The notes beneath the pieces are model-generated. The model saw only the letters and a program-made list of their open reading frames with translations, ran no database searches and was not told where the DNA came from. A stretch of 64,000 bases of DNA from Alphaproteobacteria bacterium (GTDB taxonomy: Bacteria; Pseudomonadota; Alphaproteobacteria; Ferrovibrionales; Ferrovibrionaceae), in the NCBI GenBank assembly GCA_017307375.1, contig JAFKFH010000004.1:558001-622000 (forward strand), in the 5' to 3' direction. Made by a program: the position numbers and the translations under genes. Of the stretch, positions 1 through 64,000 are shown one piece after another (position 1 is the stretch's first letter; each line of letters begins with the position of its first letter).

Positions 1-1
1 C

Positions 2-106
2 GATCTCGACGGGCTGGTCGAGACCGCCTGGTTCATCGCTGACGCCCTGGGCAAACCGCCGTCGAGCCGGGTGGCCCGGGCCTTGAAGGGCAGGACGAGC
101 ACATGA
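2..106 (+). CDS. C-terminal end of a hydroxymethylglutaryl-CoA lyase-like protein (partial)
   Basis: Only the last 34 codons are inside the window; the gene begins upstream. The frame reads through to the TGA at 104-106. The tail (IDLDGLVETAW-like start, then ADALGKPPSSRVARAL) resembles the conserved end of bacterial HMG-CoA lyases, which cleave HMG-CoA to acetyl-CoA and acetoacetate in leucine degradation. The stop overlaps the ATG of the next gene (ATGA), so the two are probably cotranscribed and translationally coupled. The call rests on a short tail only, so another DRE-TIM metallolyase is possible. Confidence 0.6.
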   Translation, partial: DLDGLVETAWFIADALGKPPSSRVARALKGRTST

Positions 107-648
107 CCGATGCGGCCTCGATCAACACGCCGATCCTGATCGTTCCGGGCCTGGGCGGCTCGGGTCCCGATCACTGGCAGACGCGTTGGGCGAGGCTGCA
201 TCCCGAATTCGTCACGGTTCTTCAGGACGACTGGCACCGTCCTGACCTTGCGGCCTGGATCGCCCGGCTGGACGACGCCGTGCAGGCCTGCAAGGCTCCG
301 CCCGTCCTGGTTGCCCATAGTCTCGCCTGCCTGCTGGTGCCGCTGTGGGACGCCGCCTGCGTCCAGCGCACCATTCGCGCCGCCTTGCTCGTCGCGCCCC
401 CGGACCCGGCGAACCTGCCGGCCGAGGCCGCGGAATTTGCCGATCTGCCGCAAATGCCGCTGACCTTCCCGAGCCTCGTCGTCTGCTCGTCCGACGATCC
501 CTGGTGCAGCCCGGGGCGCGCGCGCCAGCTGGCCGGCATCTGGCATTCGGAAATCGTCGAGATCGGTGCCGCCGGCCATATCAATTCGGAAAGCGGCCTC
601 GGCGACTGGCCGGCCGGCTATGCGCTGCTGCAACAGCTGGCCGGATAA
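103..648 (+). CDS. RBBP9/YdeN-family small alpha/beta hydrolase
   Basis: A 181-residue cytosolic protein with the compact alpha/beta hydrolase fold of the RBBP9 (DUF1234/YdeN) family. The N-terminal strand-loop VPGLGGSGPDHWQ at about 14-26 is the family's oxyanion region. The nucleophile is Ser73 in VAHSLA. The acid is Asp131 or Asp132 in SSDDPWCS, and the base is His159 in AAGHINSESG, so the triad is complete. The length is normal for the family. The start overlaps the stop of the preceding lyase-like gene by four bases. The natural substrate is not known for most members; a serine esterase activity is an inference from the fold. Confidence 0.9.
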   Translation: MTDAASINTPILIVPGLGGSGPDHWQTRWARLHPEFVTVLQDDWHRPDLAAWIARLDDAVQACKAPPVLVAHSLACLLVPLWDAACVQRTIRAALLVAPPDPANLPAEAAEFADLPQMPLTFPSLVVCSSDDPWCSPGRARQLAGIWHSEIVEIGAAGHINSESGLGDWPAGYALLQQLAG

Positions 649-682
649 GCCGCCGCACGCCCGTCAGGTCGATCGACGCTAG

Positions 683-811
683 CGCCTGTTCATTCTGCCT
701 CGCCTCGATGTCGTGCGGGTCGTGACGGCCGGCAATTACGACAAGCCGGACCAGTGGATCGCGCCGATCCGCATCCTGCGCGACGTCTTCCTGGCAAATA
801 TGGCACCTTGA
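683..811 (+). pseudogene. remnant of a beta-lactamase-family serine hydrolase (C-terminal end only)
   Basis: The frame from 683 to the TGA at 809-811 gives about 42 residues (RLFILPRLDVVRVV, then TAGNYDKPDQWIAPIRILRD). This looks like the typical C-terminal end of class C beta-lactamase-like serine hydrolases. It has no start codon and is preceded in frame by TAG at 680-682, which could be a mutated CAG. The catalytic domain is missing upstream, where the RBBP9-type gene ends at 648. It is best read as the leftover end of a deleted gene. It is not derived from the intact serine hydrolase at 3643-4983, whose C-terminus differs. Confidence 0.65.
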
Positions 812-871
812 GTTCGATATATCTTGAAATTCGATATATCTAAAAATACCTTCAGTTCGATATATCGAACT
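811..871 (+). promoter_or_regulatory. triple TTCGATATATC operator ahead of the siderophore-interacting protein gene
   Basis: TTCGATATATC occurs exactly at 813-823, 830-840 and 856-866. The third copy lies in a perfect 18-bp palindrome at 854-871 (AGTTCGATATATCGAACT) that ends just before the start codon region at 876/882. The block is strikingly AT-rich for this genome. Siderophore-interacting reductase genes are often repressed by PadR-family regulators (E. coli YqjI/yqjH), which bind TATA-centred palindromes. Assigning this site to a PadR-type repressor is an inference, and no padR gene is in the window. Confidence 0.75.
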
Positions 872-881
872 GGAGATGCCT

Positions 882-1631
882 ATGGACCATCAGATTTCCC
901 GCCACCGCCACGAACTCAAGCGCCGCCAGCTGGCGCTGCGCCATACCGGCCGCGTCACCCCCAACATGCTCCGCCTGGTGTTCGCCGGCGACGATCTGGC
1001 CGATTTCGTCAGCCTCGGCTTTGACGATCACGTGAAGATTTTCGTGCCGGGCCCGGCGGGCGAGCCGGCGATGCGCGACTACACCCCGCGCGCCTTCGAT
1101 CGCGATGCCCGCACGCTGACCCTCGACTTCGCGGTTCACGAGGCCGGCCCGGCTACGCGCTGGGCGCTCGAGGCCCGTCCGGGCGACCGGCTGGAAGTCG
1201 GCGGTCCGCGTGGCTCGATGGTTATCTCCCCGACCTTCGACTGGTGGCTGCTGATCGGAGACGAGACCGCGCTGCCGGCGATCGGCCGCCGGCTGGAGGA
1301 ATTGCCGGCCGGCGCAAAGGCCTTGAGCGTCGCGGCGGTCACCGGGGCGGACGAGGAGCAGGTCTTTGCCTCCCGTGCCGATCATCAGGCGACCTGGGTC
1401 CATCGACCGCTGGATCGGGCCGATGATCCAGGTGCGCTGCTTGCCGCCGTGCAACGCCTGCAACTGCCCGCCGGTGACGGTTTCATCTGGATCGCGGCCG
1501 AGGCGTCGGTTGCCCGCGCCCTGCGTGCCCATTTCCTCGCGGGGCCGGGCGGCCATCGCAAGGAATGGCTGAAGGCCGCCGGCTACTGGCGGAAGGGTGT
1601 CGCCGACGCGCATGAAAAGCTGGAGGACTGA
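882..1631 (+). CDS. siderophore-interacting protein (ViuB/YqjH-type ferric-chelate reductase)
   Basis: A cytosolic flavoprotein that releases iron from ferric siderophores by NAD(P)H-dependent reduction. The N-terminal FAD-binding barrel has the RDYTPR signature at about residues 65-70. The C-terminal SIP domain contains the conserved acidic/Trp region near the end (KAAGYWRKGV). The length of 249 residues is typical. Two in-frame ATGs exist, at 876 and 882. The second has better spacing from CTGGAG at 870-875 and is chosen. The operator palindrome at 854-871 sits directly over the initiation region, so repression of this gene by an iron- or metal-responsive regulator is likely. Confidence 0.9.
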   Translation: MDHQISRHRHELKRRQLALRHTGRVTPNMLRLVFAGDDLADFVSLGFDDHVKIFVPGPAGEPAMRDYTPRAFDRDARTLTLDFAVHEAGPATRWALEARPGDRLEVGGPRGSMVISPTFDWWLLIGDETALPAIGRRLEELPAGAKALSVAAVTGADEEQVFASRADHQATWVHRPLDRADDPGALLAAVQRLQLPAGDGFIWIAAEASVARALRAHFLAGPGGHRKEWLKAAGYWRKGVADAHEKLED

Positions 1632-1701
1632 CCGTCCGTCGCGCGGCCAAAGGGCTTCACGCGGCAGCGACAGCCGCCGCGCCCTGGTTCCATAGTAGGG
1701 C

Positions 1702-3096
1702 ATGGTTCCAGCGATTCGTCTGCCCATCGTCGTGATTGCCATTGCGGTGGCGCTGTCCGCCTGGCTTTTCCTGGCGCCACCGGCCGGCTTGCCGCCAGCG
1801 GCTGCCAATACCGCCGCGTTGGCCGTGGTCGCCATTGCCTTCTGGGCCACCGGACGGCTGCCCGAACACGTCGTGGCCCTGGCCTTCCTGCTGGGGGCGG
1901 TGCTGCTCAAGGTGGCGCCGCCACCGGTGGTCTTCTCGGGTTTTTCCTCCACGGCTTGGTGGCTGATCTTCGGCGGCCTGATCATCGGCGTCGCGGTGCG
2001 CCGCACCGGGCTGGGCGACCGGGTTGCGATAGGGCTGTCGGCGCTGTTCGGCAGGCGCTACCCCGGCCTGGTCATCGGCATCACCGTGATCGGGCTGGTT
2101 CTCGGTTTCATCCTGCCCTCGTCGATCGGCCGCGCGGTGCTGCTGCTGCCGATTGCGGCGGCGCTGGCCGAGCGTCACGGCTTCGTCGACGGCAGGCCCG
2201 GGCGCACCGGGATCGTGCTGGCCGCAGCCTTCGCCGTCCACCTGCCGACCTTCGCCATTCTGCCGGCCAACGTGCCCAATATGGTGCTGGCCGGCGCGGC
2301 CGAGCAACTCTACGGCTACACGCCGCTCTATGGCCATTACCTGCTGCTGCACTTCCCGGTGCTCGGCCTGCTCAAGGCCGCCGCAACCGTCGTACTTATC
2401 CTCTGGATGTTTCCCGATCGGACTCTGGCCGGCCAAACCGCCAGCGAGGCGCCGGCGTTGAGCCGCCGCCCGTCGCGCGACGAATGGCGCCTGACCTTGC
2501 TGATCATGGTCTCGCTCGCCCTTTGGGTTACCGACTTCCTGCACCACGTATCGCCGGCCTGGGTGTCGCTGGCTGCCGGGATCGTATGCCTGCTGCCGGC
2601 GACCGGCTTGGTGCCACCGAAGTCATTCGCCCAGGAAGTGCCCTACGGCACGCTGTTCTATATCGCCGGCATCATGGCACTGGGGGCGGTCGTCGCCCAT
2701 TCGGGCCTCGGCGACGTGCTCGCCCATCGGCTGCTCGCCATCCTGCCGCTGGCGCCGGGCGCGGAGGCATTGAACTTCGCGGCGATGTCGATGCTCGGAA
2801 CGCTGATCGGGCTGGCGACGACGCTGCCGGGGGTGCCGGCGGTTCTGACCCCGCTTGCCGCCGATCTGTCCCAGGCGACCGGCTGGCCGCTGCAGACGGT
2901 GCTGATGGCGCAGGTGCTCGGCTTCTCGACGGTCCTGTTTCCCTACGAGTCCGGGCCGCTCGTCGTGGGCACGCAATTGTCCGGCGCCGGCATGGCCGCG
3001 GCGCTGAAACTGTGCCTGGCGCTCGCCATCGTGACGATCGTGTTCCTGCTGCCGCTGGACTTTTTCTGGTGGCGGCTGCTCGGGGAGATCGGCTGA
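1702..3096 (+). CDS. SLC13/DASS-family anion (dicarboxylate) symporter
   Basis: A 464-residue inner-membrane protein with about 11-12 hydrophobic segments and the two-repeat layout of the divalent anion:Na+ symporter family. Recognisable features are an amphipathic, substrate-loop-like stretch near residues 85-105 (GFSSTAWWLIFGGLIIGVAV), a second loop around 365-395 (TLPGVPAVLTPLAADL), and the VLFPYESGPLVVG segment near the C-terminus. Family members carry succinate, citrate, sulfate or similar anions; the substrate cannot be told from sequence. It follows the siderophore-interacting gene by 70 bp on the same strand and has no obvious metabolic partner beside it. Confidence 0.85.
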   Translation: MVPAIRLPIVVIAIAVALSAWLFLAPPAGLPPAAANTAALAVVAIAFWATGRLPEHVVALAFLLGAVLLKVAPPPVVFSGFSSTAWWLIFGGLIIGVAVRRTGLGDRVAIGLSALFGRRYPGLVIGITVIGLVLGFILPSSIGRAVLLLPIAAALAERHGFVDGRPGRTGIVLAAAFAVHLPTFAILPANVPNMVLAGAAEQLYGYTPLYGHYLLLHFPVLGLLKAAATVVLILWMFPDRTLAGQTASEAPALSRRPSRDEWRLTLLIMVSLALWVTDFLHHVSPAWVSLAAGIVCLLPATGLVPPKSFAQEVPYGTLFYIAGIMALGAVVAHSGLGDVLAHRLLAILPLAPGAEALNFAAMSMLGTLIGLATTLPGVPAVLTPLAADLSQATGWPLQTVLMAQVLGFSTVLFPYESGPLVVGTQLSGAGMAAALKLCLALAIVTIVFLLPLDFFWWRLLGEIG

Positions 3097-3225
3097 AACT
3101 CTCGATGACGTTTCGCCGCCATGCCGCGACGCACTGATCCCGGCCGCTCCGCCGGTCCGGCTTGGCATCCTGCTCCGGATCGCCTATGCCGGTGACCGGG
3201 AAGCATGGCCTGCCGAGGGTTCGCG

Positions 3226-3639
3226 TTGACGTTGCATCTGATCAAATTGTCCGTGGGGTCGGAATCGATCGAGGATCTCGAGGCGTGGCAATCCAGCCGG
3301 CCGACCGCCAAGCTCGGGTACAGCCATCACCGCACCCGCCATGCGCCGAAACGCGACGCCGAAATACTCGCGGCCGGCTCGATCTACTGGGTGATCAAGG
3401 GGATGGTGCGGGTGCGCCAGCGCGTCCTCGCCTTCGACGAGGGCAACGATCCCGACGGGACGCCGGTCTGCCTGATCAGGCTGGATCGCAAGCTGGTGCC
3501 GGTCGAGCCGCGCCCCTTCCGGCCGTTCCAGGGCTGGCGCTACCTGGCGGCGAAGGATGCGCCGCCCGATCTGCAGGGGGCTGCCGCCGATGCCCCGCCG
3601 GAGATGCTGGCCGAACTGCGCAATCTCGGCCTGATCTGA
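3226..3639 (+). CDS. DUF1489 family protein
   Basis: The protein begins with the family hallmark LTLHLIKLSVG, then SIEDLEAWQ. DUF1489 proteins are about 140 residues long, restricted largely to alphaproteobacteria, and of unknown function. An upstream ATG at 3205 would add seven residues. TTG at 3226 is preferred because GAGGG lies six bases upstream and because the family motif begins right there. The product is about 137 residues, soluble, without a signal peptide. The gene runs tail-to-tail into the serine hydrolase on the other strand with a three-base gap and no terminator. Confidence 0.8.
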   Translation: MTLHLIKLSVGSESIEDLEAWQSSRPTAKLGYSHHRTRHAPKRDAEILAAGSIYWVIKGMVRVRQRVLAFDEGNDPDGTPVCLIRLDRKLVPVEPRPFRPFQGWRYLAAKDAPPDLQGAAADAPPEMLAELRNLGLI

Positions 3640-3642
3640 GCG

Positions 3643-4983
3643 CTATTTCAACGCGGCGACGGCCGACGTGACCAGCCGGTTCATCGCGTCGATATCGCCG
3701 TAGGGCGTGTGGAATACCCCGAACCGCGCGACGACCAGCCGCGCCGAGGGCACGATCACGACATATTGGCCAAAGCTGCCGCGGGCCATGAAGGCGTCCG
3801 CGGGCATCCCTCCTTCGATCCGCGACCGGGCGCCGGCACCGTCGCCGCGGTTGGTCCAGAATCCGGCACCGTAGCCGAAGCGATCCGCGGCGGGGGTCGG
3901 CCGGGCGGCTGCCTCGACCCACCCGACCGGCAGCAGGCGTTGGCCATCGACCACGCCGTCGTCGAGGTAGAACTGGCCGAACCGTGCCCACGCCCTTGCG
4001 GGGGCATGCATGTGGCTGCCGCCGAGCGGGGTGCCCACGCCGTCGAATTCGAGGGTGACGCCGCGCATGCCCAGCTTGTCGAACAGTTCTCTGCGGGCGA
4101 AGGCCAGGGTGGCGGCCGCGTCGCCGCCGGCGAGGTCGCGGATGATGCGGGAGAGCAGGATGGTATTGCCGTCCGTATAGGTCCAGGAGGTGCCTGGCGG
4201 CGCGATCAGCGGCTGCCGCGCGGCCCAGCCGGCCATATCCCGCCGGGTGAACAGCATCTGTGCGGCAGGATCGAAGGCGCTGCCGAAGCCTGCGACCAGT
4301 GATTGCCCGAGATCGAGGCCGGTCGTCATGCGCATCATCTGGTCGATGGTGATGGCGTGGCGCGGGTCGTCGCGGTCGGCCCATTCCGGAACCGGTGCAG
4401 CGGCCTCGACGTCGATCCGGCCCTGGTGGGCCAGGATGCCGAGCAGCGCGTTGGTGACCGACTTGGTGGCCGACCAGCCATGCAGCGGCGTTTCGATGCC
4501 ATAGCCGGCGGCGTAGCGTTCGCCGACGATGCGCCCGTCATGCAGGATCACCACCGCGGATGTCGTCCGCCCGGCTGCCGGCGCGAATTCTCTGTCGATG
4601 GCGGCGCGCAGCCGTGGGTCGGTCGGTTCGACCGGGCCGGGCGACGGGGGATCGGCCGCGATCGGACGGAAACTCGCCTGCGGGGGCAGGTCGAGCGTGC
4701 AGCCATAGGCGCCGCGATAGAGCGCGCGGGTCTCGCTGCCGGCGAATCGGGCGGTCACGGTGCCGGCTGTGCGGTCCACCTGATGGGTGACGAGGTCGCC
4801 GAGTGGCGACAGGACCGGCTCGATCCCATTCTTGTAATAGTGCTCGGGTTCCGCCCCCGAAACGAAGACCGCGGAACAGAGCTGATGGCTGACGAAGCCG
4901 GTTGCCGTGGCGGCGACCCGTTCCGGGCTATGGCTGCCGCAGGCGGCAAGGGCGAGGGGAAGGGCGAGGATCGTTCGGCGCAT
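3643..4983 (-). CDS. beta-lactamase-family serine hydrolase, predicted lipoprotein
   Basis: A 446-residue protein with a lipoprotein signal (MRRTILALPLALAAC; lipidated Cys15), so it is probably anchored in the envelope. After a linker of about 110 residues comes a class C beta-lactamase/penicillin-binding-like domain with the SxxK motif at Ser171-Lys174 (SATKSV) and the Tyr motif at 269 (YTDGN). Members are esterases, peptidases or amidases; few are true beta-lactamases. It lies 142 bp downstream of the AraC-type regulator on the same strand, so it may belong to that regulator's transcript or regulon. The function is otherwise unknown. Confidence 0.85.
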   Translation of the reverse strand: MRRTILALPLALAACGSHSPERVAATATGFVSHQLCSAVFVSGAEPEHYYKNGIEPVLSPLGDLVTHQVDRTAGTVTARFAGSETRALYRGAYGCTLDLPPQASFRPIAADPPSPGPVEPTDPRLRAAIDREFAPAAGRTTSAVVILHDGRIVGERYAAGYGIETPLHGWSATKSVTNALLGILAHQGRIDVEAAAPVPEWADRDDPRHAITIDQMMRMTTGLDLGQSLVAGFGSAFDPAAQMLFTRRDMAGWAARQPLIAPPGTSWTYTDGNTILLSRIIRDLAGGDAAATLAFARRELFDKLGMRGVTLEFDGVGTPLGGSHMHAPARAWARFGQFYLDDGVVDGQRLLPVGWVEAAARPTPAADRFGYGAGFWTNRGDGAGARSRIEGGMPADAFMARGSFGQYVVIVPSARLVVARFGVFHTPYGDIDAMNRLVTSAVAALK

Positions 4984-5125
4984 CGGTCACTCCGTATCGG
5001 GGAGCCTTTGCCTTGCCAGCTGATCGCCGGTCTTGCTCGCCCGGTTCGAAACCGGGCTGGCCAAGTCCGGCGGCGGTCTTGCCGAATCTGGAAATATGAT
5101 TTCGGATCAGATAGTTATAGGGCAA

Positions 5126-6142
5126 TCATGCAGCGTTGCTGCGAACCTCGGCAGCGGCGGTCCGGCGATATTCCGACGGCGTCATGCCGGTCTCGGCCTT
5201 GAAGGCGCGATTGAACGGGCCGAGGGAATTGAACCCGGCATCGAGGGCGATGGTCAGGATCGGCACCTCTGCCTGGGCCGGATCGGTCAGGGCCGCCCGC
5301 GCATCAGCCAAGCGGTAGTGATTGAGAAACGCAGCAAAATTGCGGTATCCAAGTGTGCCATTGATCAGCCGACGCAGCCGGTACTCCGGCAGGCCGACGG
5401 CAGTCGCCAGCATGCCGATCGACAGGCCCTCCTGGCGGTAACGACGCTCGACCTCCATGACCTGGCGCAGACGCGCGACCAGCGGCTGGTCCGGCAGTTC
5501 CGGCGCGGCGGGGCGCGCGGCTATGGGAAAGAGCGGCGCCCCGTCGACGCGCAGCAGCGCCCAGCCCACTGTGGCGGCGATCGCCGCCAGGCCGAGCGCA
5601 CCGAGCAGGCTGGCAACGGCGGCGCGCTCAAGGCCGAGAACGGCGGCAATGGTGGTCAGCAGGATGTAGATGCCGGCGGCTGCGACGATGAAGACCCGCA
5701 CCCGCCGCCGCCCCTCGACCAGATCGTCGTGCCAGGACGCGATCGACCGGGCAACGCCGAGCAACGCGAAGCCGAGCGAGATCATGGCCAGCGCGATGCA
5801 GGCGACGCGGTAGAGGTCGCCCTGCGGCATCAGACTGACGGCAAGGGTCAGTCCCAGCATGACGATCCAGCAGGCCACATGACGGGGCTTCAGCCGGAAA
5901 TCGTCGTCGAACAACGCCGTGGCAAAAAGCCAGAACACGACATTGTTGCCACCCGCAATCACGGCCGGCACCAGGCCCCCGACCGGTACCAGGGCAAACG
6001 CGATGCTGCCCAGCGCGAACAGCGCGCCGAGCCGGGCCGGCAACCGGTCACGATGATCGCGCAACAACAATCCCGCGACGATCAGCAGCAGCAGGCAGAC
6101 CCCGCCGCGCAGCATCAGGTCGGCGGCTGCCAGCGTCTCCAT
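5126..6142 (-). CDS. membrane-bound AraC-family transcriptional regulator
   Basis: A 338-residue protein. The N-terminal 220 residues are hydrophobic with about seven membrane-spanning segments (for example GGVCLLLLIVAGLLL). The C-terminal 100 residues are an AraC/XylS double helix-turn-helix domain (LPEYRLRRLINGTLGYRNF, then ALDAGFNSLGPFNRAFK and MTPSEYRR). This layout suggests a regulator that senses a membrane or envelope signal. It starts two bases after the stop of the GGDEF-EAL gene, so both are almost certainly cotranscribed. The serine hydrolase follows 142 bp downstream. Confidence 0.88.
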   Translation of the reverse strand: METLAAADLMLRGGVCLLLLIVAGLLLRDHRDRLPARLGALFALGSIAFALVPVGGLVPAVIAGGNNVVFWLFATALFDDDFRLKPRHVACWIVMLGLTLAVSLMPQGDLYRVACIALAMISLGFALLGVARSIASWHDDLVEGRRRVRVFIVAAAGIYILLTTIAAVLGLERAAVASLLGALGLAAIAATVGWALLRVDGAPLFPIAARPAAPELPDQPLVARLRQVMEVERRYRQEGLSIGMLATAVGLPEYRLRRLINGTLGYRNFAAFLNHYRLADARAALTDPAQAEVPILTIALDAGFNSLGPFNRAFKAETGMTPSEYRRTAAAEVRSNAA

Positions 6143-6144
6143 GG

Positions 6145-8604
6145 TCAGCCGACGCCGGTGATCCGCTCGATGAAGGGCGGCTGGGCCACGGCCGGCGGCT
6201 CGGCCGGGAACAGCAGCGGCCGGCCGTACAGGAAACCCTGGCCGGCGGTACAGCCCAGCTGGCGCAGTGCCTCGGCCTGCGCCTCGGTTTCCACGCCTTC
6301 CGCGACGACCGACATGCCCAGCCGCTCGGCCAGCGCGATGATGGTGGCGATGATCGAGCGCGATTCGCTCGAATGAGGCAAGCCGGCGACGAACGATTTG
6401 TCGATCTTGAGCGCATCGAAGCGCAACCGATGCAGGTAGCTGAGCGACGAATAGCCGGTGCCGAAATCGTCCAGCACGATCGGCACCCCGAGGCTGCGCA
6501 GGCGCTTCAGCGTTTCCAGCGCCGCCTCGGGGCTTTCGATGACCAGGCTTTCGGTTACCTCGATGCGCAGCCGGCCCGACGGCAGGTCGTGTTCGGCCAG
6601 CGTTGCGGCGATCACGGCCGGCAATTCGGCGTCGGCGCGGAACTGGCGTGGCGAGACGTTGACGGTGACGAACAGGCCTTCATTGCCCGGCAGCAAGCGG
6701 CGGCGGGCCAGTTCGGCGGTCGCTTCGCGCAAGGCCCAGGCGCCGATCGGGATGATCTCGCCCGTCTCCTCGGCAATATCGACGAACTGGCCCGGTGCGA
6801 TCACCCGGCCCGGTTCCGGCACCCAGCGGATCAGCGCTTCGTAGCCGACCACGGCCCGGGTAGCGAGATCGACGATCGGCTGATAGGCGAGGCGGAATTC
6901 GTCGCGCTTCAGAGCGCCGACGAGGCCCTGGGCAACATCGAATCGCTGGTCCGCCGACGTGCGCATCTCCGCCGCGAAGACCGAGACGCCGTCGCCGCCC
7001 GCGGCCTTGGCGCGATGCACCGCGACCTCGCCGTCACGCAGGTAGTCCTCGGGCACCCGGCCGGGTCCGGAGAGCACGATTCCGACCGAGGCGGCGACCG
7101 TAACCGGCCGGCCGGCGATTTCGAACGGCTGTCGCAGCGTCGTGCGCAACCTGTCGGCCAGGTCGTTGGCCTGCTCGGGGCCGGAGACGCCGTCGAGCAG
7201 CACGGCGAACTCGTCCGAGCCGATGCGGGCCACGGTATCCTGGGCCCGCGGGAGGCTCGCGATTCGCTGGGCGGCGAAGCGCAGCAGGCTGTCGCCGGCG
7301 GCGTGCCCCAGCGTGTCGTTGACCGCGCGGAAGCGATCGAGATCGACCCAGAGGACCGCAAAACGATCGTTCTCGTCCTGCTCGGCGCGGCGCTGGCATT
7401 GGCCGAGCCGGTCGAGCAGCAAGGCCCGGTTCGGCAGGCCGGTCAGCCCGTCGTGCAGCGCGTCATGAAGCAGTTGGTCTTCGTAGCGCTTGCGGTCGGA
7501 GACATCGCCGACCGACCCTACGAATCGCTCGGGATTGCCGTCCAGGCCGAAAGTGATGATGCCGCGGATCGCGATCCAGCGGGTCTGGCCGTCGCCGTGG
7601 CGAAAGCGATATTCGCCGGCGAAGGTCTGGTTGCGGCGCGCAAAGGCTTCGTTCAATTCGCGCAGTGCCAGTTCGCGATCCTGTTCGACCACATGGTCGA
7701 TCCAGGAGAACAGCGAGCGGTTGAGGCCGCCGTCGGGAATCCCCAGCAGTTCGTGGGCCCGGGCGGAGAAGTAGATCCTGTCGGTGCGCCGCGACCAGTC
7801 GAACAGCCCCTCGTTGGTACCTCGGGCGGCCAGGGCGTAGCGCTCCTCGCTCTCGCCCAGCTCGGCAGTGCGCTGGGCGACCCGGTTGTCGAGCTCGGCG
7901 TTGAGCACGGCCAGTTCCAGGGCGCGGCGGCGCGCGGTCAGGTTCGCCGATTCGAGTTCGCCGATCAGGGCCTCGCGCTCGAGCCGCAATTCGATTGCCT
8001 CGCACAGCGTGCGATAGGCTTCGCGCCCGGTTTCGTAGAGGCGATAAAGACCCAGCGCGGCGATTGCGGTGATCGCGGCGCCGGGCGCCGTCCCGAGAAG
8101 CAGGTTGCGCAGCGCGAACGGCAGCAGCACGACCGAGACGTAGATGTTGTAGGCGGTGGGATTGGCCGCCTTCGATGTGGTCGAGCCGACGGCGAAGATC
8201 GTTGCCATGGCGCCGGCCATCACCTGCGACGCCCGGTCGCCTTCGGGCCAGACCAGCGCGAAGAACAGGCCGAGCAGCAGGCCGTTGAGCGTCGAGGCGA
8301 TCACCTGGCCGCGCCAGAGCCGGCGCAACACGACCGGCTCCGCCGATTGGACGGCGCCGAGTTCGACAAAGCGCATGGTGAAGATGCAGGATGCCGTATA
8401 GGCACCCGCCGTGCCCGCAAGCAGCCAGAGCGGGGCGACGTCGTAGAACAAGGCCGCGAACACGGCGAAGATCGCCATCGGGGTCCATGGCGCTGCCCGG
8501 TCGTACCGGACGTAGAGCGCGAGCAATTCGGCCTCCAGCCGCGACTGGCGGGTCGGACCCGTCGTCGCCGGTTCGGCTGAAGTGCTGGCGACAGGCGCTG
8601 TCAC
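6145..8604 (-). CDS. membrane GGDEF-EAL c-di-GMP signalling protein with PAS domain
   Basis: An 819-residue inner-membrane protein. Residues 40-190 contain about six membrane helices, 205-250 are coiled-coil-like, and 255-370 form a PAS/PAC sensor. A GGDEF domain follows (active site GSDEF at 462-466, with the first Gly replaced), then an EAL domain (EAL at 589-591; DDFGTGYSSL loop intact). The EAL half looks competent for c-di-GMP hydrolysis. The GSDEF change weakens the case for strong cyclase activity, and GTP-binding regulation is possible. It is the first gene of a minus-strand run with the membrane AraC regulator. Confidence 0.92.
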   Translation of the reverse strand: MTAPVASTSAEPATTGPTRQSRLEAELLALYVRYDRAAPWTPMAIFAVFAALFYDVAPLWLLAGTAGAYTASCIFTMRFVELGAVQSAEPVVLRRLWRGQVIASTLNGLLLGLFFALVWPEGDRASQVMAGAMATIFAVGSTTSKAANPTAYNIYVSVVLLPFALRNLLLGTAPGAAITAIAALGLYRLYETGREAYRTLCEAIELRLEREALIGELESANLTARRRALELAVLNAELDNRVAQRTAELGESEERYALAARGTNEGLFDWSRRTDRIYFSARAHELLGIPDGGLNRSLFSWIDHVVEQDRELALRELNEAFARRNQTFAGEYRFRHGDGQTRWIAIRGIITFGLDGNPERFVGSVGDVSDRKRYEDQLLHDALHDGLTGLPNRALLLDRLGQCQRRAEQDENDRFAVLWVDLDRFRAVNDTLGHAAGDSLLRFAAQRIASLPRAQDTVARIGSDEFAVLLDGVSGPEQANDLADRLRTTLRQPFEIAGRPVTVAASVGIVLSGPGRVPEDYLRDGEVAVHRAKAAGGDGVSVFAAEMRTSADQRFDVAQGLVGALKRDEFRLAYQPIVDLATRAVVGYEALIRWVPEPGRVIAPGQFVDIAEETGEIIPIGAWALREATAELARRRLLPGNEGLFVTVNVSPRQFRADAELPAVIAATLAEHDLPSGRLRIEVTESLVIESPEAALETLKRLRSLGVPIVLDDFGTGYSSLSYLHRLRFDALKIDKSFVAGLPHSSESRSIIATIIALAERLGMSVVAEGVETEAQAEALRQLGCTAGQGFLYGRPLLFPAEPPAVAQPPFIERITGVG

Positions 8605-8672
8605 GACCGAAAAGTCCTCGTCACGGCGGGGTGCTCGACCGGCCCCGGCCCTCTGCTGGCAGGCTTTGCGCG

Positions 8673-8694
8673 GTTCCCGTCAAACGACGGGAAC
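8673..8694. repeat. perfect 9-bp inverted repeat upstream of the GGDEF-EAL gene
   Basis: GTTCCCGTC at 8673-8681 and GACGGGAAC at 8686-8694 are exact inverse complements around a four-base loop. The element lies 69 bp ahead of the minus-strand start at 8604. It has no T tract on either side, so it is not a standard terminator. It could be an operator for a dimeric regulator or a hairpin in the 5' leader. Confidence 0.55.
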
Positions 8695-8883
8695 AGGCCG
8701 GGTTCTAATCTTCGGTTGTTCACCGCCGGGGTCAAGCGATTTACCCTGCCGATGCCGCGCGGGCACGCGTTACCCCACCACCCCGCCGGCTGTCCAGATG
8801 TCTCAGGTCTTTTTTGCAAACGCTTGGAAAACCAGGGAAATCCTAGGTTCTTCACCATTCTCGAAAAAAATGCGATTTGGCGC

Positions 8884-8911
8884 TTGCAAAGCCTCTGAAG
8901 CCGAGTATAGT
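8884..8911 (+). promoter_or_regulatory. sigma70-type promoter for tRNA-Lys
   Basis: TTGCAA at 8884-8889 and TATAGT at 8906-8911 are separated by 16 bp, close to housekeeping consensus. The tRNA begins at 8943, about 30 bases downstream of the -10 box, leaving room for a short 5' leader. Confidence 0.6.
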
Positions 8912-8942
8912 CCGGCCCCGTTCGAGGCACTCAACGCTTCGG

Positions 8943-9018
<76 letters not shown>

Positions 9019-9019
9019 T

Positions 9020-9039
9020 CCCTTCCTCGAATGGAAGGG
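9020..9039 (+). terminator. hairpin just after tRNA-Lys
   Basis: CCCTTCC at 9020-9026 and GGAAGGG at 9033-9039 form a seven-base-pair stem directly after the encoded CCA. No run of T follows. It may act in tRNA 3'-end formation or as a weak terminator. Confidence 0.4.
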
Positions 9040-9155
9040 GCACGGTGGATGACCTTTCAGGTCTTGATATCCTCAAACGGGATAAGTGAAATCAGGCGGT
9101 TGCATCGCGGGCGGTCGTCCCCCGATACTGTCTCTCCTTGTTTCAGGGATGTCTT

Positions 9156-9920
9156 GTGCCACGGCGCGATTCGTTCGATATGACCCGCCGGCGGGCGCTT
9201 GGCGCGATCGGCGCGGTTTGTGCCTTGTCGCCGGCGATCCTGCGCGCCGCGCCGCGAATCGTCGTTGCCCATCGCGACGACAGCGATGTGATGTGGGCGG
9301 ACGGCGGGATTGCGAAATCGGTGCTCGACGAGGTGCTGACCGGACGCTGCGGGCTACAAGTGACCTACAAGGCCCTGCCCTGGCTCCGGGCGCAGCGCGA
9401 GGTCGAAGTCGGCACGGCCGATGCCCTGTTCACCATACCTTCCGATGACCGCGCGCGTTACATGCTCTTCACCGACAGGCCAATGGTCGCGTTTGTCGGT
9501 GGCATCACCTATCGCCGCGACCATCCGGCGCGCGCGCAGCTCGACGCCGCCAATTCGATCGCTGAATTGACCGACCTGACCTATAACTACTACTATGCGG
9601 ACAACTACCAGCAGGGCCGGGCGAAAGAGTTCAGGCGATCGGAGGACGCGCCGTCGATGGAAGCGGCAGTGCGAAAGCTTGCGGTGGGGCGCGGCGATTT
9701 TTGCGCCAGCCAGCTCGTGCGGCTGCATCGCCTCGTCGATCGCAACCACCTCGGTGATCGATTGCTGGTGCGGCGGTTGGGAGAAAGCACCGTCAGCTGG
9801 TCGTTCGGATTGCGGCATGGTTTTCCCGATGCGCAGGCACTGATCGCGCGCATTGGCATGGCCGGTGTCGATGCCTGGGAAGACGGGACGACCAAGCGCC
9901 TGACCGAATTTCCATCGTGA
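9156..9920 (+). CDS. periplasmic solute-binding-like protein with a Tat-type signal
   Basis: A protein of about 254 residues similar to family 3 extracellular solute-binding proteins. The N-terminus carries a twin-arginine-like signal (MTRRRALGAIGAVCALSP). The mature part has the family's early strand (PRIVVAHRDD) and a DALFTIPSDDRARYMLFTD segment typical of these two-lobed proteins. GTG at 9156 is chosen because GGGA lies six bases upstream; ATG at 9180 is an alternative that keeps the signal peptide. No ABC permease or ATPase genes are adjacent, so it may be an orphan binding protein. The ligand is unknown. Confidence 0.7.
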   Translation: MPRRDSFDMTRRRALGAIGAVCALSPAILRAAPRIVVAHRDDSDVMWADGGIAKSVLDEVLTGRCGLQVTYKALPWLRAQREVEVGTADALFTIPSDDRARYMLFTDRPMVAFVGGITYRRDHPARAQLDAANSIAELTDLTYNYYYADNYQQGRAKEFRRSEDAPSMEAAVRKLAVGRGDFCASQLVRLHRLVDRNHLGDRLLVRRLGESTVSWSFGLRHGFPDAQALIARIGMAGVDAWEDGTTKRLTEFPS

Positions 9921-9927
9921 GACGCGC

Positions 9928-11139
9928 ATGACCCCGGCAACCGGGATGGCCCGTCGAATCGTTGCCGATGCGGCGCGGCTGATGGGGGCGCCGGGCTTGG
10001 TGCCGGTCGTCTCGGCCCATATCGACGGCTGTCTCTATCACGGCGATTCGGGGGTCGAGTTCGCCGAGGCGCTGGTCGCCGGTGGCGGCCAGGTGGCGGT
10101 GCCGACGACCCTGAATGTGGGTGCCCTCGACCTGCTCCATCCCGGCAGGGTGCGCTTCCCCGACCATCAGGCGGCGATGGCGCGGCGGCTGATGGCGGCC
10201 TACGAGCGGCTGGGCTGCCGCCCCTCGTGGACCTGTGCGCCCTATCAGGCCGGGCATCGGCCGCAACCGGGCGAGCATGTCGCCTGGGGCGAATCGAATG
10301 CGGTCGCCTTCGTCAATTCCGTCCTCGGCGCGCGAACCAATCGGCTGGGTGATTTTCTCGACATCGCCTGCGCGATCGCCGGGGTTGCCCCCGATTGCGG
10401 CCTGCATCGGGATGAAAATCGCCGGGCCCGCATCGTGGTCGATGCGGGCGGCCTCTCCCGGCGGTTGCGGGCATCGGAGAGCTTTTATCCGGTGCTCGGG
10501 GCCTGGCTCGGCAGCCATGCCGGCAATGCGGTCGCGGCCATCACCGGCCTGCCGCAGGATGTCCCGGAAGACGCGCTGAAGGCGCTCGGTGCCGCGGCGG
10601 CGTCGACCGGCGCGGTCGCCCTGTTCCATATCGTCGGGGTGACGCCGGAGGCGCCCACGCTGGAGGCCGCGACGGGCGGCATCGCGCCGGAGGCGAGGCT
10701 CGACCTGACCCCGGACATGCTGCGTAGCGCCCGCGACCGCTTGTCGACCGCCACCGGCATCGACCAGCTCGACGCCATCGCCCTGGGTAGCCCGCATTTT
10801 TCGCTGGCCGAATTCGCGCAGCTGCGCGCGCTGCTGGCCGGGCGCCGGCTCGCCGTGCCGTTCTATGCCTGTACCGGGCGCGGTGTGATCGAGATCCTCG
10901 ATGGTCGCGGCTGGCGGCGCGAGCTCGAGGGCTGCGGCGTCACCCTGGTCGCCGATACCTGCGTCGTGGTCGCGCCGATACTGGATGCCGGCCGAGGGGT
11001 GCTGATGACCAATTCGGGCAAGTTCGCCTTCTATGGCGAGGCCAATACCGGCCACGGCACGGTGTTCGGCAGCCTGGAGGATTGCGTGGCCTCCGGCCTG
11101 GCGGGGCAGGTCGTGCGCGACGAGGCGTTGTGGCAATGA
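9928..11139 (+). CDS. aconitase X (AcnX) large subunit, probable cis-3-hydroxy-L-proline dehydratase type
   Basis: A 403-residue cytosolic protein of the DUF521/AcnX catalytic family. Hallmarks include the HIDGCLYHGDSGVEFAE segment near residue 31, the TTLNVGALD motif, and WTCAPYQAGHRP with the Cys of the cluster or active-site region. Bacterial two-subunit AcnX enzymes are known as cis-3-hydroxy-L-proline dehydratases (iron-sulfur hydrolyases); the archaeal relatives dehydrate mevalonate 5-phosphate. The gene is coupled to the small swivel subunit by an ATGA overlap. No hydroxyproline transport or racemase gene is next to it, so the substrate is inferred. Confidence 0.85.
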   Translation: MTPATGMARRIVADAARLMGAPGLVPVVSAHIDGCLYHGDSGVEFAEALVAGGGQVAVPTTLNVGALDLLHPGRVRFPDHQAAMARRLMAAYERLGCRPSWTCAPYQAGHRPQPGEHVAWGESNAVAFVNSVLGARTNRLGDFLDIACAIAGVAPDCGLHRDENRRARIVVDAGGLSRRLRASESFYPVLGAWLGSHAGNAVAAITGLPQDVPEDALKALGAAAASTGAVALFHIVGVTPEAPTLEAATGGIAPEARLDLTPDMLRSARDRLSTATGIDQLDAIALGSPHFSLAEFAQLRALLAGRRLAVPFYACTGRGVIEILDGRGWRRELEGCGVTLVADTCVVVAPILDAGRGVLMTNSGKFAFYGEANTGHGTVFGSLEDCVASGLAGQVVRDEALWQ

Positions 11140-11534
11140 TCCGCGCACGCGTGCTGCTGCCTGGCGCGGGCGCGGGACCGCTGTTGCGACTGGTCGAGCC
11201 GCTGTCGTTCTGGGGCGGCGTCGATCCGGCCAGCGGCATCGTTACCGACGCGCGCCATCCCGCCCGGGGCCGATCGATCGCCGGCACCGTGTTGGCGCTG
11301 GCGGCGACCCGCGGGTCGTCCTCGTCCAGTGCCGTGCTGCTCGAACTGATCCGGTCGGGCCGCGCGCCGGCCGCGATCGTCCTGGGCGAGGTCGATGCAA
11401 TCCTGTCGCTGGGTGTGGTCGTCGCCCGGGAAATGGGCTGGCAGACGCCGCCGGTGCTGGAACTGGCGCCCGAAATGCAGGCGACGCTGCCCGAGGGGCA
11501 GCGCCGCGTCGATCCGGACGGTACGATCGCCTGA
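11136..11534 (+). CDS. aconitase X small (swivel, DUF126) subunit
   Basis: The real start is the ATG at 11136, which overlaps the stop of the large subunit by four bases. A longer frame upstream is spurious. The product is about 132 residues and matches the DUF126 swivel domain. It has the FWGGVDPASGIVTDARHP loop and the SGR- and GSSSSS-type conserved segments of the aconitase domain-4 fold. The small subunit closes the active site of the large one. Its stop abuts the stop of ahpD on the other strand with no spacer. Confidence 0.88.
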   Translation: MIRARVLLPGAGAGPLLRLVEPLSFWGGVDPASGIVTDARHPARGRSIAGTVLALAATRGSSSSSAVLLELIRSGRAPAAIVLGEVDAILSLGVVVAREMGWQTPPVLELAPEMQATLPEGQRRVDPDGTIA

Positions 11535-12065
11535 TCAGGCGGCCAGTGCATCCTCGCCGTCGAGCACGGCGGCAACGGCATGCACGGTGGCGGCGATGCG
11601 GACCACGGCCTGGATCTGTTCGGCCGTGATGCCGTGCTCGCGCACGACCTTCTCGTGCGATTCCAGGCACATGCCGCAGCCGTTGATGGCGGAGACGGCG
11701 ATCGACCACAGCTCGAAATCGACCTTGTCGACCCCCGGCTTGGCCATCACGTTCATCCGCAGCTTGGCGGGCAGGGTCTTGTAGTCGCCGCCCACCAGGT
11801 GGACGAAGCGGTAGTAGATGTTGTTCATGCCCATGATCGCGGCGGCCGCCTTGGTCGCCTGCAGCGCCTCGGCGCTCAGCTTGGGCCCGAACTCGGCCGT
11901 CACCGCCTTGGTCACCTCGGCATTGCGCGACGCCAGGGCGGACGCGATGAACGTGCCGGCCTTCTGCTGCTCGCTCAGCAGCTGTTCGGTGGCGAGCGAC
12001 GACAGGTTGAGCTTGAGATCCTTGGCGAACTCAGGCAGCGCGTTCTTCAGATTTTCGAGCGACAT
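11535..12065 (-). CDS. ahpD: alkyl hydroperoxide reductase AhpD (carboxymuconolactone decarboxylase family)
   Basis: A 176-residue all-helical protein. The redox motif is Cys130-x-x-Cys133 ([10 protein letters not shown]) with the conserved His137, characteristic of AhpD. In Mycobacterium, AhpD reduces the peroxiredoxin AhpC using a lipoamide relay, and the gene pairing here supports the same role. It lies 87 bp downstream of ahpC on the same strand. A strong GC-rich hairpin between the two genes probably tunes their relative expression. The pair is divergent from oxyR and so is likely induced by peroxide. Confidence 0.92.
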
Positions 12066-12099
12066 GGGCGGAAAACTCCAGGGGTACGTCGGGGAAGAA

Positions 12100-12144
12100 G
12101 GCCGCGGCGGCTGGTCCAGCAGGCTGGACCCGGCCGCCGCGGCC
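12100..12144 (-). terminator. long GC-rich intercistronic hairpin between ahpC and ahpD
   Basis: The arms at 12100-12120 and 12123-12144 are inverse complements over about 20 base pairs, with one small internal mismatch and almost no loop. In the minus-strand transcript this lies between ahpC and ahpD. No U tract follows in that direction. A partial terminator/attenuator or an mRNA-stabilising hairpin that lowers ahpD relative to ahpC is the likely role (inference). Confidence 0.65.
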
Positions 12145-12152
12145 GGCAGGCG

Positions 12153-12692
12153 TTAGGCGACCTTCAGAACCTCTTCGCCCTTCTGCCAGTTGCAGGGGCA
12201 CAGTTCATCGGTCTGCAGGGCGTCGAGGACGCGCAGGACTTCCGCCGGGTTACGGCCGACCGACAGGTCGTTGACCGAAGCGAAGCGGATGATGCCCTCG
12301 GGGTCGACGACGAAGGTGGCGCGCAGGCACACGCCCTCGTTCTTGTCGAGAATGCCGAGCGCCGACGACAGCTCGCGCTTGATGTCGGCGAGCATGGCGA
12401 ACGGCAGGTCCTTCAGGTCGGCGTGGTTGTTGCGCCAGGCGAGATGGACGAACTCGGAGTCGGTCGAGACGCCGTAGACCACCGCGTCGCGGTCGTTGAA
12501 GTCGCCATTGAGCTTGCCGAAGGCGGCGATCTCGGTCGGGCAGACGAAGGTGAAGTCCTTCGGCCAGAAGAACACGACCTTCCACTTGCCGGCGTTCGAC
12601 TGGTCGGTCAGGTCGGTGAAGGCCGACTTGATGTCGGTCGAAACCACGGCCTTGAGGTTGAAAGCGGGGAACTTGTCACCAACGGTAAGCAT
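12153..12692 (-). CDS. ahpC: alkyl hydroperoxide reductase AhpC (2-Cys peroxiredoxin)
   Basis: A 179-residue thioredoxin-fold peroxidase that reduces hydrogen peroxide and organic peroxides. The peroxidatic Cys51 lies in FTFVCPTEIAAF. Resolving cysteines are Cys165 and Cys167 near the C-terminus (ELCPCNW). The ATG at 12692 is chosen because a good AAAGGAG site lies just upstream; the frame extends 22 codons further without support. The first gene of the ahpC-ahpD unit, divergent from oxyR. Confidence 0.95.
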   Translation of the reverse strand: MLTVGDKFPAFNLKAVVSTDIKSAFTDLTDQSNAGKWKVVFFWPKDFTFVCPTEIAAFGKLNGDFNDRDAVVYGVSTDSEFVHLAWRNNHADLKDLPFAMLADIKRELSSALGILDKNEGVCLRATFVVDPEGIIRFASVNDLSVGRNPAEVLRVLDALQTDELCPCNWQKGEEVLKVA

Positions 12693-12805
12693 GTAAGGCT
12701 CCTTTGCAAAAGAACGCGTTGTCTCCGTGTTCGGAAGAAATCTAAGAAGGGATTGCAAATCGGTCCAATGAATTATATTTGTCAGTTCAATCGGAGAAAT
12801 CGATC
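12693..12805. promoter_or_regulatory. divergent ahpC / oxyR promoter region
   Basis: A 113-bp region between the minus-strand ahpC and plus-strand oxyR starts. Its right half is AT-rich (around 12765-12782). OxyR normally binds such shared regions to repress itself and activate ahpC. A clear full OxyR consensus (four ATAG-type elements ten bases apart) was not recognised by eye, so the exact site is left open. Confidence 0.5.
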
Positions 12806-13711
12806 ATGAACCGACCGCAACCCACGCTTCGCCAGCTTCGGCACCTGGTGGCACTGGCCGATACCGGTCATTTCGGCAAGGCGGCGGCCGAATGCCTGGT
12901 GACCCAGTCCACCCTGTCGGCCTCGCTGAAGGAACTGGAGACCACCCTGGCCGCCGTGCTGGTCGACCGCAGCCGGCGGAAGGTCGTGTTCACCGCGCTG
13001 GGGCGCGAGGTCGTCGGCCGGGCCCGCCGCCTGCTCGCCGATGCCGACGAAATCGTGCGGCTGGCCGAGGCGGCGCAGGAACCGCTGACCGGCGAATTGC
13101 GGCTTGGCGTGATTCCGACGATCTCGCCATTCCTGCTGCCCCCGTTGCTGCCCCAGCTGCGCAAGCGCTATCCCCGGTTGAAACTCTATCTGCGCGAGGA
13201 TCTGACGGACCGGCTGGTAGCCCAGCTCGAAGCCGGGCGGCTCGACCTGCTGCTGCTGGCGCTGCCCTGCGACTGCGGCAATGCCGCGACCGAAGTGCTG
13301 TTCGAGGACGGCTTCTCGGTGGCCCTGCCCGAGGGGCACGGCCTGTCCGGCCAGGCGGCGCTGGGACCCGACGACCTGGCGGCGGCGCCGCTGCTGCTGC
13401 TGCAGGACGGGCACTGCCTGCGCGACCACGCGCTTGCCGCCTGCCGGCTGACCGACCGGCGGGGCGGCGACGCCTACGAGGCGACCAGCCTGCACACGCT
13501 GGTCCAGATGGTCGATAACGGTCTTGGCCTGACGCTGCTGCCGCACATGGCCGTCAAGTCCGGCATCCTCAACGGCACGGCGGTGGTCAGCCGGCCGCTC
13601 GACGACGAGGCCGCGGCCCGCCAGATCGGGCTGGCCTGGCGCCAGGGTACGGCGCGCGAGGAAGAATTTCGCTTGTTTGGCCGCGAACTTGTGGCATTAG
13701 CGAATCCATGA
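12806..13711 (+). CDS. oxyR: LysR-family peroxide sensor OxyR
   Basis: A 301-residue LysR-type regulator. The N-terminal helix-turn-helix spans about residues 7-60 (HFGKAAAECLVTQSTLSASL) and a LysR effector domain follows from about 92. The two OxyR redox cysteines are present as Cys204 and Cys213 in DGHCLRDHALAAC, with the same eight-residue spacing as E. coli Cys199/Cys208. The ATG at 12806 with CGGAGA upstream is chosen over a TTG at 12779. It is divergent from ahpC and overlaps the following antiporter gene by ATGA. Confidence 0.93.
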   Translation: MNRPQPTLRQLRHLVALADTGHFGKAAAECLVTQSTLSASLKELETTLAAVLVDRSRRKVVFTALGREVVGRARRLLADADEIVRLAEAAQEPLTGELRLGVIPTISPFLLPPLLPQLRKRYPRLKLYLREDLTDRLVAQLEAGRLDLLLLALPCDCGNAATEVLFEDGFSVALPEGHGLSGQAALGPDDLAAAPLLLLQDGHCLRDHALAACRLTDRRGGDAYEATSLHTLVQMVDNGLGLTLLPHMAVKSGILNGTAVVSRPLDDEAAARQIGLAWRQGTAREEEFRLFGRELVALANP

Positions 13712-15060
13712 ACACGCTAGCCCATCTCGACGGCGCGGCACTTCATCTGGCCTGGGGCCTGCCGTTTGCCGGTATCCTTCTGTCGATCGCCCTGCTGCCG
13801 CTGGCTGCGCCACGGTTGTGGCACCACCACTTCGACAAGATCGCCGTCGGCTGGGCGCTGGCGTTCCTGGTACCTGCGGCGATCGTGCATGGCCCGGCCG
13901 TCGCGGGTACCGAATTCGCCCATGTCATGCTGGCGGAATTCCTGCCGTTTCTCATCCTAATCGGCGCGCTGTTCATCGTCACCGGCGGCATTCGTGTCAC
14001 CGGCAATCTGGTCGGGACCCCGGAAACCAACCTGGCGCTGCTCGCCTGCGGCACGGTACTGGCGAGCGTGATGGGCACGACCGGGGCGGCGATGCTGCTG
14101 ATCGCCCCGCTGATCCGCGCGAATGCCTGGCGAACCCACGTCACCCACATCTTCGTCTTCCATATCTTCCTGGTGGCCAATATCGGCGGCGCGTTGACCC
14201 CGATCGGCGATCCGCCGCTGTTCCTAGGCTATCTGAAGGGCGTCGATTTCTTCTGGACGCTGCGCCACCTGGCCTTGCCTACGGCTGCGATGGCCCTGCC
14301 GCTGCTCGGGTTGTTCTATCTGCTCGACAGACGGGCCTTCGCCCGCGAGACCGCGACCCCGCCGCAGATGGAAGCACGCGACGAGCGGCTGGGCATCGAG
14401 GGCGGGATCAACCTGCTGTTCCTCGCCGGCATCGTCGGCGGGGTGCTGCTCTCCGGCGCCTGGCGGCCTGGTGTCGCCTGGACCGTGTTCGGCACCGAAC
14501 TGCACCTGCAGGATCTCGCCCGCGGCGGCATCCTGATCGCCTGCGCCGGCCTTTCGCTCGCCTGCACGCGGAAGGCCACGCGTGTGGCCAACGGCTTCAC
14601 CTGGGGACCGATCCGGGAGGTCGGGCTGCTGTTCTTTGCGATCTTCGTCACCATCGTACCGGTCGTGGCGATCATGCGGGCAGGCGAGGGCGGGGCGGCC
14701 TCAGGCCTGGTCGGCCTGGTCAACCAGGATGGCCGGCCGATCGACGCGCTCTATTTCTGGATCGCCGGCGCGCTGTCCAGCGTGCTCGACAATGCGCCGA
14801 CCTACCTCGTCTTCTTCAACATGGCGGGCGGCGACGCCGAACGGCTGATGCACGACCTGACGCGGACACTGGTGGCGATTTCGGCCGGGGCCGTGTTCAT
14901 GGGGGCAAACACCTATATCGGCAACGCGCCGAATTTCATGGTCAAGGCGATTGCCGAGGCTGCGGGGATCCGGATGCCCAGCTTCTTCGGCTATGTCGGC
15001 TGGGCGCTGGTCGTGCTGATCCCGCTGTTCGTGGTCCAGACCCTGATCTTTTTCCGTTGA
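13708..15060 (+). CDS. NhaD/CitM-type sodium:proton antiporter or ion transporter
   Basis: A 450-residue inner-membrane protein of the ion transporter superfamily with about 12 hydrophobic segments. The segments NIGGALTPIGDPPLFLGYLKG and ANTYIGNAPNFMVKA are the paired re-entrant motifs found in NhaD-like Na+/H+ antiporters. Homologues are usually annotated as sodium:proton antiporters; the transported ion is inferred. Its ATG overlaps the oxyR stop by four bases, so it is cotranscribed with the peroxide regulator, an unusual pairing. Confidence 0.85.
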   Translation: MNTLAHLDGAALHLAWGLPFAGILLSIALLPLAAPRLWHHHFDKIAVGWALAFLVPAAIVHGPAVAGTEFAHVMLAEFLPFLILIGALFIVTGGIRVTGNLVGTPETNLALLACGTVLASVMGTTGAAMLLIAPLIRANAWRTHVTHIFVFHIFLVANIGGALTPIGDPPLFLGYLKGVDFFWTLRHLALPTAAMALPLLGLFYLLDRRAFARETATPPQMEARDERLGIEGGINLLFLAGIVGGVLLSGAWRPGVAWTVFGTELHLQDLARGGILIACAGLSLACTRKATRVANGFTWGPIREVGLLFFAIFVTIVPVVAIMRAGEGGAASGLVGLVNQDGRPIDALYFWIAGALSSVLDNAPTYLVFFNMAGGDAERLMHDLTRTLVAISAGAVFMGANTYIGNAPNFMVKAIAEAAGIRMPSFFGYVGWALVVLIPLFVVQTLIFFR

Positions 15061-15155
15061 CCGCCATCAAAACAAAAGAAGAACATAAATCGGGCTGACA
15101 TGCGGGGGCCGGATCGCGTACACCACCGCCCTGAGCGACGGAAGGAATTGAGCAG

Positions 15156-15707
15156 ATGGCAGGCAGCGTCAACAAGGTGATCCTGATCGGCAATCTCGGC
15201 CGCGACCCCGAGGTGCGCCAGACGCAGAGCGGCGAGGATATCGTGCATCTGTCGATCGCGACCTCGGAAACCTGGCGCGACAAGAACTCGGGCGAGCGCA
15301 AGGAGCGCACCGAGTGGCACCGCGTGGTCATCTTCAACGACAATCTGGGCAAGGTCGCCAAGCAGTACCTGAAGAAGGGCGCGAAGGTGTACCTGGAAGG
15401 GACGCTGCAGACCCGCAAGTGGACCGACCAGCAGGGTCAGGAGAAGTACACGACCGAGGTGGTGATCCCGCGCTTCCGCGGCGAGCTGACCATGCTCGAC
15501 GGCCGCGGCGAGGGCGGCGGCGGCGGTTTCTCCAGCGGTGGTGACGATTACGACACCGGTGGCAATGGTGGCGGCTTCGGCGGCGGCCGGTCGTCCGGCG
15601 GCGGTTATGGTGGCGGTGGCGGCAGTGGTGGCGGCTTCGGCGGTGGCGGTGGCCGCGGCCAGTCGAACCCGAGCCGCGGCGATCTCGACGACGAAATCCC
15701 GTTCTGA
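15156..15707 (+). CDS. ssb: single-stranded DNA-binding protein
   Basis: A 183-residue SSB. Residues 1-112 form the OB fold ([20 protein letters not shown], then the [17 protein letters not shown] region). The linker at about 118-170 is extremely glycine- and serine-rich, and the protein ends in the acidic tip DLDDEIPF that recruits replication and repair partners. It acts in the cytosol as a tetramer in replication, repair and recombination. AAGGAA lies just before the ATG, and a rho-independent terminator follows 33 bp after the stop, so it is probably monocistronic. Confidence 0.97.
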
Positions 15708-15740
15708 TCGGCAGCAACCGGCAGGAAGATGCAGCTTGAT

Positions 15741-15770
15741 CCCGCCGCTTTCCGGCGGGGTTTTGCATTT
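15741..15770 (+). terminator. rho-independent terminator after ssb
   Basis: CCCGCCG and CGGCGGG form a stem around a CTTTC loop (15741-15759), followed by GTTTTGCATTTT. It lies between ssb and the LD-carboxypeptidase gene on the same strand. Confidence 0.85.
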
Positions 15771-15782
15771 TGAGGTGCGACG

Positions 15783-16721
15783 ATGGTGCCGTCCCCGCGC
15801 TGGCCCGGCCCGCTTCGCCCGGGCGACAAGGTCCGTTTCCTGTCGCCGGCCAGCCCGCCCGACCGGGCCGGCGTGCTGCGGCGGGCGGCGGTTTTGCGCG
15901 ATTGGGGCCTTGAAGTCGATTTCGGCAGCGCGACCTTCAACCGGGCAGGCTACCTCGCGGGCACGGATGACGAGCGACTGGCCGACTTCAACGCGGCGAT
16001 CGCCGATCCGGCAGTGCGGGCGATCATCGCCACGCGGGGTGGAAAAGGTTCCTACCGGATCGCCGACCGGCTGGATTTTGCGGGCCTGCGGGCGGATCCG
16101 AAGTTCATCGTCGGGTTCAGCGATATCGCCATCCTGCTCGCCGCCTGCATCAGGCATTGCGATCTGGTCGGCGTCCATGGCGCCCTGACCGGTGAGGGAG
16201 AAGAGGTCGACGCGGCCGCCGCCATCGCGTTGCGCCGTCTGCTGATGACGGCGGACGAGACCGTGATCGCGGCACGGCCCGACGAGGCGACGCATGCGCT
16301 GAGCACCGCGGGCGTGGCGCGGGGCCGGCTGGTCGGCGGCCACCTCGAGACCATTGCGGCGGGGGCGGGCTGGGCGCTGCCGCCGCTCGCCGGCGCCATT
16401 CTGCTGCTCGAGGCGGTCAACATGGGCATCGGCCAGGTCGATCGCCTGCTGACGATGCTGCGCAAGGCCGGGCATCTCGATGGTCTGGCCGGCGTCGCAC
16501 TGGGGCAATTTACCGGCTTCGACCCGGTCATCCTCGAGGTGCTTGGCGGCCATTTCGATACCCTTGATGTCCCGGTGCTGGGCGGTTTGCCGCTCGGACA
16601 CGGTGTCGCGCCGGTCTGCGTGCCGGTCGGGGCGGACACCATCCTTGATTCCGGTCGCCATCAGCTGATCGTGCGCCACCCGCAGATTGCCCGCGACGGG
16701 TCGGTTGCAACCCAGTGGTAG
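15783..16721 (+). CDS. LD-carboxypeptidase (peptidase family S66)
   Basis: A 312-residue serine peptidase that removes the terminal D-alanine from peptidoglycan tetrapeptides (LdcA) or cleaves microcin C-type conjugates (MccF). The S66 triad is visible: Ser113 in VGFSDIAIL, Glu210 in ILLLEAVNMG and His273 in PLGHGVAP. The length and order fit the family. No signal peptide is seen, so it acts in the cytosol in muropeptide recycling. It is the last ordinary gene before the accessory island; its end slightly overlaps possible upstream starts of the HprK-like kinase. Confidence 0.9.
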   Translation: MVPSPRWPGPLRPGDKVRFLSPASPPDRAGVLRRAAVLRDWGLEVDFGSATFNRAGYLAGTDDERLADFNAAIADPAVRAIIATRGGKGSYRIADRLDFAGLRADPKFIVGFSDIAILLAACIRHCDLVGVHGALTGEGEEVDAAAAIALRRLLMTADETVIAARPDEATHALSTAGVARGRLVGGHLETIAAGAGWALPPLAGAILLLEAVNMGIGQVDRLLTMLRKAGHLDGLAGVALGQFTGFDPVILEVLGGHFDTLDVPVLGGLPLGHGVAPVCVPVGADTILDSGRHQLIVRHPQIARDGSVATQW

Positions 16722-16768
16722 AAACGTTATGCATATTGACCCGTTCGGATTGGAAGCCCGGTCCGGTC

Positions 16769-17683
16769 ATGCAGCACGAAGATTTGGCGATCTGCGGCCT
16801 GCGGGTCCGCAGCGATCTTGCCCTCCCGGAACTCTTGCCGTGGACCGCGGATGCGCGCGGCGTCGATCTCGTCATCGAGCTCGGGGACGTACCCGACCGC
16901 GTGAGCGGCGCGGCCGAAACGCATCCCCTGATCCAGGTTTCGGCGGATGGCACTTGTCGCTTTGCGATGCCGGAAGTCGCCGCCTTTCTCGTATCGCCCG
17001 ACGGGCGTGCCGTCACCGTGGCGCCTTCGCCGGGGGCGACCGAGGCCGATATTCGCGTGTTCCTGCTGGGAACGGTCTTCGCGATCGTCTGTCAGCGCCG
17101 GGGCCTGCTGACGCTGCATGCCTGCTGCGTTCGCGCGGGGTCCAAGGCGGTCGCCTTCGCGGGGGACAGCGGCGTCGGGAAGTCGACGCTGGCCGCTCGC
17201 TTGCGGGCGCGCGGACATGCCTTGCTGACGGACGATGTCACGGTGGTCGACATGGAGGCGCCCGGCGGTCCGCTGGTCCTACCCACGTTCCCCCGGCTCA
17301 AGCTGTGGCGCGACGCCCTGGAAAGCCTGGGGCACACGGTCGACGGGGCAGGGGCGATACGACCCGGACTCGACAAGTACCAGCTGCCTCTCGACGACGG
17401 CTTCTGCAACACGCCGCTGCCGCTGGCGGCACTGGTGCGGCTCGACGGAAACCGCAAGGCGCCGGAGGGATTGCGGCTGCTCGATGCGGTGCAGGGGCTT
17501 GGCGAGCTGGGCAAGGTCCTGTACCGGCCAAGACTGATGCTGCGGCTGGGAACCCAGGCCCGGCAGATGGCGCAGTTTCTTCGGCTGCTCTCGTTCGTCG
17601 GTGGCTTGAGGACGCTGCGCCGCCCGGAAACCATGGCCGGCTGGAGCGAGGTGGAAGCGCTGCTGCCGGTGCTGGCGGACTGA
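16769..17683 (+). CDS. HprK-type kinase, candidate RiPP (lasso-like) peptide kinase
   Basis: About 304 residues with the C-terminal fold of HPr serine kinase. Walker A is GDSGVGKST at 132-140, preceded by LTLHACCV, and followed by the acidic pair Asp155-Asp156 (LLTDDVTVV) expected for phosphate transfer. It is not a sugar-control HPr kinase: the N-terminal domain differs and no PTS genes are nearby. Such kinases sit in lasso-peptide clusters (paeninodin-type) and phosphorylate the precursor's C-terminal serine. The ATG at 16769 starts at the family's usual first strand; a GTG at 16715 is an alternative. The sulfotransferase follows after three bases. Confidence 0.78.
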   Translation: MQHEDLAICGLRVRSDLALPELLPWTADARGVDLVIELGDVPDRVSGAAETHPLIQVSADGTCRFAMPEVAAFLVSPDGRAVTVAPSPGATEADIRVFLLGTVFAIVCQRRGLLTLHACCVRAGSKAVAFAGDSGVGKSTLAARLRARGHALLTDDVTVVDMEAPGGPLVLPTFPRLKLWRDALESLGHTVDGAGAIRPGLDKYQLPLDDGFCNTPLPLAALVRLDGNRKAPEGLRLLDAVQGLGELGKVLYRPRLMLRLGTQARQMAQFLRLLSFVGGLRTLRRPETMAGWSEVEALLPVLAD

Positions 17684-17686
17684 AGG

Positions 17687-18526
17687 ATGGGAGGCTTCTA
17701 CTGGATCGCCTCCTATCCCAAGTCGGGAAACACCTGGATGCGGCTGCTGCTTGCCAGCCTGATCGATGGCGGCGCCCCGCTCGATTTCAGCAGGCCTGTC
17801 GGTTTTGCGCCTTCGGCCGCGTCGCCGTCGGACATGGACCTCTTCCTCGACGTGGAATCGAGCGAGCTGACGCCGGTCGAGCAGACGGAATTGCGGCACG
17901 ATCTGGCGCTGGCGGTCGCGGCCGCGACGGCAGAGCCCCAGTATCGCAAGGTACACGATCGTTGGGGCCACAGCCCCTCCGGCCGGCCGCTGTTTCCGCC
18001 CGCGGCCACGCTGGGCAGCATCTATCTGGTGCGGGATCCGCGAGACGTTGCCGTTTCCTGGGCCCATCATAGCGGGACGACACTCGACGAAGCGATCGAC
18101 TTCCTGGGCAGGCCGGGCGCCGTCGTCGCGGCCGCCGGCAAGTGGCGGGACCAGTTCGAGCAGCGGGTCGACAGCTGGAGCGCCCATGTCGCCAGCTGGC
18201 TGGCGGCTGAGCCCGTGCCGCTGGTGGTCGCCTATGAAGCGCTGTCCGCCGATCCGCTGCGCGTCCTCGCGCAGGTCGCGATCCATTGCGGCCTCTCGGC
18301 TTCCGCCGATACCCTGGCCGGCGCCGTCGAAGCGACCCGCTTCGCCCGTCTGCAACAGCAGGAGCGTATCGACGGCTTCGAACTCGGCCAGAAAGCCGGC
18401 CGACGATTCTTTCGGCGCGGCATAGCGGGCGGATGGCGCGATACCCTGAGCCACGCCCAGGCCAACCGCATCGTCCGTGATCACGGCGCGATGATGGAGC
18501 GCCTTGCATACGACACCGGAGTCTAA
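17687..18526 (+). CDS. sulfotransferase domain protein
   Basis: A 279-residue protein of the PAPS-dependent sulfotransferase family. The 5'-phosphosulfate loop is ASYPKSGNTWMRLLL at about 8-22. The 3'-phosphate-binding region is LVRDPRDVAVSWAHH at about 109-123. The C-terminal FFRRGIAGGWRDTLS segment matches the family's final PAPS-contact loop. It would transfer sulfate to a hydroxyl or amine of a peptide, sugar or lipid. It lies three bases after the HprK-like kinase and is presumably in the same operon, which makes a peptide product a candidate substrate (inference). Confidence 0.87.
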   Translation: MGGFYWIASYPKSGNTWMRLLLASLIDGGAPLDFSRPVGFAPSAASPSDMDLFLDVESSELTPVEQTELRHDLALAVAAATAEPQYRKVHDRWGHSPSGRPLFPPAATLGSIYLVRDPRDVAVSWAHHSGTTLDEAIDFLGRPGAVVAAAGKWRDQFEQRVDSWSAHVASWLAAEPVPLVVAYEALSADPLRVLAQVAIHCGLSASADTLAGAVEATRFARLQQQERIDGFELGQKAGRRFFRRGIAGGWRDTLSHAQANRIVRDHGAMMERLAYDTGV

Positions 18527-18544
18527 CCGCAACGGAGGATCGGC

Positions 18545-18841
18545 ATGTTGACCTATGACGCGGCCAAGGCGGTCGAGGGTGGCTCGTTCACCATTAAAGC
18601 CGGCATGGGGCCGGCCCTGCCGCTGACGCTGGTGGAGGTGGTGGCCGGCCGCAATCGCGCCCCGGTTCCGGGCTTGCCCCAGGCCTTTTCCCTCTACCTG
18701 AAGGGTACGCCCGGCATCATCTGCCCGCAGGGCACCTATGTGCTCGAAAACCCGAGTCTCGGCAGGCTGGAGGTCTTCGTGGTGCCGGTAGGGGACGATG
18801 CCGAAACCGGTGAATTTCTCTATCAGGTGAGTTTCAACTGA
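18545..18841 (+). CDS. DUF6916 family protein
   Basis: A 98-residue protein with the features I associate with the DUF6916 group. Its middle is PFSL-like (AFSLYLKGTPGIICPQGTY), followed by LEVFVVPVG and a final aromatic strand (YQVSFN). GGAGG lies eight bases ahead of the ATG. Such proteins are often beside tail-collar-domain genes, as here (three copies, opposite strand). The function is unknown. It is the third gene of the run with the kinase and sulfotransferase and converges on the GNAT gene with a six-base gap. Confidence 0.7.
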   Translation: MLTYDAAKAVEGGSFTIKAGMGPALPLTLVEVVAGRNRAPVPGLPQAFSLYLKGTPGIICPQGTYVLENPSLGRLEVFVVPVGDDAETGEFLYQVSFN

Positions 18842-18847
18842 ACCCTG

Positions 18848-19396
18848 TCAGCCGGCGGAAGGCGGCACCCAATCCATCCGCAGATGGACTCCCCCGCCAG
18901 TGTCGCCCGGAACGAAACCAAGCCGGTCATAGAGGCGCCGGGCGGCCAGGTTGAATACCTCGACATGGATCGAAACGGCGGTCCCTGCGGCGCGCCCCTG
19001 CTCGAAGACGGCGCGGATCAGGCTGCTGCCGATGCCCAGCCCGCGATGGCTCGGCAGCATCGAGATGTCGATGATTCGAAGGTCCGCCGGTCCCTGGTGG
19101 AGATAGAGCCGGCCGACCGGCGTGCCGGCATCGGTGACGATCCCCCAGGCGGCGCCGAAATAGTGCCGCTTGTAATGGCGTGACTGGAAGACGAACTGAT
19201 CGCCGAGGAACGCAAGCTTTGCCTCGTCCGTCCAGTCCGCGCCGGCAAGTTCCTCCCAGCGAACCGAGATATAGAGCCGCCGGAGAAATTCCGTGTCCTG
19301 CTCGGTTTCCCGACGCAGGCCCATCCCCCGCGCCGACAACTCGGGCGGCACGGGGGGCAGGGGCGTGGGGGCGGCGCTGTTCGCGCTGACGCTCAT
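18848..19396 (-). CDS. GNAT-family N-acetyltransferase
   Basis: A 182-residue acetyl-CoA-dependent transferase. The acetyl-CoA loop is LPSHRGLGIGSSLI at about 114-127 (R/Q-x-x-G-x-G/A type). The C-terminal region LAARRLYDRLGFVPG matches the last GNAT motif. It is the last gene of a four-gene minus-strand unit after the three tail-collar proteins, 15 bp from the nearest one. The substrate is unknown; acetylation of a neighbouring gene product is a guess from context. Confidence 0.85.
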   Translation of the reverse strand: MSVSANSAAPTPLPPVPPELSARGMGLRRETEQDTEFLRRLYISVRWEELAGADWTDEAKLAFLGDQFVFQSRHYKRHYFGAAWGIVTDAGTPVGRLYLHQGPADLRIIDISMLPSHRGLGIGSSLIRAVFEQGRAAGTAVSIHVEVFNLAARRLYDRLGFVPGDTGGGVHLRMDWVPPSAG

Positions 19397-19411
19397 CGGC
19401 TCGTCAGTCCG

Positions 19412-19978
19412 TCAGGGGCGCTCCGGATAGAGCCCATCGTTGATGCAAATGCAGAAATTGAGGCTGAGATAGGGCGAAACGTTGTTGTGCGGCTGCGCCG
19501 CGCTGGCCCCGAAATAGCCCACCGACGCGTCCGACATCGTCGTCTTGTTGACCGCATTGTTATAGGGCGTCCACGCATCGTAGACGGTCGTGATGTTGAG
19601 CCGAGGGATCGAGACGAAAGAGTCGGCACTCGGACCCGCCGTGATCTTATTCTTGGTCTGGACACTGACCGCCTGATGCGTATGCGACGGCATGTTCGAA
19701 TTGTTGATCGTTACGGCATTCCCGCCCGTGGTCGCCGCCAGTTCCAGCGTCCTGGAATCCCCGCCTACCACGGCCGATCCCGTACCGGCCGTGACCCGCC
19801 CGCGCAGATCCGGAACGTTGAAATAGGTCTTTTGGTCGCCGCCGTATAACCAGCCGATCAAGCTGTAGAGTGCCTGATGCTGCGCGATGGGAAGTCTCTG
19901 CCCCCAGCAATAGGCCCAGTTTTGCGGCGCATAATTGAAAGTGTAGGCCCGGATTTCTCCGTAGAACGCGTCGGCCAT
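19412..19978 (-). CDS. phage-tail-collar-domain protein 1 (MdpB-like)
   Basis: A 188-residue protein of the tail fibre/collar family sometimes called microcystin-dependent protein. It starts with a strand that repeats in all three copies (YGEIRAYTFNYAPQNWAYCWG). It then has PIAQHQALYSLIGWLYGGDQ, the collar core YFNVPDLRGRVTAGTG, and ends with NVSPYLSLNFCICINDG. GGGAGAAG lies before the ATG. There are no other phage structural genes, so this is not a prophage tail. The function of these stand-alone collar proteins is not established. Confidence 0.85.
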   Translation of the reverse strand: MADAFYGEIRAYTFNYAPQNWAYCWGQRLPIAQHQALYSLIGWLYGGDQKTYFNVPDLRGRVTAGTGSAVVGGDSRTLELAATTGGNAVTINNSNMPSHTHQAVSVQTKNKITAGPSADSFVSIPRLNITTVYDAWTPYNNAVNKTTMSDASVGYFGASAAQPHNNVSPYLSLNFCICINDGLYPERP

Positions 19979-20005
19979 CGTCGCTTCTCCCTGGTTGCCG
20001 GGCGG

Positions 20006-20542
20006 TCAGGCGGGTGACGGAAAGATGCCGTTGGTGGCAATGATGTAATTGATGCCCATGGTCGGCATCACGTTGTCGTGGGGTTTCGGTGATGCCGACC
20101 CCGACGACGAGACCATCTCCGGCGCCATATTGACCCGTGCCGTGTCCACCGCGTAATCGGTGAAGCCACTGGTTGCGGTGGCGAAGACAACTGTCGGCCC
20201 AGGGGTGGTCGTCGTGGCGGGATCCGTGCTGGCCCGGAACGGATGCGTGTGGACCGGCAGGTTCTTGTCACTCAGCGCGACGGTGAACTGGCCACCGGGA
20301 TTACCCAGCTTGTAGGTGTTGGCCATCTTCGGCGGCTCGGTGTCGGACCTGCCGACGGGTACGCGGACAGACAGGTTCGGGATGCCGAACGTCGTCTTGC
20401 CGTCGCCCCCGTACGTCGTTCCGAGCAGGGTGTACAGCACTTCGTATTGCTGGATGGGCAAGAGTTGCCCCTGACAAAACAGCCAGCCGACGGGGGCGAA
20501 GTTACCAGCGAACAGACGGATTTCGCCTGCATAGGGGTCCAT
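20006..20542 (-). CDS. phage-tail-collar-domain protein 2
   Basis: A 178-residue paralogue of the flanking proteins. It has YAGEIRLFAGNFAPVGWLFC at the N-terminus, then QYEVLYTLLGTTYGGDGKTT and FGIPNLSVRVPVG, and ends NVMPTMGINYIIATNG. The ATG at 20542 is supported by an AGGAG site on the minus strand; the open frame runs 28 codons further without support. In the middle of a three-copy tandem array. Confidence 0.87.
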   Translation of the reverse strand: MDPYAGEIRLFAGNFAPVGWLFCQGQLLPIQQYEVLYTLLGTTYGGDGKTTFGIPNLSVRVPVGRSDTEPPKMANTYKLGNPGGQFTVALSDKNLPVHTHPFRASTDPATTTTPGPTVVFATATSGFTDYAVDTARVNMAPEMVSSSGSASPKPHDNVMPTMGINYIIATNGIFPSPA

Positions 20543-20585
20543 CGATATCTCCTGCTTCAATGCTTCACAGGCGGGGGCCGCGACC

Positions 20586-21320
20586 TCATAAGTCGCGCGG
20601 CGGATAGATCGCCCGGTTGACGGCAATGCAGTACATCATCGGCAGGAACGGTTGCCGGTTCTCGTGCGCCACACCGGCTCCGGCATTGCCGAGGCTGGCC
20701 GCATTCAGCGCCAGCAGGTTCGTAGCCTGCGGCGGGGAACCGACGGGCCCTTTGATGTGGATGTCGGCGACATCCTCGACGCCGGAGACAGGGTCACCAA
20801 TTCCGGGGCCTCCCCCCGGTATACCGCCATTCTGGTGACCGGGACCATTGAATGGACCGCGGATTCCGACCGTCGGCACACCATAGAGATTGGGCGGGGA
20901 AGGGCCGACCGTGACGCTGGCCGGCTTGATGCACGTAGCCGGGATGCTCGCGCTTGCGACCAGAGAAGACGTCGCATTTCCCGTATCCGCCACGATCGTA
21001 TGATTGTGGATTGGGGTTTGTTCTCCCGTAAGAACGACTCCCTCCTGGCCCCCAGTGGCACCGAGCGCCAGGGTTGTGCCCGACGCTGAAATGCGCGTGT
21101 TGTCCGGAATGGCGCCAGTGCCGGCGATGGCCCTGCCACGCAGATCGGGCAGGGCGAAGGTGGTCTTGCCGTCACCGCCATAGGTCGTCATCAGCAATGA
21201 GTACAGGGCTTGATAGTCTCTGATGTTCAACAGCTGGCCGGAACACTCGATCCAGCCATTTGGAGGCTTGCCATTCGCGTAAGGAAACAGCCGGATTTCG
21301 CCTAAGAAATAGTCGCCCAT
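20586..21320 (-). CDS. phage-tail-collar-domain protein 3
   Basis: A 244-residue paralogue and the first gene of the minus-strand array. The N-terminus is FLGEIRLFPYANGKPPNGWI. The core is YQALYSLLMTTYGGDGKTTF and ALPDLRGRAIAGTG, and the end is RQPFLPMMYCIAVNR. It carries an extra 55-65-residue insertion rich in Gly and Pro (around 150-190) that the other two lack. AGGAGGGAC precedes the ATG. The three proteins are clearly duplicated then diverged. Confidence 0.87.
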   Translation of the reverse strand: MGDYFLGEIRLFPYANGKPPNGWIECSGQLLNIRDYQALYSLLMTTYGGDGKTTFALPDLRGRAIAGTGAIPDNTRISASGTTLALGATGGQEGVVLTGEQTPIHNHTIVADTGNATSSLVASASIPATCIKPASVTVGPSPPNLYGVPTVGIRGPFNGPGHQNGGIPGGGPGIGDPVSGVEDVADIHIKGPVGSPPQATNLLALNAASLGNAGAGVAHENRQPFLPMMYCIAVNRAIYPPRDL

Positions 21321-21543
21321 ACCGTCCCTCCTGGTTGCTGATGCTTGATTTCACTCCCCACACGTTCACTAAGAGAAACTGGACATAAGCGCACGTAAAG
21401 TGTAATATTGTGTATTAGAGTCCAATTTTTTGTAGACAACCTATTAAAACCGCGCATGAGTTGGGTCGCGCTGCCGGTGTCCGGCCTGTGACCCTTGCCT
21501 CCCGACTGATTCCTGTGCCGCCCGCCCAGAACGGAGTTTGATG
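21321..21543. promoter_or_regulatory. divergent, AT-rich intergenic region ahead of the candidate precursor peptide
   Basis: The tail-collar unit runs leftward from 21320 and the candidate precursor rightward from 21544. A patch at about 21390-21450 is far more AT-rich than its surroundings and contains several TATA-like hexamers on both strands. It is the natural place for divergent promoters, but no pair of boxes is convincing enough to name. Confidence 0.5.
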
Positions 21544-21699
21544 ATGGATCAAGCCTCTGAAGAAGCTTCCTCGGCCCAGGTGCAGCATGTTTCTTCGAAA
21601 CCTGTATGGGCCAAGCCGGAGTTTACTGTTCTTCCATTGACCCAGACCCTGAACACTGCCTCGCGGACGACGGACACTAGTCCGGCATCGAGGAGTTGA
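21544..21699 (+). CDS. candidate RiPP (lasso-peptide-like) precursor peptide, 51 residues
   Basis: A short gene with CGGAG seven bases ahead of the ATG at 21544 (another ATG is at 21541). The leader contains KPVWAKPEFTVLPL (residues 19-32), a W-x-x-P-x-F-x-x-L pattern like the leader motif that PqqD-type proteins bind in lasso systems. Thr35 would be the conserved Thr at position -2, putting cleavage after Leu36. The 15-residue core NTASRTTDTSPASRS has Asp at position 8, suitable for an eight-residue macrolactam ring. It ends in Ser, the site used by HprK-like lasso kinases. Asn as first residue is unusual. It lies 33 bp before the cyclase-like gene. The role is inferred. Confidence 0.6.
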   Translation: MDQASEEASSAQVQHVSSKPVWAKPEFTVLPLTQTLNTASRTTDTSPASRS

Positions 21700-21732
21700 C
21701 CGCACACCCCGGCGGGATCCCGGAAGGGTGTC

Positions 21733-23625
21733 TTGACCATCGTTTTCGGCGCCTGCGGCGGGGTTGTTCCGCCCGGTCCTGAACCCTACACGCAGGCGTT
21801 GCGCCGATACCCCGATGTCGGCGAAGTCGATCGCTATCTGGACGAGACCTGTTTCGTGGCTGTCGGGCATAAGGCCCGCACGCGGCAGCGCCGAAGCAAT
21901 CGGCGACCGATGGTTTGTGCCGATGGGCGCCATATGCTGGCCCTGGAAGGGTGGCTGGCAAATCGCGATGAACTCTCCGCCGCTCTCGGGCTCGCTGCGG
22001 TGACGGACGATGCCATCGTGGCCCAGGTCCTGTTGCGTTGGGGGTCCGACGGGCTGCTGCGCCTGCATGGCGACTTCGCGATCGCGTGGTGGGATGCCGT
22101 CGAGCGACGCCTGTTGCTGGCGACGGACCGCACAGGAGGGCGGGCGCTGTTTTTTCACGAGGCGCCCGGCCGAATATTTTTCGCCAACATCGTCAGTCCG
22201 CTGTTCGCACACCCGCGAGTGCCCAGGGAACTTGATCCGGAGATGGTCGCGCGCGCCGCTTTCACGGCGTCGCTGGATTGGGAAAAGACCTGTTTTCGTG
22301 GAATCCGCCAGCTATTGCCAGGCCAGTTGCTCGATTGGTCGGCGGCAACCGGTGCCCGGATATCGCGCTATTGGCGGCTCGATCCGGGACGCCGGGTGCG
22401 GTTCCGGCGCGATGACGATTATGTCGAGGCGGCCCGCGACCTTCTCGATCTGGTCGTCGGGGAGGCGATGCCGCATGATGGCCTGCTCGCCTCGATGCTC
22501 TCGGGCGGGCTCGACTCCGGCGGCATCGCGGCGACCGCGGCACGTCTTGCGGGCTCCAGGCCCATCCATACCTTCACGGTCCGCCCGGATCCGGCCAGCC
22601 CGCTGCCCGCATGCGGGCCGGGTCATATCCAGGACGAATGGGCCCATGCCCAGGCAACCGCCCGGCTGCACCCCACGATCGTGGCGCATGCGGTGCCGGC
22701 AAGCCTGGAGTCGTTCGAGGAAACGACCCGCAGCGGCTTTCACTGGGCCGGGCGTCCGCCGATCCATCTGCTGCCGGCGACCTGGTTGCGCGGGGCCTGG
22801 ACGCAGGCGCGCAGTCTCGGGGCCGCGTCGATATTCGTCGGCCTGTCGGGAAATGCCACGTTGTCGGCATCGGCCCTGCCGAATTCCCTGCGGCCGAAAT
22901 GGCGGGACATGCCCGAGGCCTTGTATGCCGCTGCCCTGGCGGCAAGCCAAGACATGCCGGTATTGCCGCATCTGCTGGCCTTCACGCCGCAATGGCTGCG
23001 CGATCTGCGGGCCCGCCTGCCGCACGGGGCGCCGATCTGGCGCCGGCACACGGCATTGCGTGAAGCGGCCGCGCAGGCGATCGACATGGACGGGATCTGG
23101 CGATCCTTCCACGCCGGGGATTCCGCTGCATCCTGGCGCCGCCGCGCCAGGCTGCGGCTGATGGAGCGCACCGCGGTGGCGCGGACCATGTCGACATGCC
23201 AGCATTTTCGCGACGGCATCGAGCGGCGCGATCCGCTGGGCGATGTCCGGCTGGCCGAATTCTGCCTGGCCATTCCGCCCGACCAGTTCACGCGGCTGGG
23301 CCACGACCGTTTCCTGGCCCGCCGCGTGCTGTCTGATCGCCTGCCGTCAGAAGTGCTGGCCGAACGGCGCAGCGGCGTGCAGATCGCCGAATGGTTCGAC
23401 TGGGCGTCGCGCCGGCGTGACTGGCTTGCCGCCGAACTCGACGGAATCGAGGCCAGCGCGCTGGGGCGCGAGACAATCGATGTCCCGCGCCTGCGCAGCA
23501 TCCTCGCCGACTGGCCGGCCGACGCGAACACGGCCGAGCCCCGCTATGGCGAACTGATGAACCTGCTGGGCCGCGGGGTTGCGATCGGCTCGTTCATCAG
23601 GTGGGCCGAAGGTAGCAATATTTAG
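21733..23625 (+). CDS. asparagine synthase homologue, candidate lasso-type macrolactam synthetase
   Basis: A 630-residue protein with an N-terminal glutamine-amidotransferase-like domain (about 1-200) and a C-terminal ATP-PPase domain. The nucleotide loop is SGGLDSG at 257-263. The catalytic Cys2 of true glutamine-dependent asparagine synthetases is absent (Thr2), as in lasso cyclases, which adenylate a side chain and close an isopeptide bond with the core N-terminus. TTG at 21733 is used, with GGAAGGG upstream. It follows the candidate precursor by 33 bp and meets the PqqD gene tail-to-tail with three bases between. Confidence 0.82.
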   Translation: MTIVFGACGGVVPPGPEPYTQALRRYPDVGEVDRYLDETCFVAVGHKARTRQRRSNRRPMVCADGRHMLALEGWLANRDELSAALGLAAVTDDAIVAQVLLRWGSDGLLRLHGDFAIAWWDAVERRLLLATDRTGGRALFFHEAPGRIFFANIVSPLFAHPRVPRELDPEMVARAAFTASLDWEKTCFRGIRQLLPGQLLDWSAATGARISRYWRLDPGRRVRFRRDDDYVEAARDLLDLVVGEAMPHDGLLASMLSGGLDSGGIAATAARLAGSRPIHTFTVRPDPASPLPACGPGHIQDEWAHAQATARLHPTIVAHAVPASLESFEETTRSGFHWAGRPPIHLLPATWLRGAWTQARSLGAASIFVGLSGNATLSASALPNSLRPKWRDMPEALYAAALAASQDMPVLPHLLAFTPQWLRDLRARLPHGAPIWRRHTALREAAAQAIDMDGIWRSFHAGDSAASWRRRARLRLMERTAVARTMSTCQHFRDGIERRDPLGDVRLAEFCLAIPPDQFTRLGHDRFLARRVLSDRLPSEVLAERRSGVQIAEWFDWASRRRDWLAAELDGIEASALGRETIDVPRLRSILADWPADANTAEPRYGELMNLLGRGVAIGSFIRWAEGSNI

Positions 23626-23628
23626 CCG

Positions 23629-23913
23629 TTAGCCCTCGGTGATCAGCAGTCCTTTCGCCGACAGACCTTCGACGAGGAAGATCACGTCGGCCTCGATAAC
23701 GCTCAAGTCTCCCGCGTAACTTTCGGCCAGTTCGGCCACGAGTTCCTGGATCGTCCTTGGCTCGACAAGACGGTGCCAGATGTCCGAGGCGACTGGATTG
23801 AGGCTGTAGTATTCGCCAAGTTCAGCATTCATCGTCACCATTTCGCCGTTGATTTCGGCGGCCGGGACGTCTGGCTTGCGACGAACGCGGGTTTGTCGAC
23901 TGATCGATGCCAT
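23629..23913 (-). CDS. PqqD-family peptide chaperone (RiPP recognition element)
   Basis: A 94-residue stand-alone PqqD-like protein (MVTMNAELGEYYSLNPVASD, then IWHRLVEPRTIQELVAEL). These proteins bind leader peptides and hand them to the processing enzymes; in split lasso systems this is the B1 protein. Its presence strongly supports a ribosomal peptide pathway. It is on the opposite strand from the cyclase-like gene, which is unusual because these genes are normally co-directional. Confidence 0.85.
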   Translation of the reverse strand: MASISRQTRVRRKPDVPAAEINGEMVTMNAELGEYYSLNPVASDIWHRLVEPRTIQELVAELAESYAGDLSVIEADVIFLVEGLSAKGLLITEG

Positions 23914-24195
23914 GCCGCCTCTGCAGTGCGTGTGAACCGAGTCCTACAAGAGCTTCGTTTTCCAGGGAACAGAAATCTCGGTTGCGCCCGGCCTGGGCGG
24001 CAAGCGGGGCAAGAAGAGTTTACAGTCATGCAAGTTTACCCGGGGCGCCGCGGCAGGCCGCCGACGAGCAGCTGGATCGACGAACCGCTCGACTTCATCA
24101 TGCTGATCCGGATAAAGGACGATGGATATGCAAATTGACCCCCATCGTCACCGAGATGCCTGGATCGGCCACGGCCCGACTTGCGCGGTCCCGAG
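23914..24195. other. intergenic region upstream of the ABC transporter, B2 position
   Basis: About 280 bp between the PqqD start and the small frame at 24196. In split lasso operons the B2 leader peptidase usually lies here. No transglutaminase-like Cys-His-Asp protein can be read in any frame. Two weak overlapping frames (24029-24138, 36 residues; 24129-24203, 24 residues) chain into the next one but have no recognisable content. It should also hold the promoters of pqqD and the transporter. Confidence 0.45.
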
Positions 24196-24345
24196 ATGCT
24201 GACTTTGCTCGCAGGCCGCGATTTCAGGGCTCACCGGTTGCGGCACCGTGCGCTGGCTGGGCGTTCGCGTCTGTTTCTTGACCTTTCGAACCCCGGGAAG
24301 CGGCGGCTATGCGGCCCGCTCCCCGACCAGGATGGCCAGGTGTGA
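24196..24345 (+). CDS. small 49-residue ORF coupled to the ABC transporter start
   Basis: An arginine-rich frame starting MLTLLAGRDFRAHRLRHRAL. Its TGA (24343-24345) overlaps the GTG (24342) of the transporter in the same four-base arrangement that many coupled genes here show. It has no recognisable family, and codon choice is only moderately like neighbouring genes. It could be a real short protein, the tail of a decayed B2-type gene, or chance. Confidence 0.3.
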   Translation: MLTLLAGRDFRAHRLRHRALAGRSRLFLDLSNPGKRRLCGPLPDQDGQV

Positions 24346-26096
24346 GCGCCCCGTCGCTGGGACCGCTGATTCGCCATGTTTCGACGATCGGGCGGGCCCG
24401 GATCGTCTGGGTCCTCGTGCTGAGTGCCGTTGCGGGACTGGCCGAGGCGGCAGGGGTACTGGCGCTGCCGCCGCTGTTGACGATCATCGGGGTCGGCAAT
24501 GGCGCGACCGGCGCGACCGACGCGTCGCTGCTTGCAGCGCTCTTTGGCTATGTCGCGCTGATCTGCCTGGCGGCCCTGGTCGTGCGTGCCAGATCCCTGG
24601 CTGTCGACGGCCTCGCGCGGGATGTCGCCGATCGCCTGCGCAGCACGTTGCACGCCGCGGTGCTGTCGATGGAATGGGCACGATTTCGCAGTTTGCGCGT
24701 CGGCGAAATGCAGCAGGCCATCGCGGGCGAAACCGGCAAGGTCGGGCAGGGTGTCGTACAGGCGATGGCGGTGGCCGGGTCGCTCTGCACGATCCCTCTC
24801 GTCCTGGTTGCCGCCCTCTCCCTGTCGCCGGCGATGACACTGTCCGCCATGGCTGCCGCCCTCACCATCATTCTGGTGACCCGGAAATTCGACCACAGGG
24901 GCTATCGCGTCAGCCGGGAAATGGTGGCGACAAACCGCCTGGCGATGGCCGACCTGGCCGACGATCTCGCGGGCATGCGTATCATCAAGGGGTTCGGCGC
25001 CGAGGCCGCCCGCGCTGCCGGGATTGCGAAACGCTTCGATGCCGTAAGGGCCGGTTTGCGGGCCTATGAGCGACTGCGCGCCAACGAACGCGCGATATTT
25101 CAGGTCGCTGCGGCATCCGCCGTCGCCGCGACCCTCTATCTGTCGATCGCCGTCTTCGCCGTGCCGCTCGCCGAGGCCCTGGTGCTGATCCTCGCCTATG
25201 GCCGCCTCGTCCAGACCACCTTGAACGGGCTTTCCAGTTGGCGCCAGCTCGATGGCGCGCTGGCCGTGCTTGCCTCGTATGACGAGACGCTGGCCGATTG
25301 CCGCAATGCCCGGGAACCGGTCGAGCCGGCGCCGATTGCGATGCCGCGGCATGCGATCCGCCTGCGCGGGGTCGGGGTTGTCTATCCGTCGGCAGAAGGC
25401 GGTCAAGCCGGTCTCGATGGCATCGATGCCGACATTCCGGTCGGCCGGGTGACGGCTATAATCGGGCAGTCGGGCGCGGGCAAGTCGACGCTGGTCGACC
25501 TGCTGTCCGGCCTGACCGCACCCGATGTGGGCGACCTGTGGCTCGACGATGCCAGGCTGCCTGCGGCGCGTCGAACCGCTTGGCGGCAGCGCACGGCGAT
25601 CGTGCCGCAAGACCCGTTCCTCTTTCACGACACGATCGCCGCGAATCTTCGTCTGGCCCGGCCTGATGCCGACATCCAAGCGCTGTGGAGTGCGCTGGAA
25701 CAGGCCGCCGCCGCCGATTTCGTCCGCGCGCTTCCGTCAGGGCTCGATACGGTCGTGGGCGACCGCGGTGCCCGGCTGTCGGGCGGCGAACGCCAGCGGA
25801 TTGTTCTTGCGCGCGCACTGCTGCGCCAACCCGCCCTGCTCGTGCTCGACGAGGCTACCGCGGCGCTCGATGCTGGGACCGAGGCCGCCGTCGCCCGGGC
25901 TCTGGCCGCGCTGCGCGGCAGTTGCACGATGGTTGTGGTGGCTCACCGGCCAGGCACTGTGCAATCGGCAGATCACGTCCTGTTGCTGGATGCAGGCAAG
26001 CTGGTTGCCGCGGGCAATTGGGAACAAGTGCGGCAACAGGCTGGTGGTCTCATCACCGCCCTGGGGATGATGGACACCGCAACGGACAAAGTGTGA
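24342..26096 (+). CDS. ABC transporter, fused permease and ATPase, probable peptide exporter
   Basis: About 584 residues: a six-helix permease domain (about 20-320) and a C-terminal ATPase with Walker A GQSGAGKST at 375-383, signature LSGGERQ at 479-485, Walker B LVLDEAT at 500-506 and an H-loop (VVVAHRPG). It works as a dimer in the inner membrane. There is no N-terminal C39 peptidase domain, so it cannot remove a leader itself. It would export the mature peptide and give self-protection (inference from cluster type). The GTG at 24342 is chosen for its overlap with the preceding small frame; ATG 24309 would add 11 residues. Confidence 0.88.
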   Translation: MSAPSLGPLIRHVSTIGRARIVWVLVLSAVAGLAEAAGVLALPPLLTIIGVGNGATGATDASLLAALFGYVALICLAALVVRARSLAVDGLARDVADRLRSTLHAAVLSMEWARFRSLRVGEMQQAIAGETGKVGQGVVQAMAVAGSLCTIPLVLVAALSLSPAMTLSAMAAALTIILVTRKFDHRGYRVSREMVATNRLAMADLADDLAGMRIIKGFGAEAARAAGIAKRFDAVRAGLRAYERLRANERAIFQVAAASAVAATLYLSIAVFAVPLAEALVLILAYGRLVQTTLNGLSSWRQLDGALAVLASYDETLADCRNAREPVEPAPIAMPRHAIRLRGVGVVYPSAEGGQAGLDGIDADIPVGRVTAIIGQSGAGKSTLVDLLSGLTAPDVGDLWLDDARLPAARRTAWRQRTAIVPQDPFLFHDTIAANLRLARPDADIQALWSALEQAAAADFVRALPSGLDTVVGDRGARLSGGERQRIVLARALLRQPALLVLDEATAALDAGTEAAVARALAALRGSCTMVVVAHRPGTVQSADHVLLLDAGKLVAAGNWEQVRQQAGGLITALGMMDTATDKV

Positions 26097-26215
26097 GGTG
26101 CACACTTGTTGCATTCTAATCGTTGCTTCAGTCAAGGTCATCCCGCGAATAGCTTGAATTCGATGCGCGTCGACGAACTGCTAGGGTTTGCAATAATATT
26201 ATCAAGGCTGCGGGC

Positions 26216-28225
26216 ATGAGAAAGATCGGATTGATTCGCGACATAAAGAAACTCGATGCACTGATTGCTCGCGCTTCTTGGAATGATATCATCGTTCTCG
26301 CCCCGCAGATGCTAAGGCGCCATGGGCGCGATCATGCTTTACTCCGACGGATCGCGCAGGCGCAGGAAGCCGTTCACGGCGAGTCCGGATCCTTGCAGCT
26401 TTGGCTTGAGGCGGCTGCAGCATTTCCTGGCGATAGTGCCCTGCAAGATGATCTCGCCGATCGGCTTGACCGTGCTGGTCGCCCCGGCGATGCCTGCATT
26501 GCACGGTTTCGGGCATGGCAAGCAGGCGGATCGAGTGGGCGATCCTTGACCGCCTTAGGTCAATACCTCATTGGGACTGATCAGACACTGACGGCAGATC
26601 GAGCCTATGACGGCTTCTTTTTCCTGCGCGAGGCATTGTCAAAGACCAGTCAGCCGTCGATACCGGCCACGATCGCCGTCAACGCCTACGTTGCCATGAA
26701 GAGGGAATCGGCCGCGGCGAACGTTTTACGGGAGGCGATTGCGCTCGATCCCGCGGACCCGAATAGTTGGCGAACGGCGGGTGCGGTCGCCTTTATCCGG
26801 GGGCGGGTTTCCGAAGCGGACTCCGCTTTCCAGCGTACAATCAGTCTGTGCAACGATAGTCGTTCGAAAATAATGCAGGCTCTTCTCATCGAGGGAGTTC
26901 CAGTATCAAGAAAATCAATTACCGATTCACGAACAAGGATTTCGAGAAATTTAGATAATTTGATGAGCGATTTTGACATTAAAGTAGATATCGCTCAAAG
27001 CAATGAAAATTTACTTTTTAACCTTTTCAGTTTTGCTTACCATGGTGAAAACGACCGCCCCCTGTTGGAGAAAATTGCTGGTTTTTTCCGACATGTGTCA
27101 CCGAGCCTGGTCTGGACTTCGCCGCATGTCCACAGCCAGCTTCGAGCCAAAGGGCCGATCCGCATCGGATTTGCCGGGTCGCTGCATATTCATGCCATCA
27201 ATATGATGATAAAGGCCATAATTGCGGGCCTGGATCCCGATAGATTTGCGGCGACATGCTTCACTTTGCATAGTGGCGGAAGCATCTATGACGGAAAGAT
27301 CGGTAATGTAAGTGTCGTGGTACTGCCTAATAATTTGATTTCTGCGAGAGATATTATTTCAGATTATAATCTGGATATAATTTTATATACGGATGTTTTT
27401 CTTGATAACTTCTTTTACTTTCTTGCGTTCTCTCGACTCGCGGGCGCCCAATGCTTATGGCCAGGTCATCCTTCCACATCGGGCCTGTCTTCGATCGATT
27501 ATTTTATATCTTCGTCGCCATGCGAACCGGCAAATGCGCAGGACGCCTATACTGAAAAACTTCTTCTGAATCCAGAACTCAATCTTGTTTATCCATCCGT
27601 ACAAAACGAAAAGGAGTATGTAAATATAAATGAATTCGACCTGTCTCGCGATATGAATATCTATGTCTGTGCGCAGACGCTATATAAATTACATCCTGAT
27701 TTTGATTTTATTGTAGATGAAATTCTAAAACTTGATCAATCAGGCGTCGTTGTGTTTTTTGAGAACAGCCATGCCGACCGGGCGACGGCGATCACTGATC
27801 GTTTTACTGCATTGCGTTCGCGCCACGGCGAAAATCGTGTCCGCGTACTACCCAGACTGGCCTTCGGACGATATCTTGGGCTTATCGAGCAAGCGGACGT
27901 CATGCTGGACACGCCCCATTTCTCCGGTGGTAATACGACACTGCAAGCCCTTCAACTAGGCGTCCCTGTGGTCACCCGCCCGTCCGCCTATCTTCGCGGA
28001 AGATCGAGCACAGGTTTTTATTCGGTAATGGGTTTTTCGACTTTGGTGGCGGACACTGACGAGGAATATGTCCGCTTGGCGATCAGATTAGCTAATGACA
28101 AGCCATTTAATGCTTGGTGCCGGTCAGAAATCCTGAACAAAAAAGACAAGTTGATCAATCGTACCGACGTGATCGGTGGGTTTGCTGATCTATTTGAGAA
28201 GATTTGCCCGCGTTGTTCTAGCTGA
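26216..28225 (+). CDS. TPR protein with O-GlcNAc-transferase-like (GT41) domain
   Basis: A 669-residue protein. The N-terminal 230 residues are helical repeats of TPR type (for example AANVLREAIALDPADPNSWR). The C-terminal half resembles GT41 (OGT/SPINDLY, HMW1C) enzymes: GHPSTSGLSSIDYFIS near 420-440 corresponds to the conserved GxPxTxGLxxIDY segment, and FSGGNTTLQALQLGVPVVTR near 565-590 to the UDP-binding segment. It would move a sugar onto a peptide or protein in the cytosol. The gene is clearly more AT-rich than its neighbours, notably 26880-27760, suggesting recent acquisition. It ends in an 8-bp tail-to-tail overlap with the formyltransferase gene. Confidence 0.8.
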   Translation: MRKIGLIRDIKKLDALIARASWNDIIVLAPQMLRRHGRDHALLRRIAQAQEAVHGESGSLQLWLEAAAAFPGDSALQDDLADRLDRAGRPGDACIARFRAWQAGGSSGRSLTALGQYLIGTDQTLTADRAYDGFFFLREALSKTSQPSIPATIAVNAYVAMKRESAAANVLREAIALDPADPNSWRTAGAVAFIRGRVSEADSAFQRTISLCNDSRSKIMQALLIEGVPVSRKSITDSRTRISRNLDNLMSDFDIKVDIAQSNENLLFNLFSFAYHGENDRPLLEKIAGFFRHVSPSLVWTSPHVHSQLRAKGPIRIGFAGSLHIHAINMMIKAIIAGLDPDRFAATCFTLHSGGSIYDGKIGNVSVVVLPNNLISARDIISDYNLDIILYTDVFLDNFFYFLAFSRLAGAQCLWPGHPSTSGLSSIDYFISSSPCEPANAQDAYTEKLLLNPELNLVYPSVQNEKEYVNINEFDLSRDMNIYVCAQTLYKLHPDFDFIVDEILKLDQSGVVVFFENSHADRATAITDRFTALRSRHGENRVRVLPRLAFGRYLGLIEQADVMLDTPHFSGGNTTLQALQLGVPVVTRPSAYLRGRSSTGFYSVMGFSTLVADTDEEYVRLAIRLANDKPFNAWCRSEILNKKDKLINRTDVIGGFADLFEKICPRCSS

Positions 28226-29099
28226 ACTGGGTACCGATGACTGGCAACGGCTCCAGCAGCACTCGCAGGCGGCTTCCCTGCCCGCACTGAACTTCGCACC
28301 ATCCCGTGTTGTCGACGGCAAGAACGCGACCAGGGGGGGCGTCGTTCTGAACGCCCTGGATGATTTCGGCGCGGCGCACCAGTGTCTCGCGGCCATCCGG
28401 TGCGATGGTGTAGGCTGGTGGCAAAGGCATCGGCAGGGCTCGAATCAGGTTGAAGATGGCCCGCGCCGGCTTGGCCCAGTCAATCTGACCATCGGCTGCA
28501 GTGCGCCTGCGGCCATAACTCGGCGCATGGCTCGAGACGATCGGCATCGGCAGGGTGTCATTCGCCGCGGCAAATCGGAAGGTCGACACGGCAAGCTCGG
28601 CGGCAAGCTGGTCCAGATCCTCGGTCAGGGACCAGAGATCGTGGTGATCCGCTATCGGGAGGGCAGCCTGCGCCACAATCGGCCCGGTATCGATACCGGC
28701 GTCGATACGATGGATCGTCACACCGGTTTTCTCCGCTCCGTCGATAAGGGCCCAGGATACCGGATGGAAGCCGCGATAGCTGGGAAGCAGCGACGAATGG
28801 ATGTTCAGCGCCCCGATGCGCGGCGCCTCAAAAACCAGAGCCGGCAAAAGTTCGAAACGACAGACGAGCAGAAGGTCGAGTTCACCCACCATTCCTGACA
28901 GTCGCGTTTTGTCGTTGTCGTGCAGCGCTACGTCAAGATCCCCGGCCGCCGAGGCCATGTCGGCCTGGTCGTTTTCTGGCAATCCTCTTGGCAGCATCAC
29001 GAAGTCAGGACGGAAGCCGGCGGCAGTCAACGCCTTGAGGCAGGCTATCGCCTGAGGTTTCCCGCCGGCCAGGGCCCAGCGCAGTCTGATCAATCCCAC
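28218..29099 (-). CDS. formyltransferase (Fmt/ArnA-like)
   Basis: A 293-residue 10-formyl-tetrahydrofolate-dependent transferase. The catalytic residues Asn99, His101 and Asp137 lie in ALNIHSSLLPSYRG and RIDAGIDTGPI. A C-terminal Fmt-like beta domain follows (from about 200). In this setting it is more likely to formylate an amino group on a sugar nucleotide or peptide than to be the housekeeping Met-tRNA formyltransferase, which is normally beside def. GTG at 29099 overlaps the upstream metallo-hydrolase by ten bases; TTG at 29093 has better ribosome-site spacing. Confidence 0.8.
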   Translation of the reverse strand: MGLIRLRWALAGGKPQAIACLKALTAAGFRPDFVMLPRGLPENDQADMASAAGDLDVALHDNDKTRLSGMVGELDLLLVCRFELLPALVFEAPRIGALNIHSSLLPSYRGFHPVSWALIDGAEKTGVTIHRIDAGIDTGPIVAQAALPIADHHDLWSLTEDLDQLAAELAVSTFRFAAANDTLPMPIVSSHAPSYGRRRTAADGQIDWAKPARAIFNLIRALPMPLPPAYTIAPDGRETLVRRAEIIQGVQNDAPPGRVLAVDNTGWCEVQCGQGSRLRVLLEPLPVIGTQFS

Positions 29100-30514
29100 T
29101 CTCCCGCCATCGGGAAGCTGGCATGGCGGGGCCGCACGTGCTGGCGAACGGTCGGAAACTGACTGCCGTCGAGCAATATCTGCGATCGGCTCCCGTCCAG
29201 ATCCTCATGATACTCGCGCCAATACCAGAAGCGCCCCATGTCAATTCGATAAGCGACATGCTGGACCGCCTTCGCCACCCACTGGATGGTATGCGAGGTG
29301 AGCTTCCCATCCAGAATGGCTGCCCAGTCGATCTCGTCGACATGCAGCGTCTGATCAACAGCGCCACGATCATCCCAGTCGAACGACACACCCGTGGCCG
29401 GATCCGCCTTCAACACGTAGGAGAAGCCTGAATTCGGCCCCTCGATCTGGAAGCGGAATCGCGCGGAAAAATTGACCCAGTCCTGGGTAATGCGTTGTTG
29501 GGTGACCGCCGTGCGCTGCCTAGTTCGCGCTTCCATGTCGCTGAAGTCGGAATCGCGCAGCCATGTCTGTATCGCTTCAAGCTTGGGCCTGAACCGTTGC
29601 TGCAGTTTACGGATCTCGCCCAGCATGTCGTCCCAGTCGACGCCGGGATGATTCTTGCGAACGCCGCCTGATTTGGTCCAGACGTCGGAGGGAAGCAGGA
29701 GGACCACCTCCGTTTCGGGGAATTCGCCGTTTGCGAAGGCCGTAAACAACTTCGGGGTGGTGCGATTTGCCCAATTGCAGTGAAAAAGCCGCTCGTCCAG
29801 CCAACAGAAGTCGGCCGCGAAGGGCGCAATGGCTGTTGGCTTGATGATATCGAGGACGCGACGCTGCTCGTTGAACGTGACCTTGCGCGCGTCGGCAGCA
29901 GCCGTCATCTCGGCGTCGGACAACTTGAAACAGCCCGGGAACATGGTAACCCCGCCGGCCTGAACCAGGGCGAGATCGATCACCGGCCAGCGGCGCTTGA
30001 TCTCCTGGCACAAAGCGGCGTCGTTGACATTGTCGTTGAGGTTCAGGATCGTCGCGTCGGGATGCGCCAGGACGAAACCCGCGTTTTCCCAGTCATGCTG
30101 TCGTGTATCGGCGGCCGGAATGAAGGTGAACGGCGTCACGCCTCCCAACATCACGGTTTCCCAGCCCTTGACACGCTTTATGCGATGGAAGCCCAATTCC
30201 CGCATCATGCGCTCGGTCGTATGGGCACGCAGAGACGGATGACTTTCGTAGGCAGGCAGCAGGACCGTCACGTTCCGATCGATATGATCAATCGATGGAA
30301 TATGGAAATGGTCTTCATGCGAATGGCTGATGAATAGATAGTCCACGCCGCTGACCAACTCGTCCGGAGGAATTACCGCCGCGGGGAATTTCCACGTCGA
30401 GAGATTGTAGACCGGCTCGTTGAGAAACCACGGGTCGCAAAGCAGCGTTCCGAATTCTCCGGAAATCTTCAGGCATGCATGGCTTACAAATGTAACTTCG
30501 AGCGGGCGGGCCAT
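29090..30514 (-). CDS. metallo-beta-lactamase-fold protein with long C-terminal extension
   Basis: About 474 residues. The N-terminal MBL domain has the metal motif HSHEDH (His64, His66, Asp68, His69) and further metal ligands downstream. After about 230 come 240 residues without a family I recognise. The overall layout recalls UlaG-like lactonases and the MBL part of CMP-sialic-acid-hydroxylase-type proteins, but no Rieske motif is seen. The ATG at 30514 is used; a GTG at 30547 is possible. It is translationally coupled to the formyltransferase downstream and divergent from the FemAB-like gene. Confidence 0.75.
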   Translation of the reverse strand: MARPLEVTFVSHACLKISGEFGTLLCDPWFLNEPVYNLSTWKFPAAVIPPDELVSGVDYLFISHSHEDHFHIPSIDHIDRNVTVLLPAYESHPSLRAHTTERMMRELGFHRIKRVKGWETVMLGGVTPFTFIPAADTRQHDWENAGFVLAHPDATILNLNDNVNDAALCQEIKRRWPVIDLALVQAGGVTMFPGCFKLSDAEMTAAADARKVTFNEQRRVLDIIKPTAIAPFAADFCWLDERLFHCNWANRTTPKLFTAFANGEFPETEVVLLLPSDVWTKSGGVRKNHPGVDWDDMLGEIRKLQQRFRPKLEAIQTWLRDSDFSDMEARTRQRTAVTQQRITQDWVNFSARFRFQIEGPNSGFSYVLKADPATGVSFDWDDRGAVDQTLHVDEIDWAAILDGKLTSHTIQWVAKAVQHVAYRIDMGRFWYWREYHEDLDGSRSQILLDGSQFPTVRQHVRPRHASFPMAGEWD

Positions 30515-30799
30515 TGTTCGAATTCCAATATCCTGTGCTGCACTCACGCTGGTCTGACCTAATCGATCGCCAGAAGGAAGTCCAATTCATTGATCATGCT
30601 GACGGCCGATGCAGCGGCGGATCAGGGGGGCAAATCGTCGCACCGGGCTGCTTGATGACCGGGGAGATGTTGTCCGGCAAGGCCCTGTGGCGGCGGAGGT
30701 CCACGAGCACAACCGCATTGTGGCCGGAAATCGCAGTACGGCAAGGCCCCCTTCGGCTGGTATGTCTTGTTGCTGCCGCATGCTTCCCCACGGTTCGAT

Positions 30800-31807
30800 A
30801 TGTCATATTCCACGCTTCACCGCATACCACTCGAAGACGAATTCATCTGGAACGACACTGTCCGCGGCGTCGGCTGGCCAGCTCACAGCTTTGATTACCA
30901 GCGTGCACTCGCGGCGGGCACCTCTTCGAATGTATCTCTCATGGATTTCCGCCAGGGGGACGGGCGCCTTATCGTTCCCGTGATCGAACGCTGTGACGAC
31001 CGTGCGCGTGACCTCGTGACGCCTTATGGTCTGGGTGGGATGATCGTCCAAAATCCGTCCCACGAGCTCTTTTCGCGGTTCGGCGAGGAATTGGGCGAGC
31101 AAGGTTACGTGGCCGGCTATCTTCAGTTCGATGTCGCGACGCCTTGGGGATCTTGGCAAAATGGTCTCGACATTCGTGGCGACAACGAGGTTTTTGTCCT
31201 TGACCTCACTGACGAAAATATTGAGTTGCTGAATCCGCGATCGGAAAATCTCCGAGAAAAACTTCGTGTCTGGGAAAGACTTGATGCGCGCATCGAAACC
31301 GATATCGAGATGTTGATGCCTGCGTTCCTGTCGCTTTTCCCGACCACGATGGTCCGAGTAGGCGCCTCGCCAACCTACGATTTTGCGGCTGAAAACCTGA
31401 TTGAACTTCTCAAATCCGAAGAAACCACGATGTTTGGTGGCGTGGTCGGCGGCCATATCGAAGCCGTGTCGGTGTTTCGTCGATGGGGCCGGCGCGCCGA
31501 CTATCTCTTCAATGCCTCGACGGATGCCGGACGCGGATTGTCCGCGAAACTGCTGCTGCTTGCGGCCCAGCAGTTCAGATCGGATGGAATCGAGCTGTTC
31601 TGCCTTGGGGGCGGGGTGCGGCGCGGCGATGGCCTGGCGCAGTTCAAGCGTCGTTTCGGGGGAATTGCCCGCCCCTTGCGTGCATTGTGCCAAGTTTATC
31701 ATCGCGAACGCTTCGACCAGCTTTGCGCTGGGGTCCGCGTCGACGCGGGATGGTTCCCCCCTTATCGGGCACCGGCAGCAGTCGGGTCGCCCCAATCTTT
31801 CCGATAG
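30800..31807 (+). CDS. FemAB/BioF2-like GNAT acyltransferase
   Basis: About 335 residues with the double-GNAT layout of FemAB-like proteins seen in exopolysaccharide and peptide-tailoring loci. Recognisable parts are the N-terminal VTPYGLGGMIVQ segment and the C-terminal YLFNASTDAGRGLSAKLLLL and FCLGGGVRRGDGLAQFKRRFGG regions, the last typical of this group. It would transfer an aminoacyl or acyl group. The ATG at 30800 is chosen; TTG 30767 is upstream. It is divergent from the MBL-formyltransferase pair, with 285 bp between starts in which no gene was seen. Confidence 0.75.
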   Translation: MSYSTLHRIPLEDEFIWNDTVRGVGWPAHSFDYQRALAAGTSSNVSLMDFRQGDGRLIVPVIERCDDRARDLVTPYGLGGMIVQNPSHELFSRFGEELGEQGYVAGYLQFDVATPWGSWQNGLDIRGDNEVFVLDLTDENIELLNPRSENLREKLRVWERLDARIETDIEMLMPAFLSLFPTTMVRVGASPTYDFAAENLIELLKSEETTMFGGVVGGHIEAVSVFRRWGRRADYLFNASTDAGRGLSAKLLLLAAQQFRSDGIELFCLGGGVRRGDGLAQFKRRFGGIARPLRALCQVYHRERFDQLCAGVRVDAGWFPPYRAPAAVGSPQSFR

Positions 31808-32027
31808 ATGCGCGGCAGCAGGCGTTGCCCGTAGCTCGACAGCCTCGCAGCGTATCGGTCTTGCATCCTTGAGGTGTTCTGCCGGGGGGCGTCCTTCGCG
31901 GCTGCGAAACTTGCTGCCTACGGGCCGATCTGATAGACGGGAGCAGTCTTGCCGCGCCCTGTGCGCGCAGGTCCGGTTTGCCGCCTCAAACCGCATGCCT
32001 GGCTCAGAATTATATGGGTAACCCGAC

Positions 32028-34775
32028 TTGACGGATCAGTCCGACACTCAGCCCCTCGACATCGTCCCGATCACGATCGAAGAGGAGATGCGCCGCTCCT
32101 ACCTCGACTACGCGATGAGCGTGATCGTGGCGCGTGCGCTGCCGGATGTGCGCGACGGGTTGAAGCCTGTGCATCGCCGCATCCTCTATGCGATGAACGA
32201 GGGCGGCTACACGTCTGACAAGCCCTACCGCAAGTCGGCGCGTATCGTCGGCGACGTGATGGGTAAGTACCACCCGCACGGCGACAGTCCGATCTACGAG
32301 GCCATGGTGCGCATGGCCCAGCCGTTCTCGATGCGGCTGATGCTGCTGGACGGCCAGGGCAATTTCGGCTCGATGGATGGCGATCGCGCGGCAGCGATGC
32401 GCTACACCGAGACGCGCCTGGCCAAGGCGGCCGAGGCGATGCTCGACGACATCGACAAGGACACCGTCGACTTTCAACCGAACTACGACGAATCGGAGAA
32501 GGAGCCGTCGGTCCTGCCGGCGCGCTTTCCCAACCTGCTCGTCAACGGCGCCTCCGGCATCGCCGTCGGCATGGCGACCAATATTCCGCCGCACAATCTC
32601 GGCGAAGTCGTCGACGCCTGCCTGGCGCTGATGGACAACCCGGGGTTGTCGATCGAGGATCTGAACAAGATCGTTCTGGGGCCGGATTTCCCGACCGGTG
32701 CGCTGATTCTCGGCCGGACCGGGATCCGATCGGCGATGCAGACCGGTCGCGGCTCGATCGTCATGCGCGGCCGCACTCATATCGAGGAACTGCGGCGCGA
32801 GCGCGAAGCCATCATCATCACCGAGATCCCATTCCAGGTGAACAAGGCCTCGATGATCGAGAAGATCGGCGAGGCGGTGAAGGCCAAGAAGATCGAGGGC
32901 ATCGCCGAGCTTCGCGACGAGAGCAACCGCGACGGCGTGCGGGTGGTCGTGGAACTGAAGCGCGACGCGGTGGCCGATGTCGTGCTGAACCAGCTCTACC
33001 GCTTCTCGCCGCTGCAGCAGTCGTTCGGTGTCAACATGCTGGCACTGAACGCCGGCCGCCCCGAACTGCTGAACCTCAAGGAATTGCTGGTCGCGTTCGT
33101 CGCCTTCCGTGAGGAAGTCGTCACCAGGCGAACCCGCTTCCTGCTGGCCAAGGCACGCGATCGTGCCCACATCCTGGCCGGCCTGGCGATCGCCGTCGCC
33201 AATCTCGACGAGATGATCAACATGATCCGCACGGCGCCGGACCCGGCGACGGCGCGCGAACGACTGATGGGCAAGGACTGGCCGGCGCTTGACGTCGAGA
33301 CCTTGATTCGCCTGATCGACGATCCCCGACATCAGGTGATCGACGGTGTGTACCGGCTGTCCGAGGCGCAGGCCCGTGCCATTCTCGATCTGCGGCTCCA
33401 GCGCCTTACCGCGCTCGGCCGCGACGAGATCGCCAACGAGATGACGACCATAGCCGGCGAGATCAAGGGCTATCTCGAGATTCTCGGCAGCCGCGACGTC
33501 CTCCAGGGCGTGGTGCGCGCCGAACTGATCGATGTCCGCACCCGCTTCGCCACGCCGCGCCGCACAGAGATCACCGACAGCGATTTCGACGTCGACGACG
33601 AAGACCTGATCCAGCGCGAGGACATGGTCGTCACGGTCAGCCACGCCGGCTACGTCAAGCGCACGCTGTTGTCGACCTACCGGCCCCAGCGTCGCGGCGG
33701 CAAGGGCCGCTCGGGGATGAGCACGCGAGACGAGGACTTCGTCACCGAGATGTTCGTGGCATCGACGCATGCGCCGGTGCTGTTCTTCTCGAACTTCGGC
33801 CGCGTCTACAAGATGAAGGTCTATCGCCTGCCGCTCGGCAACCCGCAGAGCCGGGGCAAGGCGATGATCAACCTGCTGCCATTGGCAGAGGGCGAGAAGA
33901 TCACTACCCTGATGCCGTTGCCCGAGGACGAGACGCTGGTCGCCGACCGCACCATCGTTTTTGCGACGGCCAAGGGGAATGTTCGGCGCAACGCGCTGTC
34001 GGACTTCGTCAACGTGATGGCGAACGGCAAGATCGCCATGAAGTTCGAGGGCGAGGATGCCGACGACGCGCTGGTCGGCGTAGTCCAGACGACCGAGCAT
34101 GACGACGTGCTGCTGGCCACGCGCCAGGGACAGTGCCTGCGCTTCGCCATCACCGACGAGAATTTGCGCGTTTTCCGCGGTCGTGATTCGACCGGCGTGC
34201 GCGGGATTCGCCTTGCCGACGGCGACCGCGTCGTGTCCGTCTCGGTGCTGCGCCATGTCGAGGCTACGCCCGAGGAGCGGGAGGCCTATCTCGGCTATGC
34301 CAGCGCCCAGCGTCGTATCAGCGAGGGTGAATCGGGCGTCGAGATTCCGTCCAGCCTGTCGCAGGAGCGTATCGCCGAGCTTCAGGGCGCCGAACAGTTC
34401 GTACTGACCGTGACCGCGAACGGCTTCGGCAAGCGCACCTCCGCCTACGAGTACCGTGTCACCGGCCGTGGCGGCTCGGGCATCATCAACATCCAGACCA
34501 CCGAACGTAACGGCGGCGTCACCGCCTCGTTCACGGTCGACGACGCCGACCAGATCATGCTGGTCACCAACGGCGGCCAGGTGATCCGCTGCCCGGTCGA
34601 CGATATCCGCGTCGCCGGCCGCAACACCCAGGGCGTCACCCTGTTCAAGACCGCGCAGTCCGAGGAAGTCGTTTCGGTCGCGCGTCTTCCCGAAGCCTCG
34701 ACCGGCGGCGATGACGCCGCCGGCGATGACGGCACAGAAGACAGCAACGGGCCCGACGGGGACGAGGAGGCGTAA
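32028..34775 (+). CDS. gyrA: DNA gyrase subunit A
   Basis: A 915-residue type II topoisomerase subunit that cuts and rejoins DNA to introduce negative supercoils with GyrB. The catalytic Tyr126 lies in [10 protein letters not shown]. The quinolone region is [12 protein letters not shown]: Ser87 and Glu91 match E. coli positions 83 and 87, with a quinolone-sensitive-type Ser. The GyrA box QRRGGKG needed for DNA wrapping is present in the C-terminal beta-pinwheel. The start is TTG at 32028; no ATG fits. The last 25 residues are acidic and low in complexity. The coaD start follows after one base. Confidence 0.97.
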
Positions 34776-34776
34776 G

Positions 34777-35295
34777 TTGTCCGAGCGGATTGGTCTTTAT
34801 CCCGGTACCTTCGATCCGATCACCAAGGGTCATTACGACATCATCAAGCGCGCGTCGAAACTGGTCGATCGCCTGATCGTCGGCGTCGGTGTCAACCCGG
34901 GCAAGGGGCCGCTGTTCACGATCGAGGAGCGTGTCGATCTCGTCCGGGCGGAATGCGCGGAGATCGGTCCGAAGGGCGCGGTCATCGAGGTGCGGCCGTT
35001 TTCCAACCTGCTGATGCATTTCGCGATGGAAATCGGCGCGGTGATGATCATCCGCGGCCTGCGCGCGGTATCGGACTTCGAGTATGAATTCCAGATGGTC
35101 GGAATGAATGCCCGCCTTAATCCGGACATCGAAACGGTGTTTCTGATGGCGTCCGACAGCTATCAGTTCATCGCCTCGCGGCTGGTCAAGGAAATCGCCA
35201 TGTTCAACGGCGACATCTCCAAGTTCGTGTCGCCGCGCGTGGAAAAGATGGTGCTGGACCGCATCGCCGAGCGCCGTGCCGCGGGCGGCAACTGA
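34777..35295 (+). CDS. coaD: phosphopantetheine adenylyltransferase
   Basis: A 172-residue hexameric enzyme making dephospho-CoA from 4'-phosphopantetheine and ATP, the fourth step of CoA synthesis. The nucleotidyltransferase motif PGTFDPITKGH lies at about 8-18 and the C-terminal FVSPRV loop matches the ISSTxVR-type signature. The TTG at 34777 with GAGGAGG six bases upstream is the start; the longer frame overlaps gyrA. The gene sits right behind gyrA, with the shine-dalgarno inside the gyrA end. Confidence 0.95.
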   Translation: MSERIGLYPGTFDPITKGHYDIIKRASKLVDRLIVGVGVNPGKGPLFTIEERVDLVRAECAEIGPKGAVIEVRPFSNLLMHFAMEIGAVMIIRGLRAVSDFEYEFQMVGMNARLNPDIETVFLMASDSYQFIASRLVKEIAMFNGDISKFVSPRVEKMVLDRIAERRAAGGN

Positions 35296-35330
35296 CCGCC
35301 GACCGGATCGATTCTACAGAGGGTCCAACC

Positions 35331-35879
35331 ATGCGTCAGCTCATCGCAGCCTTCGTCTGCGCCCTTTCACTCATCATTTCAGGAAACGCCATGTCAGCGC
35401 CCGATCCGCAAAACACCATCTACATCGACATGCAGTTCGGCCGCATCGTGATCGAACTGCGCCCTGATCTCGCCCCCAACCACGTTGCCCGCATCAAGGA
35501 ACTGGCGCGCCAGGGCTTCTACGACGGCACGCCGTTCCACCGTGTCATCCGCGGCTTCATGGCCCAGGGTGGCGACCCGACCGGCACCGGCATGGGCGGT
35601 TCCGGCCAGAAGCTGAAGGCCGAGTTCTCCAAGGAGAAGCATGTCCGCGGCTCGGTTTCGATGGCCCGCGCTGCCGACCCGAACTCGGCCGACAGCCAGT
35701 TCTTCATCGTGCTCGAGGCCGCGCCGCATCTGGACGGCCAGTATACGCTGTGGGGCAAGGTCGTCGAAGGCATGGATGTCGTCGACAAGATCAAGAAGGG
35801 TGACCCGGCGCGCAACGGCACGGTCAGCGATCCCGACAAGATCGTGAAGATGCGCGTCGCCGCCGACGTCAAGGAGTGA
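35331..35879 (+). CDS. secreted cyclophilin-type peptidylprolyl isomerase
   Basis: A 182-residue protein with a signal peptide ([20 protein letters not shown]) and a compact bacterial cyclophilin domain. Conserved residues include [14 protein letters not shown] and the ADSQFFI motif. It accelerates proline isomerisation during folding in the periplasm. A start at the internal ATG (residue 21) would give the cytoplasmic form seen in many alphaproteobacteria. Its stop overlaps the queA GTG (GTGA). Confidence 0.93.
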
Positions 35880-36943
35880 GCGCAGGCTTGCAGCTTGCCG
35901 ACTTCGACTTCGAGTTGCCGCCGGAGCGCATCGCGACGCGCCCGGCGGAACCCCGCGACAGCGCCAGGCTGCTGGTGGTCGGCCCTGATGAAGGGCTGAC
36001 CGATGCGCGAGTCGGCGATCTCGTCGACTGGCTGCGGCCCGGCGATCTCCTGGTCGCCAACGACACCAAGGTGATCCCGGCACGGCTGTACGGCATCCGG
36101 CCGCGTAGCGGCGGGGCGGGGGCGCGGATAGAACTGTTGCTGCACCGCCGGCTGGGTCCGGGTGCCTGGGCCGCTTTCGCGCGGCCGGCCAAGCGGCTGG
36201 CCCCGGGCGACCGCGTGGTGGTCGCCGACGATCTGGTCGCGACCGTGGTCGACAAGGGCGATGACGGCGAGGTCCGTGTCGATTTCAGCTGCGATGACGC
36301 GACGTTGTTTGCCGCGCTGGAACGCTGGGGCAACCTGCCGCTGCCGCCCTATATCCTCGCGCAGCGTGATGCCGACGACCGCGACCGGCGCGACTACCAG
36401 ACCGTCTTTGCCGACCACGAAGGGTCCGTGGCGGCGCCGACCGCCGGACTGCATTTCACGCCGGAACTGCTTGCCCGCATCGAGGCGCGCGGCGTCAGGC
36501 GGCTGACGGTGACCCTGCATGTCGGGGCCGGCACCTTCCTGCCGGTCAAGACCGAGCGGATCGCCGACCACCGCATGCATGCCGAATGGGGCGAGGTGAC
36601 CGCCGAGGCGGCCGCTGCCGTCAATGCCGCCCGTGCCGCCGGTGGCCGCATTGTTGCCGTCGGTACGACGGCCACGCGGCTGCTGGAAAGCGCGGCCGGA
36701 GAAGATGGGACGATGCTGCCGTTTTCCGGCGAGACCGCCATCTTCATCACCCCGGGCTACAAGTTCCGCGCAGTCGATGTTCTGATGACCAACTTCCATC
36801 TGCCCAAGTCGACGCTGTTCATGCTGGTCTGCGCCTTCGCGGGCATGGACCGGATGAAGCGCGCCTATGCCCATGCCGTGGCTGATGGTTACCGGTTCTA
36901 TTCCTATGGCGATGCCAGCCTGCTGCACCGGACAACCCCATGA
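35876..36943 (+). CDS. queA: S-adenosylmethionine:tRNA ribosyltransferase-isomerase
   Basis: A 355-residue enzyme of queuosine synthesis that moves the ribosyl part of SAM onto 7-aminomethyl-7-deazaguanine in tRNA to give epoxyqueuosine. Family signatures are [19 protein letters not shown] near the start, [23 protein letters not shown] and [17 protein letters not shown] start at 35876 overlaps the isomerase stop, and the stop overlaps the tgt ATG, so queA-tgt is one transcript with coaD and the cyclophilin. Confidence 0.96.
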
Positions 36944-38070
36944 CGCGTGACTTTTCCTTCACCTTGCTGGCCGAGGACGGCATGGCCCGCCTCGGCCGTG
37001 TCGATACCGCGCATGGCGAGATCCGGACGCCGGCCTTCATGCCGGTCGGGACCGCCGCCACGGTCAAGGCGATGCTGCCCGAAGCGGTGCGCGAGACCGG
37101 TGCCGACATCCTGCTCTGCAACACCTACCACCTGATGCTGCGCCCGGGGCCCGAGCGGGTCGAGCGCCTGGGCGGGCTGCACCGGTTCATGAACTGGTCA
37201 CGCCCGATCCTGACCGATTCAGGCGGCTATCAGGTGATGTCGCTCAACGAACTGCGAACGATGAGCGAGCGCGGCGTGACCTTCCGCTCGCATCTCGACG
37301 GCAGCCGCCATGAACTGACGCCGGAGCGTTCGGTCGATATCCAGCACAAGCTCGATGCGACCATCACCATGCAGCTCGACGAATGCACCCGCTATCCGGC
37401 GACGGAGGCCGAGGCCGCGCATTCGATGCGGCTGTCGCTGCGCTGGGCCGAGCGGTCGCGGACGGCATTCCGCGACCGGCCGGGCTACGGCATCTTCGGT
37501 ATCGTCCAAGGATCGGTCTATGCCGACCTGCGCGCCGAATCCGTTGCCGGACTGGCCAGGCTGCCGTTCCACGGCTATGCCGTCGGCGGGCTGGCCGTGG
37601 GCGAGGGGCAGGAACTGATGTTCTCCACCCTCGACGTGACCACCCCGCACATGCCGCGCGAGAAGCCGCGCTACCTGATGGGCGTCGGCAAGCCGGACGA
37701 CATTGTCGGGGCCGTCATGCGCGGCATCGACATGTTCGACTGCGTGCTGCCGACGCGGTCCGGCCGTACCGCCCAGGCATGGACCCGGCGCGGTTCGCTG
37801 AACCTGCGCAATGCCCGGCACGCCGAGGATCCGCGACCGTTGGACGAGCATTGCCGCTGCCCGGCCTGCCGCGACTACAGCCGCGCCTACCTGCACCACC
37901 TGACCAAGGCGGGCGAAATCCTCGCCTCGATGCTGCTGACCTGGCACAACCTGACCTACTACCAGGACCTGATGGCCGGCATCCGCGAGGCGATCGGCCA
38001 GGGCCGCATGGCGCAATTCGCGTCCGAGTTCGCGGCGGGGCAGGCGGCAGGCGACATTCCCCCCCTCTGA
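36940..38070 (+). CDS. tgt: queuine tRNA-ribosyltransferase
   Basis: A 376-residue TIM-barrel enzyme that swaps guanine-34 for preQ1 in tRNAs with GUN anticodons. The catalytic Asp residues are in [13 protein letters not shown] and [15 protein letters not shown]. The zinc site is [17 protein letters not shown] near the C-terminus. The ATG overlaps the queA stop by four bases. Confidence 0.97.
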
Positions 38071-38122
38071 AGCACGGAAACGGCGTCGCGCTTTCCCCGG
38101 GTAACTCGGGTATGCTGGTGCC

Positions 38123-40123
38123 ATGGCGGTACCCGAGACATCTTTCGAACTCTACGAATACCAGAACGACTACTGGGTACTGGTCGAGCGGTTCGCCGCC
38201 CGCGAACGCGAGGCCGCGCTCTACCTCGCCCGCCAGATCGAGCAGCGCAACCGCCGCGCCTGGATCAAGATCGTCAAGTCGGCGTTCAATCCGGACAGCG
38301 GGTCCTGGGACGAACTGGTCGTCCATCGTTCGGCGGCATTGCTGGCCCACGAAGCCAAGTACGGCTCGATCGAAACGGTGGACCACTACGTCGTCTACCA
38401 GCTCGCCGGCGGCAAGTGGCTCGAAGTACGCGAATTCGGCAATGCCGGCACCGAGTTGCAGGGGTTCATCGGCGCGCTGAAGCGTACCCCCCCGCCATCG
38501 GCGATGCGGGTCGTCAAGGAAACGCGGACCCGCGGCGGCAAGGCGATGGGACGCCAGATTCTTTATGAGTCGACGCCGCCGGCACTGTTGATGACTGCCC
38601 CGCCGCTGCCGGGCGAAGACATGCTGCCGCCGCCCCGTCCGGCCGGCACGTCGTCGGCCGAGGATACCGCCGTCGTCTGGCGCTTCTTCTCGATCCTGAT
38701 CATCGCGATGCTGATCGGAGGGATTTGCGCCGGCACCTTGATGCTGGTGGCGACGGGGGCGTTCCCACGTGGCTTTGCCGACGCCGACACGTTCCGCTAT
38801 CTGCTGGTCGGGGTCTTTGCCGGCGGGTCGATGTTGGCCTACTTCTCGCTGGCCGCTGCCTTCGACGTCTCCGCCTCCCGCGTGGTCGCCGCCTTCTCCG
38901 ACGTCGAGGCCAGCGCAGCCGAGCCCCGCGTCATGCTGCTTGGTCCGACCCGCCAGGTAACCCCGGCTCTGCCCGAGTTGCCGCCGATGGCCGACGCGCC
39001 GGCGGCCGAACCGACGCTGTCGGACGCGCCCGGGGGGCCGACCGGCACCGCGGACGGCATGTCGGCCGAGCTGGCGGCAGATGGTCCGGATGATCCGCCT
39101 GAACCGCCGAAACCGACCGGGACGGCCGACCCGGAACCGGCCCACTGGGAACCGACCGTCACCCAGGACATGTCGGATGCCGAGGCCGGATTCGTATCCT
39201 ATCTGCCGATCCCCGGCTCGACCCCACCGCCGCCGCCGGGCGAGATTGCCGAGGATCGTGCGACTGCCGAAATGCTGTCCACGGTCGAAGCCAGCCGCGG
39301 TCTGCTGGCGCTGATGGGGCATGTCGTCGCCAAGCTCAAGGACCAGGTCACCACCCGCGATGCCGTGGCCGATCGTTTTCTCGGGCTGATCGCGGTGGGG
39401 GCGGTGCGCGAATTGACGCTCAGCGGCGAGGTCGGTTCCGGCCAGCGCCTGCCGCTGCTGCAATCGATCGGCTTCATCTCGGCCTCGGCGGCGGACGGGA
39501 TCAGCCGCTGGTGTCTCGATGGCGGTGGCAGCCTGGCGGTGCCGGCCTATGGGCGGGCCGTGGCGTTGGGCGAGGCACTGATGGCGGCGATGATGAACCA
39601 GCCCGATGACCTGTCGTCGATGACCGCGCTGGCCGGTGAATTGCGCGATTTCCGGGTGGCGATGGCCGAGGTCGTCGAAGTTCACCGCCGCTTGCTGATT
39701 GCCCTGTTGCCCGGCACCGGCGAGGAGCCGCTGGATCTGCGGCTCGGCGCCGAGATGCGGCGGCGGCCGGGCCAGGTCAACCCGCTCGCGATCGACGGGC
39801 AGGGCAATGACCGTGTCCTGCGGTATTGGACCACCGGTGCCGACGCCGCCTATCTGATGACCAGTACGGTTGCCCGCCGGGTGCATCACGGCGAACTGGC
39901 GGGGCAGGGTATCGGTCTTGCGGAAACCGATGCGGTCGTGGCGGCCGGTCACTATCACGCGCTGGGCCAGGATCTTGCCCTTGATGCAGCCCGCGCCTCG
40001 CGCGCCCTGGGAGGCATGCCGGTGGTTGCCGCGGGCGCGGAGGGCGGCACGACCTATGCCGCGCTCAACCCGGAACGGCTCGGCCATGCGCCGACACCGG
40101 CCCCGTTTTCGCCGCTGAACTGA
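38123..40123 (+). CDS. two-helix membrane protein of unknown function
   Basis: A 666-residue protein without a family I recognise. Residues 1-150 form a folded, charged domain (starts ETSFELYEYQNDYWVLVERF). Two transmembrane helices at about 187-211 and 226-248 are separated by a short periplasmic hairpin. Residues 250-380 are low-complexity, rich in Pro and Ala. Residues 390-666 form a helical, probably cytosolic domain (for example RGLLALMGHVVAKLKDQVTT). It stands alone, 52 bp after tgt and 20 bp before cdd, probably in their transcript. A regulatory or scaffold role is only a guess. Confidence 0.7.
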   Translation: MAVPETSFELYEYQNDYWVLVERFAAREREAALYLARQIEQRNRRAWIKIVKSAFNPDSGSWDELVVHRSAALLAHEAKYGSIETVDHYVVYQLAGGKWLEVREFGNAGTELQGFIGALKRTPPPSAMRVVKETRTRGGKAMGRQILYESTPPALLMTAPPLPGEDMLPPPRPAGTSSAEDTAVVWRFFSILIIAMLIGGICAGTLMLVATGAFPRGFADADTFRYLLVGVFAGGSMLAYFSLAAAFDVSASRVVAAFSDVEASAAEPRVMLLGPTRQVTPALPELPPMADAPAAEPTLSDAPGGPTGTADGMSAELAADGPDDPPEPPKPTGTADPEPAHWEPTVTQDMSDAEAGFVSYLPIPGSTPPPPPGEIAEDRATAEMLSTVEASRGLLALMGHVVAKLKDQVTTRDAVADRFLGLIAVGAVRELTLSGEVGSGQRLPLLQSIGFISASAADGISRWCLDGGGSLAVPAYGRAVALGEALMAAMMNQPDDLSSMTALAGELRDFRVAMAEVVEVHRRLLIALLPGTGEEPLDLRLGAEMRRRPGQVNPLAIDGQGNDRVLRYWTTGADAAYLMTSTVARRVHHGELAGQGIGLAETDAVVAAGHYHALGQDLALDAARASRALGGMPVVAAGAEGGTTYAALNPERLGHAPTPAPFSPLN

Positions 40124-40143
40124 CCCCCCAGGAGAACCCGACC

Positions 40144-40548
40144 ATGGATCCGGAACTGCTGGCTGCCGCCCGCGCCGTCCGTCGCAGCGCCTATGCCCCG
40201 TACAGTCGATTCAAGGTCGGGGCGGCGCTGCGCGACGAACGCGGTCGCATCCATGTCGGCTGCAATGTCGAGAATGCAGCCTATCCGCTGGGCACCTGCG
40301 CCGAGGCGGGGGCGATCGCGGCGATGATCGCGGCCGGCGGCAAGCGCTTCCAGGCGGTGGCGATCGTCGGCAACGGGGCGGCGGCCTGCGCGCCCTGCGG
40401 TGGCTGCCGCCAGCGGTTGTATGAATTCGGACTGCCCGGGGCGTTCGCGATCCTTGCGGGGGCGTCATCTCGCCGCGTCGTCAGCCGGCCGCTCGTCGAG
40501 CTATTGCCACTCGCCTTCGGACCGCACAATCTGGTCGAGGCATCCTAG
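40144..40548 (+). CDS. cdd: cytidine deaminase
   Basis: A 134-residue zinc enzyme that deaminates cytidine and deoxycytidine to the uridines. The zinc ligands are Cys52 (in TCAEAGAI, with catalytic Glu54), Cys85 and Cys88 (CAPCGGC). GGAG lies just before the ATG. First gene of a nucleoside-salvage run (cdd, kinase, punA, deoA, deoB), consistent with use of external nucleosides as carbon or nitrogen source. Confidence 0.96.
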   Translation: MDPELLAAARAVRRSAYAPYSRFKVGAALRDERGRIHVGCNVENAAYPLGTCAEAGAIAAMIAAGGKRFQAVAIVGNGAAACAPCGGCRQRLYEFGLPGAFAILAGASSRRVVSRPLVELLPLAFGPHNLVEAS

Positions 40549-40577
40549 AATTTCCCGCAGGGAGGGGCAGTCCGCAG

Positions 40578-43500
40578 GTGGGCGACGATAGCGATCCGGC
40601 CATGCTCCCCGCTCTCGGCAATGATGCCGATCTGCTGCGGCGCCAGTTCGCCGAAATCCTCGATGCGCTGCCCCAGGCCATCACGATCTACGATGACACA
40701 GGGCGGGTTGTCTGGTGCAACCGGGTGCTGCTGCGCGATTTCGGTCTGACGCGCGACGCCATGGTCGGCCGCACGGCTGCGGAACTGTCGACGTTGCATG
40801 CGCAGGTCCTCAAGCGTTTCGACGATGTCGAGATCGTATCGGCATCGGATCTGATCGCGGTACGCGGCGCGTCATTGGCGCGCGCCGACGGCGCGCCCCA
40901 CGATCTGCTGGATCGCGACGGCCGGCATCACACCCTTCGCGACTACCGCCTGTCTGGCGGCGGGGTCCTCACGGTCCGCAGCGACGAGACCTCGATTGCC
41001 GCTGCCCGGCTGGCCGCGGGGACGGCATCGCAGAGCCTTGCCGACGTTATCGCCAACATGCATGAGAGCCTGTTGTTCTTTGGGCCCGATCGCTGTCTGA
41101 AGTTTTGCTCGGCCGCCTATTATGTCGAGTTTCCCGAACTTCAGGGATTGGTCGAGCCTGGCCAGTCCTATGCTCATATGGTCGACCTGATCTGGGCCAA
41201 CGTCCCGGCCGTTCGCGCGCAGTATCCGGACCGGGAAGCCTGGAAAGCCATGCGCCTGGCGACCTTCGATCAGCCGACCGCGTCGCGTATCCGGCGGCAC
41301 GGCGACCGTTGGTATCGTGTGTCGGAGCGCAAGACTGCCGATGGCGGTCTGCTGCGTGTCGCCGTCGACGTTACCGAAATCGAACTCGCGCGTGCCGCCG
41401 CGCTGGCAAGCGAACAGCGTTTTAATCTGGCGGTCAAAGGCGCCGGGGTCGGTCTGTTCGATTGGGATGTCGAACGGGGGCTGTATCTGTCGGAACGAAG
41501 CCGCGAGATCCTCGGCCTGGGCAGCGAGGACGTCAGCGGCTGGCGGCAGGCAGACTGGCTTGGCCATGTCCATCCGGCCGATCGTCAGCAGGTCAGCGCA
41601 TGGACCGACGCCCTGATGCGGTCCGAAGGCACCCTTTCCGTCGAATATCGGGCGATCCGGCCCGATGGTTCGGTTCGCATCTGCATCAATTCCGGTGCGT
41701 CCGCCCATGGAAACGCCGGCCGGGCGACCCGCGTCGCCGGCTCGATGCTCGACGTCACGGAGCAGCGCGAGCGCGAGCGGCGCTTCCTCGACGTGCTCAA
41801 GCATATCCCCGAATCACTGACTCTTTACGACGCCGACCAGCGCCTGGTCCTGATCAGCCAGCGCACCCTGGATTTCGAAATTCCCCGGGTTCGCGACAAG
41901 ATCCGGCTGGGCATGTCGTTCCGCGAGGTGATCGGCGCCATCTGGGATGCCGGCTATATCCCGTCCGACGTACCGTTCGCGACCAGGGAAGGCTTCATCG
42001 AGTGGCGCGTCGGTCATTTCCACGACCCGCCGCCGCCGCGCCTGATCCAGATGGGCGACGTCCATGTCCTGATCGTCGAACGGAAGACCGTCGACGGCGG
42101 CCTGTTGCGGATCACCATCGACATTTCCGAGCTCGAGCAGGCGCGGGCCGCGCTGACCGAGGCCGAGCAGCGCTACGCGCTTGTCGTCAACGGCACCGAT
42201 GTCGGCATCTACGACTGGGATGTCCGCACCGGCCGGATCTTCCGCAACGAGACCCACCGGGCCATTCTCGGCGACGCTCCGGGCACGCCACCACCCGGTC
42301 TCGATGCTTACCTGGCGCAGGTCCATCCCGACGATCGGGCGGCGGCGCGCGACTGGTTTCGCGACGTGCTGATAGCCGGGCGCAGCGATCCGATCGAATA
42401 CCGCTATGCCAGGCCGGACGGGGTGCAGCGCTGGTTTTCGACGCGTGGTGTCTGCCAGCGCGGGGAGGACGGGCGGGCAATCCGGTTCCTCGTCGCCACG
42501 CACGACGTGACCGACCGCAAGGAAACCGAGCTGGCGCTGCGCCGCAGCGAGGAGCGGTTCGCGCTGGCGATCGAAGGGGCCCACGAGGCGATATGGGACT
42601 GGGATATCGCTGCAGACCGCCTTTATGCAGCGCCGCGCCTGCTCGACCTGCTCGGCGTCACGCGGCTGGGGGGGACTCTCGGCGATTTGCTGGCCCATGC
42701 CGCCGCCGAGGAACGCGACCGGGTCAGGGCCGAGATCGCCGTGGCCTTCGCCTCGGCCGCCGACCGTCTCGACATCGAATTCCGCGTTCCCGGTCCGAAC
42801 GAACGCTGGCTCAAGCTGCGGGGCTTCATCGTGCGCAACCCCGACGGGGCCGCCCGCCGCGTCGTCGGGTCGATCGGCGACGTCACCGACGCCAAGCTCG
42901 CCGAAGCCGGGCTGATCGCGGCCAAGCAGACGGCGGAACTGGCAAACCGGGCCAAGAGCGAATTCCTCGCCAACATGAGCCATGAACTGCGCACGCCGCT
43001 GAATGCGATCATCGGTTTCTCCGAGATCATGCAGCAGGAACTGTTCGGGTCGGTGGGGAACCCGCGCTACCGGGAGTATGTCGACAACATCGCGGTGTCG
43101 GGGCGCCATCTGCTGTCGCTGATCAACGACGTGCTGGACATGTCGAAGCTGGAGGCCGGGCAGGTCCAGCTCGATGACGACGTTCTCGATCCGGCGCAGT
43201 TGATCGACACCTGCGTGATGATGGTGCGTGCCCGGGCCGAGGCGCGTGACATCCGCGTGATCAACCAGGTTCGGCCCGCCGCGGTGTCGCTGCGCGCCGA
43301 TCGGCGGGCGCTGCAGCAGGTCGTGCTCAACCTGTTGTCGAATGCGGTCAAGTTCAATGCCGAGCATGGCCGCATCACCATCAGCCTCGACCGGACCGCC
43401 GACGGCGGCTTGGCCCTTCATGTCGCCGATACCGGCATCGGCATCCCGCGCCATGCCCTGGCCAGGGTGATGGAACCGTTCCAGCAGGCCGACATGCGGC

Positions 43501-43649
43501 TGGCGCGCGAGCATGAAGGCACGGGCCTCGGCCTGTCGATTTCGAACGCGCTGATGCGGCTGCATGGCGGCGGCTTGTCGATCGACAGCACCGAGGGTAC
43601 AGGTACGACGGTGACCGCCACCTTTCCCTCCGAACGAGTGATCGCATGA
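40578..43649 (+). CDS. multi-PAS sensor histidine kinase
   Basis: A 1023-residue cytoplasmic kinase with no clear membrane helices. At least five PAS or PAS-like units run from about 18 to 770 (for example VGLFDWDVERGLYLSERS and VGIYDWDVRTGRIFRNET, both PAS_3-like). HisKA follows (phospho-acceptor His802 in ANMSHELRTPLN), then a HATPase domain (NLLSNAVKFN; DTGIGIP; EGTGLGLSI). No receiver domain is attached and no response regulator is nearby. The GTG at 40578 is used. It lies between cdd and punA, and its stop overlaps the punA ATG. Confidence 0.9.
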   Translation: MGDDSDPAMLPALGNDADLLRRQFAEILDALPQAITIYDDTGRVVWCNRVLLRDFGLTRDAMVGRTAAELSTLHAQVLKRFDDVEIVSASDLIAVRGASLARADGAPHDLLDRDGRHHTLRDYRLSGGGVLTVRSDETSIAAARLAAGTASQSLADVIANMHESLLFFGPDRCLKFCSAAYYVEFPELQGLVEPGQSYAHMVDLIWANVPAVRAQYPDREAWKAMRLATFDQPTASRIRRHGDRWYRVSERKTADGGLLRVAVDVTEIELARAAALASEQRFNLAVKGAGVGLFDWDVERGLYLSERSREILGLGSEDVSGWRQADWLGHVHPADRQQVSAWTDALMRSEGTLSVEYRAIRPDGSVRICINSGASAHGNAGRATRVAGSMLDVTEQRERERRFLDVLKHIPESLTLYDADQRLVLISQRTLDFEIPRVRDKIRLGMSFREVIGAIWDAGYIPSDVPFATREGFIEWRVGHFHDPPPPRLIQMGDVHVLIVERKTVDGGLLRITIDISELEQARAALTEAEQRYALVVNGTDVGIYDWDVRTGRIFRNETHRAILGDAPGTPPPGLDAYLAQVHPDDRAAARDWFRDVLIAGRSDPIEYRYARPDGVQRWFSTRGVCQRGEDGRAIRFLVATHDVTDRKETELALRRSEERFALAIEGAHEAIWDWDIAADRLYAAPRLLDLLGVTRLGGTLGDLLAHAAAEERDRVRAEIAVAFASAADRLDIEFRVPGPNERWLKLRGFIVRNPDGAARRVVGSIGDVTDAKLAEAGLIAAKQTAELANRAKSEFLANMSHELRTPLNAIIGFSEIMQQELFGSVGNPRYREYVDNIAVSGRHLLSLINDVLDMSKLEAGQVQLDDDVLDPAQLIDTCVMMVRARAEARDIRVINQVRPAAVSLRADRRALQQVVLNLLSNAVKFNAEHGRITISLDRTADGGLALHVADTGIGIPRHALARVMEPFQQADMRLAREHEGTGLGLSISNALMRLHGGGLSIDSTEGTGTTVTATFPSERVIA

Positions 43650-44482
43650 CCGAGCCATCCGCCGCAGTCGTCCGCGCCCGCATGCCCACGGGCTTCGTGC
43701 CGGAAATCGCCCTGATCCTCGGCTCGGGTCTCGGTCCGCTGGCCGACGCCGTCGCCGAGGCGGTTGTCATACCCTATGCCAAACTGCCGGGCTTTCCGCA
43801 GCCGTCGGTCCCGGGTCATGGCGGCACCCTGCATCTCGGCCATCTCGGCGGCGTGCCGGTGGTCTGCCTGAAGGGGCGGGCCCATTTTTACGAAGGCCAT
43901 GGCTCCGGCGTGATGCGTCCGGCGATCGCGGCCCTGGCGGAACTGGGCTGCCGCGGCATCGTGCTCACCAACGCCGCCGGGTCGCTCGACGCCGACATGC
44001 CGCCGGGCAGCCTGATGATGCTGAACGATCACATAAACTTCGCCGGAACCAACCCGCTGATCGGCGACAGGGGACCCGATGGCGGCCCGATCTTCCTGCC
44101 GATGACCGATCTGTACGATCGCGGGATCCGCGAGATTTTCGCCGAGACGGCGGCCGGCCAGGACATCGACCTGTTCCAGGGTGTCTACGTCTGGTTCACC
44201 GGCCCGATCTTCGAGACGCCGGCCGAGATCCGCGCCGCCCGCATCCTCGGCGGGCACGCCGTCGGCATGTCGACGGTGCCGGAAGCGATCCTGGCGCGCC
44301 GCTACGGCATGAAGGTCGCGGCATTCTCGAACATCACGAATCTGGGCGCCGGCATGGCACCGGACGAAACCCTTAGTCATCACCTGACCATCGACCGCGC
44401 CCGGATCGGTGCCGCCGCCCTCCAGAACCTGCTGATCGGCGGCCTGCCGGCCATGGCCGCGCTGCTGCGGGGCCAGTCCTGA
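43646..44482 (+). CDS. punA: purine-nucleoside phosphorylase (trimeric class)
   Basis: A 278-residue enzyme that cleaves inosine, guanosine and their deoxy forms to base and (deoxy)ribose 1-phosphate. Signatures are ILGSGLGPLADAV, GRAHFYEGH, the NAAGSLDADMPPG segment and VGMSTVPEAILAR, where the Met-Ser-Thr triad contacts the ribose. ATGA overlap with the kinase upstream, and one-base overlap with deoA downstream. Confidence 0.94.
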   Translation: MTEPSAAVVRARMPTGFVPEIALILGSGLGPLADAVAEAVVIPYAKLPGFPQPSVPGHGGTLHLGHLGGVPVVCLKGRAHFYEGHGSGVMRPAIAALAELGCRGIVLTNAAGSLDADMPPGSLMMLNDHINFAGTNPLIGDRGPDGGPIFLPMTDLYDRGIREIFAETAAGQDIDLFQGVYVWFTGPIFETPAEIRAARILGGHAVGMSTVPEAILARRYGMKVAAFSNITNLGAGMAPDETLSHHLTIDRARIGAAALQNLLIGGLPAMAALLRGQS

Positions 44483-45798
44483 TGCTGCTGCCGCAGGAAG
44501 TCATCCGCCGCAAGCGCGACGGCGCCGAACTCAGCGCCGAGGAAATCGCTTTCCTGGTTCGCGGGATCACCGACGGCAACCTCGGCGATGCCCAGGTCGG
44601 TGCCTTCGCGATGGCGGTGTTCTTTCGCGGCATGACCGCGCGCGAGCGGGTCGAGCTGACCCGGGCGATGACCGATTCCGGCGATCGTATCGGCTGGGAT
44701 GACTTGAACCTGCCCGGCCCGACGCTCGACAAGCATTCGACGGGCGGGGTCGGCGACAAGGTCAGCCTCATGCTGGCCCCGATCGTCGCTGCCTGCGGCG
44801 GCTTCGTCCCGATGATCTCCGGCCGCGGCCTCGGCCATACCGGCGGCACGCTCGACAAGCTCGAAGCGATCCCCGGATACGATGTCGCGCCGAGCCGCGA
44901 GCGTTTTCGCGAGGTCGTTGCCCGTTCTGGTTGTGCCATCGTCGGCCAGACCGCCGACCTGGCCCCGGCCGACCGTCGCCTCTATGCCATCCGCGACGTC
45001 ACCGCGACGGTCGAATCGATCGCCCTCATCACGGCCTCGATCCTGTCGAAGAAACTGGCTGCCGGCCTGAAGGGGCTGGTGATGGACGTCAAGTTCGGCA
45101 GCGGGGCGTTTGCGCAACGCTACGAGGATGCCCAGCTTCTGGCCCGCTCGATCGTCGAGGTGGCGACCGGCGCGGGGTTGCCGACCGTCGCGCTGCTGAC
45201 CGACATGAACCAGCCGCTCGGGCGCACCGTGGGCAATGCGCTGGAGGTGCGGGAGGCGATCGATTACCTGACTGGCGCGCGGCGAGATCCGCGGCTGCAC
45301 CTGGTCACCGGGCGCTGCGCGGCCGAGATGCTGATGCTGGGCGGGCTGGTCGATCAGGTCGCCGCCGGCGCCGCGGTCGAGGGAGCATTGTCGTCGGGCA
45401 CCGCCGCGGAACGCTTTTCGGCGATGGTCGCGGGTCTCGGCGGCCCCTCCGACCTGCTCGAGGCGCCGCATCGCCATCTGCCCAAGGCGCCCGTCGTGCG
45501 GGCGGCCTATCCGGTCCGTACCGGTCACGTGCACGCCGTCGACAGCCGCGCGGTGGGGATTGCGGCGCTGGCGCTCGGTGCCGGCCGGACGCGGCCCGGC
45601 GAGGCGATCGATGCGGCCGTCGGTTTCAGCGACGTGGCGGCGCTCGGCGAAGCGGTCGGTCCCGACCGGCCATTGGCCTGGATCCATGCGCGGACCGAAG
45701 ATGCGGCCGAGGCGGCAGCCCGTGCCCTCGATCGCGCCTATGTGGTCGGCGATGGCATCAAGGCGCCCGGCCCGATCGTGCCCGAGCGTATTGCCTGA
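44482..45798 (+). CDS. deoA: thymidine phosphorylase
   Basis: A 438-residue enzyme converting thymidine or deoxyuridine and phosphate to the base and 2-deoxyribose 1-phosphate. The glycosyltransferase family 3 signature [15 protein letters not shown] and the [15 protein letters not shown] loop are intact, and [20 protein letters not shown] matches the phosphate-binding region. It starts inside the punA stop (TGATG). Confidence 0.95.
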
Positions 45799-45820
45799 TA
45801 GCGGCCGTCGGGCGCAGACT

Positions 45821-47011
45821 ATGACGATGGACAGGCGCGGTTTCATCCTGGTGATGGATTCCTTCGGGCTCGGCGGCGCGCCCGACGCCGATGCGTTCGG
45901 CGATACCGGCGCCGATACCTTCGGCCATATCTTCGCCGCCACGCCGGACTTGAGGCTGCCCGCGCTCGAGCGCCTCGGCCTGCATGCCGCGCATGGCGAT
46001 TCGATCGGGCGCCCGCTTGCTGCAGATGGGGCCGAGGGGATTTTCGGCTTTGCCACCGAGGCCTCGCGCGGCAAGGATACGCCGTCCGGCCACTGGGAGA
46101 TGGCGGGCGCCCCGGTTGCGTTCGATTGGGGCTATTTCCCGGACCAGACCCCGAGTTTTCCGCCTGAGCTTGTCGCCGCGCTGATCCGCGAAGCCGGGTT
46201 GCCGGGCATCCTCGGCAATTGCCATGCCTCGGGCACCGAGATCATCGAGCGCCTGGGGACCGAGCATATCGCGACCGGCAGGCCGATCTGCTACACCTCG
46301 GCCGACAGCGTCTTCCAGATCGCCGCCCACGAAGACCATTTCGGTCTCGAGCGTCTCTATGCGGTCTGCCGCATCGCGCGGCGTCTCGTCGATCCCTACA
46401 ATATCGGCCGGATCATCGCGCGGCCCTTCGTCGGTACGCCCGGCAGCTTCCGCCGCACCGGCAATCGCAAGGACCTGGCGGTGATGCCGCCCGAACCGAC
46501 ATTGCTCGACCGCCTGACGGAGGTGGGCAGGGCGGTGCGGTCGATTGGCAAGATCGGCGACATCTTCGCCCATTCCGGCACCGGCGAGGAGATCAAGGCC
46601 GACGGCAATGCCGCGCTGATGCAGGCGACGCTGGAGGCAGCGGCGGCCACCCCGGCGGGTTCGCTGACCCTGACCAACTTCGTGGACTTCGATACGCTGT
46701 ACGGCCATCGCCGCGATGTTGCCGGGTATGCGGCCGCGCTGGAAACCTTCGATGCCTGGCTGCCGCGCTTTCGGGCCATGATGCGGCCCGGTGACGTCGC
46801 CATCATCACGGCGGATCATGGCTGTGATCCGACCTGGCGCGGTTCCGACCATACGCGCGAGAACGTGCCCGTGCTGGCCTTCGGGCCCGGCATCGCGGGG
46901 CGGCGCCTCGGCCGCCGCGACGGGTTTGCGGATATCGGCCAGACACTTGCCGCCCATCTCGGCATCGCGCCGCTCGCGCATGGCAAGGCGTTCGACCTCG
47001 GGAGGGGATAG
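45821..47011 (+). CDS. deoB: phosphopentomutase
   Basis: A 396-residue alkaline-phosphatase-fold mutase that converts (deoxy)ribose 1-phosphate to the 5-phosphate. Metal ligands occur in [12 protein letters not shown] and in [17 protein letters not shown]. The phospho-acceptor Thr is in [12 protein letters not shown]. The ATG at 45821 is used (another at 45827), 22 bp after deoA. It completes the path from deoxynucleosides to 2-deoxyribose 5-phosphate; the aldolase deoC is not in the window. Confidence 0.95.
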
Positions 47012-47020
47012 CGGGGGTCC

Positions 47021-47854
47021 ATGTGTCGGACAGCGGTTCTCGTGCTCGTCTGGCTGCTGAGTATGGGAACCCTCGCCGCGGCCGACCCGTGGGGGCAGGT
47101 GACCCCGACGGTCGGTTTCATGCCGGGCGCGCCCTATCGCGATTGCGACGAGGCCTGCCCCGAGATGATCGAGCTGCCGCCCGGCAGCTTCACCATGGGC
47201 GCGATCGGACTGAACGCCGACGAAGGGCCACCCCATCCGGTAACGATCGCCTATCCGATCGCCGTCGGACGCTACGAGGTCACCTTCGGGGAGTGGGATG
47301 CCTGTGTCCGCGACGGCGGCTGCAACCGGCACATGCCCGGCGACAACGGCTGGGGGCGTGGCCGTCGCCCGGCGATGAACGTGTCATGGCTCGATGCCCA
47401 GGCCTACGTCCAGTGGCTGCGGCGCAAGACCGGAAAACCCTATCGCCTGCTCAGCGAGGCGGAATGGGAATACGCGGCCCGCGCCGGCTCATCCGCCGAT
47501 TATGACTGGGGCGACGAGATCGAGCGCAACCGCGCCAATTGCAACGGTTGCGGCAGCCCGTGGGACAATCAGCGCACCGCTCCCGCCGGATCGTTTCGAC
47601 CGAACGCCTTCGGGCTGTTCGACATGCACGGCAATGTCTGGGAATGGGTCGAGGATTGCTACCGCGAAACCTATTTCGACACGCCTGATGACGGCCGGGC
47701 GGTCAGCCCGCCGGTCTGCCGCTACCGGGTGCTGCGTGGCGGGTCATGGGATTTTGGTCCCGCGATGCTGCGCGCGCCGTATCGCTTCTTCTCGCTGCCC
47801 GACTATCGCTACGATGCCATCGGTTTTCGTGTCGCCTACGCCGTGATGCAATAA
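47021..47854 (+). CDS. secreted SUMF1/formylglycine-enzyme-fold protein
   Basis: A 277-residue protein with a signal peptide (MCRTAVLVLVWLLSMGTLAAA) and a SUMF1-type domain: PGSFTMGAIG, a PVGRYEVTFGEWDAC-like segment, LLSEAEWEYAARAG, and the C-terminal VLRGGSWDFGPAMLRAPYRF and GFRV. The active-site cysteine pair of true formylglycine-generating enzymes is missing (RAPYR in place of RCAAR), so sulfatase activation is unlikely. Many such proteins have unknown roles in the periplasm. It lies 9 bp after deoB but need not be functionally linked. Confidence 0.82.
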   Translation: MCRTAVLVLVWLLSMGTLAAADPWGQVTPTVGFMPGAPYRDCDEACPEMIELPPGSFTMGAIGLNADEGPPHPVTIAYPIAVGRYEVTFGEWDACVRDGGCNRHMPGDNGWGRGRRPAMNVSWLDAQAYVQWLRRKTGKPYRLLSEAEWEYAARAGSSADYDWGDEIERNRANCNGCGSPWDNQRTAPAGSFRPNAFGLFDMHGNVWEWVEDCYRETYFDTPDDGRAVSPPVCRYRVLRGGSWDFGPAMLRAPYRFFSLPDYRYDAIGFRVAYAVMQ

Positions 47855-47941
47855 GGATCGGCGGTTGCACCGAATCGCGTCCTCGTGGCACAAAGCAGGG
47901 AGGCGCGCGGGCGCCAGATCCTTTCGATCCAAGGAATGCTT

Positions 47942-49123
47942 ATGGCCTTTAGCCGCTGGTTGCGTGCCTCTGCCCTGATTCTAGCCGCATTAACCATGAC
48001 GCAGTGTGCCCCCGAGGGCACGACCCCTGCGACCGGCAGTCAGGTTGCAAGCCAGCCCAGCGTCGATGCCGATGGGTTCCCCGTCGCTGCCGCGGCCCCG
48101 CGCGGCGGCATCGACAGCCAGACGCTGGCGCCCCCGCCGGGCGTCAAGGCCGCGCCGCCGCCTCCCCAGCAGGCGCCGGCCTCGACCGCGGCAGTCGGTG
48201 CGCCGCCGGTCATCCATAACCCCAAGCCTTTTCCGGCCTGGGTCGCCGATCTGCGCAAGGAAGCGCTGGGCAAAGGCATTTCGGGACCGGTGTTCGACCG
48301 CGCCTTCCGCGGCGCCCAGCCGATCCCCCGGATCATCGAACTCGATCGCAAGCAGCCCGAATTCTCGCTGACTCTCGACCAGTATCTCGACCGCGTGGTC
48401 AACAACGCCCGGGTCGAAAAGGGCAAGCAGATGCTGCGCGAGAACCGCGGCCTGCTGAACAAGGTTGCCGAGAAATACGGCGTGGCGCCGCGCTACGTGG
48501 TTGCGCTTTGGGGAATCGAGACCGATTTCGGCCGACTTACCGGCGGCTTCAAGGTGGTACCGGCACTGGCCACGCTCGCCTATGACGGCCGGCGGTCGCT
48601 CTACTTCCGCAACGAGTTGATCAATGCCTTGAAGATCCTCGAGCGCGACAAGTTCGAGCCGGACGAGTTCACCGGGTCATGGGCGGGGGCGATGGGCCAG
48701 AACCAGTTCATGCCGTCGACCTATCTCAGCTACGCGGTCGATTTCGACGGTGACGCCCGTGCCGACATCTGGCGCTCGCGCGGCGATGTCTTTGCCTCGA
48801 CCTCGAACTACCTGTCGCGGATCGGCTGGAAAGGCGACGAGGGCTGGGGGCGCGAGGTCAAGCTGCCGCCGGGTTTCGATGCCGCTCTGGTCAACACCGA
48901 TGCCGAGAAGACGGTGGCCGAATGGGGTGCGGTTGGCGTGCGTAGCCTGAACGGCCAACCGCTGGCGGCGGCGCAGACCCGGGCAATGCTGGTGGTGCCG
49001 TCGAACGGGCAGGGCCGGGCGTTCCTGGCCTACACGAACTTCCGCGTCATCATGAAGTGGAACAAGTCCACCAGCTTCGCGATCGCGGTCGGCACCCTTG
49101 CCGATCGGATCGGCGACGGCTAG
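47942..49123 (+). CDS. MltB-type lytic murein transglycosylase
   Basis: About 393 residues. A hydrophobic N-terminus (SRWLRASALILAALTMTQC) acts as a secretion signal. The Cys after TMTQ could be lipidated but the lipobox is weak. A Pro/Ala-rich linker (30-90) leads to the SLT_2 catalytic domain, with Glu193 in ALWGIETDFGRLTGGF and WAGAMGQNQFMPSTYLSYAVD. It cleaves peptidoglycan glycan strands, leaving anhydro-muropeptides. ATG 47942 with AAGGA is chosen over upstream GTG 47885 and ATG 47936. rlpA and dacC follow on the same strand. Confidence 0.9.
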   Translation: MAFSRWLRASALILAALTMTQCAPEGTTPATGSQVASQPSVDADGFPVAAAAPRGGIDSQTLAPPPGVKAAPPPPQQAPASTAAVGAPPVIHNPKPFPAWVADLRKEALGKGISGPVFDRAFRGAQPIPRIIELDRKQPEFSLTLDQYLDRVVNNARVEKGKQMLRENRGLLNKVAEKYGVAPRYVVALWGIETDFGRLTGGFKVVPALATLAYDGRRSLYFRNELINALKILERDKFEPDEFTGSWAGAMGQNQFMPSTYLSYAVDFDGDARADIWRSRGDVFASTSNYLSRIGWKGDEGWGREVKLPPGFDAALVNTDAEKTVAEWGAVGVRSLNGQPLAAAQTRAMLVVPSNGQGRAFLAYTNFRVIMKWNKSTSFAIAVGTLADRIGDG

Positions 49124-49165
49124 ATTTTGTGAATATCTGGGCGAAAATAGCGGGGTCGCCACCAG

Positions 49166-50161
49166 ATGATGCGGGCTAGGGATCTACGGGCTGTCACGGC
49201 GCTTGTCGCGCTGGCCGCACTCGGCTTGGGGGGCTGTGCCGAAACCAAGCTGGTCGGCGCGGGTGCCAAGTCGGCCGCCAAGCCTGCGGGCACGACGGCC
49301 CAGGCGGCGCCTGGCAAGGGCGTCTACAAGGTCGGCAATCCCTATCAGGTTGCTGGCGTCTGGTATTACCCGAAAGAAAATCCGAAATACGACGAGACCG
49401 GCATCGCCTCGTGGTACGGGCCCGGGTTCCACGGCAAGTACACCGCCAACGGCGAAGCCTACGACATGAACGATCTGACGGCGGCCCACCAGACGCTGCC
49501 GATGCCGGTTTTCGTGCGGGTGACGAACCTGGAGAACGGGCGCTCGATCGTCGTGCGCGTCAACGATCGCGGCCCCTTCGCCAACGGACGCATCATCGAC
49601 ATGTCGCGACGCGGCGCCCAGTTGCTCGGCTTCGAGCAGAAGGGCACCGCGCGTGTCCGCGTCCAGTTCATCGAGAACGCGCCGCTCGAGGGCGGGACGA
49701 TGGTCGCCCAGGGTGACGAACCGCAGCCGCAGGTGGCGGCCGCGCCACGCGGCGATATCGGCGTCCAGACCCTGGCGCCGCCGCCGACCGTTCCGAGCCG
49801 GACGGCCGCTGGCAAGCCGCCTCCGCCGCAATTGCAGCCGACGACACCGCCCGCCCCGCAGACCCGTGTGGTCACCGCCGATATTCCGCCGGACTACACC
49901 GCCCAGACTGTCCGCGTCGAGCCGGTCAAGCAGACCAATATCTACATCCAGGCCGGTGCCTTCACGGTGTTCGACAACGCCAATCGCCAGTCGGCGAAGA
50001 TCGGGCGGTTCGGCCCGACGCGGGTCACGCAGACCGTCGTCAACGGCACCGATTTCTATCGTGTGCGGCTTGGTCCGATCGATTCCGTCGAGCGGGCCGA
50101 TCAGTTGCTGAGCCAGATGATCGCCGGCGGCGAGACGCAGGCGCATATCGTGGTGGAGTAA
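49166..50161 (+). CDS. rlpA: RlpA-type septal ring lytic transglycosylase lipoprotein
   Basis: A 331-residue outer-membrane lipoprotein (signal VALAALGLGGC). The RlpA double-psi barrel lies at about 75-165 (GIASWYGPGFHGKYTANGE, then RVNDRGPFANGRIIDMSRR), a Pro-rich linker at 190-245, and a C-terminal SPOR domain at about 255-331 (IYIQAGAFTVFDNANR) that binds denuded glycan at the septum. It acts in daughter-cell separation. The ATG at 49166 is followed by a second at 49169. Confidence 0.94.
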   Translation: MMRARDLRAVTALVALAALGLGGCAETKLVGAGAKSAAKPAGTTAQAAPGKGVYKVGNPYQVAGVWYYPKENPKYDETGIASWYGPGFHGKYTANGEAYDMNDLTAAHQTLPMPVFVRVTNLENGRSIVVRVNDRGPFANGRIIDMSRRGAQLLGFEQKGTARVRVQFIENAPLEGGTMVAQGDEPQPQVAAAPRGDIGVQTLAPPPTVPSRTAAGKPPPPQLQPTTPPAPQTRVVTADIPPDYTAQTVRVEPVKQTNIYIQAGAFTVFDNANRQSAKIGRFGPTRVTQTVVNGTDFYRVRLGPIDSVERADQLLSQMIAGGETQAHIVVE

Positions 50162-50232
50162 GTTCAGTGGTCATGGTTTCGCCGCGTTGTCGGACTAACA
50201 GGACCGCACGGTCAACGAGGGGGGTATCCGCC

Positions 50233-51411
50233 ATGTCCATCATCGCACGGCTGGGGCGCGTCCTGTTCGTTGCCTCCGCCATTCTCGGACTCGGCCCTGC
50301 CATTGCCATGGCACAGGGCTTCGAGACCGCTGCGCGCCAGGCGTTCATGGTCGATTTCCAGACCGGCGCGGTGATGTACAACAAGAACGGCGACGAACTG
50401 ATGCCGCCGTCGTCGATGTCCAAGCTGATGACGGCGTTCATGGTGTTCGAGCGCCTCGCCGCCGGCACCCTGCATATGACCGACCAGATGGGCGTTTCGG
50501 AAAAGGCGTGGAAGACCGGCGGGTCGAAGATGTTCGTCCATGTCGGCGACCGCGTGTCGGTCGAAGATCTGCTGCGCGGCGTCATCATCCAGTCGGGCAA
50601 CGATGCCTGCGTCGTGCTCGCCGAGGGGCTTGCCGGCAGCGAGGAGCGTTTTGCCGAGCAGATGACGGCCCGTGCCCGTGAACTCGGCATGAGCAAGAGC
50701 GTGTTCAAGAACGCGACCGGCCTGCCCCAGGACGGCCACTTGATGACCCCGCGCGAACTGGCCTTGCTGGCGCGCGAGATCATCATCCGCTTTCCGCAAT
50801 TCTATCGCTTCTATTCCGAGATCAGCTTCACCTACAACAATATCAAGCAGGGCAACCGCAACCCGCTGCTCTACAAGAACACCGGCGCGGACGGCATGAA
50901 GACCGGCCATACCGACGCGGCCGGCTACGGCCTGACGGCTTCGGCCAAGCGCGACGGCCGGCGCATCATCATGGTGGTCAACGGCTTGAAGTCGATGAAC
51001 GAGCGGTCGCGGGAATCCGAGCGCCTGCTCGACTGGGGCTTCAACGAGTTCGACACCTACAAGATCTTCTCCCCCGGACAGGTCGTCGATACCGCCGGCG
51101 TCTGGCTCGGCGTGCAGCCGTCCGTGCCGCTGACCGTTTCGAAGGAAACTTACGTCACCCTGTCTAAGCGCGACCGCCCGGGGCTCAAGGTCACCGCCGT
51201 GTGGGACAACCCGATTCCGGCGCCGATCCAGGCGGGCCAGCCGGTCGGCCGCCTGCTGATCGCGGCCCCCGAGATGGACCGGCTGGAACAACCCAGGCAG
51301 ATCGAGGTGCCGCTGGTGGCGGCCGGCCCGGTCGACCGGCTCGGTTTCGCCGGCCGCATCCAGGCGACACTTCTCAGCCTCGTCGGGCTGAACAAAGTCG
51401 CCGCGCCATGA
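50233..51411 (+). CDS. dacC: D-alanyl-D-alanine carboxypeptidase (PBP5/6 type)
   Basis: A 392-residue periplasmic enzyme that trims the terminal D-Ala of peptidoglycan. A signal peptide (AILGLGPAIAMAQG) precedes the catalytic domain. The motifs are Ser61-x-x-Lys64 (SMSK), Ser121-Gly-Asn123 and Lys223-Thr-Gly225 (KTGH). A C-terminal PBP5-type beta domain and a final amphipathic anchor helix (LGFAGRIQATLLSLVGL) follow. GAGGGGGG lies before the ATG at 50233; the frame extends upstream without support. Its stop overlaps the tmk ATG. Confidence 0.94.
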   Translation: MSIIARLGRVLFVASAILGLGPAIAMAQGFETAARQAFMVDFQTGAVMYNKNGDELMPPSSMSKLMTAFMVFERLAAGTLHMTDQMGVSEKAWKTGGSKMFVHVGDRVSVEDLLRGVIIQSGNDACVVLAEGLAGSEERFAEQMTARARELGMSKSVFKNATGLPQDGHLMTPRELALLAREIIIRFPQFYRFYSEISFTYNNIKQGNRNPLLYKNTGADGMKTGHTDAAGYGLTASAKRDGRRIIMVVNGLKSMNERSRESERLLDWGFNEFDTYKIFSPGQVVDTAGVWLGVQPSVPLTVSKETYVTLSKRDRPGLKVTAVWDNPIPAPIQAGQPVGRLLIAAPEMDRLEQPRQIEVPLVAAGPVDRLGFAGRIQATLLSLVGLNKVAAP

Positions 51412-52067
51412 CGGCCGGCGGCCGCGCAGGCCGCCAGCCCGGCCGCTTCATCACCATCGAAGGCGGCGAGGGGGCCGGCAAGTCGACCCAGATCGCGCTT
51501 CTCGTCGCCCGCCTCGAGGCGGGCGGCAAGACCGTGCGGCGGACGCGTGAACCAGGCGGCTCGCCGGGCGCCGAAGCGATCCGCAACCTCGTCGTCACCG
51601 GCGCCGGGGATCGCTGGGACGGAGTGACCGAGGCGCTGCTGATGTTCGCCGCCCGGCGCGATCACCTGCGCGCGACGGTCTGGCCGGCGCTCGAACGGGG
51701 CGAGTGGGTCGTCTCCGACCGGTTTGCCGATTCTTCGATGGCCTACCAGGGCTATGCCCGCGGGATCGGCCCCGGGAAGATCGCCGAACTCTATGCCTGG
51801 ACGCTCGGCGATTTTCGCCCGGACCTGACCCTGATTCTCGACCTGCCGGTGGAAATCGGCCTCGCCCGGGCCCGGGCCCGGGCCGGCGACGAGCAGCGTT
51901 TCGAAGGCCTCGACCTCGACTTCCACCGCCGGCTGTCGGCGGGCTTCCACGCCATCGCCGCCGCCGAACCCGATCGCTGCCGGCTGGTCGACGGTTCCGG
52001 CGACATCGACGGTACTGCCGCCCTGATCTGGGCTGCGGTCGCCGAGCGCTTCGACCTGGGCAGATGA
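51408..52067 (+). CDS. tmk: thymidylate kinase
   Basis: A 219-residue dTMP kinase. P-loop GGEGAGKST at 19-27, the DRE-type site RTREPGGSPGA, and the DRFADSSMAYQG motif that binds dTMP. ATGA overlaps join it to dacC upstream and holB downstream, an order conserved in alphaproteobacteria. Confidence 0.95.
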   Translation: MTAGGRAGRQPGRFITIEGGEGAGKSTQIALLVARLEAGGKTVRRTREPGGSPGAEAIRNLVVTGAGDRWDGVTEALLMFAARRDHLRATVWPALERGEWVVSDRFADSSMAYQGYARGIGPGKIAELYAWTLGDFRPDLTLILDLPVEIGLARARARAGDEQRFEGLDLDFHRRLSAGFHAIAAAEPDRCRLVDGSGDIDGTAALIWAAVAERFDLGR

Positions 52068-53173
52068 GCGATTTCGATCCATCCCAGGATCCGACGCACG
52101 CTGCCCGGACCGCTACCGCGCTGATCGGGCACGGCGAGGCCGAGCGCACGTTGCTCGACGCCTTCAATTCTGGTCGGCTGCCCCATGCCTGGCTGTTCAC
52201 CGGTCCCAAGGGTATCGGCAAGGCGACGCTGGCCTTCCGTTTTGCCCGGTTCATCCTGAAGCAGAAGGAGGCCGGGGCGGGCGCGTTTTCGATGTTCGAC
52301 GAGCCGGCGCCGACCTCGCTGGACGTATCGCCCGACGACCCGCTGTTCGCCCGTGTCGCTTCCGGGGCGGCGGACCTCGTCACCATCACCCGCTCCTGGG
52401 ACGACAAGGCCAAGCGCTGGCGCAAGGAAATCGGCGTCAACGATATCCGCCGGCTGCAGCCATTCTTCCATTCGACCGCCGCCGAAGATGGCTGGCGGGT
52501 CGTGATCGTCGATGCGGCCGACGAAATGAATCGTAATGCAGCCAATGGGCTGCTGAAGATTCTTGAGGAGCCGCCGCAGCGCGCGTTGCTGCTGCTGCTG
52601 GCCCATGCCCCGGGCGGTCTGCTGCCGACCATCCGGTCGCGCTGCCGCGTGCTGAAACTGCGCCCGCTCGGCGAGGACGACACCATCGCGGTGCTGTCGC
52701 GCTGCCTGCCGGACAGCGAGCGCGACGAGCGCTTGGCGCTGGCCCGGCTGGCGGAGGGCGCGCCGGGCCGCGCCGTCGCACTGCACGAGGCCGGCGGCCT
52801 CGACCTCTACCGCCAGATCGTCGATCTCGTCGCGAACCTCCCGCGCATCGACGCCGTCAAGCTGCATGCCTTCGGCGACAAGCTCGCCCGCAAGGGCGAG
52901 GAGGGGGCGTGGCAGGTGTTCACCGACCTGCTGGGCTGGTGGCTGGCGCGCGGGGTGCGGGCCGCGGCATCCGGGGTCATGCCGCCGCCGATCGTGCCGG
53001 GGGAGACGCAGGCCCTGACCATCCTGCCCGAACGCTGCGGCCTTGATCGCTCGGTGGAGGTGTGGGAGAACGTCTCCGGCCTGATCGCCCGAGCCGACAG
53101 CGTCAACCTCGACAAGAAGCAGGTGGTGCTGAACGTCTTCTCCCTTCTGGAGCGGGCGGCCAAACCTGCCTGA
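52064..53173 (+). CDS. holB: DNA polymerase III delta-prime subunit
   Basis: A 369-residue clamp-loader subunit with AAA+ fold. The N-terminal loop LFTGPKGIGKATLAFRF lies at about 44-60. The LLKILEEPP segment and the LLPTIRSRCRVLKL sensor region follow. No zinc cysteines are seen in the lid. It starts within the tmk stop. Followed 48 bp later by metG. Confidence 0.93.
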   Translation: MSDFDPSQDPTHAARTATALIGHGEAERTLLDAFNSGRLPHAWLFTGPKGIGKATLAFRFARFILKQKEAGAGAFSMFDEPAPTSLDVSPDDPLFARVASGAADLVTITRSWDDKAKRWRKEIGVNDIRRLQPFFHSTAAEDGWRVVIVDAADEMNRNAANGLLKILEEPPQRALLLLLAHAPGGLLPTIRSRCRVLKLRPLGEDDTIAVLSRCLPDSERDERLALARLAEGAPGRAVALHEAGGLDLYRQIVDLVANLPRIDAVKLHAFGDKLARKGEEGAWQVFTDLLGWWLARGVRAAASGVMPPPIVPGETQALTILPERCGLDRSVEVWENVSGLIARADSVNLDKKQVVLNVFSLLERAAKPA

Positions 53174-53221
53174 TGATGGTAGGTTCCTGATTTTCCACGC
53201 CTGTTCTGAATCGGTTGAGCC

Positions 53222-54769
53222 ATGCCGCAAAGCTTTTACGTCACCACGCCGATCTACTACGTCAACGACAAGCCGCATATCGGCCATGCCTACACGACGC
53301 TGGCCTGCGACGTGCTGGCCCGGTTCAAGCGGCTGGACGGCTATGACGTGATGTTCCTGACCGGCACCGACGAGCATGGGCAGAAGGTCGAGAAGTCCGC
53401 CGCGGCCGCCGGCAAGGAACCCAAGGCGTTCTGCGACGAGGTCAGCCAGTCGTTCCGTGATCTGGCCAAGCTGCTCAACATCTCGAACGACCAGTTCATC
53501 CGGACGACCGAGCCGCGCCATTACGCTGCCTGCCAGGCGCTGTGGCAGCGCCTGATCGAATCCGGCGACATCTATCTCGGCCAGTACGAGGGGTGGTACG
53601 CGGTCCGCGACGAAGCCTTCTACGGCGAGGACGAACTGGAGAAGCGCGAGGACGGCAAATTCTACGCGCCCTCGGGCGCCCCGGTCGAGTGGGTGGTCGA
53701 GCCGTCCTATTTCTTCCGCCTGTCGGCCTGGGGCGACCGGCTGCTCAAGTTCTACGACGAGCATCCGGGCTTCATCCTGCCGGCGAGCCGCCGCAACGAG
53801 GTGGTGTCGTTCGTCAAGGGGGGCCTGAAGGACCTGTCGGTCTCCCGCACCTCGTTCAAATGGGGCGTGCCGGTACCGGGCGACGAGGCCCATGTCATGT
53901 ATGTCTGGCTCGACGCGCTGACCAACTACATCACCGCCGTCGGCTATCCGGATACCGGAAACGATGCTTTCCGGCGCTACTGGCCGGCCGACCTGCACAT
54001 GGTCGGCAAGGATATCGTGCGCTTTCATGCGGTCTACTGGCCGGCCTTCCTGATGGCGGCCGGCGTCGCGCCGCCCAAGCGCGTCTTCGCCCACGGCTGG
54101 TGGACCAACGAGGGGCAGAAGATTTCGAAGTCGCTCGGCAACGTGATCGACCCGGTCGAACTGGTCTCGACCTTCGGGCTCGATCAGACCCGCTACTTCC
54201 TGATGCGCGAAGTGCCGTTCGGCAATGACGGCGACTATAGCCGCCGCGGCATGATCAACCGGATCAATGGCGAACTGGCCAACGGCTTCGGCAATCTGGC
54301 GCAGCGGACGCTGTCGTTCATCGCCAAGAATGCCGAGGCCCGGGTGCCGCAGCCCGGCGCCCTGTCGGAATCCGATCAAGCCCTGCTGGCCGAAGCGCAC
54401 AGCCTGGTCGAGCGGATGCGCATGTCGCTCGCCGACCAAGCCATCCATGTCGCGCTGCAGCAATGGTGGGATCTCGTCGATTCCGCCAATCGCTATATCG
54501 ATGTCGAGGCGCCCTGGACGCTCAAGAAGACCGATCCGGCGCGGATGCTGACCGTGCTCTGGGTGCTGGCCGAGACGATCCGGCATCTGGCGGTCCTAGC
54601 CCAGCCCTTCGTGCCCGACGGAGCGGCCAGGGTCCTGGACCTGCTGGCCGTCGGCCCCGACAGCCGCGGCTTCGCCGGACTGGGCGACGGCGGGGCCCTG
54701 GTGCCCGGCACCGGCCTGCCCGTGCCGCAGGGTATCTTCCCGCGTTACGTCGAGCCGGCGGCCGGCTGA
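53222..54769 (+). CDS. metG: methionyl-tRNA synthetase
   Basis: A 515-residue class I synthetase. The HIGH motif is PHIGHAYTTL near residue 17 and the KMSKS loop is KISKSLGNVI near 300. The connective domain lacks the CxxC zinc knuckles of the E. coli-type enzyme, and there is no C-terminal tRNA-binding extension, so this is the short bacterial type. The stop overlaps the tatD-like ATG by one base. Confidence 0.96.
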   Translation: MPQSFYVTTPIYYVNDKPHIGHAYTTLACDVLARFKRLDGYDVMFLTGTDEHGQKVEKSAAAAGKEPKAFCDEVSQSFRDLAKLLNISNDQFIRTTEPRHYAACQALWQRLIESGDIYLGQYEGWYAVRDEAFYGEDELEKREDGKFYAPSGAPVEWVVEPSYFFRLSAWGDRLLKFYDEHPGFILPASRRNEVVSFVKGGLKDLSVSRTSFKWGVPVPGDEAHVMYVWLDALTNYITAVGYPDTGNDAFRRYWPADLHMVGKDIVRFHAVYWPAFLMAAGVAPPKRVFAHGWWTNEGQKISKSLGNVIDPVELVSTFGLDQTRYFLMREVPFGNDGDYSRRGMINRINGELANGFGNLAQRTLSFIAKNAEARVPQPGALSESDQALLAEAHSLVERMRMSLADQAIHVALQQWWDLVDSANRYIDVEAPWTLKKTDPARMLTVLWVLAETIRHLAVLAQPFVPDGAARVLDLLAVGPDSRGFAGLGDGGALVPGTGLPVPQGIFPRYVEPAAG

Positions 54770-55566
54770 TGACGCTGATCGACAGCCATTGCCACCTCGA
54801 CTATTTCGCCGCGGGGCCGGAGCGGGACGACATCGTCAATCGTGCGCGCGCCGCCGGCGTGCGCACGATGCTGACCATCGGGACCAAGTTGCACGACTTT
54901 CCCGCGGTACGCGCCATCGCCGAGAGCGATCCCGACATCTGGTGCACCGTGGGTCTGCATCCGCACGAGGCGGACAAGGAGCCCGACATCGATGCCGCGC
55001 GGCTGATCGCCGAGGCCGCCCATCCCAAGGTCGTCGGGGTCGGCGAGACCGGGCTCGACTATTTCTACGATCATTCCGACCGGGACCAGCAGCAGCGGTC
55101 GTTCCGCGCCCATCTGCAGGCGGCGCGCGCGACCGGCCTGCCCGTCGTCATCCATACCCGCGATGCCGACGACGATACCTGTGCCATTCTCAAGGACGAG
55201 ATGGGGCAGGGCGCCTTCGGCGGCCTGATCCACTGCTTCACCTCGTCGGCGGCACTGGCGCGCACCGCGCTCGACCTGGGCCTCTCGATCTCGCTGTCCG
55301 GGATCGTCACGTTCAAGAACGCCGGCGATATCCGCGAAACCGCCCGCTTCATCCCTCGCGACCGGCTGCTGGTCGAAACCGATTCTCCCTATCTCGCCCC
55401 GGTGCCGAAGCGCGGCCAGAAGAACGAGCCGGCCTTCGTCGTCCATACCGCCGCGTTCCTGGCCAAGGAACTCGGCATGGCCAACGAGGAATTGGCCGAA
55501 CTGACGACCGCCAACTTCTTCCGGCTGTTCTCCAAGGCGCAACCGCACGCCGGCAAGACCGCATGA
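54769..55566 (+). CDS. TatD-family metal-dependent hydrolase
   Basis: A 265-residue TIM-barrel protein of the amidohydrolase superfamily, usually annotated as a DNase. The metal ligands begin with SHCHLDYF, then GVGETGLDYFYDHSD, PVVIHTRDADDDT, LIHCFTSS and ETDSPYLAP. Family members are 3'-5' exonucleases. The real start is the ATG at 54769, inside the metG stop; a longer frame upstream overlaps metG. Its stop overlaps the next ATG. Confidence 0.93.
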   Translation: MTLIDSHCHLDYFAAGPERDDIVNRARAAGVRTMLTIGTKLHDFPAVRAIAESDPDIWCTVGLHPHEADKEPDIDAARLIAEAAHPKVVGVGETGLDYFYDHSDRDQQQRSFRAHLQAARATGLPVVIHTRDADDDTCAILKDEMGQGAFGGLIHCFTSSAALARTALDLGLSISLSGIVTFKNAGDIRETARFIPRDRLLVETDSPYLAPVPKRGQKNEPAFVVHTAAFLAKELGMANEELAELTTANFFRLFSKAQPHAGKTA

Positions 55567-56315
55567 AGGTCACCGTCCTGGGCTGCGGTTCCTCGCCTGG
55601 CGTGCCGCGCATCGACGGCTCGTGGGGTGATTGCGACCCGAACGAACCGCGCAACCGGCGCCGGCGGTCGTCGATCCTGGTGCAGACCGACGCGACCTCC
55701 GTCCTGGTCGATACCAGCCCCGACCTGCGCGAGCAGTTCATTTCCGCCGGCGTCAAGCATCTCGATGCGGTGGTCTGGAGCCACGATCACGCTGACCAGA
55801 CCCACGGCATCGACGACCTGCGCTACCTGACCCTGGTGATGCGCCGGCAGATCGAGGCCTGGGGCGACCAGATGACGCTCGACCGGCTCCAGGCCAAGTT
55901 TCGCTACTGCTTCGAGGGGCATGCCGGTTATCCGGCGATCCTCCAGGCCCGGTTGATCCCCGGTCGGTTCGCGATCGGCGACATTCCGATCGAGCCGATC
56001 GAACAGGATCACGGCACCATTCCCTCGCTGGGGTTCCGGTTCGGCGACATCGCCTACAACAACGATGTCGTGCGCCTGTCCGATCGCGCGTTCGAACAGC
56101 TCGCCGGGGTCAAGGTCTGGATCGTCGACGCGTTGCGCTATCTGCCCCATCCGACCCATACGCATGTGGCCCAGACGCTCGAGTGGATCGCCCGGGTCAA
56201 GCCGGAGCGTGCGATCCTGACCAACATGCATGTCGACCTCGACTATCGAAAGCTTGCCGCCGAACTGCCGCCGGGCGTCGAGCCAGCCTATGACGGCATG
56301 GTGATCGAGGTCTGA
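55563..56315 (+). CDS. PhnP-like MBL-fold phosphodiesterase
   Basis: A 250-residue metallo-beta-lactamase-fold protein. It starts KVTVLGCGSSPGVPRIDGSW, typical of the PhnP (phosphoribosyl cyclic phosphate phosphodiesterase) group. The metal motif HDHADQTHG follows, then VVRLSDRAFEQL. No phosphonate genes are nearby; the constant position behind metG and tatD suggests a housekeeping phosphodiesterase. ATGA overlap with tatD and TGATG overlap with the ELM1 gene. Confidence 0.9.
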   Translation: MKVTVLGCGSSPGVPRIDGSWGDCDPNEPRNRRRRSSILVQTDATSVLVDTSPDLREQFISAGVKHLDAVVWSHDHADQTHGIDDLRYLTLVMRRQIEAWGDQMTLDRLQAKFRYCFEGHAGYPAILQARLIPGRFAIGDIPIEPIEQDHGTIPSLGFRFGDIAYNNDVVRLSDRAFEQLAGVKVWIVDALRYLPHPTHTHVAQTLEWIARVKPERAILTNMHVDLDYRKLAAELPPGVEPAYDGMVIEV

Positions 56316-57307
56316 TGAACCTCGAGCCGGGCAGGGGGCTGTGCTGGGCGCTGACCACCGGCGAGGCCGGCCACCAGTCCCAGGCCATCGGCATCGCCGA
56401 GGCGATCGGCTACCCCGCCCCGGTCAACAAGGTCGTGCGGGTCGCCAAGCCCTGGTCCTGGGCGCCGGTCGGGCTGCTTCCGACGCCGGTTTCGGCGATC
56501 GCAGGCGAGGGCATTACCCCACCCTGGCCCGAATTGATCGTCTGCTGCGGCCGCCGCGCCGCCCTCGCCGCCCTGGCGATCAAGCGCGCCGCCGGCGGGC
56601 GTCCGAAACTCGTCTGCGTGATGGATCCGCGCGCCGGCCGCGCTCGCTTCGACGTGCTGGTGGTGCCCGAGCACGACCCGGTGCGCGGGGCGAACGTCGT
56701 CGTCACGCAAGGCGCCCCTCACCGTGTCACCCGCGCCCGCCTGGCGGCGGCGGCGGCAGAGTTCGCCGCGCTGGCCGATGGCCTGCCGCGGCCGCTGCTG
56801 GCGGTTCTGATCGGCGGTTCCAACGGCGTCTATCACCTCGATTCCGACTGGGCGGCCGGGTTCGGCCGGCGGCTCCGCGCGCTGGGTTGCGGCCTGCTCG
56901 TCACCGCGTCGCGACGAACGGGCGAGTCCGCCGCCCGCAGCCTTTCCGCAGCCCTTGCCGGCAGCGCGCACCGCTTCTGGTCGCCTTGGACCGACGGGGC
57001 TGGACCGAACCCCTATTTCGGCTATCTGGCGCTTGCGGACCAGATCCTGGTGACCTCCGATTCCGTCTCGATGATCTCCGAAGCCTGCGCCACTGGCCTT
57101 CCCGTGCTGGTCGAGCGGCTGCCAGCCAAAGGCGATCGAGCCAAGTTCGAACAATTTCATCAAAGGCTTATAGATAAGAATCTAATAAATTGGTTCAATA
57201 ATGAGCCGCAATCATGGCCCAACGGCCGCCTCGACGATATGGATGCGCTGGGTGACGAACTGAGGGGGCGGCTGCATATCGCTGGTCGCGCGAAAGTCTC
57301 GCAATAG
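56315..57307 (+). CDS. mitochondrial fission ELM1-family protein
   Basis: A 330-residue DUF1022/ELM1 protein: CWALTTGEAGHQSQAIGIAEAIGY at the start, then PRLKLVCVMDPR-like and LIGGSNGVYHLDSDW segments, and the TSDSVSMISEACATGLPVLVER motif. The fold resembles glycosyltransferases of GT-B type. In plants ELM1 affects mitochondrial division; the bacterial role is unknown. The last 60 bases are more AT-rich than the rest. Coupled to the PhnP-like gene. Confidence 0.87.
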   Translation: MNLEPGRGLCWALTTGEAGHQSQAIGIAEAIGYPAPVNKVVRVAKPWSWAPVGLLPTPVSAIAGEGITPPWPELIVCCGRRAALAALAIKRAAGGRPKLVCVMDPRAGRARFDVLVVPEHDPVRGANVVVTQGAPHRVTRARLAAAAAEFAALADGLPRPLLAVLIGGSNGVYHLDSDWAAGFGRRLRALGCGLLVTASRRTGESAARSLSAALAGSAHRFWSPWTDGAGPNPYFGYLALADQILVTSDSVSMISEACATGLPVLVERLPAKGDRAKFEQFHQRLIDKNLINWFNNEPQSWPNGRLDDMDALGDELRGRLHIAGRAKVSQ

Positions 57308-57406
57308 AGGTCGATGGCGATATTCGAACACGTGTTGCCTTCAATTCCGGAATACAGCGCAGCGTGATACAAGACCGGTAGCAAAGCCGCGCCTGCCGGA
57401 GACGAT

Positions 57407-58255
57407 GTGAACCAGGTTTCAAAGTCCTTCGAATCCGATTTCCTGTCGGAGGCGCTGGTCCAGCAGATCGATGCTTGCGATCGGAATGAGCTCGTTCCAC
57501 TTCTCCTTCGCGTTTTTGCCGAGAGCCAGCCCGTCCTGGAAGCCGGATGTGGCAGCGGTCGCTGGTGCGGCTGGTTCCTGCGCCGGGGCATCGCCTGCGA
57601 CGGTGTCGACTGGTCGCAGGAACTGTGCGACAGAGCGGCGCGCGAATTCCCGCAGGCGCGCTTCTTCGCCTGCGATATGGCCTCGGTCCCCGTGCCGGAC
57701 GGCAGCTATGGCGGAATTATCGCGCTCGGGTCGATCGAACATACCCAGGATGGGCCGCAAGCCATGCTGCGCGAGTTTCGCAGGCTGTTGCGACCCGGCG
57801 GCCGGGCCTTGATCACCGTGCCCTTCGGCAGCCCATTGCGCCGTCTGGCGTCGCCATTTGCCAATCTGTCCCTGACCGTCAAGGCGATCCCGCAGCTCCG
57901 GCGTCTTTTCGGCAAGCGCGTTGGACCCACCAGGCTCGCCAATGCCCGCAAGGGGCCGCGGCACGACTGGCTGCCGTTCTTCAGCAACGACGAGCAAGGC
58001 TGGTTCTTCTACGAATATCGCTTCACCCGGTCGCAGATGCGCAGCTTCCTGGCGGAAGCGGGGCTTGCCGTCCGCGAGGAGTTCGTGGGTTTCCATGACG
58101 AGGGTATCCTGCATCACTTCGGCCGCCTGGCCGGCCGCTTCGATCGCCAACGGGTCGCCGTCGACTTTACGCCGGTCGGTCGATTGTTGCGGGCGGTCCT
58201 GCCGGTCGGAATTGCCGGGCACATGCTGTGCTATCTGGTCGCGCGTGATGACTGA
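57407..58255 (+). CDS. class I SAM-dependent methyltransferase
   Basis: A 282-residue methyltransferase. Motif I is VLEAGCGSGRWCGWF at about 43-57, motif II FFACDMASVPVPDGSYGGII, and LLRPGGRALITVPFG is the post-IV region. The C-terminal portion (FYEYRFTRSQMRSFLAEAG) is typical of Methyltransf_11 proteins in polysaccharide loci. GTG at 57407 has CGGAG upstream. Followed after five bases by a glycosyltransferase, so a role in a surface glycan or lipid is likely but unproven. Confidence 0.88.
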   Translation: MNQVSKSFESDFLSEALVQQIDACDRNELVPLLLRVFAESQPVLEAGCGSGRWCGWFLRRGIACDGVDWSQELCDRAAREFPQARFFACDMASVPVPDGSYGGIIALGSIEHTQDGPQAMLREFRRLLRPGGRALITVPFGSPLRRLASPFANLSLTVKAIPQLRRLFGKRVGPTRLANARKGPRHDWLPFFSNDEQGWFFYEYRFTRSQMRSFLAEAGLAVREEFVGFHDEGILHHFGRLAGRFDRQRVAVDFTPVGRLLRAVLPVGIAGHMLCYLVARDD

Positions 58256-58260
58256 AACCG

Positions 58261-59496
58261 GTGCTCGCAACCGGGACGGGCAGGGTACCTGACTTGGGCC
58301 GGGCCTGGTCAGAGGGGCGACGCATCGGCGTTCTGGGGCCGGTTGCCCTCGCCGATTTCGACGATCTCCTGCCCGGGCAAGACCTGGCCGGCGATCGCCT
58401 GCCCGGCCTCGGTGGCCCGCCGGTCCACTGGCATGTTCGGGAATTGCTGCGGCGCGGCCGGCGGGTCACGTTGTTCACGCTGGATCCAACGATCGACGGC
58501 GAGCGCGTCTTCGAAGGCGATCGGCTGAAGATCTGCGTCGGCCCCTACACGCGGCATCGGGGCAGGGCGTTTTTCAGACGCGAGATCGGCTATCTGCGCG
58601 ATGCGCTGCGGCGCGAACAGCCGGATATCCTCAGTGCCCATTGGACATACGAATTCGCGGCGGCGGCGATCGCCAGCGGTATCCCGCATGTGGTGACCGC
58701 GCATGATGCGCCCTGGCGGATCCTGCGCCACAATCCGTCGCCCTATCGCCTCGTGCGAACGGCCATGGCATACATGGTCGGCCGGACGGCACGGCGCCTG
58801 GTGGCCGTATCGCCCTATGTCGCCGATCATCTGCGTCGTTTCGGGTTTCGCACCGGCGCGATCGACGTCATCCCGAATGCGCTGCCACCGATCTTGACGG
58901 GCAAGCAGTCAGCGCGGCGGACCTCGGGAACCGAGCCGGTTTTTGCCGGCATTTTCAGTGGCGGCTGGGACGGGCTAAAGAACGGCGCGACGCTGATCGA
59001 AGCCTTCGCCATGGTACGCCGGCGACTGCCCGGGGCACGCCTGCTGCTGGTGGGGGCGGAGTGCGGACCCGCTGGCCCGGCGGCCGCCTGGGCCAGCGCC
59101 CGGGGCCTGGATGTCGGCGTCCGGTTCGCCGGGCGGCTGCCGCATCCGCACGTCCTCGATTGGCTGGGCACGGAAATCGACGTCCTGGTCCATGTCTCGC
59201 GCGAGGAGGCCTTCGGCCTGACATTGATCGAGGCCGCTGCTTGTGGCGTCCCGGTTATCGCCGGCAGGGACAGCGGTGCCGTGCCCTGGATCCTGGGCGA
59301 TGGCGCCTACGGCCAGTTGGTCGACGTGGGCTCAGCTATCGCCGTCGCCCAAGCAATGATGGATCTTGCCCAGAACGAAGGCCGGCGCAGCGCGCTCGCC
59401 GCTGCCGCAAGACGGGCGGCACGGGAGCGCTTTGACATAGTCGCGGTAACCGATCGCTACGAGGACATCTTTGCAAGCCTGAGCCGGCAGACCTGA
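58261..59496 (+). CDS. GT4-family glycosyltransferase
   Basis: A 411-residue GT-B enzyme. The N-terminal domain carries GGPPVHWHVRELLRRGRRV. The C-terminal donor-binding part has IFSGGWDGLKNGATLIEAF, the EEAFGLTLIEAAACGVPVIA motif (ExFG-EAxAxG type), and DSGAVPWIL. It moves a sugar from a nucleotide donor in cell-envelope glycan building. It forms a small unit with the methyltransferase upstream. GTG start at 58261 follows the preceding stop by five bases. Confidence 0.88.
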   Translation: MLATGTGRVPDLGRAWSEGRRIGVLGPVALADFDDLLPGQDLAGDRLPGLGGPPVHWHVRELLRRGRRVTLFTLDPTIDGERVFEGDRLKICVGPYTRHRGRAFFRREIGYLRDALRREQPDILSAHWTYEFAAAAIASGIPHVVTAHDAPWRILRHNPSPYRLVRTAMAYMVGRTARRLVAVSPYVADHLRRFGFRTGAIDVIPNALPPILTGKQSARRTSGTEPVFAGIFSGGWDGLKNGATLIEAFAMVRRRLPGARLLLVGAECGPAGPAAAWASARGLDVGVRFAGRLPHPHVLDWLGTEIDVLVHVSREEAFGLTLIEAAACGVPVIAGRDSGAVPWILGDGAYGQLVDVGSAIAVAQAMMDLAQNEGRRSALAAAARRAARERFDIVAVTDRYEDIFASLSRQT

Positions 59497-59592
59497 CCCG
59501 GGCCAGGCTGTGCACAACCGCCCTGCTCCGAATCCCAGCATTGATTTTCCATAATATATATTATCCGATCTTCGGTTCGATCCTGCGGCTGG
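59497..59592. other. short convergent intergenic region with AT palindrome
   Basis: Between the stops of the glycosyltransferase (+) and the diguanylate cyclase (-). It contains a perfect 14-bp palindrome ATAATATATATTAT at 59551-59564, very AT-rich for this genome. It could work as part of a bidirectional terminator. Nothing else was seen. Confidence 0.45.
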
Positions 59593-61017
59593 TCATGATG
59601 CCACGCTGTCGCGGCTTTCCTTGGCCCGATAGAGCGCGGCGTCGGCGCGTCGGAGCAAGCCGTCCGTGCCGTCGTCGCCGTCCAGTTCGGCAATGCCGGC
59701 GCTGATCGTTTGCGGCCAGCCCAGCCCGAAGTCATGCCGTCGCGCCGCCTGGCGCAGGTCATCGCCGAGGCGTCGGGCCTGGTCCGCCGTCGTGGCTGGG
59801 CACAGGATCAGGAATTCCTCGCCGCCCCAGCGGCCGACGATGGGCCCCTTGCCTGCCGTGGCGATGAGGATGCCGGCAAGATCACGAAGGACCTGGTCGC
59901 CGGTCAGATGGCCGTGCCGGTCGTTGACGAGCTTGAAATGGTCGAGATCGATCAGGATCACGGCCAGCGTATGGCCATGATGCTGCGCGCGTTCGATTTC
60001 CTTCAGCAGCCGTTCGTCGAGCGCCGTCCGGTTGTAGAGGCCGGTCAGCCGGTCGGTTTGCGACAACTGACGCAGCCGGGCGTTGGCCTGTCGCAGCTTC
60101 AGCGCCCAGACGAGGTTCGAGGCCAGGATGATGGTGAAGCCGAGGACCAGGTTGCGCAGCAGCGTGTAGTCGATGGCGGTCTGCACGTTGATCGACACGT
60201 GCCGGTTGGCGATCTGGTTGCGTTCCTGGGGCGTGATCGTGGCGATCGCGCGGTCCAGCATGGGGCGTAGCTCTGCCCGCTCCTTGCGGATCCCGACCCG
60301 CAGCCTGTTCTCGTAGCCGGGTATCTGGCCCGATACCTTCAGGTTGAACCATCCCTCCTTCTTGATCGTGTAGACCGCGACCGTCAACGACCGGATCGTC
60401 AGGTCGGCCTTGCGGTCGGACACCATGGCGAAACTGTCGGCTTCGCTTTCGGTGGTGATCACCTTCAGGCCGGGAAAATCGCGGCGCACCCGTTCCTCGA
60501 TCGACGTGCCCGCCGGCAAGACGAGGGTCTTGTCGGTTTCGGCGGCGAGGTCGGCGATGAACGGGTGGTCTTCGCGGGTGACGATGACGTTGGGATCGAC
60601 GAACAGCGGCTGGGTGAACACCAGCCATTCCTCGCGCTTCGGCGTCTGATTGAGGAAGCTGAGGATATCGCAGTCGCCGCGGCGCGACGCGGCAAGGCTT
60701 TCTTCCCAGTCTCGGGTCGGATGCAGGGCGAGCGCCAGCCCCGCACGGTCGGCGGCCAGGCGGAGCAGGTCGGCGGCGATCCCTTCATGGGTGCCGCTGC
60801 GATTGATCACCTCGTAAGGCGGCCAGTCCGGGTCGACACAGAAGCTGATGGTATCGCCAAGCCCCGGGGCGAATTCCGCCATGGCCGGCGGTGGCGTTGC
60901 CACCGCAGTCGCGAAGACGACCATGAGCAGCAACAGGCTGTCGCACCAGGACCTGATCGTGCCCCTGCCCGACTGGCAAGATGTTGCATCGCTGATGGTC
61001 GGGGCTGATCCGGGCAA
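59593..61017 (-). CDS. diguanylate cyclase with periplasmic solute-binding sensor
   Basis: A 474-residue inner-membrane protein. After an N-terminal signal/anchor (LLLLMVVFATAVATPPPAMA) comes a family 3 solute-binding domain (about 50-270; DPDWPPYEVINRSG, then DLAAETDKTLVLPAGTSIEE), a membrane helix near 285-305, and a GGDEF domain with active site GGEEF near 400. It should make c-di-GMP in response to a periplasmic small molecule. The N-terminus before the signal is uncertain; a start nearer the hydrophobic stretch is possible. Confidence 0.9.
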   Translation of the reverse strand: MPGSAPTISDATSCQSGRGTIRSWCDSLLLLMVVFATAVATPPPAMAEFAPGLGDTISFCVDPDWPPYEVINRSGTHEGIAADLLRLAADRAGLALALHPTRDWEESLAASRRGDCDILSFLNQTPKREEWLVFTQPLFVDPNVIVTREDHPFIADLAAETDKTLVLPAGTSIEERVRRDFPGLKVITTESEADSFAMVSDRKADLTIRSLTVAVYTIKKEGWFNLKVSGQIPGYENRLRVGIRKERAELRPMLDRAIATITPQERNQIANRHVSINVQTAIDYTLLRNLVLGFTIILASNLVWALKLRQANARLRQLSQTDRLTGLYNRTALDERLLKEIERAQHHGHTLAVILIDLDHFKLVNDRHGHLTGDQVLRDLAGILIATAGKGPIVGRWGGEEFLILCPATTADQARRLGDDLRQAARRHDFGLGWPQTISAGIAELDGDDGTDGLLRRADAALYRAKESRDSVAS

Positions 61018-61209
61018 TGGGCGGTCCAGAAACCAATCAAGAAATATGTTTACAAGGCGGTAATTGATCTCGCGAATCGGTCTTCACGCCGAGTCGTCTT
61101 GTGATAGACTGTCATCATCGAGTGGCAAAACAAAAACCGGCGCATGCCCCCGGCGATCACCCGTCGTCGCGGTTCCGGCCAAGACGCCGACGTTTATCGG
61201 GGATGAAAC

Positions 61210-61344
61210 ATGAACCAGAAATCGAGCGACCAGCAAACTCGTCTCTATCACATGTTCGAAAATCTGCTCAGGCAGGCCAATACCCCGGCCATCGGCCCGC
61301 GCCTCGGCTGGGTCGACACGGTCGCCGAGCCCAAGCGCCAGTAG
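61210..61344 (+). CDS. small 44-residue protein
   Basis: An ORF with GGGGA seven bases ahead of the ATG, coding for MNQKSSDQQTRLYHMFENLL, then RQANTPAIGPRLGWVDTVAE and a short basic end. It has a plausible amphipathic helix and normal codon choice. The family is unknown to me. It is 61 bp upstream of a hairpin and lies in the 192-bp gap between the diguanylate cyclase (divergent) and mazG. Confidence 0.5.
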   Translation: MNQKSSDQQTRLYHMFENLLRQANTPAIGPRLGWVDTVAEPKRQ

Positions 61345-61376
61345 TTCCGGATACCGACCGCGCGGAGCGGCGCGGC

Positions 61377-61408
61377 CGGGCAGGGCGAGCATTGCCCCGC
61401 CCTGCCCG
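61377..61408 (+). terminator. perfect 11-bp inverted repeat ahead of mazG
   Basis: CGGGCAGGGCG at 61377-61387 and CGCCCTGCCCG at 61398-61408 are exact inverse complements around a ten-base loop, 19 bp before the mazG ATG. No T run follows. It could terminate the small gene or act as an attenuator in the mazG leader. Confidence 0.6.
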
Positions 61409-61427
61409 CCTCGCCATACTCCGCGGC

Positions 61428-62291
61428 ATGACGAAACCGGAAATTCACCCGAACGGGGCGGCGGCAACGCCTGCGGATAAGGCAACTGCCGCCCTCTCGC
61501 GGCTGATCGCGATCATGGCGCGGCTGCGCGATCCCGACGGCGGCTGCCCGTGGGATATCGAGCAGACCTTCGCCACCATCGCCCCCTATACGATCGAGGA
61601 GGCCTACGAAGTCGACGAGGCCATTCGGGCCGGCGACATGGCGTCCCTGCGCGAGGAACTCGGCGATTTGCTGCTGCAGGTCGTGTTCCACGCCCGGATG
61701 GCCGAGGAAGCCGGCCTGTTCGATTTCGCCGAGGTCGCGACGGTCATCGGCGACAAGATGTTGGCGCGCCACCCGCATGTCTTCGGCAATGTCGATATCG
61801 CCGATGCCGAGGCGCAGACGAGGCATTGGGAAGCGTTGAAGGTGAAGGAGCGCGCGGCGAAGGCCGCTGCCTCAGGCAAGGCGGCCAGTGTCCTCGACGG
61901 CGTGGCGCTGGGCCTACCGGCACTGGTCCGTGCCATCAAGCTGCAGAACCGCGCGGCCCGGGTCGGGTTCGACTGGCCGACCATCGGCCCGGTCTTCGAC
62001 AAGATGACCGAGGAGATTGCGGAATTGCGGGCCGAGATCGAGCAGGGCGCATCCCCTGCCCGGCTCGAAGACGAGTTCGGGGACATCCTTTTCGTTTTCG
62101 CCAATCTCGCCCGGCATCTGAAGATCGAGCCCGAGCAGGCGCTGCGCGGGGCCAATGCCAAGTTCGTGCGCCGCTTCACCCGGATCGAGGCGCTGCTGGC
62201 CGAACGCGGCAAGACCCCGGAGCAGTCCACCCTCGAAGAGATGGACGCGCTCTGGGATCAGGCTAAGGCGGAAGAGAAGAAAGGCAGTTAG
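61428..62291 (+). CDS. mazG: nucleoside triphosphate pyrophosphohydrolase MazG
   Basis: A 287-residue, two-domain all-alpha NTP pyrophosphatase. The first domain has the family signature RDPDGGCPWDIEQTFATIAP and EEAYEVDEAIRAGD, then ELGDLLLQVVFHARMAEE; the second repeats RLEDEFGDILFVFANLARHL. It removes non-canonical NTPs. The ATG at 61428 is used; the longer frame overlaps the small protein and hairpin. It ends one base before the inositol-monophosphatase stop on the other strand. Confidence 0.94.
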   Translation: MTKPEIHPNGAAATPADKATAALSRLIAIMARLRDPDGGCPWDIEQTFATIAPYTIEEAYEVDEAIRAGDMASLREELGDLLLQVVFHARMAEEAGLFDFAEVATVIGDKMLARHPHVFGNVDIADAEAQTRHWEALKVKERAAKAAASGKAASVLDGVALGLPALVRAIKLQNRAARVGFDWPTIGPVFDKMTEEIAELRAEIEQGASPARLEDEFGDILFVFANLARHLKIEPEQALRGANAKFVRRFTRIEALLAERGKTPEQSTLEEMDALWDQAKAEEKKGS

Positions 62292-62292
62292 T

Positions 62293-63114
62293 TCAGGGCT
62301 TTGGCGTGAAGATTTCATCCCGGAGCCAGCCGAACCGCTCGTCGTCCGGTGCTGCCATCATCGGGGCTGCCACGTCGAGATCGCCGGGCCGGTAGCGCGC
62401 CCCGTTGTCCATCCGGCGGACGACGCCGCCCGCTTCCTCGACGATCAGGGCGCCGGGTGCGTGATCCCAGGGATAAGTGCGCTGGAAATAGGCGAAGTCG
62501 ACCCGGCCCTCGGCCACGGCGACATATTCCTGTGCGGCCGAGCGCATCATGATCCATGACCCGAGCTTCTTCAGCTGGCGCACGACGTGGACCGCGAATT
62601 CCGGCTCGCCGAAGCGGATGTTGGGAATGCCCGACATGTAGGCGAGGCTCGGCGCCTTGGCGACCTTCAGCCGGCGGTCGCCGACGAAGGCACCCGAGCC
62701 GCGCTCGGCCCGGGCGGTCCAGCCGGCCACCGGGTCGTGGATCCAGCCCGCGAGGGTTTCGCCACCCTGGACCAGCGCCACCATCACGCCGAACAGCGGC
62801 AGGCCGGCGGCGAAGTTCAGGGTCCCGTCGACCGGGTCGATGATCCAGACCGGGGCATCGCCGGCGATCGCCCGCATCACCTCGGGATTTTCCGAACATG
62901 CTTCCTCGCCGACCACGCGCGATCCCGGCAGCATGGCGGCAAGCGCGGGGGTCAGCAGGCGCTCGGCGTCCAGATCGGCCTGGGTGACGACGTCGGCCGG
63001 CCCGGTCTTCTCGATCGCGGCGAAGCGGTCGGCGCTGCGGAAACGGGGCATCACCACCTCGGCGGCGACGCCCTCGATCAGCGCGGTCACCCGCGCGATG
63101 TCGATGCTGCTCAT
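62293..63114 (-). CDS. inositol monophosphatase-family phosphatase
   Basis: A 273-residue Mg-dependent phosphatase. Metal-binding signatures are GEEACSE, the IDPVDGTLNFAAGLP motif near 80-94 and YPWDHAPGALIVEEAGG near 205-221. The family includes inositol, histidinol and 3'-phosphoadenosine 5'-phosphate phosphatases; the substrate is not certain. The ATG at 63114 is chosen; a TTG 12 codons upstream is weaker. It is divergent from the thiamine genes. Confidence 0.9.
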   Translation of the reverse strand: MSSIDIARVTALIEGVAAEVVMPRFRSADRFAAIEKTGPADVVTQADLDAERLLTPALAAMLPGSRVVGEEACSENPEVMRAIAGDAPVWIIDPVDGTLNFAAGLPLFGVMVALVQGGETLAGWIHDPVAGWTARAERGSGAFVGDRRLKVAKAPSLAYMSGIPNIRFGEPEFAVHVVRQLKKLGSWIMMRSAAQEYVAVAEGRVDFAYFQRTYPWDHAPGALIVEEAGGVVRRMDNGARYRPGDLDVAAPMMAAPDDERFGWLRDEIFTPKP

Positions 63115-63180
63115 GCCCGGCGTTGTAGGCGCCGGGCTGGCGGTTGACAAGCCGCCACGGCCGGATATCTTGGCCGCATT

Positions 63181-63258
63181 GTGACACGGGGTGCCGGATG
63201 GCCGGCTGAGATCACACCCGCATCACCTGATCTGGTTCGCACCAGCGTAGGGACGTCA
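63181..63258 (+). promoter_or_regulatory. TPP riboswitch (thi box)
   Basis: Conserved elements occur in order: GGGGTGCC at 63188-63195, CTGAGA at 63206-63211, ACCC at 63216-63219, ACCTGATC at 63225-63232, the CTGG/CCAG hairpin, and GCGTAGGGA at 63245-63253. The closing P1 stem is GTGAC (63181-63185) with GTCAC (63254-63258). Binding of thiamine pyrophosphate would lower expression of thiE and the following gene. About 90 bp lie between it and thiE, with C-rich stretches that could mask the GGGGAG ribosome site. Confidence 0.95.
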
Positions 63259-63348
63259 CCGTGAGCCGTTCGAGCCTTCCGATCCCCCATCTGCCGATCG
63301 AAGTGCCTTGCCGCCCGCGCCCCTGCGCTCAGCCGGGGAGTATCGGGC

Positions 63349-63990
63349 ATGGGCCGCGCCGATTTTGATCTTTCGCTCTATCTGATCGCCGACGTCGAAG
63401 GCGCCCGGGGGGCCGACCTCGTCGCCATAACCCGGGCCGCGCTCGCCGGCGGCGCGACGCTGGTGCAACTGCGCGCCAAGTCGATCGATGGCGGCGCCAT
63501 GGTCGACCTTGCCCGCGCGTTGCTGGCAGAGACCCGTGCGGCAGGCCGCCGGCTGATCGTCAACGACCGCATCGACGTCTGCCTCGCCGCCGGGGCCGAT
63601 GGCGCCCATGTCGGCCAGGACGACATCGCCCCGGCCGATGCGCGCGCGATGCTCGGCCCCGACCGCATCCTCGGCCTTACCGCCTCGAGCCCGGCCGAGT
63701 TGCGACGTTTCGATGCCGCCATCGTCGACTATGTCGGCATCGGGCCGGCCTACCCGACTGCGAGCAAGGACACGCCGAAACCGGTGCTCGGACCCGACGG
63801 GGTAGGGCGGCTGGCCCGCACCCTGCCCTGCCCGGCCGTCGGCATCGGCGGGATCGGCCCGGGCCGTGCGGCCCCGGTCATCGCGGCCGGTGCCGGCGGG
63901 GTCGCCGTGATCGGTGCCCTGTGCGGCGCAGCCGATCCGGCGGCGGCGGCCCGGCAACTGATCGACGAAATCAACGAGGCCCGTTCATGA
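63349..63990 (+). CDS. thiE: thiamine-phosphate synthase
   Basis: A 213-residue TIM-barrel enzyme joining hydroxymethylpyrimidine diphosphate and thiazole phosphate to thiamine phosphate. Motifs are LVQLRAKSIDGGAMV, LIVNDRIDVCLAAGADGAHV (with GQDD), and the GIGPAYPTASK loop. The C-terminal part has AVGIGGIGPGRAAPVIAAGA. GGGGAG is nine bases upstream. Controlled by the TPP riboswitch. ATGA overlap with the next gene. Confidence 0.95.
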   Translation: MGRADFDLSLYLIADVEGARGADLVAITRAALAGGATLVQLRAKSIDGGAMVDLARALLAETRAAGRRLIVNDRIDVCLAAGADGAHVGQDDIAPADARAMLGPDRILGLTASSPAELRRFDAAIVDYVGIGPAYPTASKDTPKPVLGPDGVGRLARTLPCPAVGIGGIGPGRAAPVIAAGAGGVAVIGALCGAADPAAAARQLIDEINEARS

Positions 63991-64000
63991 TTCCCAACGC
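63987..64000 (+). CDS. start of a gene coupled to thiE, probably thiD (partial)
   Basis: The first residues MIPN plus the start of Ala are visible; they fit the beginning of hydroxymethylpyrimidine kinase/phosphomethylpyrimidine kinase proteins (MxxNALTIAG-type). The ATG overlaps the thiE stop by four bases, placing it in the riboswitch-controlled transcript. The identity rests on four residues and context. Confidence 0.4.

Follow-up and report, generated by a model that had tools for sequence, protein, structure and literature searches.

Whether a short open reading frame of 51 residues (plus strand, 21544-21699), located directly ahead of a cyclase-like gene, encodes the precursor of a lasso peptide is the question raised by this locus, whose gene cluster is unusual in that it adjoins three phage-tail-tip genes and is without the usual leader-cutting gene. 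All positions refer to the window, i.e. the whole stretch of 64,000 nucleotides that was analysed. We consider it probable, with good though not overwhelming confidence, that this ORF encodes the precursor of a lasso peptide belonging to the kind with a kinase and a C-terminal Ser, and that its sequence is new.

The probable precursor gene and its predicted peptide

The ORF starts with an ATG at 21544, which is preceded by CGGAG, and ends with a TGA at 21697-21699; two other in-frame start codons, an ATG at 21541 and a TTG at 21538, are located upstream. Its translation, MDQASEEASSAQVQHVSSKPVWAKPEFTVLPLTQTLNTASRTTDTSPASRS, is comprised of a leader (residues 1-36) with the motif W22xxP25xF27 (WAKPEF) and T35 at position -2, and of a predicted core (residues 37-51), NTASRTTDTSPASRS, with a predicted ring from N37 to D44 and a terminal S51. 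WAKPEF, which is kept in relatives, follows the lasso leader pattern [Y/W]xxPx[hydrophobic], and T35 and D44 represent the Thr at -2 and the Asp/Glu at core positions 7-9 that are typical for lasso precursors. The first-pass annotation, made on the letters of the sequence, had pointed to a 51-residue gene with a good ribosome site ahead of a cyclase-like gene and to W22, P25, F27, T35, N37, D44 and S51, all of which were read again in the present analysis.

The gene is located between the third tail-collar gene (minus strand) and the cyclase-like gene, the TTG start codon of which (21733) lies 33 bases past the precursor stop. The stretch upstream of the precursor (21321-21543) has a G+C content of 52%, versus 66% for the window. 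This divergent intergenic region contains a sigma-70-like promoter candidate (21380-21409, plus strand; a consensus match only), with two overlapping matches to the consensus upstream of the precursor versus a mean of 0.1 in shuffled sequences. Within the limits applied, the peptide could not be assigned to any family of Pfam, NCBIfam or PHROGs, and it matched no PDB chain.

Organization of the cluster

The genes between 16715 and 26096 are arranged in the order kinase, sulfotransferase, DUF6916, GNAT (minus strand), three tail-collar genes (minus strand), precursor, cyclase, RRE (minus strand) and ABC exporter. The asparagine-synthase-like cyclase of lasso systems (C) is represented by the gene at 21733-23625 (plus strand), whose product contains a PF00733 domain scoring over the Pfam cut-off as well as GATase domains, and has lasso cyclase NF033535 as its best NCBIfam match (155.8 bits, below the cut-off of 525). 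The residues of its ATP loop (S257, G259, L260, D261 and S262) are invariant in 10 aligned sequences. The lasso B1 protein is represented by a stand-alone PqqD-type RRE (23629-23913, minus strand; PF05402, over the cut-off), with lasso PqqD NF033536 as its best NCBIfam match (48.2 bits, below the cut-off of 80) and the lasso B1 proteins 9x90_B, TbiB1 and TfuB1 as its best PDB matches. None of the three proteins, cyclase, B1 and kinase, reaches its NCBIfam cut-off. The ABC exporter (D; 24309-26096, plus strand; PF00664 and PF00005) has a homologue that adjoins B2 and cyclase in Niveispirillum lacus (L114).

Five neighbouring genes were tested, and none was conserved together with the lasso block. 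The LD-carboxypeptidase S66 gene (15783-16721), which overlaps the start of the kinase gene, was rejected as a partner, having no homologue in any fetched locus; rejected as well were the genes at 26216-31807 (glycosyltransferase 41, formyltransferase, metallo-beta-lactamase-fold and GNAT/FemAB-like proteins), which are not conserved with the cluster, the sole exception being a short glycosyltransferase match in L091. PADLOC had no family fitting the seven cluster proteins tested. As gyrA is found at 32028 and an ORF resembling ssb (by eye) precedes the LD-carboxypeptidase gene, the lasso block is placed as if inserted in a housekeeping region (15156-32028).

Conservation of the precursor in related loci

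In related genomes, similar peptides are encoded next to a lasso-type cyclase, a kinase or tail-collar proteins. Peptides with the W-x-x-P-x-hydrophobic motif precede the cyclase in loci of the same-family genomes G015 and G017, and also in another region of the genome that contains the window; in L034 such a peptide is placed elsewhere in the locus. The W, P, T and D are invariant in nine sequences aligned by MAFFT. Among 48 curated peptides, nine of which were found solely by a regular expression requiring a terminal S, T or G and most others by HMMs trained on peptides of the same kind, 39 combine T(-2) with Asp/Glu at core position 8 or 9 (mean of 6.2 and at most 15 over 2000 shuffles), and the last residue is Ser in 46 (7.0 in shuffles). 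Left out of the 48 were chance-motif ORFs (e.g. L088 2501-3163 and L062 8033-8605) and three later pattern matches that are also precursor-like (L054 7877-8281, L077 656-826 and L083 1549-1743). The full leader-plus-core pattern was found in 37 of 23,420 ORFs, versus 0.4 per shuffled set (five sets).

Since the curated set is partly pattern-selected, loci fetched by their cyclase provide a cleaner test. From the 502 relatives yielded by an alignment query, 80 loci were retained, 34 of which were examined; a single-protein search of genome contigs with the window's cyclase found no relative. Ten new peptides were obtained from these loci with an HMM whose model stops before the last residue: nine have T(-2) and an acidic residue at 8 or 9, and all ten end in Ser, the most constant residue of the core. 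The alignment of short genes of relatives, which had been proposed as a check on the peptide, thus bore out the conserved Trp, Pro, Thr and Asp with some exceptions, and the peptide proved neither restricted to the window nor deprived of its Thr and Asp in homologues.

The nine curated exceptions are found in L055, L062, L070, L078 (two peptides), L080, L085, L088 and L096, and that of the second set in L135. T(-2) is absent in the peptides of L055, L062, L080, L085, L096 and L135 and in the two of L078, the peptide of L070 has its acidic residue at core position 10, and the final Ser is missing in two peptides of L068. The precursor-like peptide of L088 (9223-9483) has a final Ser and no acidic residue at core 8-9, and L066 (5540-5755) and L067 (4984-5673) encode peptides with YxxP leaders and longer, Gly/Arg-rich cores beside cyclase, B2 and kinase genes. 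By a crude count, the per-site ratios of non-synonymous to synonymous changes in three orthologous precursor pairs are 0.40, 0.35 and 0.10 (raw synonymous/non-synonymous changes of 10/14, 12/14 and 3/1). The ORF at 21544-21699 is more than a chance coding pattern.

Asn as first core residue is rare among proven lasso peptides, and to that extent the doubt raised by the first-pass annotation stands; the residue is not isolated, however, since it occurs in seven of the 39 curated T(-2) peptides and in metanodin (see below).

Closest relatives and distribution

The closest relatives in which a precursor was found are Azospirillum sp. B506, N. lacus and Magnetospirillum sp. 64-120, whose peptides share with that of the window the W-x(12)-T spacing, T(-2), Asn1, Asp8 and the final Ser; the B506 precursor has the C-terminal end WSRPGFETLELERTLNNGEVTADSTADQDPYS. 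From kinase to RRE, the gene order of the window is matched by that of Azospirillum sp. B506, where the genes lie on two contigs and encode proteins that are 49-80% identical. The B506 genes are open and conserved where seen, the cyclase being interrupted by a contig end, and no exporter was seen in this colinear stretch. A contig of a Sulfuricella MAG (L113) encodes an equally close cyclase (48%) and is too short to reveal a precursor.

When whole genomes were searched with the kinase profile, matches were found in three of the 18 genomes of the family (E <= 1e-20) and in at least 24 of 385 genomes of the class (E <= 1e-25), the latter figure being a lower bound because six candidates were scored per genome; the window's genome is included in both counts. 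The loci examined represent 47 of the 51 kinase matches of the class search. The second lasso-type region of the window's genome (L026, contig C38 398000-417000, ~165 kb away) contains two cyclases, two kinases, two RREs, one sulfotransferase and two precursors. One of these precursors carries Cys both at core position 4 and in its tail, a feature shared with L028, L029 and L072, which makes a ring-tail disulfide possible.

The leader peptidase B2

The transglutaminase-like leader peptidase B2 expected in a lasso cluster is absent from the window, in which HMM and tblastn searches found neither a gene nor a recognisable remnant, the best values being chance-like. For this reason the cluster is described as working like a lasso system, and its membership is provisional. 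Comparable clusters do carry a B2 gene (PF13471), e.g. L112 and L114, and B2 genes are part of such clusters in N. lacus and Magnetospirillum sp. 64-120. A single PF13471 match in the genome of the window exceeds the Pfam cut-off of 26 bits. It scores 65.7 bits, is located on contig C16 at about 786.9 kb (L046 8810-9271), possesses the Cys and His motifs and is unlinked to the cluster; two further matches, of 19 and 12.3 bits, are below the cut-off. No lasso-type gene and no precursor were found in the 18 kb around the C16 gene. In B506, a B2-like stretch beside the cluster (L121 2038-2772) is frameshifted and without the catalytic Cys, which could partly be due to errors in this draft genome, and another B2, with Cys and His motifs present, is located on a different contig.

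In 21 of 40 fetched loci with a cyclase plus a kinase or RRE, no B2 was found in the stretch (up to about 20 kb, some ended by contig ends), yet 19 of the 20 genomes tested encode a B2 somewhere. In genomes G050, G057, G178 and G275, the only B2 found sits apart from the examined kinase loci, and its surroundings contain none of the lasso genes apart from an ABC-transporter match in L092. Tistrella mobilis is one organism in which B2 is unlinked and none was found beside the clusters. Such lone B2 genes in genomes with B2-less clusters indicate that B2 may act in trans. This is the simplest reading for the window's precursor, to which we would give an even chance. Extra B2 genes located outside the clusters, beside an ABC-transporter gene, were also observed in L047 (G017) and L048 (G015), where one cluster has its own B2. 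Not every case can be accounted for by a distant B2, since genome G021 has a locus (L054) with cyclase, RRE, kinase and sulfotransferase and no B2 match anywhere in the genome. B2 may also be dispensable, as pseudomycoidin was reported to be formed in vivo in the absence of both leader and leader peptidase (title cited in PMC8498205). Among the literature matches listed (open-licence PMC), nothing on point was found for B2 acting in trans.

The absence of B2 from the window, the damaged B2-like stretch in the B506 draft and the G021 locus would also be expected if this were a decaying lasso cluster, the product of which is no longer made after the loss of B2. We consider such decay unlikely, because the other genes of the window, as those of B506 where seen, are open and conserved, because both genomes have an unlinked B2 with its Cys and His motifs, and because clusters without a local B2 are frequent in genomes that nearly always encode one.

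Kinase and sulfotransferase

The HprK-related kinase gene (16715-17683, plus strand) encodes a protein that matches PF07475 with 28.1 bits (below the cut-off of 33.3) and TIGR04352 (HprK_rel_A) with 40.8 bits (below the cut-off of 200). Residues H135, K156, D173 and D174, presumed to be catalytic by our own assignment, are invariant in nine aligned sequences; a His-Lys-Asp-Asp motif is named for HprK-like lasso kinases (PMC9266682). According to reviews, the target of such kinases is the Ser at the C-terminal end of the precursor, and the threaded peptide is not modified by the paeninodin kinase (PMC8498205, PMC9266682). The combination typical for the HprK-type, C-terminal-Ser kind, i.e. a kinase with this motif and a precursor ending in Ser, is found in the window. 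The earlier suggestion that an HprK-like kinase could act on the terminal Ser has thereby gained a kinase gene with an invariant motif and a near-constant target residue, and S51 is the likely phosphorylation site as judged from these sequences.

The kinase gene is directly followed by a sulfotransferase gene (17687-18526, plus strand; PF00685, E 8.5e-23), and 31 of the 49 fetched loci that have the kinase also have a sulfotransferase. A sulfotransferase is carried by some Firmicutes lasso clusters as well (reviewed in PMC8498205), and none of the wordings used to look for sulfated lasso peptides occurred in the open-licence PMC literature.

The tail-collar module

The region between sulfotransferase and precursor encodes a DUF6916 protein (18545-18841, plus strand; PF21880), a GNAT acetyltransferase (18848-19396, minus strand; PF00583) and three tail-collar proteins (19412-19978, 20006-20542 and 20586-21320; all minus strand and PF07484). 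The DUF6916 protein is 80% identical in Azospirillum sp. B506; its model (pLDDT 91) has no fold match at E <= 0.001, and its best PDB match is a diffocin baseplate chain (E 0.09). In L114 and L115, a GNAT gene is found at the corresponding place. The three collar proteins differ from one another, and B506 has a separate best partner for each, in the same order, with 50, 60 and 49% for proteins 1, 2 and 3, respectively (the copy of protein 2 used in the searches was minus its first two residues). Three distinct, conserved paralogues suggest that the collar proteins may form a hetero-trimer. The profile of the collar family matches T4 short tail fibre gp12, which is a trimer, and other tail fibres in the PDB. 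The model of tail-collar protein 2 (mean pLDDT 68.8) is confident in its N-terminal part only and was consequently used as support only. Beyond the collar, the proteins encoded at 15783-31807 matched no phage-tail family in Pfam.

Collar triplets, defined as three separate frames within 5 kb and compiled by hand from the best eight collar and best six kinase candidates scored per genome, lie within 15 kb of a kinase match in nine of 21 cases in the class sample, versus 0.28 expected. Without the window's genome and the three genomes supplying rows of the collar profile, this is so for five of 17 triplets, versus 0.24 expected. In the cyclase-fetched set, nine of the 34 loci examined have three or more collar ORFs, the N. 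lacus locus among them. As neither a lasso gene nor a precursor was matched for other triplets (e.g. L097, L098 and L102), the link between collar and lasso genes is frequent, not obligatory. In L099, L101 and L105 (G050 and G178), a precursor-like ORF is found upstream of the triplet on the same strand, with no cyclase match in 18 kb. No paper was found in open-licence PMC that combines 'lasso peptide' with 'tail collar', or phage tail collar with asparagine synthase and sulfotransferase, and the matches for 'lasso peptide' with 'tail fiber' are apparently unrelated, judged by title and the start of the abstract.

Proposed biosynthesis

The lasso reading is supported by the position of the precursor ahead of a lasso-cyclase-like gene, by a B1-like RRE nearest to solved lasso B1s, by the conservation of leader and core, with the shared W-x(12)-T spacing, N1...D8 and terminal Ser, and by the low non-synonymous rates, as well as by the B2 of comparable clusters, the unlinked B2 of the window's genome and the WxxP leaders of paeninodin-like precursors. 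Against it count the local absence of B2, the G021 case, the sub-cut-off NCBIfam scores, the exceptions among the peptides and the rarity of Asn1.

From this set of genes we infer a threaded product and the following chemical steps. B1 (23629-23913) would bind the W22xxPxF motif of the leader, and the cut after L36, guided by T35, would be made by a B2 cysteine protease whose gene lies at another place in the genome. The cyclase (21733-23625) would activate D44 and join it to the amine of N37, resulting in an eight-residue ring and a seven-residue tail. It is quite improbable that the macrolactam with the predicted N1-D8 ring stays unthreaded (branched-cyclic), or that the core has another first residue: Arg50 is the only bulky plug in a short tail that is rich in Ser, and the motif-to-Thr spacing is one residue shorter than in many relatives, but the same spacing and Asn1 are found in the three closest relatives with a precursor. 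Very unlikely is a linear phosphorylated RiPP like those of the LPP family, made by B1 and kinase without a ring and with another peptidase removing the leader, for although no B2 is present in the locus and a discrete RRE, HprK kinase and exporter are common to LPP clusters, LPP peptides have a YxxP leader, an SpI-like peptidase and no cyclase (PMC13381572), whereas the window has a leader with W, a cyclase with an intact ATP loop directly after the precursor, conserved D/E at core 8/9 and no signal-peptidase family in the 15 gene products scanned besides the precursor (15783-31807).

For a lasso peptide, the HprK-like kinase would phosphorylate S51 at the C-terminus, probably while the precursor is still linear, the sulfotransferase encoded next to it would add a further group somewhere on the peptide, and the ABC exporter would release the product; the collar triplet, GNAT and DUF6916 proteins may form a partner module of the cluster. 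A wider, tentative scenario, which we regard as possible but doubtful, is that of a dispersed system in which several precursor/cyclase/kinase loci are served in trans by one unlinked B2, and in which the phosphorylated or sulfated lasso peptide works with a hetero-trimeric, tail-tip-like fibre of the three collar proteins, e.g. as cargo, ligand or receptor probe.

The cluster adds a group of kinase-bearing lasso clusters that is spread over the class of the window's genome, and that is characterized by a C-terminal Ser that hardly varies, by a sulfotransferase that is often paired with the kinase and by the recurrence of Asn1. It makes testable whether one unlinked B2 serves many lasso loci, and why tail-tip proteins accompany a lasso peptide. 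What paeninodins and LPPs do is described as not known (PMC13381572), and a recurrent fibre partner would be a first clue to it.

Comparison with known systems

The tail-collar proteins of the window resemble the collar of T4 short tail fibre gp12 (PDB 1ocy and 1pdi) in sequence profile and fold, but differ from it in being about 180-240 residues each and in being encoded by three tandem genes. Metanodin, a reported lasso peptide with Asn1, likewise has Asn first in the ring and Thr at -2; its sequence is different, and its cluster comprises genes A, B and C, with kinase and sulfotransferase unmentioned in the main text (PMC12670498). In paeninodin-like lasso precursors of the Bacillota, the WxxP of the leader is nearly invariant and the clusters carry HprK kinases; the window shares with them the WxxPx[hydrophobic] leader, the stand-alone B1, the HprK kinase and the cyclase, but an NTP transferase is typical for these clusters, whereas that of the window is alphaproteobacterial, has a sulfotransferase and lacks a local B2 (PMC13381572). 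A kinase-bearing lasso system of the Proteobacteria is SyanA/SyanK of Sphingobium yanoikuyae (PMC8498205, PMC9266682), which is similar in its HprK-like kinase and in the C-terminal Ser of the precursor as target. Compared with SyanA as known through these reviews, the window has a kinase-paired sulfotransferase and a tail-collar module, and is without B2. New here are the association with a tail-collar module, the pairing of kinase and sulfotransferase, the group of peptides with Asn1 and the lack of a local B2, while the core logic is that of a known lasso kind.
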